Shown: positions 1 to 64,000 of the stretch, piece after piece
Numbering within the stretch: position 1 is the stretch's first letter
Layout: each line of letters begins with the position of its first letter
NCBI GenBank assembly: GCA_017303795.1
Contig: JAFLBR010000010.1
Coordinates: forward strand, 65,447 to 129,446
Origin: Cytophagales bacterium
GTDB lineage: Bacteria; Bacteroidota; Bacteroidia; Cytophagales; Cyclobacteriaceae
Length of the DNA: 64,000 nt
Reading direction: 5' to 3'
The notes under the pieces: model-generated
The model's database searches: none
Told to the model about the DNA's origin: nothing
What the model saw: the letters and a program-made list of their open reading frames with translations, nothing else
Position numbers and translations under genes: made by a program

Positions 1-81
1 ATTAATTGTATTGTTCACAATACTTTTATTCTGGATGCGGAGCCGGGCAAAGACTGCTCATTAAGATTTGTAATAACGTAA
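1..81 (+). CDS. C-terminal end of an unidentified protein (partial)
   Basis: Reading frame 1 is open from the first base and ends in TAA at 79-81, giving 26 residues that finish CSLRFVIT. The alternating hydrophobic pattern of the last residues would suit a C-terminal beta-strand. A strong hairpin terminator begins five bases after the stop, which is the main reason to think this is a real gene end. The fragment is too short to identify the family. Confidence 0.45.
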   Translation: MNCIVHNTFILDAEPGKDCSLRFVIT

Positions 82-85
82 AAGG

Positions 86-113
86 AAAGGCTGCTTTAAT
101 AAAGGCAGCCTTT
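86..113. terminator. bidirectional hairpin terminator
   Basis: A perfect 9-bp stem (AAAGGCTGC at 86-94 with GCAGCCTTT at 105-113) encloses a 10-base loop. T-rich sequence follows on the plus strand and CCTTTT on the minus strand. It lies between the partial plus-strand gene ending at 81 and the minus-strand VOC gene ending at 115, so it probably serves both. Confidence 0.75.
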
Positions 114-114
114 C

Positions 115-501
115 TTATTTCCGTTCAATCAAATCCCACTGGTTGCCATATAAATCTTCAAACACGGCCACTGTTCCATAGCTTTCGTTAACCGGTTCGC
201 GAACAAACTTTACGTTCTTGCTTACCAGATTCTGATAGTAGCGCCAAAAATCATCGGTGTACATAAAAAGAAACACGCGGCCTCCTGTTTGATTACCTAC
301 AAACTTTTGTTGTTCTTCAGTTGCTGCTTTGGCTAACAACAGGCGACATCCGGCATCGCCAGCAGGCGCAACAACCACCCATCGTTTGGCAGGTGTTAAA
401 ACAGTATCTTCAATCAATACAAAACCAAGTACATCACGATAGAAGGTTAGTGCCTCATCATACTCGCGAACCAATAAACTTATCATGCCTATCTTTTGCA
501 T
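115..501 (-). CDS. VOC (glyoxalase/bleomycin-resistance fold) family protein
   Basis: This 128-residue protein matches the size and pattern of a single vicinal-oxygen-chelate domain. It opens with an IGMISLLVREYDEALTFYRD segment typical of the first beta-alpha-beta module. The end, around VAVFEDLYGNQWDLIE, resembles the last metal-ligand strand, with a glutamate near the C-terminus. Family members include glyoxalases, extradiol dioxygenases and antibiotic-binding proteins, and nothing here fixes the substrate. It is divergent from the methyltransferase at 571 across about 70 bases, which must hold both promoters, and it ends at a shared hairpin terminator. Confident about the fold, not about the function. 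Confidence 0.85.
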   Translation of the reverse strand: MQKIGMISLLVREYDEALTFYRDVLGFVLIEDTVLTPAKRWVVVAPAGDAGCRLLLAKAATEEQQKFVGNQTGGRVFLFMYTDDFWRYYQNLVSKNVKFVREPVNESYGTVAVFEDLYGNQWDLIERK

Positions 502-570
502 CTTGAAATTCTTCAGTCCCGAAAATATAACTGAAAATTAACTTAATTTGTCGCACCCTAAATCTACCGC

Positions 571-1374
571 ATGATTAAGACATTACTCTCGCCATTTAAA
601 AGGTTTGCCTGGTTTAAACGCCTGAATGCAAAAATCACCTACGAGTGGTTGGCGAAACATATTCCAGCCAATGACTGGCACTTTATGAACTATGGCTACT
701 TCCCTACTGCGGACGAGCCAGTACCCGTATTTCAAACTCAACCATTGCAACATTATCCGCTGCAGATGTATCATCATCTGGCAAGCAAAGCAGATTTAGC
801 TAATAAGGTTGTGTTAGAAGTGGGCAGCGGTCGCGGTGGTGGCGCATTGCACCTTGCAGGATATTTCAAGCCCAAGCAATACACCGGTATGGATCTGGCC
901 CAACATGCTGTTGATCTTGCCAACAAACTACACCATCTTCCCAATCTTAAATTTATTCAGGGAAGTGCAGAGAATATTCCATTAGCCGACAACAGTGTAG
1001 ATGTGGTTGTAAATGTGGAGTCATGTCACGCATACGGATCGGTAAAGAAATTTTTGAGTGAAGTGAAACGCGTGCTAAAACCCGGTGGCTACTTTTTAAT
1101 GGTCGATTTCAGGTATGCACAAGATATGCCCGAGCTAAATCAGCTACTGGCTGAAAGTGGATTAACTATGAAGTTGGAAGAGAACATTACCAGCCGTGTG
1201 GTAATGGCTATTGAAGCCGAAGATGAAGCCAAACAAAAAAGCATCCGTGATCTGGTTCCGCCAAAGTGGCAAAAACTATTTGCTGAATTTGCCGGTGTTG
1301 TAGGTTCAAAGTTTTATCGCAACCTGCAAGACGGTACGCGCTTTTATTATCGGTATGTAATGACGAAAAATTAG
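571..1374 (+). CDS. class I SAM-dependent methyltransferase
   Basis: The 267-residue protein carries a Rossmann-type methyltransferase core. Motif I reads VLEVGSGRGGG at about residues 86-96, followed by an acidic residue after the second strand (TGMDLA), then GSAENIPLADNSVDVV and the post-motif VLKPGGYFLMVDF. This order is typical of the Methyltransf_11 group, including enzymes acting on quinones, sterols and phthiotriol-like lipids. The N-terminal 80 residues lack a signal peptide, so it is probably cytoplasmic. Its stop overlaps the stop of the convergent membrane protein gene by four bases. The substrate cannot be deduced. An upstream TTAATTTG at 543-550 resembles a Bacteroidota -7 box. 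Confidence 0.85.
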   Translation: MIKTLLSPFKRFAWFKRLNAKITYEWLAKHIPANDWHFMNYGYFPTADEPVPVFQTQPLQHYPLQMYHHLASKADLANKVVLEVGSGRGGGALHLAGYFKPKQYTGMDLAQHAVDLANKLHHLPNLKFIQGSAENIPLADNSVDVVVNVESCHAYGSVKKFLSEVKRVLKPGGYFLMVDFRYAQDMPELNQLLAESGLTMKLEENITSRVVMAIEAEDEAKQKSIRDLVPPKWQKLFAEFAGVVGSKFYRNLQDGTRFYYRYVMTKN

Positions 1375-1736
1375 CGTTTCCGCAGAATCAAAATACAAAG
1401 TATAGCTAAGATTGCTGTGAGCGGTGTAAAAATCCATCGCTCCAGCGGATCGACTGCCACAATGTTACCGATGGTGTTGAGTGCAAATAAAGCCGCCATT
1501 AGTACCAGTAACCACTTTACTACTTTGGCTTTGAGAATATGGATAAACCCTGCCGCATGACACGCTACAAAAATCATAAATAGGTTAAGCGTTATTGAAA
1601 CAATTTCGAAGCGGATCATTTCTGCCTGCGATTTCAACCGACCGCCCCAGACAATTTCGAACGGCACCACTCCTATCAAAACCAAAATATGAAAAAGTAC
1701 TACTGCTGTAAGTAACAGTACGAGCAAGCGAGCCAT
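1371..1736 (-). CDS. four-helix hypothetical membrane protein
   Basis: The 121-residue protein consists almost entirely of four hydrophobic segments, at about residues 3-25, 42-64, 70-90 and 98-118, with a short basic tail (LRKR). No catalytic or binding motif is visible and I do not recognise a family. It begins six bases after the stop of the zinc-ribbon membrane protein gene (1743-2495) on the same strand, so the two are probably co-transcribed. Small integral membrane proteins of this type are common and unassigned in Bacteroidota. Confidence 0.7.
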   Translation of the reverse strand: MARLLVLLLTAVVLFHILVLIGVVPFEIVWGGRLKSQAEMIRFEIVSITLNLFMIFVACHAAGFIHILKAKVVKWLLVLMAALFALNTIGNIVAVDPLERWIFTPLTAILAILCILILRKR

Positions 1737-1742
1737 TCTCTG

Positions 1743-2495
1743 CTATAAATTTTTTACATTCGATGCGAGTGCCGCAATTACCACCTCTTTTGCTTCGCGA
1801 TGTTTGCAATAACTACACCGGTAATGCTCCAGCAACAAACCGTCTTCCGTTTGTGTAGGTTGTTTTTCAATCTCTTCGGAAGCAATCTTCATGGTATAGT
1901 AGCCACACTCACCACATTTTTCAGCATGTTGATAGGGCATATACTTCTCTATTTTCTTCTCGCCTGTCTTCTCATCAACCCATACATCGTACTCAACAGA
2001 ATGTATTTCACTTTGATGTTGTTGCAGTTCATTCGTTTCCAAATGCACAGAACCCTCTTCATTCGAAAGTTTACGCATGGTATTTCCTGCCGATGATTTG
2101 CGCGGCTTGTTCCGAATGCTTCTGAGCCGGCTCTCTAACATGCGTGGATACAGGATGCGTATTAAACTCGATAACAACGTGTACACAATTACAAACGAAC
2201 ATGCCAACAGAAAAATACTGATGTATAATTTCACGGTATCGTCAACCGGTAATAACGGGGTTAATTCTGCGGTTGCGAATAAAGCTACACCAATCATGCC
2301 GCTCAAAATGGCATACCAGAAAAATTTTACCTCGTGCAGGTTTACGTAATCGTATCGTTCTTTATTATCAGAAATAGTTAACAGTTTTATTTCGTGATAA
2401 AGGAAAATTAAAACGGCTATGCCAAAGAAAACATAAGAGCCCAGAATCAGGTAGTGGTCCCAGGTTTCGATAAAATCATGTGCTGAAGTTTCCAT
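1743..2495 (-). CDS. membrane protein with C-terminal zinc ribbon
   Basis: This 250-residue protein has three predicted transmembrane segments, at about 18-38, 57-76 and 88-113. A polar basic linker with an acidic patch follows, and then a zinc-ribbon-like module. That module is formed by C194-x2-C197 (EKCGECGYY) and C227-x2-C230 (YRCSYCKHRE), about 30 residues apart, as expected for a structural zinc site. The topology would place the ribbon on one face of the membrane, probably cytoplasmic, for protein or nucleic-acid contact. I know no named family with exactly this layout. It is followed closely by the four-helix protein at 1371-1736. Confidence 0.75.
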   Translation of the reverse strand: METSAHDFIETWDHYLILGSYVFFGIAVLIFLYHEIKLLTISDNKERYDYVNLHEVKFFWYAILSGMIGVALFATAELTPLLPVDDTVKLYISIFLLACSFVIVYTLLSSLIRILYPRMLESRLRSIRNKPRKSSAGNTMRKLSNEEGSVHLETNELQQHQSEIHSVEYDVWVDEKTGEKKIEKYMPYQHAEKCGECGYYTMKIASEEIEKQPTQTEDGLLLEHYRCSYCKHREAKEVVIAALASNVKNL

Positions 2496-2620
2496 AACAG
2501 GTGGGTTTAGGTGCGAAAGGCATGAGAAATTTCCGAATATTCCGGCCCAGTTTCAATGGAAACCTTTATAATTTTAGACCGGCATTGAAATTAATAGCCC
2601 AAAACTGACGTTTATCAGAA

Positions 2621-3019
2621 ATGCAAAACAGCTTCTTTAATATGGCTTTGAAGCAAGCCGCCCGACTTATGGGAAAACCGGGGCGTGTGGCGCGAATTCT
2701 TGCTGAATTAGTGGTTAAAATCAGTCGCGTGGATTGGTCAACAGAAGGCCGCCCGAATCTGAAAGCCCAGATTTCGCTTATTGGCCGTCTTATTAAAGCA
2801 AATTTAACCGGGACTTATAAGCTGAAATCAACCCGTGTGTTGGTTGGGTTATTGGCTGCTTGCATCTATTTCATTAACCCATTCGACCTGGTGCCCGACC
2901 TGTTGGTGGGCATTGGACTTGTGGATGACATGGCCATAATTGCCTGGGTATTCAGCTCGGCTGCTACCGAACTAAAGGCTTTTGAAGAATGGGAGAAAGT
3001 TACTTCCGCTTCGCTTTAA
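2621..3019 (+). CDS. YkvA-like DUF1232 protein
   Basis: The 132-residue protein contains the DUF1232/YkvA signature in its second half: a hydrophobic stretch (GLLAACIYFINP) followed by FDLVPDLLVGIGLVDD. This matches the family pattern of proline-aspartate turns between two short helices. The family is widespread, membrane-associated and functionally unassigned. The N-terminal half is basic and probably helical. Its 3' end overlaps the convergent serine hydrolase gene by 20 bases (3000-3019), so the two genes have no terminator between them. Confidence 0.8.
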   Translation: MQNSFFNMALKQAARLMGKPGRVARILAELVVKISRVDWSTEGRPNLKAQISLIGRLIKANLTGTYKLKSTRVLVGLLAACIYFINPFDLVPDLLVGIGLVDDMAIIAWVFSSAATELKAFEEWEKVTSASL

Positions 3020-4823
3020 ACACACCATTAGGTTGATTGAACACTGCTTCGGATAACGTGCCGTTAGTTTCTACAAATTCAATCTTAAATCCTTCAAGCC
3101 CCTTAAGCATGAATTTATGTTTTCCTGTTGGAACCAATTCATACTCCGGTTGGCCGGGAACAAAAAGTCGTAGAGCATCTGCTTTCGTAAAGAAGCGAAC
3201 GGTCATTCCGCCCAATTCAAACTCACCTTCATAACGTTTAAGATCGGCCGTACTTACATCCACTTTAATTGGTGTGCGTTTAAATTCAAGCGCTGCTAAG
3301 GTCGGCTCAAGCTTTAGCGCGACTTTACTAATCTCCCCCACTTCGTTTCCAGAAAACAGAAACTGAGTTGAGTTCTCGCTTGTTGTGGTATCGGGTTTTC
3401 CGTTTTCAATTGCATACGAATTAAACACATCGTAATGATGATGCGCCAACCACAACTTCATACGCTTAAAGTTGGCGAACAGCGAATCGCGATCGTACGT
3501 AATGGTAAAATCGCCATAAGCAGGATGCGAATATTTGCCCGTGAACTCCGCCAGGATGTGAGAAGGTTTTGTGCCTTTCACCTTATTGGAAGAACGAGTA
3601 GCCGCTGCTTTCTTCTGCTCTGCCAAAGCTTTATCGCGTCTTTCTTTCAATTCCTTATTCCAATCGGTTGCTTTTACTTTCAGCATCCTGTCGGAAATAA
3701 TGTTGCGTACAACGGATGGCACCGAAGAACCATTCTGATTTACCAATACCACAATACCTACACTATCGCTTGGGAAGAAAGAAGTGTTGGCTGAAAATCC
3801 ATCTATGTTTCCGCCATGCTCTACGCGATAGTGACCTTTGTAAGAAGAAAGAAACCAACCATAACCATAATTGGATAAGTGTAAATCAGGATTCGATTTA
3901 TCGGGTAACGAAGCACCAATAACCATTTGCGAACTCATCGCTTCCGAAACATAACTGGCCGGAATAATTTCTTTGCCATTAAACTTACCACCATTAATCC
4001 AGGTAATTACCCAGTTAGCCATTTCGTTTACACTACTGTTGATACTACCTGCGGGCGACATACCGGCAATGTGATAATAATCCATTTTCTTTATCGTAGT
4101 TTCTTTTTCGAGTCCATACCCTATCGCTATGTCAGTTGCTTTTTGCATTTCAGGAATAGAGAGGTTGCTGCGTACCATATTCAAGGGTTTGAATATTCGC
4201 TCATGCACATTCTCTTCCCACGTTTTACCTGTAAGTTTTTCGGCAACCACACCTTGCGCCAGAAACATAAAGTTATTGTAATACCATCGCTCGCGCACCC
4301 CGGCAAAAGGTTCCTGATGCGCAATACGTTGTATCAAACTATCTTTAGAATCAGACGGAAACAAATACCACGAAAAATCATGGCGTGGCAAACCAGTACG
4401 GTGACTCATCAGATCACGAATTTTTATGGAGTTATTCATTTCATCGTTAAAGAACTTCAACTCCGGAATGTATTTGGAAGGCTTGTCTTCAAACGCAAGT
4501 TTATTCTCGTTACGCAATTGACCCAACACAGCCGATGTAAATGCTTTACTGCAACTTCCTATGGCAAACAAAGTATTGGCTGTTGCCGGAGTTTTCTTTT
4601 CGTAATCGCTGTAACCAAACCCTTTTGCATAAACAACTTTGTTTTTCTCTACAATAGCCACGGCAAAACCAGCCGCTTTCCAGGTATCTAAAACTTTCTG
4701 AAGCTCGGCATCAAGCCCTGCCAAACGAGTATCGGCAGCAGGTTTCTTTTGCGCGAAAGAAACAATTGACACCAATGTTAGAATCACCATGAAGAAACCT
4801 GCTTTGGCTTGTGGGCATTTCAT
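3000..4823 (-). CDS. secreted serine hydrolase (class C beta-lactamase fold) with DUF3471-like tail
   Basis: This 607-residue protein starts with a Sec signal peptide ending at about SFAQ (residue 25). The beta-lactamase/DD-peptidase fold follows, with the nucleophile motif S90-C-S-K93, a YNN motif at about 182-184 and a late HGG motif in EHGGNIDG. The last ~170 residues contain a DUF3471-like beta-rich domain (EFTGKYSHPAYGDFTITY). Relatives include esterases, D-aminopeptidases and penicillin-binding-like enzymes, so the substrate is open. It starts four bases after the stop of the GH65 gene and is probably the last gene of the alpha-glucoside operon. That could hint at de-esterification of a glycan, but this is inference only. 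Confidence 0.85.
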   Translation of the reverse strand: MKCPQAKAGFFMVILTLVSIVSFAQKKPAADTRLAGLDAELQKVLDTWKAAGFAVAIVEKNKVVYAKGFGYSDYEKKTPATANTLFAIGSCSKAFTSAVLGQLRNENKLAFEDKPSKYIPELKFFNDEMNNSIKIRDLMSHRTGLPRHDFSWYLFPSDSKDSLIQRIAHQEPFAGVRERWYYNNFMFLAQGVVAEKLTGKTWEENVHERIFKPLNMVRSNLSIPEMQKATDIAIGYGLEKETTIKKMDYYHIAGMSPAGSINSSVNEMANWVITWINGGKFNGKEIIPASYVSEAMSSQMVIGASLPDKSNPDLHLSNYGYGWFLSSYKGHYRVEHGGNIDGFSANTSFFPSDSVGIVVLVNQNGSSVPSVVRNIISDRMLKVKATDWNKELKERRDKALAEQKKAAATRSSNKVKGTKPSHILAEFTGKYSHPAYGDFTITYDRDSLFANFKRMKLWLAHHHYDVFNSYAIENGKPDTTTSENSTQFLFSGNEVGEISKVALKLEPTLAALEFKRTPIKVDVSTADLKRYEGEFELGGMTVRFFTKADALRLFVPGQPEYELVPTGKHKFMLKGLEGFKIEFVETNGTLSEAVFNQPNGVFKAKRK

Positions 4824-4827
4824 AATC

Positions 4828-7116
4828 TTACTTGTTTAGTGTTACCGATTTTCCATTCATTACTATTTCCAAAGGCTCACCGTGCTCCAGCACGGTATCT
4901 ACTTTTCCGCCTGCGCCAACTTTTACTTTAATTACGCGATCGCGGAATTCAAGCCGAAACGAATATGACTTCCATTGATCGGGAATAAACGGAGTGAAAT
5001 GTAGTTTACCATCGCGCACACGCATACCACCAAAACCTTTTACCAAACTCATCCAGGTACCAGCCATCGAAGTAATATGACAACCTTCTTCGGTGTCGTT
5101 GTTATAATCATCCAGATCGAGACGCGCAGTACGTAAATAAAATTCGTAAGCTTGTTCTTTGTAACCAATCTTGCTGGCTAGAATAACATGCACACAAGGC
5201 GAAAGCGATGATTCATGCACGGTCATGGGTTCATAGAAATCGAAATTCTTTTTGATGGTATCCATATCAAAATCATCCTCAAAAAGAAAGATACCTTGCA
5301 ATACATCGGCTTGTTTAATAAAGCATGAGCGCAAGATCCGATCCCACGACCATTTTTGATTTAATGGTCTTTCGCTTGGTGGCAGATCTTTTACATGAAT
5401 GAGTTCCTTATCTAGAAAGCCATCCTGTTGAAGAATAACACCACGTTTTTCATCTTTCGGGTAATACATCTTTTCGGTGATGTCTTTCCACTTCGCAGTT
5501 TCTTCAGCTTCTTTCAAAGATGTCTTGGAAACAATTTCTGCGTATCGTGCGGCATGATTCTTTTTTACAAAATCAATTACCCGTTGTGTAAACCGGAGTG
5601 TCCATGCGCCCAGATAATTCGTGTACCAGTTGTTGTTTACGTTGTTCTCGTATTCGTTGGGGCCGGTTACACCCAGTACCACATACTTACCTTTTTCGCC
5701 TGACCAGTTAACACGTTGCGCCCAGAAGCGAGCAATACCGATCAGTACTTCAAGGCCGTATTCAGCCAGATAATTTTTATCACCTGTATAGTCGATGTAA
5801 TCGCGCATCGCGTAAGCCATAGCGCTTGTGCGATGGATTTCTTCAAACGTAATTTCCCATTCGTTGTGGCACTCTTCACCATTCATGGTTACAAATGGAT
5901 AGAATGCAGCCCCATCCTTAAAGCCAAGCTTCTTTGCATTCTCAATAGCTTTACCCAAATGTTTATAACGATAGACTAAAAGATTGCGCGCCACCTTTGG
6001 TTCGGCTGTACTTAAAAAGAATGGTAAGCAATATGCTTCTGTATCCCAATAGGTACTTCCGCCATATTTTTCGCCAGTAAATCCTTTCGGGCCAATGTTC
6101 AATCGTTCATCTTCACCAGTATAGGTTTGTGTGAGTTGAAATATGTTGAAGCGAATACCCTGTTGTGCGGCCACATCGCCATCAATTGTAATGTCACATT
6201 CCTCCCACTTATGGGCCCATACTTTTGCATGCTCGGCAAATAATTTATCGAAGCCCGCAGCAACGGCTGATTTTAATTTAGCTTTTGCATTGGCAGTAAG
6301 CTTGTCTTTTGAATGATTTTCGGATGACAAGACAACTCCATACTTATAAATTACAAACGTGCTCCCTTCTTTCAGTTCGGTGGAGATTTCATTATCGGCA
6401 TACTTTTCTTTCAGATTTGCAGAAACTTTGCCGGCCACGTCTTTACCATCCAATTGCAATTTGTATTGCATGGCCGTACATACATGGAACTGTGTCTTTT
6501 TAGTTTGTGCCGTTACCAGCGCCAATCCGGGTTCGGCTTCTTTATAAACTTCTTCCCAAAACTTTTCATCGTAGTTGGAATCTTTGTTCACCACATCGGC
6601 ATCTACCGGCAAGGTAAGTGTAATGGGTGCTGAAAAATTTAAGGCTTTGATTTCATAGCGAATTGCTCCCACTTCTCCATCGGCCATCGAACAAAAACGT
6701 TTGGAATCCACTGCTACTTTTTTACCATCGGCTAGCGTGGCGGTAAAGCTGCGATGCAATAATCCTTGCTTCATATCCAACACGCGCGTAAAGGATTCTA
6801 CTTTGCATTTAGCCAAATCAAAAATTACAGCCCCGATTTTAATTTTGATTTCGATCCAGCTTGGCGCGTTCAATACTTTTGCAAAGTATTCCGGGTAGCC
6901 GTTCTTCCACCAACCCACACGCGTTTTATCGGGATAATAAACCCCAGCCACATAACTTCCTTGATGCGTTTCGCCTGAGTAATCTTCTTCGAAGGTGGCG
7001 CGTTGCCCCATGCGGCCATTGCCGAGACTAAAAACACTTTCGGAGATTTTATTGTAATGCGGATTTAATCCTTCTTCAATAATGTGCCATTCATGGTGCT
7101 TGAGATATTGCTTCAT
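4828..7116 (-). CDS. malP: maltose phosphorylase, glycoside hydrolase family 65
   Basis: A 762-residue GH65 enzyme of full length. It carries the N-terminal beta-sandwich (1-~290), the (alpha/alpha)6 barrel and the C-terminal beta domain. The general acid is E488 in GVTGPNEYENN, matching the position of E487 reported for the Lactobacillus brevis enzyme. The loop HNEWEITFEE at about 417-426 is the sequence linked to maltose specificity in characterised maltose phosphorylases. The reaction converts maltose plus phosphate to beta-glucose 1-phosphate and glucose. The neighbours use both products: beta-phosphoglucomutase 91 bases upstream and a ROK glucokinase further up the operon. No signal peptide is present, so it is cytoplasmic. 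Trehalose or kojibiose phosphorylase activity is less likely because of the loop. Confidence 0.93.
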   Translation of the reverse strand: MKQYLKHHEWHIIEEGLNPHYNKISESVFSLGNGRMGQRATFEEDYSGETHQGSYVAGVYYPDKTRVGWWKNGYPEYFAKVLNAPSWIEIKIKIGAVIFDLAKCKVESFTRVLDMKQGLLHRSFTATLADGKKVAVDSKRFCSMADGEVGAIRYEIKALNFSAPITLTLPVDADVVNKDSNYDEKFWEEVYKEAEPGLALVTAQTKKTQFHVCTAMQYKLQLDGKDVAGKVSANLKEKYADNEISTELKEGSTFVIYKYGVVLSSENHSKDKLTANAKAKLKSAVAAGFDKLFAEHAKVWAHKWEECDITIDGDVAAQQGIRFNIFQLTQTYTGEDERLNIGPKGFTGEKYGGSTYWDTEAYCLPFFLSTAEPKVARNLLVYRYKHLGKAIENAKKLGFKDGAAFYPFVTMNGEECHNEWEITFEEIHRTSAMAYAMRDYIDYTGDKNYLAEYGLEVLIGIARFWAQRVNWSGEKGKYVVLGVTGPNEYENNVNNNWYTNYLGAWTLRFTQRVIDFVKKNHAARYAEIVSKTSLKEAEETAKWKDITEKMYYPKDEKRGVILQQDGFLDKELIHVKDLPPSERPLNQKWSWDRILRSCFIKQADVLQGIFLFEDDFDMDTIKKNFDFYEPMTVHESSLSPCVHVILASKIGYKEQAYEFYLRTARLDLDDYNNDTEEGCHITSMAGTWMSLVKGFGGMRVRDGKLHFTPFIPDQWKSYSFRLEFRDRVIKVKVGAGGKVDTVLEHGEPLEIVMNGKSVTLNK

Positions 7117-7149
7117 AGCGGAGGAGTTTTTTTGTAATAGGTGTTCGGT

Positions 7150-7211
7150 AGTCAGTATTCAGTAAATGGTAATCAGTATTCGGTGATCAGTGATCGGTAT
7201 TCATTATTCAA
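7150..7211. repeat. degenerate 21-bp tandem repeat between pgmB and malP
   Basis: The sequence TCAGTATTC occurs at 7152-7160 and 7173-7181, and TCGGTATTC at 7194-7202, an exact 21-base spacing. The units are otherwise degenerate, with GGTAATCAG- and GGTGATCAG-like filler. It fills most of the 91-base gap inside the operon, upstream of the GH65 start. Similar degenerate oligomers fill two other gaps of this window (17.1 and 46.2 kb). Confidence 0.7.
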
Positions 7212-7852
7212 ATTTTGTCAAGGCTGTTTAAATCAAAATCGGCAGTTTGCTTTACGATAATGTTTGCTTTACCCAACTGTTCGGGTGAGCCTACGCCTAC
7301 ACACTTCATGCCCGCGGCCAGTGCAGCTTCTACTCCTGCCTCGGCATCTTCAAACACCAAACATTTAGCAGGAGTTACGTTGAGTTTTTTCGCAGCCAAT
7401 AAAAATATCTCGGGGTCAGGCTTTGAATGCGTAATCATAGTACCATCTACCATTGTATCAAACAAATTTGCCACACCCAGCAACTCAATTACCCGTGGCG
7501 CATTTTTACTGCTGGATGCTAACGCTACTTTAAGCTGTTGCTTTCTACAATTGGCTAGCATAGCTGGCACACCTGCAAAAATTTCTTCCGGACGAATGGA
7601 TTCGATGTATTCGATAAACCATTTATTCTTTTTATCGGCCAGCGCTTCTTTCTCTGCTTCCGGAAGTTGAATGTTACCCAGTTCAAGAACGATTTCCAAC
7701 GAACGCATTCGACTTACACCTTTCAGCAATTCGTTATGTTGCAGCGTAAGCGTAATACCAAATTCACTTGCCAATCGCTTCCAGGCAATGTAGTGGTAAT
7801 GTGCCGTGTCGACAATAACACCATCCAGATCAAAAATTACAGCTTCAATCAT
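7208..7852 (-). CDS. pgmB: beta-phosphoglucomutase
   Basis: This 214-residue HAD-superfamily enzyme has the beta-PGM hallmarks. Motif I is FDLDGVIVDTA with D8 as nucleophile and D10 as acid/base, followed by the cap-domain HYHYIAWKRLASEFG segment. Motif II is ALASSSKNAP, and motifs III and IV are SKPDPEIF and VFEDAEAGVEAA. It converts beta-glucose 1-phosphate to glucose 6-phosphate, linking the GH65 phosphorylase encoded next in the operon to glycolysis. This gene pairing is classic for maltose or trehalose phosphorolysis. It ends 91 bases before malP and starts 15 bases after the PfkB gene. Confidence 0.93.
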   Translation of the reverse strand: MIEAVIFDLDGVIVDTAHYHYIAWKRLASEFGITLTLQHNELLKGVSRMRSLEIVLELGNIQLPEAEKEALADKKNKWFIEYIESIRPEEIFAGVPAMLANCRKQQLKVALASSSKNAPRVIELLGVANLFDTMVDGTMITHSKPDPEIFLLAAKKLNVTPAKCLVFEDAEAGVEAALAAGMKCVGVGSPEQLGKANIIVKQTADFDLNSLDKI

Positions 7853-7867
7853 TTATGCGTAGTAAAA

Positions 7868-8836
7868 CTAAACATGCCCGCGGGCAATAATAGCATTGGT
7901 TTCTTCTAATGACTTAAATACTTCGAAAGTTTTGCCTTGTGTGCGCAAAGCACCAAATGCATTGGCATACTGCGCGGCCCCAATATAATCGCCTGGATTT
8001 TGTACCAATCCATAAACAAGTCCGCCAGCAAATGAATCGCCACAGCCGGTAGTGTCTATTACTTTTTCAACTTTAATAGAAGGTACCAGTTCTTCAACCA
8101 CTTTACCGCGCTTCTTAAAATAAGTAAGACATCCGCGCGAGTCAAGGGTTACATATACACACTTAACGCCCAATGCCAGACAATGCTCTGCAAATGCTCG
8201 TATTTCTTTACGATCTAATTCGCTTGCATTAAAATCTTCACTCTCATATTCTTTTTTAAACCAGGAGGCATGAGCTTCTTCGAGGTTCATTTTCAATACA
8301 TCAATAAACGGAAGCCATTGATCGCGATCGATCCAGAATTTGCGCTGGCGCTCGCCATTTACAAGACAAGCGGTTGTTGGTCCGTGTGCATCAAAAATTA
8401 TCTTGCCTTTACTCTTTTTCTTCAAATACTTTAAGGTATCTAAAGAAATCTCGTAATCACTAATGGGAATGAATACGAAGGCATCGCAATCCAGCAGGTT
8501 AGTCATGTCGGCTGGCACAATCGGATCCATAAAACCTGTTTGGCGTTCTAACCGATTATTCTGATCCACAAATCGCAAACTGATAATATCGCCTTGGTCG
8601 TTGGCTGTGGTCAGGTGTTTGAGGTTAATACCTTTGTATCCTTTAAAAACTTCTTCCACATTGTCATGATCAACAGATCTTAAATGACAAACCGGTATGA
8701 TTTCGAGATCATCGCCAGCCAGAACAGATAATGCAATTACCGGGTGCGTAACACAACCCCACTTTTGGATCAGATCGCCTGTGTGTGTAACGATGTGATC
8801 GCGTGGAATGGGTCCAACTACTGCGATTCGCTTCAT
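7868..8836 (-). CDS. PfkB-family carbohydrate kinase
   Basis: The 322-residue protein belongs to the ribokinase/PfkB superfamily. The second PfkB signature, DTTGCGDSFAGGLVYGL, lies near residue 262 and contains the catalytic aspartate and the anion hole. The N-terminal substrate-side motif is less canonical: there is no GGN or GG-A-N motif, only VVGPIPRDHIVTHTG. This suggests a substrate other than ribose or fructose. It sits between the ROK kinase and beta-phosphoglucomutase genes with short gaps (29 and 15 bases), so it clearly belongs to the alpha-glucoside operon. Its substrate is unknown; a sugar or nucleoside-like acceptor is possible. Confidence 0.85.
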   Translation of the reverse strand: MKRIAVVGPIPRDHIVTHTGDLIQKWGCVTHPVIALSVLAGDDLEIIPVCHLRSVDHDNVEEVFKGYKGINLKHLTTANDQGDIISLRFVDQNNRLERQTGFMDPIVPADMTNLLDCDAFVFIPISDYEISLDTLKYLKKKSKGKIIFDAHGPTTACLVNGERQRKFWIDRDQWLPFIDVLKMNLEEAHASWFKKEYESEDFNASELDRKEIRAFAEHCLALGVKCVYVTLDSRGCLTYFKKRGKVVEELVPSIKVEKVIDTTGCGDSFAGGLVYGLVQNPGDYIGAAQYANAFGALRTQGKTFEVFKSLEETNAIIARGHV

Positions 8837-8865
8837 ACTATGGTAGAGTTTATTTCTTCATCAAG

Positions 8866-9777
8866 TTAGTTGTTTACCAGAAAAGCTGCTCCAAAAACTC
8901 CGGCACTATCACCCAGATTGGGTTTTAAAACCGGGGTATCCAACTTATTATTAAAAATATGTCTGCGCAATGAATTTACACCATCCGTATAAATACTATC
9001 AATGTTACCCACACCGCCACCAATTACAACCACATCGGGGTCGAGAATATTTATTACCACACTTAGTGCTACACCAAAAAAATGATTCATACGGTCGATG
9101 GTTTGAGTAGCAAATGGATCGGTGCCGGCTTTATACCCATCGTAAACATCCTTCATGCTTTTTGTTACGCCACTTACACTGGCATAATATTTTTCCAATG
9201 CCGGGCCAGCCAACACTTTTTCAACACAACCACTCTTACCACAATAGCATGGTCCACCGGACTCATCCAGAAAGTTATGGCCCCACTCCCCGCCTATCCC
9301 ATGCAAACCATTAATCACTTTGCCATCCACCACAACGCCTCCGCCTACACCGGTGCCCATAATTACACCAAACACAACTTTGGCGTTTGGAAATTTTTGA
9401 TGAACTGCACCCATATTGGCTTCTGCCAACGCAAAACAATTAGCATCGTTGGCCATAGCCAATTCAATACCCAGAAGTTTTTCCAGATCGGCTTTAATGG
9501 GTTTACCATTTAAGTTAGTTGAATTGCAATTTTTTAATAACCCACTGGCAGGATCAATTGTACCGGGTGTTGCGATGCCTAACTTTTTTGGCTTATATCC
9601 CATTGAAGCCTCCATCTTCTCCACCACTTTTTTGATTTGCCCCAGCACATGATCATATCCTTTATGACCTTCTGTTGGCAGGCGGTCGCGAAAAAGTACT
9701 TGCGGATCAGTTGACGATTTCAATACGGCACCTTCCACTTTTGTGCCGCCCAGATCAATACCCCATAAATTATTCAT
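8866..9777 (-). CDS. ROK-family glucokinase
   Basis: This 303-residue protein opens with the phosphate-binding motif WGIDLGGTKVEGAV. It contains a ROK zinc site within GGPCYCGKSGCVEKVLAGPA, giving the CxCGxxGCxE pattern preceded by the histidine in GEWGHNF. ROK kinases phosphorylate glucose, fructose or N-acetyl sugars. The adjacent maltose phosphorylase and alpha-glucosidase release free glucose, so glucokinase is the best assignment. No helix-turn-helix domain is fused, which excludes a ROK repressor. It starts 19 bases downstream of the GH13 stop and is cytoplasmic. Confidence 0.9.
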   Translation of the reverse strand: MNNLWGIDLGGTKVEGAVLKSSTDPQVLFRDRLPTEGHKGYDHVLGQIKKVVEKMEASMGYKPKKLGIATPGTIDPASGLLKNCNSTNLNGKPIKADLEKLLGIELAMANDANCFALAEANMGAVHQKFPNAKVVFGVIMGTGVGGGVVVDGKVINGLHGIGGEWGHNFLDESGGPCYCGKSGCVEKVLAGPALEKYYASVSGVTKSMKDVYDGYKAGTDPFATQTIDRMNHFFGVALSVVINILDPDVVVIGGGVGNIDSIYTDGVNSLRRHIFNNKLDTPVLKPNLGDSAGVFGAAFLVNN

Positions 9778-9796
9778 CGGTAGATTATGAATTTAC

Positions 9797-11425
9797 TTAC
9801 ACTTTGTACACGGCTGCTTCCCAAGGATTAAGTTGATCTGACTCGGAATAATTTCCGATCAACTTCACCTTTGAAAGGCCCTGCACTTCATGGGGTAAGT
9901 TAGTAACCTCATCAGAAAAATTAAGAACAATCAGCATTTTTTCTTGCTGCCATTGCCGGTAGTAGGCAAACAGGTTTGAGTTACTTTCAAGTTCCTGATA
10001 AGAGCCGTAGGAAAAAACCGGATTAGCCTTGCGAAGGGTTGTTAAAGACCGGAGGTAGTTTAAAATAGAAGATGAATTGTTCTCCTGATCATCAACATTT
10101 AGCCAGGCGTGGTTTTTATTCACCATCATCCACGGATCGCCAGTGGTAAAGCCAGCCTGTGGCCCCTTGTTCCATTGCATGGGCGTGCGGGCATTATCGC
10201 GGCCAGCGTAGTTGGCTGCTTTCAAAAATTGAGCTTCAGTCATTCCTTGTTTGTGGGCGACTTCCCAACCGGTAAGCGTTTCAATGTCTTTTGATTCGGC
10301 CACGGCATTTAGTACCGTATTTGTCATTCCGATTTCATCGCCCATGTAAATAAACGGAGTGCCGCGCATGGTCAAAAGCAAAGTCAATAACAGTTTGGCT
10401 GATTCGTCCCGATATTGTTTATCACTTCCCCATCGCGAAAGCATGCGGGGAAAATCGTGATTCCCCAGAAACACACTACCCCAACCGCGGGTGGCAAAGG
10501 TTTCGTTCCACGTTTTGAATACTTGCTTAAACTCTTGCATCGTCCACGGTTTAGGATCGAACCGGCCACCGGGCCCTTGATCCATAAACATGTGCCCAAA
10601 ATGAAAAATCATATTCAGGCCTTGCTTTTCATCGAGGTAATCGAGTGCATTTTGTGGCGTAATGCCGGGGCCTTCGCCAACAGTAACAATGTTGTAATGA
10701 TTCCAAAGTTTTTCGCGCGACTCGGCAATGAACTCGCGCAAGCGTGGCCCATTGGAATAAAACTTACGAATGGTTTCGTTGAAGTCGGGAGTATCGGTAT
10801 CAGGAAAATCGGTTCGTTTGGAGATGGCTGAGATTACATCCAACCGAAGTCCATCCACACCTTTATCCAACCAGAACTTCATGAGTTGATTGACCTCGTT
10901 TCTTAGCTTAGGGTTTTCCCAGTTAAGGTCGGGTTGCTTACGCGAAAACAAATGCAGGTAGTATTCGTCAGTGGTTTCATCGTACTGCCAGGCACTGCCG
11001 CCAAAAAACGAAGGCCAGTTGTTTGGCGGGTTTGAGTCTTTACCCGGCTTCCAGAAATAATAATCGCGGTAAGGATTGGTTTTTGATTTACGTGATTGCT
11101 GAAACCACTCGTGTTCATCGGACGAATGATTTAAGACCAGATCAAGAATCAATTTGAGATCACGCTTATGCAAACCGGCCAACAATTCATCGAAGTCGGC
11201 CATAGTGCCGAACTCGGGTTGAATAGTGTAGTAGTCGCTGATATCGTAGCCGCCATCATCGTTAGGCGATTTAAAAATAGGGTTCAGCCAAACAGCATCA
11301 ACACCGAGGCTTTTAATGTAATCGAGCTTTTCAATAACTCCGCGTAAATCGCCAATACCATCGCCATTGCTGTCTTTAAAACTGCGGGGGTAGATTTGAT
11401 ATACGATAGATTCTTTCCACCACAT
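9797..11425 (-). CDS. GH13 alpha-glucosidase, probably oligo-1,6-glucosidase
   Basis: A 542-residue GH13 enzyme without signal peptide. Region I appears as LILDLVLNHSS. The nucleophile is D196 in DGLRLDVIS, the acid/base E251 in VTVGEGPG and the stabiliser D324 in LGNHDFPR. The residue after the nucleophile is valine (V197). In characterised members valine at this site goes with alpha-1,6 activity and threonine with alpha-1,4 activity, so isomaltose-type substrates are favoured. The start lies only three bases after the stop of the PIN-domain gene, so it may be translated from a shared message. It is the first metabolic gene of the GH13-ROK-PfkB-pgmB-malP run. Confidence 0.9.
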   Translation of the reverse strand: MWWKESIVYQIYPRSFKDSNGDGIGDLRGVIEKLDYIKSLGVDAVWLNPIFKSPNDDGGYDISDYYTIQPEFGTMADFDELLAGLHKRDLKLILDLVLNHSSDEHEWFQQSRKSKTNPYRDYYFWKPGKDSNPPNNWPSFFGGSAWQYDETTDEYYLHLFSRKQPDLNWENPKLRNEVNQLMKFWLDKGVDGLRLDVISAISKRTDFPDTDTPDFNETIRKFYSNGPRLREFIAESREKLWNHYNIVTVGEGPGITPQNALDYLDEKQGLNMIFHFGHMFMDQGPGGRFDPKPWTMQEFKQVFKTWNETFATRGWGSVFLGNHDFPRMLSRWGSDKQYRDESAKLLLTLLLTMRGTPFIYMGDEIGMTNTVLNAVAESKDIETLTGWEVAHKQGMTEAQFLKAANYAGRDNARTPMQWNKGPQAGFTTGDPWMMVNKNHAWLNVDDQENNSSSILNYLRSLTTLRKANPVFSYGSYQELESNSNLFAYYRQWQQEKMLIVLNFSDEVTNLPHEVQGLSKVKLIGNYSESDQLNPWEAAVYKV

Positions 11426-11427
11426 TT

Positions 11428-11796
11428 TTAGATTAAATTGACTCCAGGAATGTGTTTAAAATCTTTTTTGTTGAGTGTATAAATAGCGCTTTCATAATAA
11501 AGCGCAGTTGCTGCTATCAACATATCACCTATATAAGGATGATGCGCAAGACAATAGCGCTCCATTAAATTAAGGGCTATTTCAGAAATAGAATTGTTAA
11601 TGTGGACTATTGGAAAATTCTGAAGATGTTTTTTTACTAATGTCAACTCGCGTTTGTTCAAAACACCAGAATAAAATTCAGATGCAACTATGGAATTGAT
11701 AAAAAGATTTCCCTCACCTATCTCTTCACACTTCTGTCTAACCTTGAGGTTACCCTTATAAAGTTCAATAATAATATTTGTATCCAGAATTACCAT
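11428..11796 (-). CDS. VapC-like PIN-domain ribonuclease toxin
   Basis: The 122-residue protein has the four acidic residues of a PIN nuclease: D5 in ILDTNIIIELYKG, E40 in SIVASEFYSG, D91 in YIGDMLIAATAL and D112 in NKKDF. PIN toxins cleave RNA and are held inactive by a co-encoded antitoxin. The start at 11796 gives the conserved MVILDTN opening and overlaps the antitoxin stop by seven bases. A longer frame to 11874 would add 26 residues lying within the antitoxin gene. The location inside a sugar operon, three bases before the alpha-glucosidase start, is odd. Confidence 0.85.
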   Translation of the reverse strand: MVILDTNIIIELYKGNLKVRQKCEEIGEGNLFINSIVASEFYSGVLNKRELTLVKKHLQNFPIVHINNSISEIALNLMERYCLAHHPYIGDMLIAATALYYESAIYTLNKKDFKHIPGVNLI

Positions 11797-12020
11797 TGAA
11801 CTTTTCTCCAGGCCGATTTGCGAATCTTTTCGATCGTCATCGTAGATTTTTTTCCACTTCCGAAAGTTTTCCAAAATTGCTTCTTATCTACTTTTCGTTG
11901 ACTGATCGTTTTCAAATCCACCACTTCGAAAGCCAAAACCTCTACCGTTTTGCCTACCAATTCTTTGGGTAACTGAAGTGACATTGATTTTTTTGCTGGC
12001 TTGAGTATTTCTCTGTACAT
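11790..12020 (-). CDS. VapB-like antitoxin
   Basis: This 76-residue basic protein precedes and overlaps the PIN toxin gene by seven bases, the usual antitoxin-toxin order. Its N-terminal part (SMSLQLPKELVGKTVEVLAFEV) resembles the beta-strand pattern of short AbrB-like or related antitoxins. The C-terminal half (FWKTFGSGKKSTMTIEKIRKSAWRK) is lysine- and arginine-rich and could wrap the toxin. Assignment rests mostly on context. It starts 32 bases after the DUF3179 gene on the same strand, with little room for a promoter. Confidence 0.7.
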   Translation of the reverse strand: MYREILKPAKKSMSLQLPKELVGKTVEVLAFEVVDLKTISQRKVDKKQFWKTFGSGKKSTMTIEKIRKSAWRKVQW

Positions 12021-12051
12021 AGTAAATCGGCTTTATTCCAAAGTTATCACT

Positions 12052-13248
12052 TCATTTCATTGTTTCAAGAACGTATTTCTCATTTTTAGGATGAAAAGTC
12101 TGCCACGAATGCCAGAACTCCTGATAGGCTTGCACGTATTTTAATTGCGATCCTTGCAATGCACCTTCTGTGCAGGTGCCTTGCCAGTTCCAGGTAGATT
12201 TTGTCTGAATGTCTTTCAATAAGTTATCCTGCCACTCGAAACGTAACGTATCCCGATTCCATGCATGGAAAGAAACGCTGTCGGTTTCAAGCGTGAGTAA
12301 GATTGGAGTATTTGCCACAACATCGTTAATTACACGAGTTGAAAGTAAGTCGTTCCAATCATAAGCTTTCGATTGCTGGCCAACCTGAATACCCACCACC
12401 CAACTTTTTTCCTGCCACGATAAACTATCGCGGCCCTCCAGACTGCTTTCCATTGTACCTTCATCATAGTTGTCTAACACGGCATAGGCATCTTTAAAAA
12501 TTGAATCCGGTTGAAGTATTAGTGTGTTTGGATGTAGCTTAATCCAGGCCTGTAAACTCATTTGTTCGGCAGGGATTTCTTCCAATGTTGTTCCTTTTAA
12601 AGACCCAACTATTGCCTCACCATTTGCTTGCCGCCACCAGCTTTTGGTGCGACTGTCTTCAAACATGGCATTAAAGTGATCCATACCTACCAACCTGAAA
12701 TTTTCAGGTTCACCATTTACAACTGGTTTAAAGGCACGGCCCGTGCGGCAAACGGTACAATAGGTAATCATGATGGGTTCGCCACCAATAGTATCGCGCA
12801 CCTGATGGTGATAGCCAATAACTTCTATAGGATAAGCTTTTGCCTGATCGTTCACAAAAACACCCAGTACTAATTTTTTCTTATCTAATTTGTTTTGGTC
12901 GTCATTTAAAAAAGTTATGGTTCTTGGTTGCTTGAACATGGCATCGGCACGCATGCGATAGTTTACCTGATAAAATACCATGAGGTACAAAAGCGTAAGC
13001 CCAACAAATAATACTCGTTGGGTGGTTGTACCTTTTATTACCAAACCATAAATCGGGTAAGCCATTAACACTAAGCCAACCAAACGGAAATACTGAATTT
13101 GATTAAACAGAAAATACGCCAGCTCTATCGACTCCTCGCGTTGACTTCCCGGAAACGGCATGATATAATATATGCTGGCTATCTCCGATCCGAACAAAAC
13201 CAGCACACCTAAGATTATCAGTAAATACAATACTATCCTTTTCATCAT
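12052..13248 (-). CDS. DUF3179 domain membrane protein
   Basis: The 398-residue protein begins with about four hydrophobic segments in the first ~105 residues, followed by a soluble DUF3179 domain. The domain is recognised from AYPIEVIGYHHQVRD and the cysteine motif ITYCTVCRTGRAF, typical of this family. Its biochemical role is not established; the CxxC pair could bind metal or act in redox chemistry. The start overlaps the glpD stop by four bases (ATGA type), so it is translationally coupled to the glycerol genes. A link to glycerol oxidation is only inferred from position. Confidence 0.8.
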   Translation of the reverse strand: MMKRIVLYLLIILGVLVLFGSEIASIYYIMPFPGSQREESIELAYFLFNQIQYFRLVGLVLMAYPIYGLVIKGTTTQRVLFVGLTLLYLMVFYQVNYRMRADAMFKQPRTITFLNDDQNKLDKKKLVLGVFVNDQAKAYPIEVIGYHHQVRDTIGGEPIMITYCTVCRTGRAFKPVVNGEPENFRLVGMDHFNAMFEDSRTKSWWRQANGEAIVGSLKGTTLEEIPAEQMSLQAWIKLHPNTLILQPDSIFKDAYAVLDNYDEGTMESSLEGRDSLSWQEKSWVVGIQVGQQSKAYDWNDLLSTRVINDVVANTPILLTLETDSVSFHAWNRDTLRFEWQDNLLKDIQTKSTWNWQGTCTEGALQGSQLKYVQAYQEFWHSWQTFHPKNEKYVLETMK

Positions 13249-14867
13249 TCAAATCTAATTACTTCTTCCAAAGCTTGCTGTACTTGTTTCAGATACTTAC
13301 TTCGAACTTCTGAATCCCAATTAAACCTTTCAGCAAAGTAGTTTACAATAGCATCGGTATATCGCGTAAGCTTGGGGCGATTAAAATACAAAAGTCCGCT
13401 TCTCCGATTTATAAAATCCAGAGGCGTTACCGCCATTTCATGCTTTATAGCAAACCAGGCTTTCGCCAGAAGTAAATCCTGTTCGGGTTCCCCAGTAAGA
13501 TGTTGCTCCAGATGCTCCACAATCAGTAGTGCTTGCTGGCCATACAAATGAACCAGATTGGTAGCTTCGTTACCACGAAGGTTGAGGACACCTAATTTAG
13601 CAGCCAGTTCTGTTTCCAGTTTTCGCACTGCACTATAATCGCTAAAGTTACCACCGGGTAAGGTCATTGAATCCGTTGCACACGGTTTTAATTCCAAGGT
13701 TTCAAACTGTTGCTCAATTACTTTATCCACCACCCGTTCGGCCATTTTGCGGTAGCCGGTAAGTTTTCCACCGGCAATAGAAATCAATCCGGTTGGCGAT
13801 TCAAAAATTTCATCCTTACGGGATAACTGCGAGGCTGACTTTCCTTCTTCATGAATCAATGGTCTTAAGCCTGCCCAACTTGATTCCACATCGGCCAACG
13901 TAAGCAATGCTGTGGGAAACGTTTCATTAACAGCATGAAGAATGTATTCAACATCTGCGCGTGAAGCCAGAACAGTATTAATATCGCTGTTATAATCAGT
14001 ATCGGTTGTGCCGATATAGGTAACACGCCCACGTGGAATTGCAAAAATCATCCGTCCATCGGGCACATCGAAATAAATTGCCTGATGAACCGGCAACCGA
14101 TGAAACGGAACCACAATATGAACACCTTTAGTTAAGTGTAGTTGTTTACCTTGTCGGGATTGATTCAGAATCCGAAGTTTATCTACCCACGGGCCAGTGG
14201 CATTCACCACTGCTTTTGCATCGACAGCAAGCTGATTGCCAGTAAGCTGATCAATCAGCAACGCACCTGAAATAATATTATTCGAATATTTGAAACCTTC
14301 TACCTCGGTATAGTTACAAATGCACGCACCATGCTGTGCAGCCAGTTTAATTATTTCAATGGTGAGGCGCGCATCATCGGTACGATACTCGGCATAAATC
14401 GCTCCGCCCTTTACATCATCTTTCTTGAGCAACGGCTCGTGATTTAACGTTTGCAATCGCGTAAGCATTTTGCGTTGGTCTTCAGGTTTAACTCCGGCCA
14501 GCCAATCGTAAATTTTTAAGCCAATGGAGGTAAGCCAATAGCCAAGGCCGCGCTTCTCATAAAGTGGCAGCAACATTTTTTCGGGAACAACCAGATGTGG
14601 CGCAAGTTTATGGACAATAGCACGCTCGCTACCCACTTCTTTTACCAAGGCAAATTCAAGTTGTTTTAAATAGCGGAGTCCGCCATGAATAAGTTTAGTA
14701 GAGCGACTACTTGTACCCGCTGCAAAATCTTCTTTCTCAACAAGTACGGTTTTTAAGCCACGGGCCGCAGCATCCAAGGCAATTCCGGCTCCGGTTATTC
14801 CACCACCAATCACCAACAAATCAAATTGTGTTGATTGGAGTGTAAGAAGATTAGCCGCGCGATTCAT
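13245..14867 (-). CDS. glpD: glycerol-3-phosphate dehydrogenase (FAD)
   Basis: A 540-residue flavoprotein with the FAD-binding motif DLLVIGGGITGAGIALDAAARG near the N-terminus. The family sequence TSSRSTKLIHGGLRYL follows, and the C-terminal GlpD domain is complete. It oxidises sn-glycerol 3-phosphate to dihydroxyacetone phosphate at the inner membrane, passing electrons to quinone. I chose the start at 14867 because it gives a two-base gap after the glpK stop. The upstream ATG at 14915 would overlap glpK by 46 bases and add a non-conserved leader. It is part of the compact glpF-glpK-glpD unit. Confidence 0.93.
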   Translation of the reverse strand: MNRAANLLTLQSTQFDLLVIGGGITGAGIALDAAARGLKTVLVEKEDFAAGTSSRSTKLIHGGLRYLKQLEFALVKEVGSERAIVHKLAPHLVVPEKMLLPLYEKRGLGYWLTSIGLKIYDWLAGVKPEDQRKMLTRLQTLNHEPLLKKDDVKGGAIYAEYRTDDARLTIEIIKLAAQHGACICNYTEVEGFKYSNNIISGALLIDQLTGNQLAVDAKAVVNATGPWVDKLRILNQSRQGKQLHLTKGVHIVVPFHRLPVHQAIYFDVPDGRMIFAIPRGRVTYIGTTDTDYNSDINTVLASRADVEYILHAVNETFPTALLTLADVESSWAGLRPLIHEEGKSASQLSRKDEIFESPTGLISIAGGKLTGYRKMAERVVDKVIEQQFETLELKPCATDSMTLPGGNFSDYSAVRKLETELAAKLGVLNLRGNEATNLVHLYGQQALLIVEHLEQHLTGEPEQDLLLAKAWFAIKHEMAVTPLDFINRRSGLLYFNRPKLTRYTDAIVNYFAERFNWDSEVRSKYLKQVQQALEEVIRFE

Positions 14868-14869
14868 AG

Positions 14870-16372
<1,503 letters not shown>

Positions 16373-16415
16373 CTAATTTAATGCGTCACTTTTTTTCTAC
16401 TGATTTATAAGTCAC

Positions 16416-17120
16416 TTAAAATATAAGCTGATACAAAATAGCACCGAGAACTCCCCCCACAACTGGTCCTACAACCGGAATCCAGGCATAGCCCCAATCA
16501 GAGGAACCTTTGCCAGCAATAGGCAAAATAGCATGCGCGATGCGTGGCCCTAAATCGCGAGCCGGATTGATCGCAAACCCGGTTGTTCCGCCAAGACTCA
16601 ACCCAATCGACACAATGAGTAAACCAACTACCAAAGGTTTTAGTCCGTGCGTAAATTCATTTACACCAATAAACAAAATTGCAAACACCAGAATGGCAGT
16701 TGCCACGATTTCACTTATCACATTTGAAACCGTATGGCGAATAGCAGGTGCTGTAGAAAAAACTGCCAGTTTGGTTGCAGCATCGGGAGTAGATTTCCAA
16801 TGCGGCATATAAAAAATCCAAACCAACACTGCACCAGTAAATGCACCAGCGAGTTGTGCCAGGCAATAACCGGCCACGAGACTCCAATCAAAATCACCTA
16901 TCGCGGCCAACGCAATAGTAATAGCTGGATTTAAGTGCGCCCCACTGAATTCACCTACCGCATAAATACCAAACGTTACCGCAAGGCCCCACGCCAGACA
17001 GATGGTAAGCCAGCCTGAATTTTCAGCTTTGGTACCTTTTAATACCACAGCGGCTACTACACCTTCGCCTAATAAAATAAGTAAGAAGGTTCCTAAAAAT
17101 TCTCCGAGGTAGGGATTCAT
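16416..17120 (-). CDS. glpF: glycerol uptake facilitator (aquaglyceroporin)
   Basis: The 234-residue membrane protein has six transmembrane segments and the two NPA boxes of the MIP family: GAHLNPAITIA in the first half and FAINPARDLGPR in the second. The aspartate in NPARD is typical of glycerol-permeable members rather than strict water channels. Its position directly before glpK and glpD supports glycerol transport. Upstream, 53 bases separate it from the MFS transporter gene, and this gap is filled with degenerate AATTTGAAAATT repeats. Confidence 0.93.
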   Translation of the reverse strand: MNPYLGEFLGTFLLILLGEGVVAAVVLKGTKAENSGWLTICLAWGLAVTFGIYAVGEFSGAHLNPAITIALAAIGDFDWSLVAGYCLAQLAGAFTGAVLVWIFYMPHWKSTPDAATKLAVFSTAPAIRHTVSNVISEIVATAILVFAILFIGVNEFTHGLKPLVVGLLIVSIGLSLGGTTGFAINPARDLGPRIAHAILPIAGKGSSDWGYAWIPVVGPVVGGVLGAILYQLIF

Positions 17121-17125
17121 AGTTA

Positions 17126-17169
17126 CAATTTGATAATTTGAAAATTCGGCAATTTGAAAATTGAAAACA
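17126..17169. repeat. degenerate AATTTGAAAATT intergenic repeat
   Basis: The gap before glpF holds AATTTGATAATTTGAAAATT followed by AATTTGAAAATTG, overlapping copies of a short A/T-rich oligomer. It resembles the degenerate intergenic oligomers at 7.15 and 46.2 kb in character though not in sequence. No function is visible. Confidence 0.55.
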
Positions 17170-17173
17170 ATAG

Positions 17174-18499
17174 TTAATGGGCACCGGATTGAGAAATCGT
17201 AATTTCACCTTCAGTGTTTTTCGATCTGATCAACAAGGTTGCAAGCGCAGCCAATACCAATAGTACACCTGCAAACAGAACGGCATAGCCAGAGTTATTG
17301 TCCAAATAGTTTTGAAGAATATACCCAAACGTTACGTTCTGCAAAATCATGGGAATTACAATCATCATGTTTACAATGCCCATGTAAACCCCATAGCGTT
17401 CTTTAGGAATTGAATTTACCACTAATAAGTATGGAATGCCCATCATACTGGCCCAGCCAATACCAAAACCAGTAATAGCCGGAAATAGTAAATACTTATT
17501 TTCTATAAAGGGAAAAATTAAAAGGCCAACAGCTGCAAGCAGTAAACAAACAAAGTGCACCATTTTAGGAGATGATTTCTTTACAAACCAAACCAATGCA
17601 AATGCGCTTAAGAAAGTAATGATGTTATACCAACCATTTACTAAGCCTGTCCAGCTAACCGCTTGCTGATACAACTCTTCATTGGCTGGTGTAGTGTTCC
17701 AGATTGAAAGTGCTATACTTTTAGATGCGTTTTGCCAATAACAGAATAATGCATACCACTGAAATAAATAAACCAAAGCAAGTTGCCACATTACTTTAGG
17801 CATATCGGTTATCGCCTTTGCAATTTCAATGAATGGTGAAAGGATATTAATCTTTGTTGATTTAATATGATCCAATTCCTCCGGTGTTGGAGGTATTTCA
17901 GGAGTTGTTCGCATACTCCACCAGATTGAGCCGATTGAACAAACCGCACCAAAGAAAAAGGAAGCATAAACCCAATTGGGCAGTGTTCCTGTTTTACCAA
18001 TAATCAATAAAGGAAAAACAAAAAGTGAAACGTTAGCCAGTGTTTGTCCGAAACCAGTAAAGAAACTCTGCGCCTGAAAACCTAAGGGCCGCTGTTGATC
18101 ATTCAGTTTATCGGCAACAAAGGCACGGTATGGCTCCATGGCTGTATTGTTACCTACATCCAGAATCCAAAGCAACCCAACCGCCATCCACAATACACTG
18201 CTAAAGGGATAGAGAAACAAAGCCACACTACACAACAATGCACCAATAAAAAAGTAAGGCTTCCTTCGGCCAAATCGAGGGCTCCAGGTTTTATCACTCA
18301 TCGCTCCTATTATGGGCTGAACAATCAGGCCCGTAACCGGCCCGGCCAGATTTAACAACGGAATTTCGTGTGGTTGTGCGCCCAGCATGTCGTAGATCGG
18401 GTTAACCGCACTTTGCTGCAATCCGAAGCTATATTGAATGCCAAAGAAACCCAGATTCATGTTGATTATCTGGGCGAAGGTGAGGTTGGGTTTTTGCAT
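17174..18499 (-). CDS. SLC45-like MFS sugar transporter
   Basis: A 441-residue transporter with about twelve transmembrane segments. The N-terminal sequence NLGFFGIQYSFGLQQSAVNP, then GPVTGLIVQPIIGAMSDKTW followed by FGRRKPYF, matches the SLC45/sucrose-maltose proton symporter group. It resembles the second transporter at 38806-40143 over the same motifs, so the two are paralogues. It lies between the haloperoxidase gene and glpF on the same strand, 53 bases before glpF. A disaccharide or glycosylated polyol is the likely cargo across the inner membrane, by inference from family and context. Confidence 0.87.
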   Translation of the reverse strand: MQKPNLTFAQIINMNLGFFGIQYSFGLQQSAVNPIYDMLGAQPHEIPLLNLAGPVTGLIVQPIIGAMSDKTWSPRFGRRKPYFFIGALLCSVALFLYPFSSVLWMAVGLLWILDVGNNTAMEPYRAFVADKLNDQQRPLGFQAQSFFTGFGQTLANVSLFVFPLLIIGKTGTLPNWVYASFFFGAVCSIGSIWWSMRTTPEIPPTPEELDHIKSTKINILSPFIEIAKAITDMPKVMWQLALVYLFQWYALFCYWQNASKSIALSIWNTTPANEELYQQAVSWTGLVNGWYNIITFLSAFALVWFVKKSSPKMVHFVCLLLAAVGLLIFPFIENKYLLFPAITGFGIGWASMMGIPYLLVVNSIPKERYGVYMGIVNMMIVIPMILQNVTFGYILQNYLDNNSGYAVLFAGVLLVLAALATLLIRSKNTEGEITISQSGAH

Positions 18500-18578
18500 G
18501 GCTGGTAGAATCTTATGAAAAGATAAGAATCTGCTCGCGTTACCGAAACAATCCCACTTCGAAAATTTTGCTTTAATG

Positions 18579-19898
18579 CTATTTTTTTGTTCTGATCTTT
18601 TTTCTGATAAACTCGCCTAAAGCAGCGCCCTCTATTTTTCCAATCTCACAAGCTGGCACATAATGGATGCCGCCATAAAATCGACTAACCGCGGCTTCAT
18701 CGGCTGCGTGCTTAAACGAAGTAAACGAACGAGCCCCCAAACCAAATTCAATTTCTGTTGAATCCGTAAACGCAAATGATTCACCAAAAACTCCGGTTAA
18801 GGCATCGGCCGCTGCTGCCGAGATTACACTATGACCGCTAGTGTATTCTGGGAAAGGTGGTGTTTGTAATAATGGCACCCAGTTCTCATCAATATATTGA
18901 TTGATGTAAGACTCTGGCCGGATTAATAGACTCCTGTATTTTTCGTCCCAACAACTAATAAAACCATCAACCAGAGATAGAGATACACGCATGTATGCAT
19001 CGGCCGATTTTACCATATCAGCATCTGCTTTGCGACAAGCAGTGGCTGTAATATTAATCCAATGCCCTCCGGGCGAAATTTTTTTGGTGGCAAACATAAC
19101 ATGGCCACGCACATTCATCATAAATGGATTACAATCCCAGAAGGAAGCGATAGCCCGCTGCTCATCGGTAAGATTTTTTCCAGTTTCATAAACCGCATAT
19201 GCTTCTTTATAGAAATTACTGCTTTTGTCAACCGAAAATGGTGTTGGTGGTGGTGGTGCAAACTGTGCAGCAGAATCTATTGCAAAAGCTCTGATTTTAT
19301 TCCAGTGAGGCTCTACTCCATCCATGTAAGCCGGTGGTGTAGGTTTCCAGGTGGCGGCATCACTTGAAATAGAATACTTTGGGAAAGACCGGGTTTGTTT
19401 GTAGTTATCTTTAGATGACCAGGCAATAATATGATCAGCAACAACATTACCATATTGGATTGATCGCTCCAGCACATCATCCGGAATTTCCATGGTTTCA
19501 ATTTGCTGCATCAACTCAGCATAGTATAAATCCATCTTATCTTCTGAGAAGGTAAGCGTACGGCCAATCTTAAACATGGCTTGCACCGATGAAATTGGAA
19601 AACTGTATTCCAAACCTGGTTCTGGCTTGGGGGTTTCGGTTAAGCCGTTAAGCTGACCTGCCAAAGAAACATAACTGCTATCCTGATGGATAATTGCTTC
19701 ATACGCTGCTACGGTTGCATAGGTATAAATCCTGCTAGCTACCGGAGGCGAAAATATATCATGGACAATTACATCCGTAATCTGCTTTAACGTGCGATGC
19801 AACAGTTCGGGTTGTTGAACCTTAGTTTTATATTCGGTTGAATTACCATTGCATGAAAATACAATTAGGGCAATAACTAAAAACCGAGCTGTTCTCAT
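18579..19898 (-). CDS. vanadium-dependent haloperoxidase / PAP2-fold lipoprotein
   Basis: The 439-residue protein begins with a lipoprotein signal (FLVIALIVFSCNGN), so it is probably anchored at the outer membrane. All vanadate or phosphate ligands of the PAP2/haloperoxidase fold are present: K320 and R327 in KYRSLLIRP, S354-G355-H356 in EYTSGHS, and R406 and H412 in SRFYGGIH. Threonine replaces the usual proline of PSGH. Homologues either oxidise halides with peroxide or remove phosphate, and the sequence cannot decide between them. It follows the third VCBS lipoprotein gene by 115 bases. The start at 19898 was chosen because it places the lipobox correctly; 19949 would add 17 polar residues. 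Confidence 0.88.
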   Translation of the reverse strand: MRTARFLVIALIVFSCNGNSTEYKTKVQQPELLHRTLKQITDVIVHDIFSPPVASRIYTYATVAAYEAIIHQDSSYVSLAGQLNGLTETPKPEPGLEYSFPISSVQAMFKIGRTLTFSEDKMDLYYAELMQQIETMEIPDDVLERSIQYGNVVADHIIAWSSKDNYKQTRSFPKYSISSDAATWKPTPPAYMDGVEPHWNKIRAFAIDSAAQFAPPPPTPFSVDKSSNFYKEAYAVYETGKNLTDEQRAIASFWDCNPFMMNVRGHVMFATKKISPGGHWINITATACRKADADMVKSADAYMRVSLSLVDGFISCWDEKYRSLLIRPESYINQYIDENWVPLLQTPPFPEYTSGHSVISAAAADALTGVFGESFAFTDSTEIEFGLGARSFTSFKHAADEAAVSRFYGGIHYVPACEIGKIEGAALGEFIRKKIRTKK

Positions 19899-20013
19899 AT
19901 TGGTTAAGTTTTGATGCAATTTAAAAGTTAGTACGGAGAGTGACGACATGACTTATATCACATTTCTAGTTGAAAAAATCAAGTATTACTCAAGTTGCAT
20001 AGCCGCAAATCAA

Positions 20014-23000
20014 TTATTTACTAAATGCCAAAATTGAATTATTATTTCGAGCTACCAAATACAATTCACCAAACCTGGTTTTGACAGATTTTATTCCACG
20101 ACCTTCGCCAATTGTAACAAACCCTGACTCTAAAGGTGAGATTGCTCTGAAATGACCTGATCCGTCACCAGTCAACAACAATCCAACACCAGCATCATAA
20201 GATCCAAAATCGGGTTGAGTAGCACTAAAGTTTCCAGTAAGCAGCAAATCTTCAAATCCATCATCATTTAAATCAGTAACCTCAATAGCAAATACCGGAA
20301 AGTGTTGAGCCTGAATTGGAAGCTCACTAATTTTATAAGAATTACCATTCGACAATAGGAGAACTGATCGAAGTTCTTCAATGCTCATTCTAGCGGAGTT
20401 TCCCTTTTGATTAGGAGTAATAATATCTTCAAGCTTGACATCACGATACGTTTTATAATCAGGGAATTTTTTTCTCAACGATGGGATTTGTTTAATCAAT
20501 TGGTCGCGAGATGCAAAAGGATAACTACGATCTTTATTGTAGTACACCAAAATATGATCAGACCCTCCATTAGAATCAAAATCACCTAAATACATTTCAA
20601 GAGGCCTTTCTAAATTTGCTTTTACTCTTGAGTTTATTCCAAGATTTCCAATAACAAAATCAGGTTTACCATCTTTATTAAGGTCAGCCGAGGTAATTGT
20701 GTTCCATAATCCGTTAGTTTTGTCAAAACCGAACTCATCTGTTGCGTTAATAAAAGTATGATCTGGTCTCTGAATCAAAATTGTAATAGGCATCCACTCT
20801 CCAACGAGTATCAGGTCGGGTAATTTATCTTCATTAAGGTTTGTCCAGATCGCATCCTTTACCATACCAGGCCTAATCCGCGTTGGGTTATTAAAAACGC
20901 TGGATCCAAGCCAGTTGATTGCAGGCGTATAAACACCTTTACCGTTATTAATCATAAGAAAACTTACTGGACTCATCCCATAAAGAAATGGCATTACGGA
21001 TGCACCAATAAACAAATCAGTATCTCCATCCAAATCATAATCTTGCGCTTTCACACAAGAAGCATTGATAAAAATATCAGTAAATGAGTTGGACGAATAT
21101 TTAAACGAACCGCTTCCATTATTGAGATAAAGACGGGGTGCAAGCCTAGCGCGGTCATCCTTGGCCTCATGACCACCCGACACAACAACCAAATCCATAT
21201 CGCTATCTCCGTCAGCATCAATAAACGTTGCGTCTACATCCTCTGCATATTTGTGAAGTATTAAATCTGCTGATTGCAGTAGCCTGAACTGTCGATTCCT
21301 AACTTGAACGTAAATAGAACCCGCTTGTCCTTTTGCTCCACCAACAAAAAAGTCTTCAAGACCATCACCGTTAACATCTGCAACAGCAAGACATGGGCCT
21401 TCTGTTGTTAACATATGTGGAATAAGCGATTCACGATTGAACGCGTTGAAATCATCCTCCTGATGGACAATTTCTGGTATTGAAAAAGGTTTAAGTATAG
21501 GCGCCTTTACCTGATCTGGCTGATATTCTTTGGTTGGTCTATACCCAATTGATACCAAACCCGGCAGAACAAGTGTATCTTGTTGATACCCATTCGGCCA
21601 GATTATTTTAAGTAGTATTGAATCGGTGGCTGAACCGACTCCAAATGAAAGAGGATAATCGGATGAAGAATACCAGCCGCGGGTTGGAAATAATTCCTGC
21701 ACCTGTTCCAACTTATTAGAATTTACAATAACCTTTGTTCCAATACCAAATTTATTTCCTGCCAGAGAATTCGCATTCAGTTTTACTTTTAAAAAGCTTT
21801 TCGGATCCGAATTGTTTCTATAAATCAGTGCTTCCCCATTTATTTGGTTAATAACCAAGTCGAGGTCGCCATCATTATCTAAATCCCCATAAGCCGCACC
21901 CGTTGAAAACCCAGGTAAATCAATTCCCCAGTCAGAAGTTTTATCAACAAATGAAAGGTCTGCATTATTTTTAAAAATAAAATTACTAACCTCGCCTGAA
22001 GGCATTAAACTTAAAAGATACCGAGTATCAGTTCCTGTGTTTCGCGAAGAGTCGTTGTTAATAAAGTTTATATAATCTAAATCATTCGGTCTTTTTACTA
22101 TTCCGTTCGATACAAACAAATCCTTAAATCCATCGCCATCAAAATCTGCTGCAAGTGGGCACCAACTCCAGTCGGTTGCTTCAATGCCAGCCGCTTGCGC
22201 AATGTCAGAGAATATCAACAACCCAGAATCAATTGACCCCTGATTTAATTGAAAAGTATTTCGGGATACTTGTTTCCCATAACCAAACTTCAATTTAAAT
22301 TTATAAACTTCATAACTATCTTCCCCGGCCGAAGTTTTGATTATTGCCTCTTCTCTGGGAAGCATATCTGTTGTAATTATGTCAGGCCACAGATCGTTAT
22401 TTAGATCGGCAAGTTCATTACCCATACTAAATCTGCTTGTGTGGGCTAAACTTTTGGAACTTGTCTCTTTAAATGTTCCATCTTTTTGATTCATGTAGAG
22501 ATAGTCATTTTCATGAAAGTCGTTAGATACATAGATGTCTGGAAAACCATCTCGATTCAAATCAGAAATGCCAATACCCAGTCCATACCCGATTTGACTG
22601 GATAGAATTCCGGCAGATTGTGTAACATCTGTAAATTTTGTTCCACCTGTTTCAACAAGGAGATTTTTAAACAACTTATCGCCCGCTAACGTATCAATCT
22701 GATAACGAAGTTTAGCTTGACCGTATGAGCGGGTTGAGTGAACCGAATGATTGAGCAGATACATATCAATATCTCCATCAAGGTCATAATCAAAAAATGC
22801 TGCTTGAGTTGAAAGACCTTTAAAATTAAGCCCAAACTCTTCACTTTTTTCTGTAAAGGTGAGGTCGCCATTATTTATAAAAAGTTGATTGTGTCCATTA
22901 AATTTTTTATAGTTACCTACGCCACAAACGTATAAATCAAGCCAGCCGTCACCGTTCACATCCGCCATTGTTACTCCTGTAGTCCAGGATCCTTCAACTT

Positions 23001-23337
23001 CAACTCCGGCTTCTCTTGCAATATTTTTAAACTCCAAATTACCCATGTTGAGATACAAAGCGTTTTTGCCTTGGTTACTGGCAAAATATAGATCTGATAA
23101 ACCATCGTTATTAATATCACCTATGGATACACCGCCTCCATTATAGAAATACAAGTATTCCACAATGTTAAAATCATCGTCTTCCACTAACGTATTATAG
23201 AAAGTTACATTTGTTTGATTAGAACTAACCCTAGAGAACATTTTGACTTTGTTGTCACGATCTACATTAGTGCAACCTTTTATTAGAAAGATTAACACGG
23301 TTGCCAAAAAGTATCGGAAAAACAAATTAGCGTGCAT
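20014..23337 (-). CDS. FG-GAP/VCBS double-propeller lipoprotein 3 with ASPIC/UnbV segment
   Basis: This 1,107-residue surface lipoprotein (signal ending LIFLIKGCTN) has seven calcium-loop repeats of the DxNxDGxxD type in its first ~520 residues, for example DINNDGLSDLYF and DLDNDGDLDLVI. An ASPIC/UnbV-like segment follows around 530-600 (RGWYSSSDYPLSFGVG). Six more canonical loops and one degenerate loop (DFDSNGGSD) come after it. This suggests two integrin-like seven-bladed propellers. Such proteins are thought to bind ligands or glycans. Its start overlaps the stop of VCBS lipoprotein 2 by 11 bases, indicating translational coupling. It is a paralogue of the next two large genes; the specific function is unknown. 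Confidence 0.88.
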   Translation of the reverse strand: MHANLFFRYFLATVLIFLIKGCTNVDRDNKVKMFSRVSSNQTNVTFYNTLVEDDDFNIVEYLYFYNGGGVSIGDINNDGLSDLYFASNQGKNALYLNMGNLEFKNIAREAGVEVEGSWTTGVTMADVNGDGWLDLYVCGVGNYKKFNGHNQLFINNGDLTFTEKSEEFGLNFKGLSTQAAFFDYDLDGDIDMYLLNHSVHSTRSYGQAKLRYQIDTLAGDKLFKNLLVETGGTKFTDVTQSAGILSSQIGYGLGIGISDLNRDGFPDIYVSNDFHENDYLYMNQKDGTFKETSSKSLAHTSRFSMGNELADLNNDLWPDIITTDMLPREEAIIKTSAGEDSYEVYKFKLKFGYGKQVSRNTFQLNQGSIDSGLLIFSDIAQAAGIEATDWSWCPLAADFDGDGFKDLFVSNGIVKRPNDLDYINFINNDSSRNTGTDTRYLLSLMPSGEVSNFIFKNNADLSFVDKTSDWGIDLPGFSTGAAYGDLDNDGDLDLVINQINGEALIYRNNSDPKSFLKVKLNANSLAGNKFGIGTKVIVNSNKLEQVQELFPTRGWYSSSDYPLSFGVGSATDSILLKIIWPNGYQQDTLVLPGLVSIGYRPTKEYQPDQVKAPILKPFSIPEIVHQEDDFNAFNRESLIPHMLTTEGPCLAVADVNGDGLEDFFVGGAKGQAGSIYVQVRNRQFRLLQSADLILHKYAEDVDATFIDADGDSDMDLVVVSGGHEAKDDRARLAPRLYLNNGSGSFKYSSNSFTDIFINASCVKAQDYDLDGDTDLFIGASVMPFLYGMSPVSFLMINNGKGVYTPAINWLGSSVFNNPTRIRPGMVKDAIWTNLNEDKLPDLILVGEWMPITILIQRPDHTFINATDEFGFDKTNGLWNTITSADLNKDGKPDFVIGNLGINSRVKANLERPLEMYLGDFDSNGGSDHILVYYNKDRSYPFASRDQLIKQIPSLRKKFPDYKTYRDVKLEDIITPNQKGNSARMSIEELRSVLLLSNGNSYKISELPIQAQHFPVFAIEVTDLNDDGFEDLLLTGNFSATQPDFGSYDAGVGLLLTGDGSGHFRAISPLESGFVTIGEGRGIKSVKTRFGELYLVARNNNSILAFSK

Positions 23338-26300
23338 TGTTTAGTCTAAAAAATAATGGAGAGTCGCTATTGCGCGCAACTAAAATATATGCTTCACTCT
23401 TTATATTGATTTTCTTTAAATCCCGAATTTGCCCGTCTACAAAGAAACCGCTCCTTTTAGCAGAAGATGCTACAAATGTTCCATTTCCAACACCTGATAA
23501 AAATAAACCGTAGCTACCATCATATCTGCCTACCTCTGGCTTAGCTTCATAAAGATTGCCCCCAAGAAGAATATCCAGAATACCATCTCCATCAAAGTCG
23601 TCAGCAAGCATGGCATAGATTGGTGAAAACTGAGCTTCAATTGGAAATGGAATAAATGAAAAAATACCTTTATCATTGATAAATACCCCCGACCTTAATT
23701 CGCTTACACTTAACTTAACCGCAGTCTTTAAAACCTCCTTTTCAAAGATTTTGTCTATGGGTTCATTCTTAAAGTCTTCGTACTTAAGATACTTCTTTTT
23801 AAGGGAAGGCATCTGACTGGTTAGGTCATGTCGTAATGCCATTGGATAATCTTTACCTTGAATATTAAAACAAATGAGTTGCTCGGTTGTACCATTCTTA
23901 TCGAAATCATTTACATACATGGATAATGGTGAACTTGGAGTGGCGCGAAAACGAGAATTTAGTCCATGGTTTCCAACAATCAAATCAATGTCGCCATCAC
24001 TATCAACGTCAGCTGGCTTTAAAACAGACCACCACCCCGAACTGCTTTCAAGGCCAGATGATTTGGTGACGTTTTGAAACTTACCATTTTCATTTAAAAA
24101 AACCGTAACATCCAAATACTCTCCCACGATAATTAAGTCACTTTTTCCGTCATCATTGATGTCCGCCCATGCAGCATCTGTAATCATCCCGATATTACTT
24201 AGTTCTGGAGCAACTATACGTGTAACATCTGTAAACTCGCCTTTTCCATTATTTCTCAGGATATAACCATTAACCGGAAAGCCATATCGGAAGGATTGTG
24301 CACGAACACCAACAAACAAATCCTCGTCTCCATCACCGTCATAATCGCTATTTGCTACAACAGATGTGTTTTCAAATTTGCCGGCAGGCAGAATTTGATC
24401 TGACTTCCTGAATTCGCCATTACCTTGATTGAAGTAAAGCCGATCTGCCAATGCACTTGACACTTCTGTAAATTCATTACTACCACTGCCAACATAAAGA
24501 TCCATATCTCCATCACCATCTGCATCAAAGAAAACACTTCGTGAATCTTCGGATGCAGCATCTAATGAAAATGGAACCTGGAGGGCATACTTAAATCCCT
24601 TAGTACCTGATTGAAAAAATAAAGATCCACTTTGCCCTTTTGCTCCTCCGATGAAGACATCTTCGAAACCATCACTATTAACATCGGTTACCGATAACGT
24701 AGGCCCCATTGTACTCATCATATGATAAATGAGTTTATCCCTGTCAAAATCAACAAAATCACTTTCTTTATGGATATAATCGATATCTACTTGATCTAAA
24801 GAAAATATTCCTACTTCTTTGGATTCTTTGGGTGATCCGATATCGCCAGCCTCTTGTTGATGCAAGGTTAAAGTCTGATTTGTGGGTACATCCGTCAGAT
24901 GAGTTACCTGACCACCAGGCCACGTTATAAGTATAGAATCAACTCTTTCTAGTCTTCCTAAACCCAGAAAAGGACGAAGATCAACCGAAGACTCAAAACC
25001 TCTGTTGGGTATTTGCTCAGTAATAAATTTACTTCCCTTATGTCGAACTTCAATTGAAGCACCAATTGCATTAGTATTTTTATCTGACCCCTTAAGCTTA
25101 AAAGATAGGTATTTGTTGTATGGTAAAAGTTTATTGCTTTCGTTGCGATATACAGATGCCACTTGATTTACATGACTTACGATTAAATCAAGGTCACCAT
25201 CGTTATCAAGATCTGCATAAGCTGAGCCATTAGAAAAATTAGGGGTACCAAGACCCCATTCCATAGCCTTATTTGTAAAGCTGAGGCTTCCGCTATTCTC
25301 AAAAGCAAAATTGGAAATTGGATTAGAAGGAATTATTTCTACAAGTTTTTTATAATTGACCTGACTTCCGGATACAATTGATTTTACTACTTCTTCATTC
25401 GATACATATTGTAGATAATCCTGATTAGTAAGGTCTTGATAAATTCCATTTGCCACAAAAATATCCTTCAAACCATTGTTATCCATATCAAATAAAAGTG
25501 CTCCCCAACTCCAATCTGTTGCTTCGGTATTTGTCAATCTACCTATCTCACTGAAGGTGTTGTTTTGATTATTAAGCTGAAGCATGTTTCGGGTAAACTG
25601 ATGATAATAATCATTTGACACGTTATACTGATACCGATCCCAATTTTCGAAAGTTGTTACTGTTTTAAGTCTGGAATAATCATAAGGCAGCATTTCTGTT
25701 ACAAAAATGTCAAGCCAACCATCATTATTAATATCGGCCATGTCAGCCCCCATTGAGGCACCACTAATCGACTTCATTTGTTTAGTCAGACATTCGTTGA
25801 ATGTTCCATTCTTGTTATTTATGTATAAATAATCACGTTCAAAAAAATCATTCGAAACATAGATATCGGGCCAGCCATCTTTATTAACATCGCCAACCGT
25901 AGCACCTAAACCGAAACCAATTACACTTCCAAAAATTCCTGCCTGTTCACTCACATCCGTAAATACGGTGCCATCATTTCTCATCAATTTATCGCCTCCC
26001 AATCTATCTCTATTTGGACGTTCGTTTTTCATTAAATTAAAGGAGCCTATAGCTTGGTAGGAATTATTCAGAATGTAAACATCTAAATCACCGTCAAGAT
26101 CGTAATCAAAAAAAACTGCATGGGTAGTAAAGCCTCTGTCGGCAAGTCCAAATTCAGCAGCCCGTTCTGTAAAGGTCAAATCACCATTATTGATAAATAA
26201 TTCATTTTCCTTATCATCACCTTTAACATCACCAGAGTTACAGACATAAATATCCAACCAGCCATCACCATTAACATCTGCAACAGCTACTCCGGTAGAC

Positions 26301-26638
26301 CATGCTTTGGTTCCAGCAACACCAGCCTTTTCTGTTAAATCTTCAAACTTTAAATTTCCCTTATTCAGATAGAGTTTATTTTTTGATTGATTTCCAGTTA
26401 AATAAATATCAACAAGATTGTCATTATTGAAATCACCAATACCTACACCACCTCCATTGTAAAAATTTCGATAGGTATAAATATTAAAATCCTGGTCAAA
26501 AGAAAGATTGTTTCGAAATTGAACCCCTGTTGAATCTGGCTCCAGTAATTGAAATAAAGTTTGAGGTCTGTCCTTATCAGAGCATGAGAGCAAAGAAAAA
26601 ACCAATAGAAAAAAAAGAAAACCTTCAAGTAAACGCAT
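23327..26638 (-). CDS. FG-GAP/VCBS double-propeller lipoprotein 2 with ASPIC/UnbV segment
   Basis: A 1,103-residue lipoprotein (signal LLVFSLLSCSDK) built like its two paralogues. Seven Dx[DN]xDG loops run from DFNNDNLVDIYL to DLDNDGDLDLIV, and an ASPIC/UnbV-like stretch lies around 525-600 (RGFESSVDLRPFLGLG). Six loops from DVNSDGFEDVFI to DFDGDGILDILL follow, with a degenerate DFDKNGTTE between the fifth and sixth. The C-terminal block DLTSQMPSLKKKYLKYEDF recurs in all three paralogues. It starts nine bases after the small lipoprotein gene and overlaps the next gene by 11 bases. Probably exposed on the cell surface beside SusCD. Confidence 0.88.
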   Translation of the reverse strand: MRLLEGFLFFLLVFSLLSCSDKDRPQTLFQLLEPDSTGVQFRNNLSFDQDFNIYTYRNFYNGGGVGIGDFNNDNLVDIYLTGNQSKNKLYLNKGNLKFEDLTEKAGVAGTKAWSTGVAVADVNGDGWLDIYVCNSGDVKGDDKENELFINNGDLTFTERAAEFGLADRGFTTHAVFFDYDLDGDLDVYILNNSYQAIGSFNLMKNERPNRDRLGGDKLMRNDGTVFTDVSEQAGIFGSVIGFGLGATVGDVNKDGWPDIYVSNDFFERDYLYINNKNGTFNECLTKQMKSISGASMGADMADINNDGWLDIFVTEMLPYDYSRLKTVTTFENWDRYQYNVSNDYYHQFTRNMLQLNNQNNTFSEIGRLTNTEATDWSWGALLFDMDNNGLKDIFVANGIYQDLTNQDYLQYVSNEEVVKSIVSGSQVNYKKLVEIIPSNPISNFAFENSGSLSFTNKAMEWGLGTPNFSNGSAYADLDNDGDLDLIVSHVNQVASVYRNESNKLLPYNKYLSFKLKGSDKNTNAIGASIEVRHKGSKFITEQIPNRGFESSVDLRPFLGLGRLERVDSILITWPGGQVTHLTDVPTNQTLTLHQQEAGDIGSPKESKEVGIFSLDQVDIDYIHKESDFVDFDRDKLIYHMMSTMGPTLSVTDVNSDGFEDVFIGGAKGQSGSLFFQSGTKGFKYALQVPFSLDAASEDSRSVFFDADGDGDMDLYVGSGSNEFTEVSSALADRLYFNQGNGEFRKSDQILPAGKFENTSVVANSDYDGDGDEDLFVGVRAQSFRYGFPVNGYILRNNGKGEFTDVTRIVAPELSNIGMITDAAWADINDDGKSDLIIVGEYLDVTVFLNENGKFQNVTKSSGLESSSGWWSVLKPADVDSDGDIDLIVGNHGLNSRFRATPSSPLSMYVNDFDKNGTTEQLICFNIQGKDYPMALRHDLTSQMPSLKKKYLKYEDFKNEPIDKIFEKEVLKTAVKLSVSELRSGVFINDKGIFSFIPFPIEAQFSPIYAMLADDFDGDGILDILLGGNLYEAKPEVGRYDGSYGLFLSGVGNGTFVASSAKRSGFFVDGQIRDLKKINIKSEAYILVARNSDSPLFFRLNNAR

Positions 26639-26647
26639 AACTCCCGG

Positions 26648-27259
26648 TTACTTCGTTATTGAATGCTTATATGCAGGATGAAGTATATCATGAACTTTAA
26701 CAACTACATTTTGCTCATCTTTTATATACAGTATGAGACGCCTGTTGCCATCTAACTTTACCGGTAATTCCTGATCATTTAGTTTAACCATCACAAATGG
26801 ATTTCCTTTATACCACATCATTAGTATCTCTTTTACCTTTTCTATCAGTTTGTCAGATTGTAATTCAGTATTCCACGGTGCCCATGCCGTATAACTAAAT
26901 TCTAGATTAATCTCTTTTATTACATCCTTTTCGTCAAAAGCAGGTATAAAAAGTAATCGTAACGAAGCAGGATCTTTATGGATTAGCGAATCTGTAAATA
27001 AGTACTGTACTGTAGCACCTTTGGGTCCCTGTGTTACTAATTGCTTTTTATTCAGATCAAAACATTTTCCATAGAACTCATCACGTGTGTCACCAAGATT
27101 AATATCGAATATAACAGAATCCATCCTGATGTCTTTATTCAATTCGTTTTTTACAAGTTTAGTATACTCTGATTGCGTGCATGCACCAAAAAAAAGTATC
27201 AGGCATACAAGCCTAATTACAAAGTTCAAATATTTCAAGGTTGTCATCATATTTTGCAA
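26648..27259 (-). CDS. small lipoprotein encoded between VCBS paralogues
   Basis: The 203-residue protein (or 199 from the ATG at 27247) has a lipoprotein signal ending LILFFGACTQ and a mature domain of about 175 residues that I cannot assign. It mixes beta-strand-like segments (GATVQYLFTDS, LEFSYTAWAPW) with a helix (DKLIEKVKEILMMW). Its start lies 35-47 bases inside the end of VCBS lipoprotein 1, and its stop is nine bases before VCBS lipoprotein 2. This tight coupling implies production in fixed ratio with both neighbours. It may be a chaperone, adaptor or SusE-like partner; that is inference from position only. Confidence 0.75.
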   Translation of the reverse strand: MQNMMTTLKYLNFVIRLVCLILFFGACTQSEYTKLVKNELNKDIRMDSVIFDINLGDTRDEFYGKCFDLNKKQLVTQGPKGATVQYLFTDSLIHKDPASLRLLFIPAFDEKDVIKEINLEFSYTAWAPWNTELQSDKLIEKVKEILMMWYKGNPFVMVKLNDQELPVKLDGNRRLILYIKDEQNVVVKVHDILHPAYKHSITK

Positions 27260-30200
27260 ATAAAATTAATTTCCTGTTTTTAACTTCAATATACTGAATA
27301 TCCCTAACCTGTCCTCTAATGCGTAAAGAGCTGCCTTCATTAAAACCAAAACTGTTGCCCTTAATATCTCCTTTAAAGAAAAAACAATCTGACGCATCAA
27401 AGCGTCCAAATTGAGGTTTGACTTGATATTGATTACCACCGGTAATCAGGTCTAATACTCCATCATTATCCAAATCCTGTAAAAGTAATGCATATACAGG
27501 CGAATATTGAGCTTGTTGTGGCAATTCTAAAATCTTATATCCCGAGGTAGTTGAAACCATGAATATTGATGACATTACTTTTGTTTCTAATTTAGTTGAC
27601 TCCAAAAGCACCGTATTGCCGAAAATCTCATCTATCGATTTATCCTTATAATCCTTATAGTAAATCAAAGATTTCTTCAGAGATGGTATTTGTGATAGTA
27701 ACTCATCTTTTTCTAGTATCGGGTAATACTTACCATTAAGTTTTGTACAATATATCTGTTCAACCGATCCATTGGCATCAAAATCATTTACATACATCCT
27801 GTCTTCAGGTTTAAAAAAACTATTCTTTCCATGATTTCCGAGTACAAAATCCGGGTAGCCGTCTCGATTAAGATCAGCGGTTTCAATTACATTCCACCAT
27901 CCTTCGGTATTCTTAAGATTTAGTTTTTTAGAATCATCAATAAAATTACCAGCATTATTTTTAAAAGCTTTTATAGGCATCCAATCGCCAACCAATACTA
28001 TGTCTTCCCATCCATCCTTATCATAATCAACAATTACGCCATCTGTTACCATCCCTATCTTGCTTAACTCTGCACCATATTGGATTGTCACATCAGTGAA
28101 TTTACCTCTGCCATCGTTCTGTAACAAATACGCTCTTCCTCCAAATCCATACCTAAATGGATCATATCGTACAGCAACAAGTAAATCCTGATCTCCATCC
28201 TTATCAAAATCAAAAGCCTTAACAAAACTTGTAGACATATTTGGAAGGGGTAACGGAATGCTCGATTCCTGGAATTTACCGGCTCCGGAATTAATTAATA
28301 ATCTATCAGTTTGTGCTGAAGAAATTAAAGGAAAGAATCGTCCCCCCGTAGCAAAATAAAAATCAACATCCTCATCACCATCTGCATCAAAAAAAACGCC
28401 CTCTGTCTCTTCAGGCAAAGCATAAGCATTTAATTCAAAAGGATTACTCTTACTTACGTGGTTGCTATTAAATGTAATTAATGTGCCCGGCTGGTCTTTG
28501 CCGCCTCCAATGTAAATCTCATCAAGGCCATCTAAATTAAGGTCCGCTTTAACAAGCGATGGCATCTCGTTATTGTACATCATGGGGAGAAGCCTGTCTC
28601 TGTTGAAATCAGAAAATCCAGAGCCGGTATGTCGGGTAGTTGAATCGATTTTTTGAAGACAAATGGAGCCTGCGCTTTTTTTCATCTTAAATGAATCTGG
28701 ATAGCGTTCTTCGGATTCATATTTGATTACATAATTTCCATTAGGTTTCAAGTTATTGATAATTGAATGCGTTCCATCTGACCAAACAACTATAGCAGAA
28801 TCAAGTTTAGTCAACTTTCCCAGCCCCATTGTAATCCATGGTTGTGTAGAACTCTGATAACCTCTAACAGTAAAGTTATCCCCTGAAATTATACGTCCAT
28901 CTGTATAGACATATATACTTGTTCCAACCATATCAACATTGGAAGTTTGGGACTTGAATGAAAATCTTACACTTTTAAATGTAGATGTGTCTGTATTATT
29001 TCTGTAAACAACTGCCAGAGAATTGATATTGCTCAAAATTAAATCAAGGTCTCCATCGTTATCGAGATCACCATATGCTGCGCCACTGGAGTACATTGGC
29101 TTATTAAACCCCCATTGACTGGATACATTTCTAAAGTTAAGATTTGCTTCGTTATGGAAAGCGTAATTTGTGAAATATGAAGTTGGCATTAAATCAATTA
29201 ATCGAAGAATTCCAGTTTCCCGATCTTTGAGTAATTCATTCATTGCTTGATTATCACCTGAAAAACTTAGATAGTCTCTGTCTAGTAAGTCTCTGTAAAT
29301 TCCATTTGCTATAACTACATCACGCATTCCATCGTTATCAGCATCAAAAAGTAATGCTCCCCAACTCCACTCTGAGGCGGCCAGCCCAGCCATTCTACCC
29401 ACTTCTTTGTAATTTCCGCCAACTGATTTTTTTTGTAGTGTATTTCGCGTAAACTGAAAATGATATCCATTGTTGACCCCATCCTTATGCTTATCCCAAC
29501 TATCGAAATGAATTTTTGATTTTCTTCTCGATAAGGAATCTGGCAGCATTTCTGTGACAAATAATTCGTTAACACCATCGCCATCTAAATCCGCAAAATC
29601 TGCTCCCATTGAGCCTGCACTTATCGATTCAAAATATTCCGGAAGTGCTTCTACAAACGCTCCCTTTTTGTTATTAATATATAAGTAATCTCGCTCAAAA
29701 AAATCATTGGAGATAAAAATATCAATCCATGAGTCATCATTAAAATCGCCCAAAGTTATACCCAGGCCAAAACCAATAGCACTTCTATATATACCTGCTT
29801 GTGCGGTGTAATCTTCATATTTGCCATTGTTATTGATAAAGAATTTATTCCCTCCATTTTCTACATCTGGAATATTTCTTCTGTTTTTAATAAAATCAAA
29901 ATTACCCACCGATTTGAATGAGTTTGTTAGTAGATAACAATCTAAATCACCATCACGGTCAAAATCAAAAAAAGCAGCCTGTACGGATAGCCCAACAACA
30001 TTTAATCCGTACTCCGCTGACCTTTCCGTAAAAGTCAGATTACCGTTATTGATAAAGAGTTCATTATGTCTGTTAGGAGTATCTGGGGGCCCTGACTTGC
30101 AAACATAGATATCCAAAAAACCATCAAAGTTTATATCCACCATGGTAACTCCGGTTGACCAGGAACCGGCACTGCTAACACCAGCCCCAGCGGTAATGTC

Positions 30201-30488
30201 CTTAAATTTCAGTTCACCTTCATTGAGATATAGTTTATTTTCAACCTGATTGCCTGTAAAGTAAACATCCAGCAAACCATCATTATTGATATCTCCTACC
30301 GCAACTCCTGCTCCGTTGTAAAAGTTTCTATACGTATACGGATTTAAATCTGGAGTATATTTAAGTTCATTAACAAAGGTTATCCCTGACTGCAGGGTTA
30401 TGTCAGAGAATAAGGGACTATTATTGGTATTGGTTGAACATCCAGTCGATAGTGCATAAAGGAGCCCAAACATCCAACAATTTCTCAT
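27213..30488 (-). CDS. FG-GAP/VCBS double-propeller lipoprotein 1 with ASPIC/UnbV segment
   Basis: This 1,091-residue lipoprotein (signal LLYALSTGCSTN) is the first gene after susD. Seven loops from DINNDGLLDVYF to DLDNDGDLDLIL are followed by an ASPIC/UnbV-like part near 525-600 (RGYQSSTQPWITMGLG). Six more loops from DLNLDGLDEIYI to DLDNDGVLDLIT follow, plus the degenerate DFDANGSVE. The block KDELLSQIPSLKKSLIYYKD is shared with its paralogues. The start codon lies about ten bases beyond the T-tract of a strong hairpin terminator behind susD, so expression probably depends on read-through or a local promoter. Confidence 0.88.
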   Translation of the reverse strand: MRNCWMFGLLYALSTGCSTNTNNSPLFSDITLQSGITFVNELKYTPDLNPYTYRNFYNGAGVAVGDINNDGLLDVYFTGNQVENKLYLNEGELKFKDITAGAGVSSAGSWSTGVTMVDINFDGFLDIYVCKSGPPDTPNRHNELFINNGNLTFTERSAEYGLNVVGLSVQAAFFDFDRDGDLDCYLLTNSFKSVGNFDFIKNRRNIPDVENGGNKFFINNNGKYEDYTAQAGIYRSAIGFGLGITLGDFNDDSWIDIFISNDFFERDYLYINNKKGAFVEALPEYFESISAGSMGADFADLDGDGVNELFVTEMLPDSLSRRKSKIHFDSWDKHKDGVNNGYHFQFTRNTLQKKSVGGNYKEVGRMAGLAASEWSWGALLFDADNDGMRDVVIANGIYRDLLDRDYLSFSGDNQAMNELLKDRETGILRLIDLMPTSYFTNYAFHNEANLNFRNVSSQWGFNKPMYSSGAAYGDLDNDGDLDLILSNINSLAVVYRNNTDTSTFKSVRFSFKSQTSNVDMVGTSIYVYTDGRIISGDNFTVRGYQSSTQPWITMGLGKLTKLDSAIVVWSDGTHSIINNLKPNGNYVIKYESEERYPDSFKMKKSAGSICLQKIDSTTRHTGSGFSDFNRDRLLPMMYNNEMPSLVKADLNLDGLDEIYIGGGKDQPGTLITFNSNHVSKSNPFELNAYALPEETEGVFFDADGDEDVDFYFATGGRFFPLISSAQTDRLLINSGAGKFQESSIPLPLPNMSTSFVKAFDFDKDGDQDLLVAVRYDPFRYGFGGRAYLLQNDGRGKFTDVTIQYGAELSKIGMVTDGVIVDYDKDGWEDIVLVGDWMPIKAFKNNAGNFIDDSKKLNLKNTEGWWNVIETADLNRDGYPDFVLGNHGKNSFFKPEDRMYVNDFDANGSVEQIYCTKLNGKYYPILEKDELLSQIPSLKKSLIYYKDYKDKSIDEIFGNTVLLESTKLETKVMSSIFMVSTTSGYKILELPQQAQYSPVYALLLQDLDNDGVLDLITGGNQYQVKPQFGRFDASDCFFFKGDIKGNSFGFNEGSSLRIRGQVRDIQYIEVKNRKLILFAKYDDNLEIFELCN

Positions 30489-30504
30489 CTTTCAAACATA
30501 AAAA

Positions 30505-30529
30505 AAGCGCCTGAATGTATCAGGCGCTT
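30505..30529 (-). terminator. intrinsic terminator between susD and VCBS lipoprotein 1
   Basis: A perfect 10-bp stem, AAGCGCCTGA at 30505-30514 and TCAGGCGCTT at 30520-30529, encloses a five-base loop. On the minus strand it is followed at once by a run of Ts. It lies 25 bases after the susD stop and just before the next start, so it should lower expression of the downstream lipoprotein genes relative to susCD. Confidence 0.85.
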
Positions 30530-30553
30530 AGTTAAGAAATTACAAACTAAAGT

Positions 30554-32095
30554 TTAGTATCCAGGGTTCTGCGTTAATGGATTTGCAGTACCCGCAGTTG
30601 CATTTATTTGCTCAATCGGAATTGGCATCAAAATCTGATGTGGTTTAGCAACCGTGCTAGGTTTTTCCCACCAAGCATTAGTCCAGGCTCCAAATCGGAT
30701 AAGATCAGTTCTTCTTAAGGCCTCCTGAAATAACTCACGACCACGCTCAGCTAAAATCACACCTTCAGTTAGTGATCCAAGGCTGCCCACAGTAGCTCTT
30801 GCACGTAATAAATTGATTGAAGCAAGACCACCACCATTTTTTCTGAATTCTGCCTCAGCCTTATTAAGAAGAACTTCACCTAATCTCAAAAGCGGGAAAT
30901 CATTGTCCATATTAGCTCTAGTTCCAATTTTAAAATTGAATTTACCTAACCTTGCTCCAGCCTGTCTTGAACCACTCGGAGCTAATTGATTAATCTCAGG
31001 AGTATAGTTAATGGGTGCACCATCTTCATCATCCGGATCGAACGCCAAGTCCAAAATTGGGTTTCCATTTAGATCGACTTGAGGACCTACAACAAAGTTC
31101 TGAGTCCTCCTTTTATCTGTTGCATCATAGGAATTATAAAACTCCTCTAGAGTTGAATAACCATTCCATGGTTGTTCAGTTAAGTCAAACGTTAACTGGC
31201 TAGGATAGTGTAGTGTCATCATCGCAAAATTCATCCCTTGACCACTATTTTCATCAAATGGTGCAACAAAAATTGTTTCTTTGGCATCAATATTATCAGG
31301 ATCAAACACATCCTTATATTCTTGATCTAAGGTATAAAGCCCCGAATTAATAACTTGATCTGCTGCTGCTATCGCTGCATCAAGATCTGCAGGGTCATGA
31401 TTAGCCAAGCCTTTATAGACTTTTGCGTTCAAGTATAATCTAGAGAGAAGTGCATACGCTCCATAGCGATTTACTCTACCATAAACCTCCTTGTCAGATG
31501 GTAAATCTGGAATTACTGCTAATAGCTCACTTACTACAAAATTGTAAACATCAATCCTTGGTGATTGAGGAACATCAACAAGTGGCTGAGTTGTGATTTT
31601 CACATTACCAAATACATCCAATAGCCTCCAATAAAAGTAAGCACGCAAAAAACGCAACTGGGCTTTGGCTTCGGGTGTTGAAACTAACGCATCTGTACTG
31701 GCTAATAAACTATTACATTGAGTTATTCCCCCATATGAATCTCCCCAAGCTCCATTTATACCACCAACCTGAGGATCAAACTCATGCCTATGCATTCTTA
31801 ACCAAACACCTCCATCAAACCAATCGCCTCCTTTTTGGGTAATTACTGCTTCATCACTTGATACCTCTTGAACCGAAAAGTAACTTCCGTGGTTCGCAGT
31901 CCCATTCAGTACTCTTGCAAAGGCTCCTCCTAAGCCATCATTTGGTAAAGGTCGATTTACATTAACGGACTTAAATACTTGTTGAGGGTTAAAAGTTGAG
32001 TTAAAATCTCCTTTTAATTCTTCATCCAAATCAGTACACGCTACAAATGAGAAGGTAGCTACCGCTAAACTCATTATCTTAGAAATTCTTTTCAT
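30554..32095 (-). CDS. susD: SusD/RagB-family surface glycan-binding lipoprotein
   Basis: A 513-residue SusD-family lipoprotein whose signal ends FSFVACTDLD. The N-terminal helical TPR-like core (LRFLRAYFYWRLLDVFGNV) and the C-terminal signature NKAEAEFRKNGGG with the RGRELFQEALRR helix are typical of the family. SusD proteins cap the SusC channel and capture glycans at the surface. I used the start at 32095 because it places the lipobox at about residue 20; the upstream start at 32134 adds 13 residues. It follows susC by 19 bases and is co-transcribed with it. The gene symbol indicates family only; starch binding is not shown. Confidence 0.92.
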   Translation of the reverse strand: MKRISKIMSLAVATFSFVACTDLDEELKGDFNSTFNPQQVFKSVNVNRPLPNDGLGGAFARVLNGTANHGSYFSVQEVSSDEAVITQKGGDWFDGGVWLRMHRHEFDPQVGGINGAWGDSYGGITQCNSLLASTDALVSTPEAKAQLRFLRAYFYWRLLDVFGNVKITTQPLVDVPQSPRIDVYNFVVSELLAVIPDLPSDKEVYGRVNRYGAYALLSRLYLNAKVYKGLANHDPADLDAAIAAADQVINSGLYTLDQEYKDVFDPDNIDAKETIFVAPFDENSGQGMNFAMMTLHYPSQLTFDLTEQPWNGYSTLEEFYNSYDATDKRRTQNFVVGPQVDLNGNPILDLAFDPDDEDGAPINYTPEINQLAPSGSRQAGARLGKFNFKIGTRANMDNDFPLLRLGEVLLNKAEAEFRKNGGGLASINLLRARATVGSLGSLTEGVILAERGRELFQEALRRTDLIRFGAWTNAWWEKPSTVAKPHQILMPIPIEQINATAGTANPLTQNPGY

Positions 32096-32114
32096 AATTC
32101 TGATTTTAATTGCA

Positions 32115-35033
32115 TTAGAAACCAACATTGACACCTAGTGTAAAAGTGCGGGCAAAGAAATAAGTACTTCTTCTGTCAACACCAGTAATTAAGGGATTGT
32201 TATTATCCTCTGTATCTCCAAAAACAGGCTCCGGATCAATTCCAGTGTACTTCGTGATTACAAAAGCATTTTGAACAGTAGTATATAAACGTATGTTTCT
32301 AAAGCTATTTGAGTTTGGTAGCTTAACCGTATAACCCAAGGTGATATTATCTAACTTTAGAAAATCTGCTTTCTCTACATAAAGAGAACTGAACTTAGCT
32401 TCCGTTAAACCATCAACAGCTTTATCTGTTTTGATTCTATTGTAGGATTTTATAGCACCTGGGTCTATGGGCTCATAAAAGCCCCGAAATTGATTGATTA
32501 AACTATGTCCAAAGGCTCCTCTAAAGAAAACATTTACATCCCAATTTTTAAAATTCATTTGATTTGTCCAACCCAATTCAACTGTCGGGAATGCTTTTCC
32601 GAGTTCTTTAAAATCAGCATCAGGTAAAAGTGCTTGACTTGCATCTCCCTTTATCAAACCATCTCCATTTAAATCCTTAAATACAACCTTACCGTTTACA
32701 CCGTCTGGCTGTACCCGTTCAAATACTGGCCCCCAAATTGTTCCCAGCTTTTGACCAACCTCAACTATGTTAAACGGTGTATCGTTTTGTCCTGGAGATC
32801 CAAAATTTCCTGTGACAAACCTAGTATTGAAATATTCAGTTAACTCCGTTGAATTAGTACTCAGAACAATTCCTGGATTCCACTTGATCTGTCCTAAATT
32901 AATTGCATTGTAGTTAAGAGCAAGCTCAAACCCTTTGCTTTGTAAGGCACCTACATTTTCAAATCTCCGTCCAGAAACGAACACAGCCTGATCAACAACT
33001 CGCTCTAAAATGAAGTCATTAATATTTCGAATAAAAAAATCCGCAGATCCAGAAAGCTTACCTGCAATAGTGAAATCCAGTCCAATATTTGTTTCTTCCT
33101 TTTGCTCCCATTTCAAATCAGGATTTGCATTTCTTGCAAAATTAAGTGCCGTTTGATTGTATCTATCAAAAGTATAAAGATCCTGAGCAAGACCCGACTG
33201 AGTCGGAAGTGAACCAGTAATACCAAAACCAGCTCGAAATTTAAGAGCATCAACATTTGGAATACTAACATATTTAGAGATATCAATACCTAAACCAAAT
33301 GCTGGAAAAACACCCCATTGATTATTTTCTCCTAGCTTGGTTGAGCCTTCTCGTCTTACTGATGCATTGAAATAAATACCCTTGTCAAAAGTCATGTTTA
33401 ATCTTCCAAAAAAAGCAATTATTCTGTTGTCAGGATTTTGTGTGCTATTTATATTTGGTCGATTCCCCCCTGGGGCAAAATCTGCAGCTTGCTCGATCTG
33501 ATTATAGCCTAATCTATCATTTTGAAATCCACCCGCTTCTATGAAAATTTCCTCATAATTATCTTGTTGAAAAGAATAACCAGCGGTCAAATCAAAATTA
33601 AGTTTTCCAAACTCTTTTTGGTAGGTACCCCAACCTTCGAACAGAGTAAAATCAGATTCCGAAGTAAATCTTCTTGCTAGTCCCTTTCTATTTAAACCGA
33701 CAAAGAAAGAATTTTTGGAAAAATAAGCACCGTTAAAGTTGTTCTCGAATTGCCGAGCAAAGTTTGCAGTTAAAGTAAAATTATCGGTTAAACTGTAATC
33801 TACCCTTGCATTGTAATTAATTGTTTTACGTTTACCTTCATTAATGTTTTGCTCGAGAATTGCAACTGGATTAAAATTGTCGAACAAAATTGCTTGATAG
33901 AAATCTCCATTCTCAAAACGTATAGGCGCAGTTGGATTAAATAAGACAGCATAGCGTAATGCTTCATTAAAAGAAAAATCACTCTTTCTATCAGTAGATG
34001 AAATCCCAAAATCCAATTTCAATTTATTGTTTAAGGCTGTATGACTAATATTTGCACGTAGGTTTACTTGGTCAAATCCTGATTTCCGTAAAATTCCATT
34101 TACACTTCTGTAATTTACAGACGCTCTAAAAGAGGTAGTTTGTGTGCCTGAGGCAATGGCAATATTGTGCACATTAGATACTCCTGTTTGGGTAACCTCA
34201 TCTTGCCAATCTGTTACTGCCCCTAAGTCGTTTCCTCCGGCAGCAACATATTCACTTCCTGTCATAACAGGTTGTCGTCTGGCAACTTGATCTGCTGCAA
34301 CATACCCATTATAATCAACTGTGGCCTTACCACTTTTACCTCTTTTTGTAGTTACTAAGATTACGCCTGCAGAACCGCGACTGCCGTATATAGCCGCAGC
34401 TGAACCATCTTTAAGTACGTTAATTGATTCTATATCATTAGGGTCTACATTGTCTAGCGAAGCTCCCAAAACACCATCAATAACTATTAAGGGTTGAGAG
34501 TTAGATCCAATGGTTGAAATACCACGCAATCTAAACGTGGCTGATGAATTTGGATTTCCGCCCCTGTTATAAATGCTTAACCCTGGAACTTTTCCTTGTA
34601 GTAGTTGTCTTGGGTCGTTTACGTTACCTCTATTGAACTGTTCCGAACTCAATGAAACAACTGAACCCGTAATCTCCTTCTTATCTTGACTACCATACCC
34701 CACAACCACAACTTCACTTAGTGCGGTAACATCAGATTGTAAGGAAACATTTACTACACTTTGGCCTCCAACTGCTACCTCTTGTGAGGCGTAACCAACA
34801 AAAGAGAAAACGAGCGTAGCATTGGCTCCAACTGAAATTCTAAAATTGCCTTCGGTATCAGATACCGTACCATTGGTTGTGCCTTTTTCAAGCACATTCA
34901 CTCCTGGAATTCCCGATCCATCATCGGCAGCAGTTACCTTACCTGTTACAGTTTGCTGAGCGAAACTTGTTAAAGTTCCGAAAATCAGCGCAACCGTAAG
35001 GCACCTGCGAACTAACAGATACAATTTGGTCAT
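32115..35033 (-). CDS. susC: SusC/RagA TonB-linked outer membrane transporter
   Basis: The 972-residue protein has a signal peptide ending TSFAQ and a carboxypeptidase-regulatory-like domain at about 28-110 (VTGKVTAADDGSGIPGVNV). The TonB-box-like SEVVVVGYGSQDKKEITGSV and the plug domain with IDGVLGASLDNVDPNDIESI follow, and then a 22-strand-type beta-barrel ending in an aromatic residue (NVGF). It imports a ligand captured by SusD using TonB energy. The length is typical for SusC. It is divergent from the LacI regulator; a candidate promoter lies at 35129-35159 and a palindromic operator at 35205. The substrate is inferred to be an alpha-glucoside from the neighbours. Confidence 0.93.
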   Translation of the reverse strand: MTKLYLLVRRCLTVALIFGTLTSFAQQTVTGKVTAADDGSGIPGVNVLEKGTTNGTVSDTEGNFRISVGANATLVFSFVGYASQEVAVGGQSVVNVSLQSDVTALSEVVVVGYGSQDKKEITGSVVSLSSEQFNRGNVNDPRQLLQGKVPGLSIYNRGGNPNSSATFRLRGISTIGSNSQPLIVIDGVLGASLDNVDPNDIESINVLKDGSAAAIYGSRGSAGVILVTTKRGKSGKATVDYNGYVAADQVARRQPVMTGSEYVAAGGNDLGAVTDWQDEVTQTGVSNVHNIAIASGTQTTSFRASVNYRSVNGILRKSGFDQVNLRANISHTALNNKLKLDFGISSTDRKSDFSFNEALRYAVLFNPTAPIRFENGDFYQAILFDNFNPVAILEQNINEGKRKTINYNARVDYSLTDNFTLTANFARQFENNFNGAYFSKNSFFVGLNRKGLARRFTSESDFTLFEGWGTYQKEFGKLNFDLTAGYSFQQDNYEEIFIEAGGFQNDRLGYNQIEQAADFAPGGNRPNINSTQNPDNRIIAFFGRLNMTFDKGIYFNASVRREGSTKLGENNQWGVFPAFGLGIDISKYVSIPNVDALKFRAGFGITGSLPTQSGLAQDLYTFDRYNQTALNFARNANPDLKWEQKEETNIGLDFTIAGKLSGSADFFIRNINDFILERVVDQAVFVSGRRFENVGALQSKGFELALNYNAINLGQIKWNPGIVLSTNSTELTEYFNTRFVTGNFGSPGQNDTPFNIVEVGQKLGTIWGPVFERVQPDGVNGKVVFKDLNGDGLIKGDASQALLPDADFKELGKAFPTVELGWTNQMNFKNWDVNVFFRGAFGHSLINQFRGFYEPIDPGAIKSYNRIKTDKAVDGLTEAKFSSLYVEKADFLKLDNITLGYTVKLPNSNSFRNIRLYTTVQNAFVITKYTGIDPEPVFGDTEDNNNPLITGVDRRSTYFFARTFTLGVNVGF

Positions 35034-35128
35034 AGATTAGTTGTTTTAGGGTTTTAATTGTTGTTTTTAAGAGTTCTTTTAGAAATCTATTTGTTAATTG
35101 CGTGCAGTTAAAAAATTAGATTTCCGTC

Positions 35129-35159
35129 CAATATTACCGTGTTTTTAACAGTATTCAAT
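35129..35159 (-). promoter_or_regulatory. candidate susC promoter (Bacteroidota type)
   Basis: On the minus strand TTG (within 35156-35159) is followed after 19 bases by TAATATTG (35129-35136), one mismatch from the Bacteroidota -7 consensus TAnnTTTG. It lies about 95 bases upstream of the susC start, leaving a leader of moderate length. Predicted from sequence only. Confidence 0.45.
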
Positions 35160-35204
35160 CGTTATGTAGTAAAAACAGGAAAGAATTTTCAGGAATCGAA
35201 TGCA

Positions 35205-35214
35205 CAAACGTTTG
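35205..35214. promoter_or_regulatory. candidate LacI-family operator
   Basis: CAAACGTTTG is a perfect 10-bp palindrome with a central CG, flanked by imperfect ATGCA / TGCAT arms (35200-35217). LacI-family repressors typically bind such CG-centred palindromes. It lies in the 230-base divergent region, 48 bases before the LacI start and upstream of the candidate susC promoter. I found no second copy elsewhere in the window by eye. The rest of this divergent gap shows no other clear feature. Confidence 0.6.
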
Positions 35215-35262
35215 CATTAATTAAAATTGTTTGAAATTTTACCAAAATCGAAAGAATGCCTT

Positions 35263-36312
35263 ATGAAATTTAACCAGGTAACCATTAAAGATATCGCCCG
35301 AGAACTGGGCATCTCACCCTCTACTGTTTCAAGGGCGCTTAAAGATCATCCGGATATAAGTGTTCAAACCAAGAAAGCTGTTAACGAACTGGCCGATAAA
35401 CTTAATTACCAGCCCAACATAGTAGCACTTAACCTGCGCCAGAAAAAAACCAATACCATCGGGGTAATCATACCCGAAATAGTACACTTCTTCTTCTCTA
35501 CAGTAATCAGTGGGATTGAAGATGTGGCCTATACTGCCGGTTATAATGTTATTCTGGCCCAATCCAACGAATCGTATCAGCGCGAGCTTACCGATATGAA
35601 AGCCCTGTTTAACAGCCGGGTAGATGGCATGCTTATCTCTATCTCGCGCGAAACAACCAACTTCGATCACATCGAAAGCATTATCTCTAAAGGGGTACCA
35701 ATTGTGTTCTATGATCGCATGTATAACAGCCCCACCAGCAGCAAGGTAATTGTTGACGATTATGCCGGATCGAAAGAAGGCGTTAATCACCTGATTGAGC
35801 AGGGGTGCAAACGAATCGCTCACCTAAACGGATCGCCAAACCTGATCATCAGCATTGACCGCTTGCGCGGATACAAAGATGCACTGGAAGAAAACGGATT
35901 GAAGTACGATGAAAGCCTGGTGATTAGCGTACCATCCGGAACTTTTGAAGAAGGTAAACGCGGAATGAGCAAACTGCTTTCTCAAAATCCGTTGCCGGAT
36001 GCGGTTTTTGCCGGAAACGACCCGATGGCTATGGGCGCTATGGTGGCCATCAAAGAAAAAGGTTTGAAAATTCCTCAAGATATTGCCTTGCTTGGCTTCA
36101 GTAACTGGTTCTTTGGCGAATTGATGGAACCCTCCCTTACTTCCATCGATCAGCCCGGCTTCGAGATGGGCCAGGAAGCTGCCCGACTGCTCATTCGCCA
36201 GATTGAATTAAAAGACAAAGAAGACTTTGAACCACAACCGGAAACCAAAGTGCTAAAAACAAGATTGGTAATCCGCAATTCGTCCTTAAAAAAACAGGCT
36301 AAGAAAAAATAG
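35263..36312 (+). CDS. LacI-family transcriptional regulator
   Basis: A 349-residue regulator. The N-terminal helix-turn-helix (VTIKDIARELGISPSTVSRALKDHP) is followed by the hinge region (QPNIVALNLRQKKT). A periplasmic-binding-protein-like sensor domain (TIGVIIPEIVHFFFSTVISGI) extends to the end. The start at 35263 removes 12 non-conserved residues and gives the usual spacing to the HTH. It is divergent from susC and precedes the GH31-MFS-esterase genes, so it probably controls both directions in response to a sugar ligand. A palindromic site in the divergent region is a likely target. A hairpin terminator closes the gene. Confidence 0.92.
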   Translation: MKFNQVTIKDIARELGISPSTVSRALKDHPDISVQTKKAVNELADKLNYQPNIVALNLRQKKTNTIGVIIPEIVHFFFSTVISGIEDVAYTAGYNVILAQSNESYQRELTDMKALFNSRVDGMLISISRETTNFDHIESIISKGVPIVFYDRMYNSPTSSKVIVDDYAGSKEGVNHLIEQGCKRIAHLNGSPNLIISIDRLRGYKDALEENGLKYDESLVISVPSGTFEEGKRGMSKLLSQNPLPDAVFAGNDPMAMGAMVAIKEKGLKIPQDIALLGFSNWFFGELMEPSLTSIDQPGFEMGQEAARLLIRQIELKDKEDFEPQPETKVLKTRLVIRNSSLKKQAKKK

Positions 36313-36334
36313 CATCCTTTTTTACTTGTAAAGG

Positions 36335-36382
36335 GTAAGAGTTAATAGCCAATAATTTAATTTAAGGCTCTTTAACTCTTAC
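36335..36382 (+). terminator. intrinsic terminator after the LacI gene, abutting the GH31 start
   Basis: GTAAGAGTTAATAGCC (36335-36350) pairs with GGCTCTTTAACTCTTAC (36366-36382), giving an 11-bp outer stem plus GCC/GGC with a small internal mismatch. TTTTTT follows at 36383. The GH31 ATG (36395) is only about 12 bases after the hairpin, so little room remains for a separate promoter. Confidence 0.75.
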
Positions 36383-36394
36383 TTTTTTATTTTG

Positions 36395-38794
36395 ATGACT
36401 CCTATTTTAAATTCCTCGACTAGCCAAAGCCTTGGTGCGCTGGTAAACTTTACACAATCAGGTTCTGAGATTTCAGGCACCACAACCAACGGCAATTTTC
36501 GCGTTACCGTTTTTAATGAATCGGTTTTTAAAGTAAGTATTTCAAAAAATGAGTTTGAAATTTTCTCTTACGCAGTAGTGGGCACGCCTGAGGCTATTAA
36601 TATAAAGATTGAAGAGCATGACTCAACATTAACGTTGATCACAGCTGCTACCCGATTAGTGATTACCAAAAACCCCGTTCGTTTTTCGCTTCAAACCTTG
36701 GCGGGAAAAGTGATTAATGAAGACGATACGTTTGGTACCGCCTGGAATGGTGAACAGGTTACAACCTACAAAAAACTACAACCGAATGAGCGCTTCATTG
36801 GCCTTGGAGAAAAAACAGGTGGCCTTGATCGCAAAGGGCACGCGTATCAGAACTGGAACTCAGACGCGTATGGCTATGGCTCCGGTTCAGACCCATTGTA
36901 TTGCTCTACTCCATTTTACATGGGTATTCATCAAGAACTTGTATATGGTGTGTTCTTCGATAACAGCTATAAAAGTTTTTTCAACTTCGGTGCATCCAAC
37001 AATCGCTTTGCTTCTTTCTCGGCCGATGCCGGAGAGATGACTTACTATCTTATTCATGCTTCAACCGTATCCGAAATTATAAAGCACTATACTTTCCTTA
37101 CGGGAAGAATGGAACTTCCGCCAATGTGGAGTATCGGTTATCAGCAATGTCGCTACAGTTATTATCCCGATAAGGAAGTTGTAACGGTAGCAAAAACATT
37201 TCGCGATAAAGACATACCTGCCGATGCTATTGTGTTTGACATCCACTACATGGACAAGTACAAAATCTTTACGTGGGATGGTAAAAACTTTTCGGACCCA
37301 AAGGGGTTAATCGATTTTTTAAAACAACAAGGTTTTGAAGTAGTGGTAATGTGCGACCCTGGAATAAAAGTTGAGCCCGGTTACAAGACTTATGACGATG
37401 GTGTGAAGCAGGATGTGTTTATCAAATATCCCGATGGCGAAAATTATCAAGGTCAGGTGTGGCCCGGCTGGTGTCACTTCCCCGACTTTACTAAACCTGC
37501 TACCCGCGCGTGGTGGACTGAACAATTTAAAGATTACGTAGCACTTGGCGTGGAAGGTTTTTGGAACGACATGAATGAGATTGCCACATGGGGCCACTCG
37601 CTACCCGAAAATCTTGAGTTCGATTTTGAAGGCGCAAAAGCTACAACCCGCAGAGGTCGCAACCTATATGGTTTTCAAATGGCGCGCAGTACGTATGAAG
37701 GCACCAAAAAATTATTGAAAGGTAAACGTCCTTTTAATTTAACACGCTCTGGCTTTTCGGGTGTGCAACGCTACGCTGCAGTGTGGACAGGCGATAATGT
37801 GAGTTACGATGAACACATGTTGCTGGGTGTACGTCTGGTAAACAGTATGGGCCTTACCGGAATTGCTTTTGCCGGTTATGATGCTGGTGGTTTTGTAGGC
37901 GATGCCAACACTAAACTGTTTGCGCGCTGGATTTCGATTGCTGCCTTTGCTCCATTCTTTCGTGCACATACCATGATTAACACGCGCGATAGCGAGCCGT
38001 GGAGTTATGGCGAAGAAGTAGAAAACATCTGTCGCAACTACATTAAGTTCAGGTATCAGTTAATGCCGTATATCTATTCGTTGTTTTATGATGCAGCTAA
38101 AACCGGCATGCCTGTTCAACGTTCGCTGGCTATTAACTATACGCACGATCCTCTTGTGTACAGTGGCTTGTATCATAATCAATATTTGTTTGGCCCTTCC
38201 ATTCTGGTTGCGCCCGTTGAAAGCAATAAAGAATTATTAAAAATCTATTTCCCGCAAGGCACTTGGTACGATTTATATACCGGTAAGCAATGGCACGGCA
38301 ATCAGGAAGCTATAATTGAATCGCCTATTCATCGCTTGCCTGTGTTTGTAAAAGCGGGCAGTGTTTTACCTATGCGGCCGGCACAAGCACATGCGGGAAT
38401 TACCACTACCGAGTTAGCCTTACACATTTACTGTGGAAATGATGCGAGTGATTTTTTGCTTTACAGCGATGATGGTTCAACATTTCAATACCAACAGGGC
38501 GAATCAGCCACACGACTGATTCAACATCATGGCCCACAAAACAAAGTTGTAATTGGAAAGAGCGAAGGTGCCTTTAAAACTTCGTATCGCAAGTTAAAAA
38601 TTGTGTTGCATGGATCTGCTGCTGCGCAACTTACCGTTAATGGGAAACAATTTTCTTTAACGGATAGTCAGCATTCGTTCTTTGCGCCCTTAGAGAAGTA
38701 TGATCCTATTAATGAACCAGATTCGATGGGTGAAGAAACCGTGCGTTTTATGGAAACTGATTATACTGATGAGCAATTAGAAATTCGCTGGTAA
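36395..38794 (+). CDS. GH31 alpha-glucosidase
   Basis: This 799-residue enzyme is a family-31 glycoside hydrolase. The nucleophile is D392 in GFWNDMNEIATWG. The substrate-side segments FNLTRSGFSGVQRYAAVWTG and FAPFFRAHTMINTRD are typical of GH31. An N-terminal beta-sandwich and a C-terminal DUF5110-like beta domain complete the usual length. No signal peptide is visible, so it probably acts inside the cell. I chose the ATG at 36395; the preceding TTG at 36392 is in frame but adds only one residue. It heads a three-gene unit with the MFS transporter (11-base gap) and esterase. Alpha-xylosidase activity cannot be excluded. Confidence 0.92.
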   Translation: MTPILNSSTSQSLGALVNFTQSGSEISGTTTNGNFRVTVFNESVFKVSISKNEFEIFSYAVVGTPEAINIKIEEHDSTLTLITAATRLVITKNPVRFSLQTLAGKVINEDDTFGTAWNGEQVTTYKKLQPNERFIGLGEKTGGLDRKGHAYQNWNSDAYGYGSGSDPLYCSTPFYMGIHQELVYGVFFDNSYKSFFNFGASNNRFASFSADAGEMTYYLIHASTVSEIIKHYTFLTGRMELPPMWSIGYQQCRYSYYPDKEVVTVAKTFRDKDIPADAIVFDIHYMDKYKIFTWDGKNFSDPKGLIDFLKQQGFEVVVMCDPGIKVEPGYKTYDDGVKQDVFIKYPDGENYQGQVWPGWCHFPDFTKPATRAWWTEQFKDYVALGVEGFWNDMNEIATWGHSLPENLEFDFEGAKATTRRGRNLYGFQMARSTYEGTKKLLKGKRPFNLTRSGFSGVQRYAAVWTGDNVSYDEHMLLGVRLVNSMGLTGIAFAGYDAGGFVGDANTKLFARWISIAAFAPFFRAHTMINTRDSEPWSYGEEVENICRNYIKFRYQLMPYIYSLFYDAAKTGMPVQRSLAINYTHDPLVYSGLYHNQYLFGPSILVAPVESNKELLKIYFPQGTWYDLYTGKQWHGNQEAIIESPIHRLPVFVKAGSVLPMRPAQAHAGITTTELALHIYCGNDASDFLLYSDDGSTFQYQQGESATRLIQHHGPQNKVVIGKSEGAFKTSYRKLKIVLHGSAAAQLTVNGKQFSLTDSQHSFFAPLEKYDPINEPDSMGEETVRFMETDYTDEQLEIRW

Positions 38795-38805
38795 ACAACA
38801 CATAC

Positions 38806-40143
38806 ATGACACAAAAACCACGTCTCTCCTTCTGGCAAATCTGGAACATGAGTTTCGGATTTCTGGGAATTCAATTTGGGTTTGCCTTGCAAAACGGAAA
38901 TGCCTCGCGCATTCTTACAACCTTTGGTGCCGATGTTGAACATCTCTCCTGGTTCTGGCTTGCCGCACCACTAACCGGAATGATTATTCAACCGATAATT
39001 GGTTATTACAGTGACAGAACGTGGACTTCATTAGGCCGAAGAAGACCGTACTTCCTTGCCGGATCAATACTGGCTGCTGCCGCTTTAATGATGATGCCTA
39101 ACTCGGCAATACTCGCAAGTTTGTTACCACCACTTTACATTGGTGCTGGCATACTCATGATTATGGATGCCTCTTTTAATGTTGCCATGGAGCCCTTTCG
39201 GGCATTGGTTGCTGATTTGTTACCAACCGATCAACGTACACTTGGGTTCTCCATTCAAACGTGTTTGATTGGTATTGGTGCAGTAATTGGTTCTTGGTTG
39301 CCGTATGTGTTTGCTGAATTTTTTGGGTTTGAAAAATCTACTACCGATGGCAGTGTGCCCTACAGTGTAACGTTATCGTTTTACATTGGTGCTGTAGTCT
39401 TTTTGATTGCTATACTTTGGACAGTTTTAACTACGAAAGAATTTCCGCCCGATAAAGAATATCTGAAAGATGAAAAAGCATCTGGCAAAAAAGGATTAGG
39501 ACAAATTGTATCAGACTTTGCGGGCATGCCTGCTACCATGAAACAACTTGGACTGGTTCAATTCTTTTCCTGGTTTGCCTTGTTCTCCATGTGGGTGTTT
39601 ACCACATCGGCTGTAGCCACCCATGTATATGATTTACCACAAGATGATCGTTCATCGGTAATGTTTAACGATGCTGCAAACTGGGTTGGAATTATTTTTG
39701 GCGTGTATAATGGTGTCTCTGCAATTTATGCATTGATGCTTCCGTTTATAGCTGCTAAAGTTGGTCGTAAAACAACACACGCAGTTTCATTAACTGCCGG
39801 TGGGCTTGGGTTAATTTCGATTTACTTTATTCATGATCCAACTATTTTACTTTTTTCTATGATTGGCGTGGGAATGGCTTGGGCAAGTATTCTAGCAATG
39901 CCCTACGCAATTCTGGCTGGTTCTATCCCACCACACAAAATGGGCATTTACATGGGTGTCTTTAATTTTTTCATTACGCTTCCGCAGATTATTAATGGCG
40001 TAATTGGTGGCCCGATTGTGAAACACTTTTACAACTCGCAAGCTATATATGCCATAGTAATGGCGGGTGTGTTCTTACTTATCGCGGCTTTCTGTGTTAG
40101 ATTTGTAAAAGATACGGATGATCCTGTAACGGCTTCAAAATGA
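38806..40143 (+). CDS. SLC45-like MFS sugar transporter (second copy)
   Basis: A 445-residue, roughly twelve-helix transporter whose N-terminus (MSFGFLGIQFGFALQNGNAS) resembles the transporter at 17174-18499. The motifs PLTGMIIQPIIGYYSDRTW and LGRRRPYF are those of the SLC45/GPH-like disaccharide symporters. It starts 11 bases after the GH31 stop and overlaps the esterase start by four bases (ATGA), so the three genes form one unit. It probably imports a disaccharide across the inner membrane. Two paralogous transporters in one locus suggest two related substrates. Confidence 0.9.
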   Translation: MTQKPRLSFWQIWNMSFGFLGIQFGFALQNGNASRILTTFGADVEHLSWFWLAAPLTGMIIQPIIGYYSDRTWTSLGRRRPYFLAGSILAAAALMMMPNSAILASLLPPLYIGAGILMIMDASFNVAMEPFRALVADLLPTDQRTLGFSIQTCLIGIGAVIGSWLPYVFAEFFGFEKSTTDGSVPYSVTLSFYIGAVVFLIAILWTVLTTKEFPPDKEYLKDEKASGKKGLGQIVSDFAGMPATMKQLGLVQFFSWFALFSMWVFTTSAVATHVYDLPQDDRSSVMFNDAANWVGIIFGVYNGVSAIYALMLPFIAAKVGRKTTHAVSLTAGGLGLISIYFIHDPTILLFSMIGVGMAWASILAMPYAILAGSIPPHKMGIYMGVFNFFITLPQIINGVIGGPIVKHFYNSQAIYAIVMAGVFLLIAAFCVRFVKDTDDPVTASK

Positions 40144-41324
40144 AATCACTCAGTCTCCTCTTAATCTTTCTACCCCTCATCTCCTATTCTCAATCTAAGT
40201 GGGACGAGGCAAATACTATCATCCATACTAAAACTTTACAAACCGATCAGGTTAATACCTGGTGGACTGATCTCAATCAAAGTAATTCAATACCGCTCGT
40301 AAATAATGATTCAGTTCTCTTTCTCCATCGCGGTAACGCAAACACAGTAGAATGGATGGGTGATTTTAATGGTTGGGGTTATGTAAAAGATTTTCCTAAC
40401 AAAGGCCGCAAGATTTTAAACACCGATATCTGGTATCTGAAATGTAAGTTTCCAAGCGATGCCCGTCTGGATTATAAAATTCTTATTGATGGTACCAACT
40501 GGATCATTGATCCGATAAACAAATTTCAACAGTGGTCGGGTGTGGGTGGTGGCAGCCCAAACTCTGAATTACGTATGCCGCTATGGAACGAAGATGTTGC
40601 CACAGTAGCACAATCCAATGTGCCTAAAGGCGAACTGATTCGTGATGTTTTGATCATCAGTAAATCGTTAGGTTATCAGGTTACGTATTCTGTTTACCTG
40701 CCACACAACTACAAACAGCATGGACCAATGGCTGTGGCTTATGTTACCGATGGCTATGAATATCTGCATCCGCAATTAGGCAACATGACCACTACTTTAG
40801 ACAATCTGATTCATACCCAAAAAATACAACCTATTATTACTGTGTTTGTAGATAATCGCGAACCGGTTAACCGTGCCAATAACAGACGCATGAATGAACT
40901 GGCCATGAACAGCAATTATCTCGATTTTTTTGCCAACGAACTTATCCCAGCTATCCAGACACAATATCCGGTAAAGGCCGAAGCCAAAAGCCGTGCAATA
41001 ATTGGAACTTCTATGGGAGGATTAACTGCAACCTACTTTGCATTTACCCGCCCCGATTTGTTTGGCCTTGCGGGTATTCAATCGCCTGCATTTTATACGC
41101 GGCCACAGATTTACAATTTGTGCGAAGGCAATGCCGATGTTCAACTTAAAGTATCGATGACAACCGGTTTGATTAACGATACCAGCACCGACAGCCGCAA
41201 GATGAGCGAAATTCTGAAAGCGAGCAGTTGTGTTTATCAATACCGCGAAGTAAACGAGGGCCACTCGTGGGGAAACTGGCGCAGGTTAATAGACGATATT
41301 CTGATTGACTTGTTTGGTAAGTAG
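40140..41324 (+). CDS. secreted esterase D-like hydrolase with N-terminal CBM48/E-set domain
   Basis: The 394-residue protein has a signal peptide ending SYSQS. An immunoglobulin-like E-set/CBM48 domain follows at about 55-150 (VEWMGDFNGW, LDYKILIDG). An alpha/beta hydrolase of the enterochelin-esterase/esterase D type completes it. The nucleophile is S291 in IIGTSMGGLTA; a late histidine in NEGHSWGNW completes a probable triad. Such enzymes remove acyl groups from sugars or hydrolyse siderophore esters, and here a decorated glycan is likelier given the sugar operon. It overlaps the transporter stop by four bases. The predicted location is periplasmic. Confidence 0.87.
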   Translation: MKSLSLLLIFLPLISYSQSKWDEANTIIHTKTLQTDQVNTWWTDLNQSNSIPLVNNDSVLFLHRGNANTVEWMGDFNGWGYVKDFPNKGRKILNTDIWYLKCKFPSDARLDYKILIDGTNWIIDPINKFQQWSGVGGGSPNSELRMPLWNEDVATVAQSNVPKGELIRDVLIISKSLGYQVTYSVYLPHNYKQHGPMAVAYVTDGYEYLHPQLGNMTTTLDNLIHTQKIQPIITVFVDNREPVNRANNRRMNELAMNSNYLDFFANELIPAIQTQYPVKAEAKSRAIIGTSMGGLTATYFAFTRPDLFGLAGIQSPAFYTRPQIYNLCEGNADVQLKVSMTTGLINDTSTDSRKMSEILKASSCVYQYREVNEGHSWGNWRRLIDDILIDLFGK

Positions 41325-41406
41325 GCGTTCGGCACTATTGTTGCCTAAACCATTATTAACTAACTTCAACCCTCCAAAATTTCTAAAAAAGTAGTTGGCT
41401 TACCCC

Positions 41407-42519
41407 ATGAAACGTTCCTATCTCATTCTCATTTTTGTTGGCCTTGCAGCCATACTTCAATCATGCTCGTCAGGTAAAAATGCCTTGAAGCAAGGCGATT
41501 ATTACCAGGCTGTTTCGCTTGCGGTTAATCGCTTGCGGCAAAATCCCGATCATAAAAAATCAAAAGAGGTACTTAAAACCAGTTACCAATTTGCCGTTGA
41601 TTACCTGGAGCAAAGTGCCCAGAATCAGATTACATCTAATGCCAATTTTAAGTGGAAAAATGCTGTGCAGAGTTATGAGCAAATCAATTTTCTGTACGAG
41701 CAAATCCGTACTTCGCCTGGCGCATTAAAGGTTATCCCAAATCCGATTAATAAGTACAAAGAGCTAACCGAAGTAAAAGGTAAAGCTGCCGAAGAATCGT
41801 ATGAAGCTGGTGTGCAGGCTATGCTGAAGAATACCCGCGAAGACGCCAAACGTGCTTACTTCTTGTTTACCGATGCCAACGGTTTATCGCCCGGCTATCG
41901 CGAGTCAATTGAAATGATGGAGCAAGCAAAATTCAACGCTACTATCAAAGTAATTGTAGAACCCACTTTTGCCAACTACAATAACTGGAATTTTGAACCG
42001 GTTGTGTTTGGAGTTAATTCCAATCAGTTTGTGAAATTCTATACACCCCGCGAAGCGGAGGATGCAAAACTTGCTCGTGTAGATCACATTGTTAAAGTTT
42101 CAATTAACGGCTACAACGAAGCGCGGCCAAGCACCAGCAACCGTACCGATAACTTTAAAGATAGTGTGAAGGTGAGCGAGAAGACTGTGAACAACCAGAA
42201 AATACCGGTTTACGAAAAGATCAGCGCAAAAATGACTACTTACGAAAAGGTAGTTACTTCGCGTGGATCAATTATACTTTACATTCGCGATGCAAACAGC
42301 GGGGCCGACTTACGCAACTCCGACATTATAACAGACGAGCGTTGGAGCGACCGCTGGGCAACCTGCTCAGGCGATACCCGCGCCATTCCGGAAGCAACAC
42401 GCAAACTGTGTGGAACCAAAGAGCCCTACATGGCCCGCGATTTTCTGATTACCGCAACCAAGCGATCGCTGGATAATAAGCTGGCAAACGCGCTATCAAG
42501 TTTTTACAGTAACTATTAA
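41407..42519 (+). CDS. hypothetical lipoprotein with TPR-like N-terminus
   Basis: This 370-residue protein has a lipoprotein signal (GLAAILQSCSSG). It continues with a helical, TPR-like region (ALKQGDYYQAVSLAVNRLRQ and YEAGVQAMLKNTREDAKRAY). The C-terminal half is beta-rich with no motif I recognise and contains three cysteines in ATCSGDTRAIPE, KLCGTKE and nearby. The start at 41407 was chosen over 41395 because the signal peptide begins there. It stands alone between the esterase gene and msrA. An outer-membrane or periplasmic structural role is possible but not supported by any motif. Confidence 0.75.
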   Translation: MKRSYLILIFVGLAAILQSCSSGKNALKQGDYYQAVSLAVNRLRQNPDHKKSKEVLKTSYQFAVDYLEQSAQNQITSNANFKWKNAVQSYEQINFLYEQIRTSPGALKVIPNPINKYKELTEVKGKAAEESYEAGVQAMLKNTREDAKRAYFLFTDANGLSPGYRESIEMMEQAKFNATIKVIVEPTFANYNNWNFEPVVFGVNSNQFVKFYTPREAEDAKLARVDHIVKVSINGYNEARPSTSNRTDNFKDSVKVSEKTVNNQKIPVYEKISAKMTTYEKVVTSRGSIILYIRDANSGADLRNSDIITDERWSDRWATCSGDTRAIPEATRKLCGTKEPYMARDFLITATKRSLDNKLANALSSFYSNY

Positions 42520-42521
42520 AT

Positions 42522-42543
42522 GTTGGTCGGTTGGCCGACTAAC
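42522..42543 (+). terminator. possible terminator hairpin
   Basis: GTTGGTCGG (42522-42530) pairs with CCGACTAAC (42535-42543) with one G-T wobble and a four-base loop, two bases after the lipoprotein stop. No strong T-tract follows, so termination may be weak. Confidence 0.5.
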
Positions 42544-42591
42544 CTGTTAGTTTGTTAAAACTATTTTAAACCAAATCCGGTTATTAAAAAC

Positions 42592-43209
42592 ATGAAGTTA
42601 ATCGCAATAACCACGGTCTTTATTCTTGGATTAGCAAGCGTAATGGCCCAGACTAATCCACAGAAAAAAATGAACGAATTTGAAACAGCCACATTAGGCT
42701 CCGGATGTTTTTGGTGTACCGAAGCATTCTTTTTACGGGTGAAGGGAATTGAATCCGTAGTATCGGGCTACTCGGGCGGCAAAGTGAAAAATCCAACCTA
42801 CCGCGAAGTTACCACGGGGTTAACGGGCCATGCCGAAGTTATTCAAATCAAGTTTGATCCAACTGTGATTACCTATGCCGAAGTATTGGAAATTTTCTGG
42901 AACACCCACGATCCCACTACACTGAATAAGCAGGGCGCGGATGAAGGCACTCAATACCGGTCGGCTGTGTTTTACCATAATGATGCACAAAAGAAAACGG
43001 CCGAAGAATACAAAACTCAGCTATCAAAATCCGGAGTTTTTAAGAACCCAATTGTAACCGAAATAACTGCCTTTAAAGAGTTTTATCCGGCCGAAGATTA
43101 CCACCAGAACTACTATGCACTAAACCCCAATCAGGGTTATTGTCAGTACGTTATCCGGCCAAAAATTGAAAAGTTTAATAAGCAGTATGCTTCCAAACTG
43201 AAAAAATAG
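42592..43209 (+). CDS. msrA: peptide-methionine (S)-S-oxide reductase, exported
   Basis: A 205-residue MsrA with a signal peptide (ending SVMAQ), so it repairs oxidised methionine in exported proteins. The catalytic motif is GSGCFWC with C39 as nucleophile. It is followed by GYSGG and the family sequences TGHAEVIQIKFDP and NTHDPTTLNKQGADEGTQYRS. A resolving cysteine is likely in GYCQYV near the C-terminus. The MsrB domain is not fused. It is followed by a strong terminator at 43318. Confidence 0.95.
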   Translation: MKLIAITTVFILGLASVMAQTNPQKKMNEFETATLGSGCFWCTEAFFLRVKGIESVVSGYSGGKVKNPTYREVTTGLTGHAEVIQIKFDPTVITYAEVLEIFWNTHDPTTLNKQGADEGTQYRSAVFYHNDAQKKTAEEYKTQLSKSGVFKNPIVTEITAFKEFYPAEDYHQNYYALNPNQGYCQYVIRPKIEKFNKQYASKLKK

Positions 43210-43317
43210 CAGTATAAAAAGTGTTAATTCTTTTTAACAAACGTAACATTCTACTAAGCCTCCCGTTCTAACAGCAAGAGCAGATAAAATCTTCTCATAG
43301 GTTTAGGTTTAGGTAAC

Positions 43318-43346
43318 AAAGACCCCTTCAGACGGAAGGGGTCTTT
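43318..43346. terminator. strong hairpin terminator after msrA
   Basis: A perfect 12-bp stem, AAAGACCCCTTC at 43318-43329 and GAAGGGGTCTTT at 43335-43346, encloses a five-base loop, and GTGTTTT follows. It separates msrA from the next plus-strand gene. Confidence 0.85.
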
Positions 43347-43411
43347 GTGTTTTAGATCAGTTCCAAAAAAATCTTCCACGCAGAAGTATTAGTTTCGCAG
43401 AAAAAATTTCT

Positions 43412-44605
43412 GTGTACGATATTACCATAATAGGGGGCGGCATTGTAGGACTGGCCACTGCGCTGCAAATTCAATCCGCTAATCGCAATCTTAAAATTGT
43501 ACTGCTCGAAAAAGAATCTTCGTTGGCCCGGCATCAAACCGGAAACAACAGTGGCGTGATCCATAGTGGCTTATATTATAAACCGGGAAGTTTAAAAGCC
43601 ACTAATTGTATTCATGGTTATAACCTGCTGCTTGACTTTTGCAGAGCGCAGGAAATTCCGTTCGACTTGTGTGGTAAAATTGTAGTAGCTACCGAGCAAC
43701 ACGAACTTCCTCTACTCGAAAATCTCTACAATCGCGGCCACCAAAACGGACTTACTAATCTGAAAAAACTTTCAGGTGAAGAGCTAAAAGAATACGAGCC
43801 TCATGTTACCGGTCTTGCCGGATTCTTTGTTCCTCAAACGGGCATTGTGGATTATACGTTAGTAGCCAATAAATATGGCGAAGTATTTCAGAAAAATGGC
43901 GGCACCATCCACCTAAGTGAAAAAGTATTAGACATACAGCATACCACTACTCAAAGTGTAGTGATTACCCAAAAGACCAGCTACACTTCCAAATTAGTAA
44001 TCAACTGTGCGGGTTTATATTCCGATAAGGTTGCCCGCATGACGGTACCCAACCTGAACGTAAAAATCATTCCCTTTCGGGGCGAGTACTTCAAACTTAA
44101 GAAAGAGAAAGAGTACCTGGTTAAGAACTTAATCTATCCGGTACCCGATCCAAACTTTCCTTTTCTGGGTGTACACTTTACGCGCATGGCCAAAGGTGGT
44201 GTGGAAGCTGGCCCCAACGCGGTGTTGGCCTTCAGTCGCGAGGGTTATAAGAAATCAAACATCAACATGAGCGAGCTTGCCGAAAGTTTAGCCTGGCCGG
44301 GTTTTCAAAAAGTTGCCGCCAAATATTGGCGCACTGGCATGGGCGAAATGTACCGGTCATTTTCAAAAGCGGCTTTCACCAAGGCTTTGCAAAAGCTACT
44401 GCCCGAAATTCAGGAAAGTGATTTGGTGGAAGGCGGTGCCGGAGTACGCGCACAAGCGTGCGATCGCAATGGCGGATTAGTAGATGATTTTTTGATATTG
44501 GAAGATACTGGGGTAATCAATGTATGCAATGCCCCATCACCAGCCGCCACATCCTCGCTGGCTATTGGTGAAACCGTTTCAAAACTTGCATTGGCCCGAT
44601 TCTAA
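43412..44605 (+). CDS. lhgO: L-2-hydroxyglutarate oxidase
   Basis: The 397-residue FAD protein begins with the dinucleotide-binding motif ITIIGGGIVGLATALQIQ. It continues with SLARHQTGNNSGVIHSGLYYKPGS, a signature of the LhgO group. FRGEYFKL and the C-terminal GAGVRAQACDRNGGLVDDF also match. It oxidises L-2-hydroxyglutarate to 2-oxoglutarate, a metabolite-repair reaction. The start is a GTG at 43412, since no ATG lies near the beginning of the Rossmann fold. It converges with the RidA gene two bases away. Confidence 0.92.
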   Translation: MYDITIIGGGIVGLATALQIQSANRNLKIVLLEKESSLARHQTGNNSGVIHSGLYYKPGSLKATNCIHGYNLLLDFCRAQEIPFDLCGKIVVATEQHELPLLENLYNRGHQNGLTNLKKLSGEELKEYEPHVTGLAGFFVPQTGIVDYTLVANKYGEVFQKNGGTIHLSEKVLDIQHTTTQSVVITQKTSYTSKLVINCAGLYSDKVARMTVPNLNVKIIPFRGEYFKLKKEKEYLVKNLIYPVPDPNFPFLGVHFTRMAKGGVEAGPNAVLAFSREGYKKSNINMSELAESLAWPGFQKVAAKYWRTGMGEMYRSFSKAAFTKALQKLLPEIQESDLVEGGAGVRAQACDRNGGLVDDFLILEDTGVINVCNAPSPAATSSLAIGETVSKLALARF

Positions 44606-44607
44606 TC

Positions 44608-44988
44608 TCAGGCTTTCACAGCAGTAGCTTCAATCTCCACCAGATATTCGGGCGCAATGAGTGCGCTTACTTCAACCATTGAAGTTACGGGCTTAATGTC
44701 TTTAAAGAATTCGCCATGCGCTTTGCCCACAGCTTCCCAGTTGGTAATGTCGGTAACAAAAATGCGTGTGCGTACCACATCTTTTAATTCGTAGCCTGCC
44801 TGCTTCAACACACCTTCAATCTTTTCGATAATGTAGCGGGTTTGTCCATAAAAATCGCCTTTGGCTATAACCTGATTACCATCGGAGGCAACTGTTCCGG
44901 AAATTTCAACTGTGTTACCAATTTGCACAGCCCGGCAATAGCCTACAATGTCTTCCCATTTAGCACCTGTTGAATAGTTAACGCGCAT
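44608..44988 (-). CDS. RidA-family protein
   Basis: This 126-residue protein has the RidA/YjgF/UK114 fold signature. It includes YCRAVQIGNTVEISGTVASDGN near the N-terminus and GYELKDVVRTRIFVTDI with the conserved arginine used by reactive enamine deaminases. Residues near the C-terminus (EYLVEIEATAVKA) contain the conserved glutamate. Many subgroups exist, and this one is closer to the Rid proteins with less certain substrates than to classic RidA. It converges with lhgO and is divergent from the MoeB-type gene across 40 bases. Confidence 0.88.
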   Translation of the reverse strand: MRVNYSTGAKWEDIVGYCRAVQIGNTVEISGTVASDGNQVIAKGDFYGQTRYIIEKIEGVLKQAGYELKDVVRTRIFVTDITNWEAVGKAHGEFFKDIKPVTSMVEVSALIAPEYLVEIEATAVKA

Positions 44989-45028
44989 GACTCTTGTATT
45001 TAAATTATCATTGTAAATTTAACGAAGT

Positions 45029-46153
45029 ATGGCACAACCCGAAGAAGAATTTTCAGCAGCAGAAATAAATCGCTATAGCCGCCACTTTGTATTGCCACAA
45101 TTTGGGAAACCTGCTCAGCAAAAGTTAAAGGCTGCACGGGTAACAGTTGTGGGGGCTGGCGGACTGGGTAGTCCGGTGTTGCAATACCTCGCTGCCGCGG
45201 GAGTTGGTTACATTCAGATAATCGACTTCGATACCATTAGCATTTCGAACCTGCAACGGCAAGTACTTTTTACTACTACTGATCTGGATAAGCCTAAAGC
45301 CACTATAGCTGCCGAGCGATTGCTGGCGCTTAATCCCATGTTAAAGATTGAAGCGGTGCTGCAAAAAATTACCGCAGCCAATGCACTGGAGTTATTGAAA
45401 CATGCGGATGTGGTAGTGGATTGTACCGATAACTTTCCTACGCGGTATCTGCTTAACGATGCCTGTGTGTTGCTCAACATTCCATATGTGTTCGGGTCTG
45501 TATTTCGGTATGAAGGTCAGGTGGCGGTATTTAATTACGAGCAAGGTGCCAACTACCGCGACTTCTACCCCACTCCGCCCGATGCCGGTTCGGTGCCCAA
45601 CTGCGAAACCGGAGGTGTGCTGGGTGTTTTAACCGGAATAATCGGCTCGTTGCAAACGAATGAAGTTATTAAAATTATAACCGGCATTGCCAAACCCTTG
45701 GCGGGAGAAGTATTGCTGGTTGATTCAGTAACGTTAGAATTTCAGCGATTAAAAGTGCCACAACGAAATTCGAGGCAATCGATAAAAAGTTTAATAGATT
45801 ATGATGTATTTTGTGGAGTTAAAATCAAAACAACTATGAAAGAAGTAACCGTACAGGAATTAAAAGCAATGTTGGATAGCAAAGCTGATTTTCAATTAAT
45901 AGATGTGCGCGAGCCGCACGAGTTTGACATCTGCAACCTGAATGGTGAATTGATTCCGCAAGGCGACATACCGGCATCGGTAGATAAAATTGCCAAAGAC
46001 AAACAAGTGGTGATTCATTGCCGCAGCGGTGCGCGTAGTGGCAATATGGTGCAATGGCTCGAAAAGAATCATGGCTTTACTAACCTGTATAATCTTAAAG
46101 GTGGAGTTCTTGCTTGGGCGAAAGAGATTGACTCTAGTATGCCGACTTATTGA
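45029..46153 (+). CDS. moeB: MoeB/ThiF-type adenylyltransferase fused to rhodanese
   Basis: A 374-residue fusion. The N-terminal ~250 residues form an E1-like adenylyltransferase with VVGAGGLGSPVLQYLAAAGVG, IIDFDTISISNLQRQ and the catalytic aspartate region DVVVDCTDNF. The last ~100 residues form a rhodanese domain with the active loop VIHCRSGARSG. It activates the C-terminus of a small sulfur carrier (MoaD or ThiS) and can pass sulfur from rhodanese. The usual CxxC zinc pairs of E. coli MoeB are missing: NYRDFYPTPP stands where PCYRC would be. Molybdopterin, thiamine or tRNA thiolation cannot be distinguished here. Confidence 0.88.
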   Translation: MAQPEEEFSAAEINRYSRHFVLPQFGKPAQQKLKAARVTVVGAGGLGSPVLQYLAAAGVGYIQIIDFDTISISNLQRQVLFTTTDLDKPKATIAAERLLALNPMLKIEAVLQKITAANALELLKHADVVVDCTDNFPTRYLLNDACVLLNIPYVFGSVFRYEGQVAVFNYEQGANYRDFYPTPPDAGSVPNCETGGVLGVLTGIIGSLQTNEVIKIITGIAKPLAGEVLLVDSVTLEFQRLKVPQRNSRQSIKSLIDYDVFCGVKIKTTMKEVTVQELKAMLDSKADFQLIDVREPHEFDICNLNGELIPQGDIPASVDKIAKDKQVVIHCRSGARSGNMVQWLEKNHGFTNLYNLKGGVLAWAKEIDSSMPTY

Positions 46154-46194
46154 TAACCTGATGTGATGTTCCAAATCGCAAATCACCATTCACC

Positions 46195-46269
46195 AATCAA
46201 TAATCACAAATCAAAGGCTAAGATTTTTAGAAAGAAATATCTGTGATTAGCGACTTGTGATGATTGATT
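46195..46269. repeat. imperfect inverted repeat in the moeB-greB gap
   Basis: AATCAATAATCACAAATC (46195-46212) and GACTTGTGATGATTGATT (46252-46269) are 18-base arms matching at 16 positions, enclosing about 39 bases. The flanking sequence from about 46170 is filled with related AATCAC/CAAATC oligomers. It could form a large stem-loop, or it may simply be decayed intergenic repeats. Confidence 0.6.
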
Positions 46270-46307
46270 TAGGATTTTTGAGTGAATGCATGAGTTGACT
46301 GTCTAAC

Positions 46308-46781
46308 ATGAAGACATTACTGATCACCCCCGAAGGGCTAGAAAAATTAAAAGCAGAGTTAGATCATCTCTGGCGGGTGGAGCGGCCTGACACCACACAA
46401 AAGGTTTCGTGGGCAGCCAGCCTGGGCGATCGTTCTGAAAATGCCGACTACCATTACAACAAAAAACGCTTACGCGAAATCGATAAGCGCATTCTTTATC
46501 TACGCAAGTGCATTGACGATTTAAAGGTGGTGAACTACTCTCCTTTTCAGGAAGGCAAAGTAATGTTTGGCGCGTGGGTGGAGATAGAAAACGATAAAGG
46601 CAAGCAAATCCGCTTTCGCATTGTAGGCTCCGAAGAAATTATTAACGTGAAAGATTACATCTCGATGGATTCGCCAATGGCACAAGCACTGCTGAACAAA
46701 GTACCAGGCGATGAAGTAATTGTAAAAACGGCTACTGCTCAGTTTATTTGGCGGATTAAGAAGATTGAATATTTGAAATAG
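46308..46781 (+). CDS. greB: transcription elongation factor GreB-type
   Basis: The 157-residue protein has an N-terminal coiled-coil of GreA/GreB form. The family sequence SLGDRSENADYHYNKKRLREIDKRI contains the acidic tip (D and E before NADY) that stimulates RNA-polymerase transcript cleavage. The C-terminal FKBP-like domain includes VEIENDKGKQIRFRIVGSEE. The KKRLREIDKRI string is more GreB-like than GreA-like. It releases stalled polymerase. The gene converges with a membrane protein gene, overlapping by 26 bases. Confidence 0.92.
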   Translation: MKTLLITPEGLEKLKAELDHLWRVERPDTTQKVSWAASLGDRSENADYHYNKKRLREIDKRILYLRKCIDDLKVVNYSPFQEGKVMFGAWVEIENDKGKQIRFRIVGSEEIINVKDYISMDSPMAQALLNKVPGDEVIVKTATAQFIWRIKKIEYLK

Positions 46782-47286
46782 TCTGAGCCGTCATACTGGC
46801 CAGCTTCTTAATCAACCGTTGACATTGCCATAAAAGTAATCCGCCCACAACACCAAATGAACAATCAATTAGCCGCCAGAAATAAGGAATGCCTCTAACC
46901 TCGCCAGCAATCCAGGCAAATGGAATTATACTCGCGCAGGCTATAATACCAAATTGTACCACCCAAATGTTTCGTACTGGCTCACGAAATGGTCCGATAA
47001 AAGCAACTGCAATTATCAAGTGCGCAAAGCCAAGCCAATCGGTACCATAGGCTATAAATGGATAGCGGGAATCTGTTTCTTGAATACCCGTATACACCAA
47101 CTCCAGCCAATTTGTAAGGGCATTATTCCAATTATACTGCTCTATATAAGTGTGACTTATTTCTAGCTGAGCCTTTATAGGAAATGCCGTAAGTCCACTT
47201 ACAATAAGTCCTGCTATAATTAGCAAGAGCAACAACCTGATTTTTTTCTGAAGACAATCTCCTGTTGGAAGTAAATGCTTGGTCAT
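46756..47286 (-). CDS. hypothetical four-helix membrane protein
   Basis: This 176-residue protein has about four hydrophobic segments: RLLLLLIIAGLIVSGLTAFP near the start, DWLGFAHLIIAVAFIGPF, VVQFGIIACASIIPFAWIAG and LIDCSFGVVGGLLLWQC. No active-site motif is visible. I chose the start at 47286; an upstream ATG at 47313 would add nine residues and sit immediately beside a 20-bp perfect palindrome (47318-47337). Its 3' end overlaps greB. Function unknown. Confidence 0.75.
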   Translation of the reverse strand: MTKHLLPTGDCLQKKIRLLLLLIIAGLIVSGLTAFPIKAQLEISHTYIEQYNWNNALTNWLELVYTGIQETDSRYPFIAYGTDWLGFAHLIIAVAFIGPFREPVRNIWVVQFGIIACASIIPFAWIAGEVRGIPYFWRLIDCSFGVVGGLLLWQCQRLIKKLASMTAQTISNIQSS

Positions 47287-47317
47287 TTCTATAATGATTA
47301 GATCGTTTCTCAAAATT

Positions 47318-47337
47318 AATTAAAAGTACTTTTAATT
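47318..47337. promoter_or_regulatory. 20-bp perfect palindrome upstream of the membrane protein gene
   Basis: AATTAAAAGTACTTTTAATT is a perfect 20-bp inverted repeat with no central spacer. It ends 31 bases before the chosen start of the gene at 46756-47286. A homodimeric regulator could bind here; the sequence is A/T-rich, so chance palindromy is also possible. Confidence 0.5.
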
Positions 47338-47420
47338 TAAAAGTAAAATCATAAAAAAACCAATTGCTTAACCAACTGATTTATATCTCTTTAAAAGACC
47401 AATAGCTTATTATTTTCTAC

Positions 47421-47475
47421 ATCAGGCCGCAATGCATTCCCCAACAGGTATTCAACGAAAACATTGCAGCCTGAT
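47421..47475 (-). terminator. stem-loop downstream of the seven-repeat lipoprotein gene
   Basis: ATCAGGCCGCAATG (47421-47434) pairs with CATTGCAGCCTGAT (47462-47475) at 13 of 14 positions across a 27-base loop. It begins five bases after the stop of the gene at 47481. The T-tract on the minus strand is weak. Confidence 0.55.
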
Positions 47476-47480
47476 TTATA

Positions 47481-48461
47481 CTATTTCACAAAAAGTGCTC
47501 TTACTTCGCCTTGCAAATCTTTACTCAATTGTACTTCACCATCTTTGTGCCAGTACAAAGCAAGATTTCCTGTGTAGCCACCAACATAAACATCATCACC
47601 CGAAACAGCAACAGCGAAGGCATTTTCAAACCCTCCGTTTCTAAACACACGTACAGGTGTTCCGTTTTTCCAATAGGTTGCAATGTTGTTCTCGCGTCCG
47701 GATACATGTACATCATTGCCGGAAACAAAAATACCACGTGCTTCAGCAGCGTGTGTGCCATCGGTTAAGTAGGTTATGTTTCCATTTTTCCAATAACAGG
47801 CACGATATACACCAGCTTTATTTTCCCAACCGGCTACATATACATCATTTCCCGAAACGAATATTTTTGCCGCAACGGTAATCTCATCCGACAAGAAAAT
47901 TTTCGTGCTATTCTTCCAATAGGTGGCTACCTGTTTGCCTCCATTCCAGGCAATGCCTGCCACGTACACATCACTGTTTTGCACAAACATATCGTTTACA
48001 AATTCGGTGTAAGTACCATCTGAAATCTGTTGTGGCGCTCCGTTTTTCCAAACGGTGGCAGCGGCCTTATTTGAAATAAATGCCGTTCCGGCCACATACA
48101 CATCACCATTTGAAACCACAATGGCATTAGCAGAAGAGTAATCGTCATCGAGAGAAACTTCTACGCCATTTTTCCAGTAAGTGGCAAGGTTTGTTCCTTT
48201 GTTTACTATCCCACACAAATACACATCTGAATTGTCCACCCACATGTCTAATACACTGCTCTGGTGCGTTCCATCACTCACGATGGTTTCTGTTCCGTTT
48301 TTCCACCAGGTGGCACGGCCAACACCGCCCTTTATTATTACGCCTGCTGCGTAAACATCTTTCTCAGTCGGAGTAGTCGGGTCAGGAGAATTGTCATCAT
48401 CACCGCAAGCCGAAAAAAAGAATACTGCATACAATAGGATCACAGAAATGGAGATTTTCAT
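47481..48461 (-). CDS. seven-repeat WKNG lipoprotein, probable beta-propeller
   Basis: The 326-residue protein has a lipoprotein signal (VFFFSACGDDD) and then seven repeats of about 40 residues. Each has the form DVYVAG...ATYWKNG...LSDGT...IFVSGN. Seven such units strongly suggest a closed seven-bladed propeller exposed outside the membrane. No catalytic residues are evident, and ligand binding is the likely role. I used the start at 48461 because it yields a clean lipoprotein signal; the frame is open upstream to 48590. It lies 152 bases downstream of the response-regulator gene on the same strand. Confidence 0.8.
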   Translation of the reverse strand: MKISISVILLYAVFFFSACGDDDNSPDPTTPTEKDVYAAGVIIKGGVGRATWWKNGTETIVSDGTHQSSVLDMWVDNSDVYLCGIVNKGTNLATYWKNGVEVSLDDDYSSANAIVVSNGDVYVAGTAFISNKAAATVWKNGAPQQISDGTYTEFVNDMFVQNSDVYVAGIAWNGGKQVATYWKNSTKIFLSDEITVAAKIFVSGNDVYVAGWENKAGVYRACYWKNGNITYLTDGTHAAEARGIFVSGNDVHVSGRENNIATYWKNGTPVRVFRNGGFENAFAVAVSGDDVYVGGYTGNLALYWHKDGEVQLSKDLQGEVRALFVK

Positions 48462-48612
48462 AATGCTTTTTTTAGTTGTCTCTGTCAGCAAAATTGTTCT
48501 GCTGATGTGGTGCAAAGATTTAAAACAATATGAAGGCAGGGTATCGTATAAAAGGTGTATTTTTTGGCCGTTTCGATAAACGCAGGTCATTAGCTGACCA
48601 TAATTGTAAATG

Positions 48613-49227
48613 CTATATAATTCCTGTCTTAATTGCCTTACCGATAAGTGAAGCCGTGTTCTTTACTTCAAATTTTTCGATAATACTTTTACGATGTGTA
48701 TTTACGGTTGGGACGCTAATAAAAAGTTTATCCGCTATTTCGGTATTGGTAAGACCTTCGGCTATGAGTTGCAACACTTCTTTCTCGCGCCTGGTAATAA
48801 CGGGTTGTTGTGGCTGTGGTTCGTTTAAGGAATGCATCACTTCCTCGCTGAAATAGGTTTCTCCGCTTACAACCAACTCAATCGCCTCCAGTAATTCTTC
48901 TTTAGTGGCGTTCTTCAATACATAGCCCGAGGCACCGTTATCCATCATGTTGCGCACAACTGCCTGCTGATTAAAAGTGCTTAGGCCTACAATTAAAAGA
49001 CTGGGATATAACTTCTTCACTTCCTTACACAACTCCGTACCGCTTTTGTCGGGTAGATTTACATCCATCAGGATCACATTGGGCTGATGACGTTTCAAAT
49101 AATCGAGGCACGAAGCAGCATTCATGGCGTGCCCCATCCATTCAATATTTTTTTCATTTTGCAATAGCGACCGAATGCCCTCAATTACGAGGTAATGATC
49201 ATCTACGATAAAGATGCTCGTCTTCAT
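48613..49227 (-). CDS. NarL/LuxR-type response regulator
   Basis: A 204-residue two-domain regulator. The receiver domain has the acidic pair D9-D10, the phosphoacceptor D55 in VILMDVNLPD and K105. The C-terminal LuxR-type helix-turn-helix (LTNTEIADKLFISVPTVNTHRKSIIEKF) binds DNA as a dimer. It overlaps the kinase gene by four bases (ATGA), so the pair is translationally coupled. An 18-bp motif present three times near the kinase and the adjacent secreted-protein genes is a candidate target. Confidence 0.94.
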   Translation of the reverse strand: MKTSIFIVDDHYLVIEGIRSLLQNEKNIEWMGHAMNAASCLDYLKRHQPNVILMDVNLPDKSGTELCKEVKKLYPSLLIVGLSTFNQQAVVRNMMDNGASGYVLKNATKEELLEAIELVVSGETYFSEEVMHSLNEPQPQQPVITRREKEVLQLIAEGLTNTEIADKLFISVPTVNTHRKSIIEKFEVKNTASLIGKAIKTGII

Positions 49228-51170
49228 GCTATACTCATTTCAATCATAACCGAAGTGCCTTTGCCGGGCGAAGATTGCACATCTAACCTGCCTTTCAAAA
49301 AATCAACGCGGCTCTGAATATTCTGCCAGCCCATACCTGCTGATTGATTTAGTCTTTTTGGATCGAATCCAACTCCATCATCTTCTACTGTAATGGCCAA
49401 TAGCTTTTCCTTTTCAAGCCGGTGTACCTGCACCAACACATTTTTAGCCTTGGAGTGTTTCAGCGCGTTGGATACCAACTCCTGTACAACACGATACACC
49501 GCAACCGCCAGTGTCTGCTCTATTGCAGTGTTGTTAATACCAGCCGATTGATACGTGATGCGCATTACATCGGTGCGATCAATCTCTGTACAAAATTCTT
49601 TCAGGGCAGTATCCAATCCATACTTCAGCAACATTTCGGGCATCATGTTGTGGGCTACCCTGCGCATCTCTCGAATGGAGCTATCCAGCATGTCAATGCT
49701 TCGCTCAAAAGCCTGCGCATTGTCGGGCGTCATTACTAAATTTCCTTTCATATTGTTTAACGAGAATTTTATTCCACTCAGCATTCCGCCTAAGCCATCG
49801 TGCAAATCTTTGGCAAGGCGGGTACGTTCTTGGGCTTCACCTTTTAGCACGGCCTCGGTTGCGGCAAGTTGTTTTTCAGATTCCAGCTCTTCAATTTTTG
49901 CTTGCTGCAATTTCTGTCGATGACGATAGTTTCGGTATGAGAGTAACAAGATCAGTAATAAGGCAACCGCGCCTGCACCCAGAAAATAGTTGAGTGTGGT
50001 TTTTTTATCGAGCTGCGCTTGCTGAAGTTTTAACTGCGTTTCCTTTTTTTCAGTCTCATATTTGGTTTCAAATTCAGTGGAAAGCGTTTGTACGTTATCA
50101 GCGTTAATACTGTCATTAAGCGCATCCTCTTTTTCTTCAAATAGGTGTGCCGATTTTAAATCCTGATTGGCATACGAAATATCTGCCAACAGATTGTACA
50201 ATTTCAATTTTTGTTTGCGGTTACTATTTTCTAAAGCTAGGTTAAGTGCAGAATCAGCATACTTCCGGGCCTCTGGGTAATTCTTTTTTTCCACGTAATA
50301 CATGGCCAGTCCTTTTAGTGCGATGGTTTGTGTTTCTACCAAATCCATTTCTTTTGCAATGCCGTAGGCTTTTTCAAATTTCGGTTTGGAAGCCTCCAAT
50401 CGCCCAAGCTTATAATCTATATCGGCCAAGTTAAGCAGTATTGCCGCCTCGCTGTATTGATCTCCGATTCTTTGGCTTATTTGCCATGCTTGCTTAAAGT
50501 AATATTCAGCCGAATCATATTTATTTAGACTTTCGTAAACAATACCCAGATTGCTTAAACAATACGATTGATTCAAGGGGTCGTTTACATCCTTGGCAAA
50601 AATTTCAAGTCCCTTTTTTCCATACTCAATAGCTTTTTGATATTGGGTAAGATCCGTGTAAATATTTTGGATATTACTATAAGCAATACCGAGCATACGT
50701 TTATTGCCCAGCTTATCCAAAACAGGCAATACCTGCATATACAGATATAGTGCAGAGTCGTGTTTTGAAATCATTTGAAAACAATTTGCTGTATTGAAAG
50801 TAGTCTTTGCAATGTTTAGCTCATCATTCAATTGCTTTGCCAGCACCATTGCTGCTTTGTTTAAGAGAAGCGAGGAGTCGAACTTGCCTTGCATATTAAG
50901 CACAGCAGTATAATAAGCTACAAATTTTATCTCTCCGGTTTTATAATCTAGTTTTTTACTCAATTGTAACGATTGACGATAGTATTGCTTGGATGTTTCC
51001 GGGGCAAACCTTTCGTACTGCTCTCCTATATCCAGTAGTAATAACACTTTGCTGCTGTCTTCTTTTGCAGTCTTTACTACCTGCAGCAAACTATCTAAAT
51101 GGTTAGCGGTTTGTGCTTGCAGTGGCAGGTACCCAACGTATGCAATGACAAAAATGAAAAATGACCTCAT
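49224..51170 (-). CDS. TPR-containing sensor histidine kinase (HisKA_3)
   Basis: This 648-residue kinase has a signal peptide (ending PLQAQ) and a periplasmic region of TPR-like helices to about residue 340. Coiled-coil sequence and one transmembrane segment (FLGAGAVALLLILLLSY) follow. The cytoplasmic part has the HisKA_3 dimerisation helix with H457 in KDLHDGLGGML and a HATPase domain (ELVSNALKHS, DDGVGFDP). It presumably senses a periplasmic protein-protein signal and phosphorylates the response regulator encoded next. The start at 51170 was chosen for the signal peptide. It is divergent from the secreted-protein cluster. Confidence 0.92.
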   Translation of the reverse strand: MRSFFIFVIAYVGYLPLQAQTANHLDSLLQVVKTAKEDSSKVLLLLDIGEQYERFAPETSKQYYRQSLQLSKKLDYKTGEIKFVAYYTAVLNMQGKFDSSLLLNKAAMVLAKQLNDELNIAKTTFNTANCFQMISKHDSALYLYMQVLPVLDKLGNKRMLGIAYSNIQNIYTDLTQYQKAIEYGKKGLEIFAKDVNDPLNQSYCLSNLGIVYESLNKYDSAEYYFKQAWQISQRIGDQYSEAAILLNLADIDYKLGRLEASKPKFEKAYGIAKEMDLVETQTIALKGLAMYYVEKKNYPEARKYADSALNLALENSNRKQKLKLYNLLADISYANQDLKSAHLFEEKEDALNDSINADNVQTLSTEFETKYETEKKETQLKLQQAQLDKKTTLNYFLGAGAVALLLILLLSYRNYRHRQKLQQAKIEELESEKQLAATEAVLKGEAQERTRLAKDLHDGLGGMLSGIKFSLNNMKGNLVMTPDNAQAFERSIDMLDSSIREMRRVAHNMMPEMLLKYGLDTALKEFCTEIDRTDVMRITYQSAGINNTAIEQTLAVAVYRVVQELVSNALKHSKAKNVLVQVHRLEKEKLLAITVEDDGVGFDPKRLNQSAGMGWQNIQSRVDFLKGRLDVQSSPGKGTSVMIEMSIA

Positions 51171-51197
51171 ACGCTTCAACGCATTTATACAGAGATA

Positions 51198-51205
51198 CAA
51201 ATTAA
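51198..51205 (-). promoter_or_regulatory. candidate -7 box of the kinase gene
   Basis: TTAATTTG on the minus strand resembles TAnnTTTG. It begins 23 bases from the edge of motif copy 1, the same distance seen for the other two copies, and 28 bases before the kinase start. Confidence 0.4.
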
Positions 51206-51227
51206 GGATATTTTAACTCCACCAAGC

Positions 51228-51245
51228 ATCATCCTTTTTAAGGAT
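51228..51245. promoter_or_regulatory. 18-bp regulatory motif, copy 1
   Basis: ATCATCCTTTTTAAGGAT. Its inner 15 bases form a perfect dyad (ATCCTT, three-base spacer, AAGGAT). It lies between the kinase gene and the divergent secreted-protein genes and shares 15 or more of 18 bases with copies 2 and 3. Probably a response-regulator site. Confidence 0.6.
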
Positions 51246-51264
51246 TTTTCCAACACTCTTAAAT

Positions 51265-51282
51265 ATCATCTTTTTTAATGAT
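51265..51282 (+). promoter_or_regulatory. 18-bp regulatory motif, copy 2
   Basis: ATCATCTTTTTTAATGAT, starting 37 bases after copy 1. It ends at a TTG (51282-51284) that lies 20 bases before the box CACCTTTG (51305-51312), so it would sit directly against a promoter for the gene at 51341. Confidence 0.6.
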
Positions 51283-51312
51283 TGATGTCGATTTGGATGT
51301 ACCCCACCTTTG
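51282..51312 (+). promoter_or_regulatory. candidate promoter of the secreted-protein operon
   Basis: TTG at 51282-51284, a 20-base spacer and CACCTTTG at 51305-51312 resemble the Bacteroidota -33/-7 pattern. The start codon at 51341 follows 28 bases later. Confidence 0.5.
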
Positions 51313-51340
51313 TAGTATCAACATTCAAAAAATTGAAGTT

Positions 51341-51886
51341 ATGATAAAGCAAAATGTATTGTTGGCAGTGTTGTTGGCTTTAACAACAAATGTGTTTGCG
51401 CAAGACCTAACCTTCGGAAAATTTTTAGGAAGCATTAGCCCAACCAAATTTATTGGCAATGCCACCAATAAAGGCTATGAGCAACAGGTAGAAATTATTG
51501 AAGTAACTACTACGGGGCAAAGTCGTGGCACAACCGTAAGTTTAAAATTTAGTCCCTGCCCGGCCAGTGCCGATTTTATAACCCATACCCAACTCGGAAA
51601 ATTAATTTCGAAAGGTCAGGTAGAGATACTGGAAAAAAATCCTTCTAATCCGGCATTCACCAGAGTTAAGTATAAAATATACTTTGAAGATGCCCGTATA
51701 AATTCCTGCACCGATACCAAGGCTTGCAATAACCAAATGGCCACCACAGTTACACTCAATCCCCAGCGCATTTGCTGGTTATACTATAATTACGAACCAG
51801 CATCCGGAAAAATATCGGGAACAACTACAAATGGCTTCGATTTAAAATCTGGCCAAGCCTGGACGGTTACACCATATAATTTCTGA
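51341..51886 (+). CDS. secreted protein of unknown function, possible Hcp-like fold
   Basis: The 181-residue protein has a signal peptide ending TNVFAQ and a mature beta-rich domain with several cysteines (SPCPAS, INSCTDTKACNNQ, RICWLYYN). The pattern GYEQQVEIIEV, then a helix (ADFITHTQLGKLISKG), then YKIYFEDARINSC and VTLNPQRICWLYY recalls the order of elements in Hcp tube proteins. This is a weak visual likeness, and exported Hcp-like proteins would not be T6SS components. I took the start at 51341 because it gives the signal peptide. First gene of the four-gene secreted cluster. Confidence 0.7.
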   Translation: MIKQNVLLAVLLALTTNVFAQDLTFGKFLGSISPTKFIGNATNKGYEQQVEIIEVTTTGQSRGTTVSLKFSPCPASADFITHTQLGKLISKGQVEILEKNPSNPAFTRVKYKIYFEDARINSCTDTKACNNQMATTVTLNPQRICWLYYNYEPASGKISGTTTNGFDLKSGQAWTVTPYNF

Positions 51887-51986
51887 GTACGATGAAACTT
51901 TACATGCTGCAAAATACTGCTTTGAGAAAAATACAGTAAACCGAGACGACTTCATTAAAAGAAATTCAAATCATCAATTTATAGTT

Positions 51987-54071
51987 ATGACAAACTTAAA
52001 ACACATTTTAACATTGTTGATGGTTGTTGCCTGCATCCAATTATCATTTGCCCAAACAAAGGCCGAACTGGAAGCCCGGCAAAGGGAAGCGCAAAAAGCA
52101 CTCGACCAACTTACGCCTGAACAAAAAAAGATGATGGAGCAAATGGGAGTTCCCGCCAAGGTTCCATCCATGCCCGCAGGTGTAACCGATGCAGATGCAA
52201 AAACAGCACTCAGTAACGGAGGTACCTTTGGTGTGCCTGCAAAAAATAATGTATTGATTGCCGCAATCCCAACCATAACACTTACAGCAGTCACACTTCC
52301 GGCTTATGTAAAAACGTTGTACGAATATGTTGAGAAAGGTATATCAACTGATTCAAAATCCGTTGGACAAACTTTTTATGCGTACTACAAAAACAACAAG
52401 AGCACTGCCGAAGCCATCGGTAATGTTGCCATTGGTTTTTGGAGCACCGGTCAGCCTGAAATAGCCGCTTACATTATGAGCAAAGCTTGCAGCGATAACG
52501 CTACCGATGCTGATCTGCTGAGCAACTTCGCAGCCATGCTCAGTATGGGCGGGGCACCACATCGCGCTATTCCGGTTTTAGAATACCTGGCCAAACAGTT
52601 TCCGGATAACACTACCATTCTTAATAACCTTGGCCAAGCCTGGTTTTACTTAGGCGAAACAGATAAAGCTAATGTGCAATTAGAAAAAGTAGTAAAAGCG
52701 TTTGCATACCATCCGGAAGCTAATTATACACAATGCCTCATACTGCAAAACAAGGGCAACACAGCAAAGGCAATAGAAAAAATGAAAAACTCATTGGCTT
52801 ACAGTTTTTCTAACAACAAAGTAAACCTGCTTAAAAAACTGGGCTACTCGGTAAAAGCCAGCGATATGCGTAAGCCGTTTAAGCCCGATCCTAATCCGCT
52901 CGGGTTGCAAAACTTTGTTCGACCCGATGTACCCACATCCTACACCGAAGAGTTAAGGTTAATGGCTGATTGGAATGCCTTTCAAAATCAGGTAAATGAA
53001 AAAAATATGCAACTCGCCAAAGACCTCATACCCTATCAGCAAGCCAATGCCCAACAAGGGCAAAAAATGTATGATCAATACAATAAAGAAGGCTTAAAAT
53101 CAAAAACCACAAACAATCCTCTAGCTGGCAACATCTATAGAAAGGTTGCTGAAAAAAATCTGGAGGAGATGAAGAAAGATGGTGGTATTACCTATCGGTT
53201 AAAGAAAGCCAAAGAAAAAATAGATGTTTTAATAAAAGATTATCAAGCTAAAAAAGATATCCAAAAAAAGAATATCGAAAAACAAAACAGCATTATTGCT
53301 GATCAAGAAACCGAACTCGCAAAAAAAGGCGAAGACATTGGGTTTGATAATTGTGTTGTTCAACAGAAATACAGCGAATGGATTTACGCTACCTACAATA
53401 AACCGTTAGAAGAAGCGTATCAACAATACCTGCATCAACTGCGTATAAAAATCTCTGAAGAAATATACTGGAAACAGTTTACACAAGATGTGCCCACGTT
53501 TGAGGCCACCAAAATTGCAGCGAAAAAAGAATGGATAGCAGCCCTTGGTAACACCCGGTACATCGCCACCAATATCTACGGCAAGTGCCCGCAAGAGCAA
53601 GCTAAAAGCTCGCGTTATAAGCTGGCTGATTTTGATGAACTGCATTGCAAATACAAAACAACACTAGACTTTGGCGTGTACAAACAAATTTTTGAATGTG
53701 GCAAAGCACGCATTGAGTTTGATGCTGGAAAGTTTAGTGGCGATCTGAATTTTATATCAGACAATAAAGGAAACAACCGTTTTGTAAATGGCAGAGCGGA
53801 AGGAACCATTATCAACAAAAGTATCTCCGCAAGCAAAGGCCCGTTGCAAGCCGAAGCATCGGTTAAAGCAGGCATGGGCATTGAGTTTAGCAGTGCCGGA
53901 GTTGAAGATGTATATGTAACCGGAGAAGCCAGGATAACCGCAGGCTCCGATACGGTGAACGACCCTGCCGGTGTAGTAACAGATCCAAGCATAACCATTG
54001 CTGCGGCTTCAGGGCGCATGAGTTTAATTTCCGGAAGTATGACCGGAGCCATCAATGGATTTGGAAAATAA
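51987..54071 (+). CDS. secreted TPR and coiled-coil protein
   Basis: A 694-residue protein with a signal peptide (ending LSFAQT). A charged helix (TKAELEARQREAQKALDQ) follows, then TPR-like repeats at about 130-290, including FPDNTTILNNLGQAWFYLGE and DKANVQLEKVVK. A long helical or coiled-coil region comes at ~330-560. The last ~130 residues are glycine- and serine-rich beta-like repeats (SGDLNFISDN, ITIAAASGRMSLISGS) that resemble a barrel or fibre. I do not recognise the family. It could interact with the TPR region of the divergent sensor kinase, but this is inference. It starts 100 bases after the previous gene and 36 bases precede the next start. Confidence 0.75.
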   Translation: MTNLKHILTLLMVVACIQLSFAQTKAELEARQREAQKALDQLTPEQKKMMEQMGVPAKVPSMPAGVTDADAKTALSNGGTFGVPAKNNVLIAAIPTITLTAVTLPAYVKTLYEYVEKGISTDSKSVGQTFYAYYKNNKSTAEAIGNVAIGFWSTGQPEIAAYIMSKACSDNATDADLLSNFAAMLSMGGAPHRAIPVLEYLAKQFPDNTTILNNLGQAWFYLGETDKANVQLEKVVKAFAYHPEANYTQCLILQNKGNTAKAIEKMKNSLAYSFSNNKVNLLKKLGYSVKASDMRKPFKPDPNPLGLQNFVRPDVPTSYTEELRLMADWNAFQNQVNEKNMQLAKDLIPYQQANAQQGQKMYDQYNKEGLKSKTTNNPLAGNIYRKVAEKNLEEMKKDGGITYRLKKAKEKIDVLIKDYQAKKDIQKKNIEKQNSIIADQETELAKKGEDIGFDNCVVQQKYSEWIYATYNKPLEEAYQQYLHQLRIKISEEIYWKQFTQDVPTFEATKIAAKKEWIAALGNTRYIATNIYGKCPQEQAKSSRYKLADFDELHCKYKTTLDFGVYKQIFECGKARIEFDAGKFSGDLNFISDNKGNNRFVNGRAEGTIINKSISASKGPLQAEASVKAGMGIEFSSAGVEDVYVTGEARITAGSDTVNDPAGVVTDPSITIAAASGRMSLISGSMTGAINGFGK

Positions 54072-54107
54072 TATATAGTGTGTTCAACCCTATTTATCAG
54101 AACTAAT

Positions 54108-55358
54108 ATGAAAAAAATACTGATTACACTCTTTATAATTATGATGTTTGGTGCGCAGCAGGTAAACGCACAAACCTGTAAAACAACTGCAGACTTAGAT
54201 GGCGTACCCGGCCAATACCTTACCGCGGCCCAACACCCGTGGCCTGCGGCAAGGGCCGAATATTTTAGAGAATTAAAAACCGATGCCGACAAAGCCATCG
54301 CTAAAAAAACATTAGAGCAAGTCGAAAAAACGGAACAGCAAAGTCGCGTGGGCTTTAGTCTTACCGGAGGCAATTGGGAAAGTACTTTTTCAAGCACGGG
54401 TTACGAATATGCTGCTAATACCAAACTTGGTAAATATTATTTACAAACAGCACATCGCGAATTTGTTTGCGTAAGCGGAAAACTAAAGCTTAACAGTGAA
54501 TACGGAACGGTATTACGAGTTTATGTAAACGCTATTCCGGTAAACACATTAAATCGATTTCTACAGAACCCGTTTGGCGAGAGTATGGGAGAATATAGTT
54601 TGGGTTTTCAATATGCCGATTGGAAAAATAAACTTAACAAACCTGGAGATAAGTTGATCAGCCTGTTCACCTACCTATCGTGTAACAACCCGTCACTTAT
54701 TGATGCTATTAACAGCGGACAAAAATATTTTCAGGATATCGATCAGAAGAATGTGAAACTCAACACCAGAGTTCCGCATGTGTATCGGTATTGGTTTGTA
54801 AAAAAGAGCACTGCACCGGTGCTGATTCCGGTAAGTCGCAAAGAATACCTGATAAGTTTACTGGAATACTACGAGCGCGAAAAACTATACTTTCCGGCAG
54901 TGATTGTCAAATTAACAGCTGATCGAGATCAATACAAACTTAAGACCTACGAGGGATGGGAAACTGCGGTGAATGAAAAGATTGAACTCGTAAAAAATAC
55001 ACTGGCCACTCAAAACGAAGATTGGCTGAATGCACAAGCCGTGGTTAGCCGCAGTGAAGATAGCTATCAGAATGGCAAGAATAAATTAAAAGAAAAAATT
55101 AACTACAATCGCTTCTGGCAGTTTTACGATAGTGAAAAAAGAGGCGAGCCTTTGTATCAATATAACCCCGACTATTTTAAAACCAACTCAAAAGGAGCAG
55201 CTACACCACAACTTATTACCGTAGCATTTCGATATGTTACCATGCCTTCTTCTATGCGATTGTTAGACAACTTTACAGAGAAGTTTGATTACGCAGCATA
55301 CGCTAAAACTGCTGGAGTAGAAACCGCAGAGAAGCAGAGGTACACAAAGATTGATTGA
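54108..55358 (+). CDS. secreted protein of unknown function
   Basis: The 416-residue protein has a signal peptide ending QVNAQ and a mature N-terminus beginning TCKTTADLDG. The middle (VSGKLKLNSEYGTVLRVYVN) looks beta-rich; the C-terminal half (EYYEREKLYFPAVIVKLTADRD, WETAVNEKIELVKNTL) is helical. No catalytic motif is visible. The start at 54108 is chosen over 54078 for the signal peptide. It follows the TPR protein by 36 bases and is almost certainly in the same operon. A hairpin-forming repeat lies immediately downstream (55368-55440). Confidence 0.75.
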   Translation: MKKILITLFIIMMFGAQQVNAQTCKTTADLDGVPGQYLTAAQHPWPAARAEYFRELKTDADKAIAKKTLEQVEKTEQQSRVGFSLTGGNWESTFSSTGYEYAANTKLGKYYLQTAHREFVCVSGKLKLNSEYGTVLRVYVNAIPVNTLNRFLQNPFGESMGEYSLGFQYADWKNKLNKPGDKLISLFTYLSCNNPSLIDAINSGQKYFQDIDQKNVKLNTRVPHVYRYWFVKKSTAPVLIPVSRKEYLISLLEYYEREKLYFPAVIVKLTADRDQYKLKTYEGWETAVNEKIELVKNTLATQNEDWLNAQAVVSRSEDSYQNGKNKLKEKINYNRFWQFYDSEKRGEPLYQYNPDYFKTNSKGAATPQLITVAFRYVTMPSSMRLLDNFTEKFDYAAYAKTAGVETAEKQRYTKID

Positions 55359-55367
55359 CCAATATTT

Positions 55368-55440
55368 TTTCACGCAAAGGCGCTAAGAACGTAAAGTTTT
55401 ATTGGCTTTACCTTAGCGGCCTTTGCGCCTTTGCGTGAAA
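55368..55440. repeat. large inverted repeat (CGCAAAGG/GCGTGAAA type), probably dispersed
   Basis: The arm TTTCACGCAAAGGCGC at the left end (from 55368) is exactly complementary to GCGCCTTTGCGTGAAA at the right end (to 55440). An inner GTAAAG/CTTTAC pair (55391-55396, 55406-55411) extends the stem-loop. CGCAAAG-type repeats of this kind occur widely in Bacteroidota genomes as intergenic elements. It lies between genes three and four of the secreted cluster and could terminate transcription. Confidence 0.7.
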
Positions 55441-55444
55441 GGAA

Positions 55445-55462
55445 ATCATCCTTTTTAATGAT
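55445..55462 (+). promoter_or_regulatory. 18-bp regulatory motif, copy 3
   Basis: ATCATCCTTTTTAATGAT, differing from copy 2 by one base. It ends 23 bases before the box TACTTTTA at 55485-55492, exactly the spacing seen for copy 2 and CACCTTTG. It would control the gene at 55514 independently of the upstream operon. Confidence 0.6.
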
Positions 55463-55513
55463 ACCGAACTTCAGCCAGAAGAAGTACTTTTATCTTGCAA
55501 AGTTTTAAAAACC

Positions 55514-56563
55514 ATGAAACCACTCAAACCCCTTGTAACTCTCTACACAATTCTGTGCATGAGTTTCACAGGTTTTGCTCAAAAAGAAACCTTCGATGTT
55601 GTTTCCTATACCATCCCCAAAGGCTGGCAAAAGCAACAAGTAGAAGGCGGTGTTCAATTGTTTATTACTGATAACAAAACCGGTGGTTATGCCATCGCCA
55701 TTGTTACTAAATCGATGGCTTCAACCGGCTCGGCCGAAGAAGATTTTACCAGTCAATGGAAATCGTTGTTGGTCAATACCGTAAACTCCATTACCGAACC
55801 GGTTAAGACAGAACCTGTTCAAGATAACGGTTGGGAAATTCATTCTGGTAACGGAAACTATGTAGATGGAAATGTGAAAGGACTCGCCACGTTAATCACC
55901 GCTACGGGATATGATCAAACTGTTGCTGCTGTGTTAATGACCAACACACAACAGTATCAAAACGATTTGCTCACGTTTATCAATTCGTTGGAGTTGAAGA
56001 AATTTTTGTCCAACACAACTACCCCTAACACCCCACCTGCTAACAATAAAGTCAACAATTCATCTGTAGTGGGTTTATGGGTTTATTACAATTCGGAAGT
56101 AAGCGGTTATGCCAATGGCTATGCACAATATAGTGGTGGGTACATGCGAAGAGAGTATTTGTTTAAGGCTGATGGCACGTACACCTTTCGGGCAAAGGAT
56201 TGGATGGTATATGTAAAAGACATTCTGTTTGTGTATGAAACCGGAACGTACTCCATCAATGGCAATCAAATTACACTTACGCCCAAAAAGGGTAAAGGCG
56301 AATGGTGGAGCAAAGCAGCCAGTGGCCGAACCAGCGAATGGGGCAAACTGGTAAAGGCTTCGGAATATAAACTGGAGAAAACAACCTATACATTTGATTT
56401 TCTTCCTTACAGCGAAGTAACACTTTCGCTACGATCAGCCAAACCAACACAACGTGACGGAAATGATGGTGATAATGCAGGTGTGCAGGAGTATAAGTAC
56501 GCAGCACGCGATACAAATAATTCACTGATTGATAACCCACCCGGGTTTAAGGGCGGATACTAA
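55514..56563 (+). CDS. secreted two-domain protein with lipocalin-like C-terminus
   Basis: A 349-residue protein with a signal peptide (ending GFAQK). The N-terminal domain (~25-165; FDVVSYTIPKGWQKQQVEGG) resembles PsbP/DUF1795-like folds that start with a strand-turn describing a thermally stable sandwich. After a proline-rich linker, residues ~190-320 look lipocalin-like (SVVGLWVYYNSEV, YLFKADGTYTFRAKDW, YETGTYSINGNQITLTP), a pattern seen in many exported Bacteroidota proteins. Its own promoter region contains motif copy 3, so it is likely co-regulated with the cluster at 51341. Ligand unknown. Confidence 0.78.
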   Translation: MKPLKPLVTLYTILCMSFTGFAQKETFDVVSYTIPKGWQKQQVEGGVQLFITDNKTGGYAIAIVTKSMASTGSAEEDFTSQWKSLLVNTVNSITEPVKTEPVQDNGWEIHSGNGNYVDGNVKGLATLITATGYDQTVAAVLMTNTQQYQNDLLTFINSLELKKFLSNTTTPNTPPANNKVNNSSVVGLWVYYNSEVSGYANGYAQYSGGYMRREYLFKADGTYTFRAKDWMVYVKDILFVYETGTYSINGNQITLTPKKGKGEWWSKAASGRTSEWGKLVKASEYKLEKTTYTFDFLPYSEVTLSLRSAKPTQRDGNDGDNAGVQEYKYAARDTNNSLIDNPPGFKGGY

Positions 56564-56642
56564 AAGTAAACCAGTTCAACATTAATTCAACGCTTACTGG
56601 AAAAGTATAGGAATAAACGTGGAATTTTGATACGAAAACGAG

Positions 56643-57815
56643 TTATCTACTCGCCTCAATTGCCTGCGCAACATCAGCCTGAATATCGGCATAGGTTTCA
56701 AGGCCAACAGAAATTCGCACCAGTCCCGGTGTAATGCCTACCGCTAAACGTTCCGCCTCACTCAGTTTAGAATGTGTAGTAGATGCCGGGTGTGTAGCAA
56801 TGCTTCGTGTGTCGCCCAGGTTGGCCGAGTGCGAAAGCATCTGTAAGGAGTTTAAAAATTTACGACCGCGTTCAAGACCACCTTTTATTTCGAATGTAAC
56901 TACGCCCCCACCCAACCGCATTTGTTTTTTAGCCAACGCATGTTGCGGATGCGATTCGAGGAAAGGATATTTTACACGCTCCACATCCGGATGTTGCTCC
57001 AGAAATTTAGCGAGTTCATGAGCCTGCGCACAATGGCGATCCATTCGCACAGCAAGTGTTTCCAAGCTTTTAGAAAGTACCCACGCATTAAAAGGCGATA
57101 GTGCCGGCCCGGTATGGCGTGCGAAGAAACGCACTTCCTTAATCAATTCTTTTTTGCCGAGTACTGCACCTGCAATTACGCGGCCTTGGCCATCAATAAA
57201 TTTGGTAGCCGAATGTGTTACCAGATGTGCGCCCCATTGTGCCGGGTTTTGCAAATATGGTGTAGCAAAACAATTGTCAACATTCAGAATCAGGTTATGT
57301 TTATTGGCAAGCTTCCCCAACCACTCCAGATCAATAATATCCAACGCAGGATTAGAAGGCGTCTCCACAAAAATCATTTTTGTGTTCGGTTGAATCTTAC
57401 TTTCCCACGAAGCAGGATCAGCAATATCGGCATACGTTGAACTGATGTTGAATCGTGGAAACAATGTATTTAATATCTGGTGTGTTGAGCCAAACACCGA
57501 ACGTGAAGCCAGCACATGATCTCCTGCCTTCAACAGCGCAGCCATACTGCTATACATAGCCGCCATACCCGATGCCGTAGCAATACCATCTTCTGTGCCT
57601 TCCAGCAGACAAAGTTTTTCAATCAGTTCGTTATTGTTGGGATTTGAGAAGCGAGTATAAATGTTGCCGGGAATTTCATCGGCAAACAATGCCCGTGCCT
57701 GCTCGGCATCTTCAAAAACAAAACTGGAGGTTAAGTATAATGGTACGGAGTGCTCGCGATTATGCGTGCGCGATTGTGTGCGGATGGCACTCGTTTCAAA
57801 ATTTTTCTTTTTCAT
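56643..57815 (-). CDS. metZ: O-succinylhomoserine sulfhydrylase-type PLP enzyme
   Basis: This 390-residue enzyme belongs to the Cys/Met metabolism PLP family. The catalytic lysine is K205 in THSATKFIDGQGR. The motifs YTRFSNPNNNELIEKL, ETPSNPALDIIDL and NVDNCFATPYLQNP are typical of the MetZ group. It would make homocysteine from O-succinyl- or O-acetylhomoserine and sulfide. Cystathionine gamma-synthase is an alternative that cannot be fully excluded. It follows the OsmC gene by 85 bases, a gap that can fold into a nested stem-loop. Confidence 0.88.
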   Translation of the reverse strand: MKKKNFETSAIRTQSRTHNREHSVPLYLTSSFVFEDAEQARALFADEIPGNIYTRFSNPNNNELIEKLCLLEGTEDGIATASGMAAMYSSMAALLKAGDHVLASRSVFGSTHQILNTLFPRFNISSTYADIADPASWESKIQPNTKMIFVETPSNPALDIIDLEWLGKLANKHNLILNVDNCFATPYLQNPAQWGAHLVTHSATKFIDGQGRVIAGAVLGKKELIKEVRFFARHTGPALSPFNAWVLSKSLETLAVRMDRHCAQAHELAKFLEQHPDVERVKYPFLESHPQHALAKKQMRLGGGVVTFEIKGGLERGRKFLNSLQMLSHSANLGDTRSIATHPASTTHSKLSEAERLAVGITPGLVRISVGLETYADIQADVAQAIEASR

Positions 57816-57847
57816 GCGCTAATAATTAATTTTTAAAGGTCACATGG

Positions 57848-57897
57848 AATCGTCCCAAGTTAAGATGCGCTTGAGGAAACTTTTTGCCTTGACGATT
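57848..57897 (-). other. possible structured RNA leader of metZ
   Basis: In the 85-base leader, AATCGTC (57848-57854) pairs with GACGATT (57891-57897), and CCAAG (57855-57859) pairs with CTTG and adjacent bases (57870-57876), giving a nested stem-loop on the minus strand. It does not match the SAM-I or SAM-II riboswitch patterns I know. It may be a novel leader or only a short stem. Confidence 0.35.
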
Positions 57898-57900
57898 TCA

Positions 57901-58320
57901 TCAGGCAATGATTTCAAAACTGTATGTGACTTTGGCTGTCTTCTCTAATGTTTTAGCTACCGAACAATATTTATCAACCGATAACGCAACGGCTCGTTCT
58001 GCCTTGTCGTGATTAACAGCTCCAAACAATTTAAAATGAATGTGGGCTTCAGTATAAAGTGCGGGTACTACTCCAGCTTCGCGTTCACCGGTAACGGTAA
58101 TTTTTACATGGTTAAGGGGTTCGCGTTGCTTGCGCAGAATGGCAATCAGATCAATAGCACTACATCCGCCTAACGCGGCCAATAACAATTGCATCGGGCG
58201 AAAACCAGAATCATGACCACCATCGGATACGCCAGCATCCATAATTATACTATTGCCTTTGTCGTTCACTGCTTCCATCCGGAAGTCAGCATCAACACGA
58301 TTGATTTCAACTTTTATCAT
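57901..58320 (-). CDS. OsmC/Ohr-family protein
   Basis: The 139-residue protein has the two conserved cysteines of the OsmC fold: one in LLLAALGGCSAIDLIAIL and one in SVDKYCSVAKTL. OsmC and Ohr proteins reduce organic hydroperoxides with dithiol chemistry. The pattern GFRPMQLLLAALGGCSAID is closer to the YhfA/OsmC-like subgroup than to Ohr. Its start overlaps the symporter stop by 14 bases, so the two are co-translated. Probable role in peroxide defence. Confidence 0.9.
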   Translation of the reverse strand: MIKVEINRVDADFRMEAVNDKGNSIIMDAGVSDGGHDSGFRPMQLLLAALGGCSAIDLIAILRKQREPLNHVKITVTGEREAGVVPALYTEAHIHFKLFGAVNHDKAERAVALSVDKYCSVAKTLEKTAKVTYSFEIIA

Positions 58321-59701
58321 TTGAACTTGCTTTATCTTTCCAAATCAAACTACCCAAAACCATACTTACAAAACTTACTACCACAGCCGGAACCAACTCC
58401 GGCACGGTTAATTCAACTTGCTTGGCAATCAGCCATATACTAACACCGGTTATCATGGCCAGCAGCGCTCCCATCGAAGACGCTCTTTTCCAATACAGTC
58501 CTAAAACCATTGGCGCAAACAAAGATACCAGACTAAGTATAGACGATTCGCCAACCAATTCGTAAATATTTGATCGAAGACAGGCCATAGCTGTAGCCAT
58601 CGATGCAAAACCTAAAACTGCAAGCCGGGTAATGGCCAGAAAATGTTTATCGGTAAGGCGGTGTTTGGCTAGGGGCTTTACCAGATTCTCTGAGAAAATT
58701 GCTGCCGGAGCCAGAATGGCCGAACTGGTTGTACTCATGATTGCGGATAGCAAGGATCCGAAAAATAAAATCTGAACAGGCATGGTAGCGTGTGTCAGTA
58801 CCATACTGGGTAATGCCAGTTGGGTATCGCCTTGTGTAAATTCCGGGTAAAGGTGACGTACACACAAACTGATGAACAATGGTAACATAGCAACAGTTAA
58901 GTACAGTCCGGCAGCAATAAAGCTTGAACGCACGGCCGTGTTTACCGAATTGGATGACATAACTCGTTGAAATACATCTTGCGATGGAATAGAGCCAAGC
59001 CCAAGTACCGACCACGCGGCAAGCCAGGTAATAATCTCGGTGGTGGACGCTTCAGGAAAAAATCGAAATGTATCGGGTTGAACATTATTTAGTACAGTCG
59101 TTACCCCGCCAGCCTTTCCCGAAAGGATAATAGCCAACACCAATAAACCACCAATGATGATAATACTCTGCACAAAATCGGTAATGGAGATGGCCCACAT
59201 GCCACCTATATAAGTATAGAAAGTTACCACCACTGCCGATGCCACTACACCTTGCCAGATGGCCATTCCGGTAACCACATTTAAGATTAGACCCATTGCT
59301 ACCAACTGTGCCGCAATGTAACCCACATAAGAAGGCACAATGAATACCCCGGCAACCAACTCAATGCGTTTACCATAACGTACTTTAAAGAAATCGCCAA
59401 GCGTGAGCAGATTCATGTTGTACAGTTTGCGGGCAAAGAATAACCCGAACAACACCAAACACAAAGCGGCACCAAACGGATCTTCGATTACGTGGTAAAG
59501 TCCGCCTTTCAGAAACTCCGATGATGCACCGAACACGGTTTCGGAGCCAAACCAGGTAGCGAATAATGCGGATGAACTCAGGAATAGTGGCAAACTTCTC
59601 CCTGCCAGTATAAAATCGCCTGAGGTGCGTACTTTGCGCGAGGCCCAATACCCGATCAGGACAGTAAGGAGCAGGTAAACAAGAATGGACGCAAGGAGCA
59701 A
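58307..59701 (-). CDS. sodium:solute symporter
   Basis: A 464-residue protein with about twelve to thirteen hydrophobic segments. It has the SSS-family sequences GDFILAGRSLPLFLSSSALFATWFG near the N-terminus and YTYIGGMWAISITDFVQ, which contains the GG-x-x-A-x-x-TDF-x-Q pattern. Members import sugars, amino acids, proline, pantothenate or vitamins with sodium, and the substrate is not resolved here. It overlaps OsmC by 14 bases. The 258-base divergent region to the BNR protein gene contains only a short hairpin. Confidence 0.88.
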   Translation of the reverse strand: MLLASILVYLLLTVLIGYWASRKVRTSGDFILAGRSLPLFLSSSALFATWFGSETVFGASSEFLKGGLYHVIEDPFGAALCLVLFGLFFARKLYNMNLLTLGDFFKVRYGKRIELVAGVFIVPSYVGYIAAQLVAMGLILNVVTGMAIWQGVVASAVVVTFYTYIGGMWAISITDFVQSIIIIGGLLVLAIILSGKAGGVTTVLNNVQPDTFRFFPEASTTEIITWLAAWSVLGLGSIPSQDVFQRVMSSNSVNTAVRSSFIAAGLYLTVAMLPLFISLCVRHLYPEFTQGDTQLALPSMVLTHATMPVQILFFGSLLSAIMSTTSSAILAPAAIFSENLVKPLAKHRLTDKHFLAITRLAVLGFASMATAMACLRSNIYELVGESSILSLVSLFAPMVLGLYWKRASSMGALLAMITGVSIWLIAKQVELTVPELVPAVVVSFVSMVLGSLIWKDKASSNDKS

Positions 59702-59896
59702 CTTGAGACGAACGGTTTTATGTAAATCGTAAAGCTAAAAAAGTGAGTTGGTAAATCAACGCTTTCCATCTCCAAATGATCGCTTACCACACCGTAGAAT
59801 ACTTGACACTAAAAATCCAATAAACCTCTCATCCTACTCCATTTTGCCTTCTGTATAATACTATTTAAGGTTGGATGATTTTTGTGTAATTAGTAA

Positions 59897-59926
59897 ATAT
59901 TTCCTAATCATGTTTTCAGGAAATAT
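59897..59926 (+). promoter_or_regulatory. inverted repeat upstream of the BNR-repeat gene
   Basis: ATATTTCCT (59897-59905) and AGGAAATAT (59918-59926) form a perfect 9-bp stem with a 12-base loop, ending 32 bases before the start at 59959. It may be an operator or leader hairpin. The remaining part of the 258-base gap shows no other clear element. Confidence 0.45.
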
Positions 59927-59958
59927 CAAATCAGATCAAACCAAACCTTCTTATATCC

Positions 59959-62900
59959 ATGCGAGCCATACTTGTGCTATTTTCGGTATTATTAATTCTT
60001 ACTGCCAACGCCCAAAAGAAATCATCCGCTCCAGCAGTAACTGTAACTTATGACCAATCACTCTACTCGGGAATTCGCTGGCGTGAACTTGGACCTTTTC
60101 GTGGTGGCAGATCATCCACGATAACCGGAGTATCAGGTAATCCAAACTTATATTATTTCGGAGCTGTTGGTGGCGGTGTGTGGCGAACTCAGGATGCAGG
60201 ACAAACCTGGGCTAATATTACCGATTCTTACTTTGGTGGAACAATTGGCGCGGTAGCTGTAGCCGAAAGCGATCCAAATGTTATTTACGTGGGCGAAGGC
60301 GAACAAACCCTTCGGAACAATGTATCCAGTGGTTGGGGAGTTTGGAAATCTACCGATGCCGGCAATACCTGGAAACATATTGGACTTTCAGATTCACGAC
60401 ACATCTCACGCATTCGCATTCATCCAAAAAATCCAGATGTTGTTTACGTAGCTGCATTGGGTAATCTTTGGAAGCCTAACGAAATGCGTGGGGTATACAG
60501 AAGTACGGATGGCGGGCAATCCTGGAAACGAATCTTATACATCAACAATACTGCAGGTGCAGGCGATCTTGTTTTCGATCCGGGTAATCCACGCATTATT
60601 TATGCTTCAACCTGGAATATGAAACGTAATGGTTATCGAATGGACAGCGGTGGGCCTGATTCTAAATTATGGAAGAGTACGGATGGTGGCGATACGTGGG
60701 AAAATCTTTCGGAAAAACCAGGTATGCCCAAAGGAATAAATGGCATTATTGGCGTTACCGTTTCTCCGGTAAACACGAGTAGACTTTGGGCCATTATTGA
60801 AAATACCGAAGCTCCTGGCATATATCGCTCGGATAATGGTGGCAAAACCTGGACCCGCGTCAATCAAGACCGTGCGCTATTGCAACGTGCCTGGTATTAT
60901 TGCCGCATTTATGCCGATACCCAAAATGAAGATAAAGTGTATGTGCTCAATGTTAGTTACGGAGTTTCAAAGGATGGCGGTAAAACTTTTGAATTAAAAA
61001 ATGCCCCGCATGGTGATCATCACGATCTTTGGATAGATCCTTCAAACAATCTTCGGATGGCAATGGCTGATGATGGTGGCGGCCAAATATCAAATGATGG
61101 TGGCGATAACTGGACAACTTATCATAATCAACCCACAGCTCAGTTCTATCGCGTTACTACCGACAATTCCTTCCCCTATAACATTCTGGGTGCTCAACAG
61201 GATAATACCAGCGTTCGAATACCACACCGCACTACCGGTAGCAGCATTTCAGAAAAAGACTGGATAGCTTTAGCTATTGGTGAGAGTGCACATCTTGCCC
61301 CCGATCCCACTAACCCGAATATAATTTATGGAAGTGATTACAAAGGCTATATGAGTATGCAAAATCTTGATAATGGACAAGAGAGAAGCACCAATGTGTG
61401 GCCGTATCTTCCAGCTGGTTCAGGTGTCGAAGTAATGAAGTATCGGTTTAATTGGAACTACCCTTTGGTGTTTAGTTATCACAATAAAAAACAACTTTAT
61501 GCAGGCTCTAACTATTTGCATACATCCATAAATGGTGGCCAGAGTTGGGAAGTTATCAGCCCTGACTTAACGCGTGGCGAGCCTGAAACGATTAAATCAT
61601 CAGGGGGACCAATAACACAAGACAATACTGGAGCTGAGTATTATGCCAATATTTTTGTTATCACTGAATCGCAATATACAAAAGACGAAATATGGACCGG
61701 TTCAGATGACGGATTACTTCATTTAACTATTGACGGAGGTAAAACCTGGACAAATGTAACTCCTACCTTTTCACCTAAACTTAACATGTGGAATAGTATT
61801 GATGTAAATCCATTTTTGAAAGGTGGTGCATATGCGGTAGCCACCTCGTATAAGTTTGGTGATTACACTCCTTACATTTATAAAACAACAGACTACGGAA
61901 AAACCTGGTCTTTGATTACAAATGGAATTCCAAAAGAGGAATTTGTTCGGGTAGTCAGAGCCGATCCTAAACGACAAGGATTGCTTTATGCTGGCACCGA
62001 AAAAGGCATGTGGGTTTCTTTCGATGATGGAGCAAGCTGGACCAAATTGCAATTGAATTTGCCCCCGGTACCCATTGCCGATCTTTCCGTAAAAAATGAC
62101 AATCTAATAGCCGCTACGCACGGTCGCAGTTTTTGGCTGATCGATGATCTTACCCCATTGCATCAACTTTCGAAAGAGATGATCGGAAAAGAAGTAATTC
62201 TGTTTAAACCAATGCCTAGTTATCATATGCCCGGTGGAACTGACTGGCGCGGTGTAAATAGAAAACTTGAAGGAGAAAACCATCCGGGTGGCGTAATGAT
62301 TCATTATTACGTTAAAAATGTAGATGAAAAAACTGAAATAAAGCTTGAGATTCTGGAAACAAATGGTGCCGTTATTAAAACATTCAGTAATAAAACAGTT
62401 GGAGCAAATCAGCTGACTTCAAAGGCTGGAGGGAATCGTTTTGTTTGGGATATGCGTTACCCCGGATACACCATCTTTCCAGGACTAGTATTTTACGGTT
62501 CGCCAAATCAGGGCCCAAAAGCCATACCCGGAAAGTATAAGATCAGATTGATTGTAAATGGTACTTCGACTGAACAGGAATTTGAAATTTTGAAAGATCC
62601 ACGCATAGAAACGACTCAAGAAGATTTTCAAGCTCAGTTTGACTTCTTAATGAAAGTACGTAATAAAGTCAGTGAAGCAAATCAGGGTGTAATCGATATC
62701 CGTAAAATCAAGGAAGATCTTGACTTCATAAAGAAGAAAATAGGGACCGATGTGCAATTCAAGGAACTTGCCGAACTAGTAATGCAATTTGAGAAAGAGT
62801 TAAGCGATCATGAAAGTAACATTCATGAAACGCGAAATAAAAGTGTACAAGATCCGCTCAACTATGGAATTAAAGTAAATAACCGATTGGCTCATCTGAT

Positions 62901-63096
62901 GGTTGAACAGGCGCAGGGTGATTTCAGACCAACCCAGCAAGGTGAGCAAGTTCGCGAAATGCTATCTAAACAAGTAGATGAAGAGTTAGCCAGATTACGG
63001 TCTACAATCGATAAACACGCAGATCGTATTAACAACCTGGCAAAAGAAAAAGGCATCGAAGTTGTGATGGTAAAAAAGGCTCCCCTTCCAAATTAG
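59959..63096 (+). CDS. secreted BNR/Asp-box repeat protein (VPS10/sortilin-like propellers)
   Basis: The 1,045-residue exported protein (signal ending LTANAQ) has many Asp-box repeats of the type STDGGQSWKR, STDGGDTWEN, SDNGGKTWTR and TTDYGKTWSL. These indicate two large beta-propellers covering about residues 25-720. The last ~300 residues hold a beta-sandwich-like part (FVWDMRYPG) and a helical region (QAQFDFLMKVRNKVSEANQ). Such proteins are often annotated as glycosyl hydrolases or sortilin-like proteins, but no sialidase arginine triad is evident. Function unknown. Its last codons carry a terminator that serves the opposite strand. Confidence 0.85.
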   Translation: MRAILVLFSVLLILTANAQKKSSAPAVTVTYDQSLYSGIRWRELGPFRGGRSSTITGVSGNPNLYYFGAVGGGVWRTQDAGQTWANITDSYFGGTIGAVAVAESDPNVIYVGEGEQTLRNNVSSGWGVWKSTDAGNTWKHIGLSDSRHISRIRIHPKNPDVVYVAALGNLWKPNEMRGVYRSTDGGQSWKRILYINNTAGAGDLVFDPGNPRIIYASTWNMKRNGYRMDSGGPDSKLWKSTDGGDTWENLSEKPGMPKGINGIIGVTVSPVNTSRLWAIIENTEAPGIYRSDNGGKTWTRVNQDRALLQRAWYYCRIYADTQNEDKVYVLNVSYGVSKDGGKTFELKNAPHGDHHDLWIDPSNNLRMAMADDGGGQISNDGGDNWTTYHNQPTAQFYRVTTDNSFPYNILGAQQDNTSVRIPHRTTGSSISEKDWIALAIGESAHLAPDPTNPNIIYGSDYKGYMSMQNLDNGQERSTNVWPYLPAGSGVEVMKYRFNWNYPLVFSYHNKKQLYAGSNYLHTSINGGQSWEVISPDLTRGEPETIKSSGGPITQDNTGAEYYANIFVITESQYTKDEIWTGSDDGLLHLTIDGGKTWTNVTPTFSPKLNMWNSIDVNPFLKGGAYAVATSYKFGDYTPYIYKTTDYGKTWSLITNGIPKEEFVRVVRADPKRQGLLYAGTEKGMWVSFDDGASWTKLQLNLPPVPIADLSVKNDNLIAATHGRSFWLIDDLTPLHQLSKEMIGKEVILFKPMPSYHMPGGTDWRGVNRKLEGENHPGGVMIHYYVKNVDEKTEIKLEILETNGAVIKTFSNKTVGANQLTSKAGGNRFVWDMRYPGYTIFPGLVFYGSPNQGPKAIPGKYKIRLIVNGTSTEQEFEILKDPRIETTQEDFQAQFDFLMKVRNKVSEANQGVIDIRKIKEDLDFIKKKIGTDVQFKELAELVMQFEKELSDHESNIHETRNKSVQDPLNYGIKVNNRLAHLMVEQAQGDFRPTQQGEQVREMLSKQVDEELARLRSTIDKHADRINNLAKEKGIEVVMVKKAPLPN

Positions 63097-63102
63097 GGGA
63101 GC
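63079..63102 (-). terminator. minus-strand terminator embedded in the BNR gene end
   Basis: GCTCCCCT (63079-63086) pairs with AGGGGAGC (63095-63102) across an eight-base loop. On the minus strand it is followed by TTTTTT within the coding sequence of the BNR gene, so it probably ends the DUF5777 transcript. Confidence 0.75.
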
Positions 63103-63115
63103 TTAATAACCAATA

Positions 63116-63982
63116 TTATTTCTTCTTAACCTGAAAAGACCGGGTAACGTTAAAACCTAAGTGAATGTCACCGTCAAAAAAATTACCACCCGTTTCGGTT
63201 AAAAAGGCCCGTTCCGTTAGACCACGAGTGTTGGTCATTACTAATTGGAACACATGTCCCCCGGTTTCGATATCAATGCCAAAACCAAGTGCGTTATAGT
63301 ATTGATTCGCAGCCGGAACGTCAAAACGATAATAGTACTCTGTATTTAAGGAAATACTACGTGACACTTTTAAACGACCACCAAACCCTAATGCAAGTTG
63401 ATCGTTCTTTTCCCTACTTTGATCAACCGTGTTGCGATGTACAAGTGTTGGCATTAGTTGCAATGACAAAGCTGATGTAAACTTTCTTGCAATCAACAAT
63501 TGCGTAGTGTACGACATCCTATCCTCAAGTGTTATATCATAAGTCGCATCTTCTTTTCGTGGTGAAGTTCTTACGGCAGCATTGGTGAACGCAGTAATGG
63601 TTACCGGCATTCCTTGTTGCTTCTGACTTATTACCTTATATCGAAAATAACCATCCAGTGTTTTGTCAACCGAATTACGGCCAAACCCCACACTCAAATT
63701 ATCCGACAATCCATACTCCAACCCTATTCGAACGAAAGCCTGATCCAGACCAAACAATTCATATATACCATCATTGACCGCACCAAAGCGGTGCGCAAAA
63801 ATAAATTCCAATTCACCTTTGTGTCGAGTTTCAATAGTTTGGCCATTTACCAAACGACTACCTTTAAAAGTAGCCGAAACTGCTTCTGGTTTAGCATCAG
63901 TTTGCTCCAGTTCATTCAACAAATCGCTTTGCGCGAAACTGATATTTGTAATAAGTGAAAGGCCGATAAGAATTCTTTTCAT
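63116..63982 (-). CDS. DUF5777-like outer membrane beta-barrel protein
   Basis: This 288-residue protein has a signal peptide (ending ISFAQ). About 14 amphipathic beta-strands follow, such as LEFIFAHRFGAV, RIGLEYGLSDNLSVGFGR and LALGFGGRLKVSRSISLNTEYYYRF, indicating a small outer-membrane barrel. The C-terminal strand ends FNVTRSFQVKKK. The pattern matches DUF5777, whose members sit near YceI- or cytochrome-type genes in other Bacteroidota. The cargo or role is unknown. The 18 bases to the window edge hold only its upstream region. Confidence 0.78.
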   Translation of the reverse strand: MKRILIGLSLITNISFAQSDLLNELEQTDAKPEAVSATFKGSRLVNGQTIETRHKGELEFIFAHRFGAVNDGIYELFGLDQAFVRIGLEYGLSDNLSVGFGRNSVDKTLDGYFRYKVISQKQQGMPVTITAFTNAAVRTSPRKEDATYDITLEDRMSYTTQLLIARKFTSALSLQLMPTLVHRNTVDQSREKNDQLALGFGGRLKVSRSISLNTEYYYRFDVPAANQYYNALGFGIDIETGGHVFQLVMTNTRGLTERAFLTETGGNFFDGDIHLGFNVTRSFQVKKK

Positions 63983-64000
63983 TGGGGCTTGTAAGTAAAT

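Follow-up and report, generated by a model that had tools for sequence, protein, structure and literature searches.

The cassette studied here lies in a window of 64,000 nucleotides, i.e., the whole stretch of Cytophagales bacterium DNA that was analyzed (assembly GCA_017303795.1, contig JAFLBR010000010.1). Seven open reading frames follow one another on the minus strand between positions 35033 and 18579, in the order susC, susD, V1, sm, V2, V3, and VHPO, where V stands for large FG-GAP/ASPIC-UnbV lipoproteins, sm for a small lipoprotein, and VHPO for a vanadium haloperoxidase (Table 1). A preliminary description of this DNA had named the same gene set on one strand, and both points stand; its order needs one correction, as the small lipoprotein gene sits between V1 and V2 and not after the third V gene. 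The overlapping or short junctions it reported hold only in part: an overlap of susD with susC requires a GTG start, while the likely ATG start leaves a gap, and the 65-nt susD-V1 junction contains a 10-pair terminator-like hairpin, which sets this junction apart from a plain operon junction.

Table 1 Features of the cassette and its surroundings (window coordinates).
Feature	Position	Strand	Basis and remarks
Glycerol genes: GlpF-type channel, GlpK, glycerol-3-phosphate dehydrogenase or oxidase	13245..17120	-	
MFS sugar transporter, 3' of VHPO	17174..18499	-	PF07690
VHPO, Zobellia-iodoperoxidase-type vanadium haloperoxidase lipoprotein	18579..19949	-	4cit match; likely ATG start 19898
V3, FG-GAP/ASPIC-UnbV lipoprotein, last-position class T3	20014..23337	-	FG-GAP_3, UnbV_ASPIC, tree; 11 nt overlap with V2
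V2, CRTAC1-like double-propeller lipoprotein, second-position class T2	23327..26638	-	FG-GAP_3, UnbV_ASPIC, tree, model
sm, small lipoprotein, family unassigned	26648..27259	-	Likely start 27250 or 27247; overlaps V1 end
V1, FG-GAP/ASPIC-UnbV lipoprotein, first-position class T1	27213..30488	-	FG-GAP_3, UnbV_ASPIC, tree
Terminator-like hairpin susD/V1	30505..30529	-	10 pairs, 6 G-C, T tail
susD, SusD/RagB lipoprotein	30554..32134	-	PF07980 and PF14322 above cut-off; likely ATG start 32095
susC, SusC/RagA-type TonB-dependent outer-membrane transporter, 972 aa	32115..35033	-	TIGR04056, TIGR04057, Plug, TonB_dep_Rec_b-barrel
Palindromic LacI-type operator candidate, between lacI and susC	35201..35216	-	
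Divergent LacI-family regulator	35227..36312	+	PF00356, PF13377
GH31 alpha-glucosidase-like, MFS sugar transporter, esterase, divergent partners	36392..41324	+	

Proteins of the cassette

SusC scored 651 bits against TIGR04056 (cut-off 368.25), and SusD carries the acidic stretch TDLDEE after its lipobox cysteine. None of the seven cassette proteins had a Pfam or NCBIfam match to a SusE/F-type surface glycan-binding lipoprotein, in agreement with the initial reading that SusE/F are absent from the set. With a SusC/RagA gene followed by susD, and a linked regulator and glycan enzymes (LacI, GH31, GH13, GH65, and MFS), the locus can be classified as a predicted SusCD polysaccharide utilization locus.

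V1, V2, and V3 (1091-1107 aa) match FG-GAP_3 and UnbV_ASPIC above the Pfam cut-offs and contain 10, 12, and 12 DxDxDG-type loops, respectively. For V2, a structure model (pLDDT 88) placed a CRTAC1-like propeller plus ASPIC/UnbV domain at residues 25-600 and a second propeller at 608-1103, which supports for this protein the double propeller proposed earlier. One of the V propellers could in principle be enzymatic and resemble the propeller domain of the fungal aldos-2-ulose dehydratase in acting as a lyase or dehydratase on sugars, which we consider extremely unlikely. The small lipoprotein sm (203 aa) matched nothing in Pfam or NCBIfam at E 0.001; its lipobox cysteine is invariant among 12 aligned sequences, and its structure model (pLDDT 88), compared with the VIA list, gave best matches too weak to show kinship.

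VHPO scored 26.3 bits against the Pfam PAP2 model, slightly below the cut-off of 27.2. Residues 9-435 of its 439 aligned with 4cit, the vanadium haloperoxidase from Zobellia (5.8e-146), a 22-sequence VHPO profile reached 4e-187 against the same structure, and 4cit was the only solved relative retrieved with the window protein. Nine residues are invariant across the 22 aligned VHPO (W317, K320, R327, F349, S354, G355, H356, R406, and H412), and we take those aligned to 4cit to be the vanadate-binding and catalytic sites. Judged by this alignment, the window VHPO is a full-length relative of the crystallized Zobellia vanadium iodoperoxidase.

Neighboring genes and likely cargo

Enzymes around the cassette point to alpha-glucosides as the probable cargo here and to various glycans elsewhere, where the genes beside V include GH127, GH43, GH30, GH37, GH65, GH97, and GH35, among others. 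For the cytoplasmic GH65 of the window, the nearest match is maltose phosphorylase 1h54, and for the GH13 it is oligo-1,6-glucosidase, which leaves the idea of a glucosylglycerol phosphorylase, and with it a dedicated glucosylglycerol pathway, unsupported. Among 24 loci of the same genus, GlpF or GlpK lie in the VHPO run at 10 and a secreted GH65 at 11; the predicted link to glycerol is only a fact of gene neighborhood within this genus. The secreted GH65 of one sister locus (L047) matches the kojibiose hydrolase FjGH65A (PDB 7fe3) at 1.5e-243, and a search of the window genome for a close FjGH65A copy returned the cytoplasmic GH65 alone, at 36% identity. An MFS gene also follows VHPO at five other loci (L039, L054, L059, L060, and L078).

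The glycerol genes include a GlpD-like protein whose nearest structure is 3da1 (a dehydrogenase by name), followed by the oxidase 2rgh. Since its score with the type 1 oxidase model was 489.9 bits, under the cut-off of 840, it cannot be called an oxidase, and an H2O2 source is thus not assigned to it. We also considered the LacI operator candidate as proof of a regulon and dropped it: the genome holds one perfect copy, beside susC, and one-mismatch copies were no more frequent than in a control (6 vs 5 for the reversed sequence). The operator candidate is therefore uninformative as to the promoters of V or VHPO.

These neighbors bear on the proposal that VHPO dephosphorylates the cargo, as the preliminary description had suggested. 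A PAP2-fold protein might act on phosphorylated glycosides, e.g., glycerol-phosphate polymers, and pass the glycerol to GlpF and GlpK. The fold is indeed common to haloperoxidases and acid phosphatases, and the glycerol genes, the secreted GH65, and the kojibiose hydrolase match described above would all fit such a role. However, the acid-phosphatase motif (class A, PAP2) closes with HxxxD, and an Asp four residues past H412 is missing from all 22 VHPO, with an Asp three residues past in 4 of them; the only solved relative retrieved is an iodoperoxidase as well. The grouping with the Zobellia enzyme and the missing Asp weaken the proposal, and we regard a cargo-modifying phosphatase as very unlikely.

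Recurrence across Bacteroidota

The preliminary description proposed looking for the same gene combination in other Bacteroidota and named a neighborhood unique to this genome as grounds for rejection. In a phylum sample of 148 genomes, we examined the 43 strongest other haloperoxidase matches: a V gene lay upstream in the same run for 30 of these, together with susCD for 19, and directly upstream for 24 (p ~4e-44, under our own assumption of a 0.5% chance per gene). The coupling of susCD, V, and haloperoxidase thus recurs widely, and uniqueness to one genome does not apply. In the reverse direction, 13/43 haloperoxidase genes had no V upstream in the run, 10/43 had none within 10 kb, and a haloperoxidase occurred in the run at 15/80 V loci, so that neither gene needs the other. 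A second VHPO subfamily was found in two V loci. In Zobellia, the gene orders susC-susD-V-V-V-VHPO and susC-susD-V-V-VHPO occur, and a Zobellia gene close to the 4cit enzyme sits in the cassette arrangement, which is also seen for genes of Zobellia barbeyronii.

V blocks consist of one to three large, tightly spaced FG-GAP/ASPIC-UnbV lipoproteins, with two or three paralogous classes in order. Based on a tree of 165 sequences from across the phylum, the V proteins are old paralogues whose order is largely kept. The sm gene adjoins a V gene in 34/36 cases, and seven loci have three V genes without sm.

The hairpin was present at 55/80 susD-V junctions, compared to 0/95 susC-susD, 3/67 V-V, and 1/52 V-VHPO junctions. 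It also followed 2/12 other susD genes of the window genome and, in the fetched loci, 7/11 susD genes preceding a non-V gene. Because other susD genes carry one too, the hairpin is enriched at susD-V but not specific, and we dropped the notion of a V-specific device. As a predicted element, it sets susCD apart from the V-haloperoxidase block in the window and in many other loci. Overall, the comparison across genomes shows, for many loci, an arrangement of susCD, hairpin, and ordered V block, with sm beside V where present and a Zobellia-type VHPO at the end of some blocks. A search covering open-licence PubMed Central papers found, among the matches listed, no published description of the susCD-V-VHPO arrangement.

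The association might reflect a shared regulon only, VHPO being co-induced during feeding and removing H2O2 or making hypohalite against rivals or algal defense, while touching neither the cargo nor V. The variety of glycan enzymes beside V and the small share of V loci with a haloperoxidase would suit this reading, as would the upregulation of Zobellia vIPO3 on the brown alga A. nodosum relative to alginate, reported in PMC9296495. However, the median V-VHPO gap is 24 nt (52 junctions), and 60 of 80 VHPO genes (those with room upstream and not found through V) have a same-strand V no more than 3.5 kb away, which is closer than a regulon needs. We judge co-regulation without any physical link somewhat unlikely.

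Cellular location, proposed role, and comparison with known systems

The V genes occupy what is presumably the usual place of SusE/F genes. Combined with the lack of a SusE/F match in the set and with propellers being common binding folds, this fits the earlier suggestion that the V proteins are surface glycan-binding stand-ins for SusE/F, with VHPO outside alongside them. We scored export signals (≥2 acidic residues and no basic one between +2 and +6) in proteins with a clear lipobox, a strict rule that only part of the proteins follow: 62% of 81 SusD carried the acidic signal, whereas the share was 8% for 168 V, 7% for 56 VHPO, and 4% for 26 sm. This rather suggests that V, sm, and VHPO face the periplasm and not the surface. 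In favor of surface exposure, a K-(D/E)2 signal was found in 10/168 V and at least two acidic residues after the Cys in 35/168; in addition, PMC5080379 describes an export rule derived in Capnocytophaga, Bacteroides, and Flavobacterium, with signals varying between genera. Since these are other genera than the host group, the signal result is not decisive. A surface scaffold replacing SusE/F appears doubtful, and we consider it unlikely.

Our preferred reading, with a probability of about 0.4, is that SusCD uptake loci throughout the phylum carry an old accessory cassette, formed by a periplasm-facing V complex and a tethered, halide-oxidizing VHPO, in a block whose expression is lowered by the hairpin. 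The cargo imported by SusCD would be an oligosaccharide, in the window an alpha-glucoside that perhaps bears glycerol. The V proteins would be anchored in the outer membrane, more likely periplasm-facing than outward, and would assemble into a single calcium-dependent hetero-oligomer whose task is either to take over the cargo or to hold the transporter. VHPO would be tethered to this complex and use H2O2 with iodide or bromide, pairing uptake with peroxide removal or hypohalous-acid production and not acting as a phosphatase, while the hairpin would keep V-VHPO expression below that of susCD. Overall, the arrangement hints at a link between feeding and halide or peroxide chemistry. In the iodine-accumulating Arenibacter C-21, according to PMC5064120, uptake depends on glucose, O2, and Ca2+, and the genome encodes five or more relatives of the Zobellia enzyme.

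A bolder version, which we hold to be quite unlikely, would be a hitherto undescribed machine of the outer membrane, where SusCD feeds a periplasmic CRTAC1-like double-propeller heteromer and VHPO docks in some lineages as the last subunit, physically coupling uptake to halide oxidation. If true, the crystallized Zobellia iodoperoxidase would be a machine subunit and not a free-standing defense enzyme. SusCD loci are a main glycan-uptake route of Bacteroidota, and annotation of their accessory proteins usually relies on SusE/F and enzyme families. With a widespread cassette of FG-GAP/ASPIC-UnbV lipoproteins that keep their order next to susD, a further class of partner proteins would join these. 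Bacterial vanadium iodoperoxidases would likewise gain a genomic setting, many of them belonging to nutrient-uptake loci.

Among known systems, CRTAC1/ASPIC-UnbV proteins (PDB 9etn) share the FG-GAP propeller and UnbV_ASPIC domain with V, which differs by its N-terminal lipobox and second propeller. The Zobellia galactanivorans vanadium iodoperoxidase (4cit, 4usz) matches the window VHPO over nearly its full length, with the aligned key residues kept; halide use by the window VHPO is putative. The F. johnsoniae dextran locus FjDexUL, described in PMC10316084, shares SusC, SusD, a regulator, transporters, and glucoside hydrolases with the window locus, and it is sister locus L047 that carries the GH65 close to FjGH65A. 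Unlike a Sus-type locus with SusE/F, the window set gave no SusE/F match; susD is followed by CRTAC1-like lipoproteins and, in the window and some related loci, by VHPO, and a hairpin separates the V block from susD at many cassette loci.

The cassette and its recurrence

All seven open frames of the cassette listed in the preliminary description were found on the minus strand, in an order that differs from the one it gave: the small lipoprotein (sm) lies between the first and second of three FG-GAP/ASPIC-UnbV propeller lipoproteins (V1–V3, collectively V). Domain searches of the seven proteins returned no match for sm. Pairwise identity among V1, V2 and V3 is 39–43%, so these are old paralogues and did not arise by recent copying. 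Between the GH13 and DUF3179 genes, a 148 aa frame (11428–11874) resembles a PIN-domain (VapC-type) protein by eye.

Genes of the window cassette and its neighbours, with haloperoxidases of a second subfamily at two comparison loci
Feature	Location	Strand	Remark
susC	35033–32115	minus	domain search agrees
susD	32134–30554	minus	domain search agrees
V1	30488–27213	minus	FG-GAP + ASPIC/UnbV
sm	27259–26648	minus	open frame
V2	26638–23327	minus	FG-GAP + ASPIC/UnbV
V3	23337–20014	minus	FG-GAP + ASPIC/UnbV
VHPO	19949–18579	minus	PAP2 match, sub-threshold
MFS transporter, GlpF, GlpK, GlpD-like protein, DUF3179 protein	downstream of VHPO	minus (same strand)	domain search
LacI, GH31, MFS, esterase	upstream of susC	divergent	domain search
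DUF6851 + VCPO_2nd VHPO	L131:7783–9279		directly before V
DUF6851 + VCPO_2nd VHPO	L144:15458–16918		one gene after V

A search with the vanadium haloperoxidase-type lipoprotein (VHPO) matched 36 of 58 genomes, the window's included. At the 24 fetched same-genus VHPO loci, a count that leaves out L075, L076 and unfetched matches, the gene run of VHPO included an upstream V at 16, susCD at 12, sm at 11, a secreted GH65 at 11, and GlpF or GlpK at 10. According to the locus maps, several of the misses stop at a contig edge or are broken by a single opposite-strand gene. L075 and L076 belong to this genus too but have a more distant VHPO; in each, susC, V and VHPO share one run.

Across an evenly spread phylum sample of 148 genomes (window's genome counted), VHPO was matched at E 0.001 in 39 and sm in 9. 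We retained the 43 strongest VHPO loci other than that of the window (all at E ≤ 5.8e-140; weaker and partial matches excluded), which are limited to one subfamily because the profile was built from window-like sequences. V lies directly upstream of VHPO at 24 of these, anywhere in the upstream run at 30 and within 10 kb at 33, and is absent within 10 kb at 10; V and susCD both accompany VHPO at 19, so the neighbourhood picked out in the preliminary description extends beyond one genome. Among the best 80 of at least 453 confirmed V stretches from named genomes, susCD is upstream in the run at 50 (15 of the remaining 30 runs end at a contig edge), V is immediately 3' of susD at 46, and the run includes VHPO at 15 and sm at 13. 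sm sits beside V in the same run at 34 of 36 loci (exceptions L116 and L208), a set mostly found via V or VHPO, and at 7 of the 8 phylum-sample loci found via sm itself. Host families of the V proteins include Flavobacteriaceae, Cyclobacteriaceae, Saprospiraceae, Chitinophagaceae and others; among the V stretches listed, contigs labelled Calditrichota and KSB1 hold one V gene each. The cassette is thus a real, recurring variant of SusCD loci, and literature searches found no description of such loci. Its components and their arrangement are established from sequence.

At L170 (1–19901), susC-susD-V is preceded by V and VHPO, and sm plus a further V come downstream, indicating a block open to rearrangement. 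Elsewhere in the window's genome, a second susC-susD-V locus, on another contig (L081:8992–15958), has a GFO/IDH/MocA oxidoreductase in the VHPO position, and at L079 and L080, where the fetched DNA contains no susCD, very large FG-GAP proteins are encoded one after another (1437 and 1595 aa frames).

Paralogue order and gene junctions

When the positions of 165 V proteins were mapped as labels onto a quick tree (SH-aLRT support only), the labels needed to change 2 times for V before sm (26.3 when shuffled), 3 times for V after sm (26.2) and 5 times for the next V (22.8), with 0 of 500 shuffles as low in each case; at least one change is a mislabelling (L043, where the sm frame is split). In 18 of 21 cases, the final V of a two-V locus clusters with the final V of sm cassettes. 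Three V genes occur in the absence of sm at seven loci; at L209–L211 the first two V make a separate group, so position is not simply inherited there. We read this pattern as suggesting that the subunits, which we infer to form a complex, would not be freely interchangeable. Of 148 loci with V, 11 encode a GyrI-like protein of ~300 residues (L060:12224–13105, L165:7693–8580 and nine others), and none of the 11 has sm; as chance would place both together in ~3 loci, this exclusion is weak.

Terminator-like hairpins were found at 55 of 80 susD–V junctions (57 of 79 with a fixed 160-nt window), versus 0/95 for susC–susD, 3/67 for V–V, 1/52 for V–VHPO, 0/28 for sm–V, 0/21 for V–sm and 0/14 for GH65–VHPO. 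Since control susD genes also carry them, at 7 of 11 fetched loci with another same-strand gene next, 1 of 5 where susD ends the run, and 2 of 12 other susD in the window's genome (Fisher p 0.0004 versus 57/79), V loci are enriched for the hairpin, which is not exclusive to them.

Predicted location and cargo

In Bacteroidota, lipoproteins exposed at the surface have an acidic export signal right behind the Cys (PMC5080379). Under a strict lipobox rule (failing proteins dropped, the window's VHPO among them), ≥2 acidic and 0 basic residues at +2 to +6 occurred in 62% of SusD (n = 81) versus 8% of V (n = 168), 7% of VHPO (n = 56) and 4% of sm (n = 26). A looser rule, starting from 101 SusD, 273 V, 106 VHPO and 33 sm, pointed the same way, with acidic residues averaging 1.74, 0.88, 0.67 and 0.81, respectively. 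These counts argue against the earlier proposal that the propellers replace SusE/F as a surface capture scaffold, without settling location.

An alpha-glucoside is the likely cargo of the window locus, judging from its GH31, GH13 and maltose-phosphorylase-like GH65, and from sister loci with a secreted GH65 matching the kojibiose hydrolase FjGH65A (L047) and a trehalase (L049). A neighbour census of 138 of 159 proteins, run in batches and covering the commonest 25 families of each, recorded GH127 in 4, GH43 in 4 and GH30 in 3 (batch of 81) and DUF608/GH116-like in 3 (batch of 57); with such varied glycan enzymes at other loci, the V set is not bound to a single sugar.

A relative of the Zobellia iodoperoxidase

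A tree of 98 VHPO contains 73 members with a same-strand V no more than 3.5 kb away, 21 with none and 4 at contig edges (60, 20 and 3 after removing 15 members found via V), and V-present and V-absent members are interspersed (18 changes versus 22.5 shuffled). A second VHPO subfamily occurs in two susCD-V loci (see table). Between susD and V of two V-VHPO loci lie proteins with weak matches to AhpC/TSA and Cu2_monoox_C (L172:8755–10648) and to Cytochrome_CBB3 (L068:7730–9040), redox types that might serve peroxide handling or supply.

The residues for vanadate binding and catalysis are invariant in all 22 aligned VHPO sequences, and the phosphatase Asp is missing from its expected place in this alignment; we infer halide chemistry. 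The 22-sequence profile matched the Zobellia enzyme (PDB 4cit) at 4e-187 and all other solved haloperoxidases at 1.1e-9 or weaker, and the window VHPO as single query matched 4cit at 5.8e-146. Zobellia barbeyronii has two strong and two weak VHPO matches: ahead of one strong match (1.9e-265 to 4cit) stand susC and susD, then a gene on the opposite strand, then three V, and ahead of the other susC, susD, V and V.
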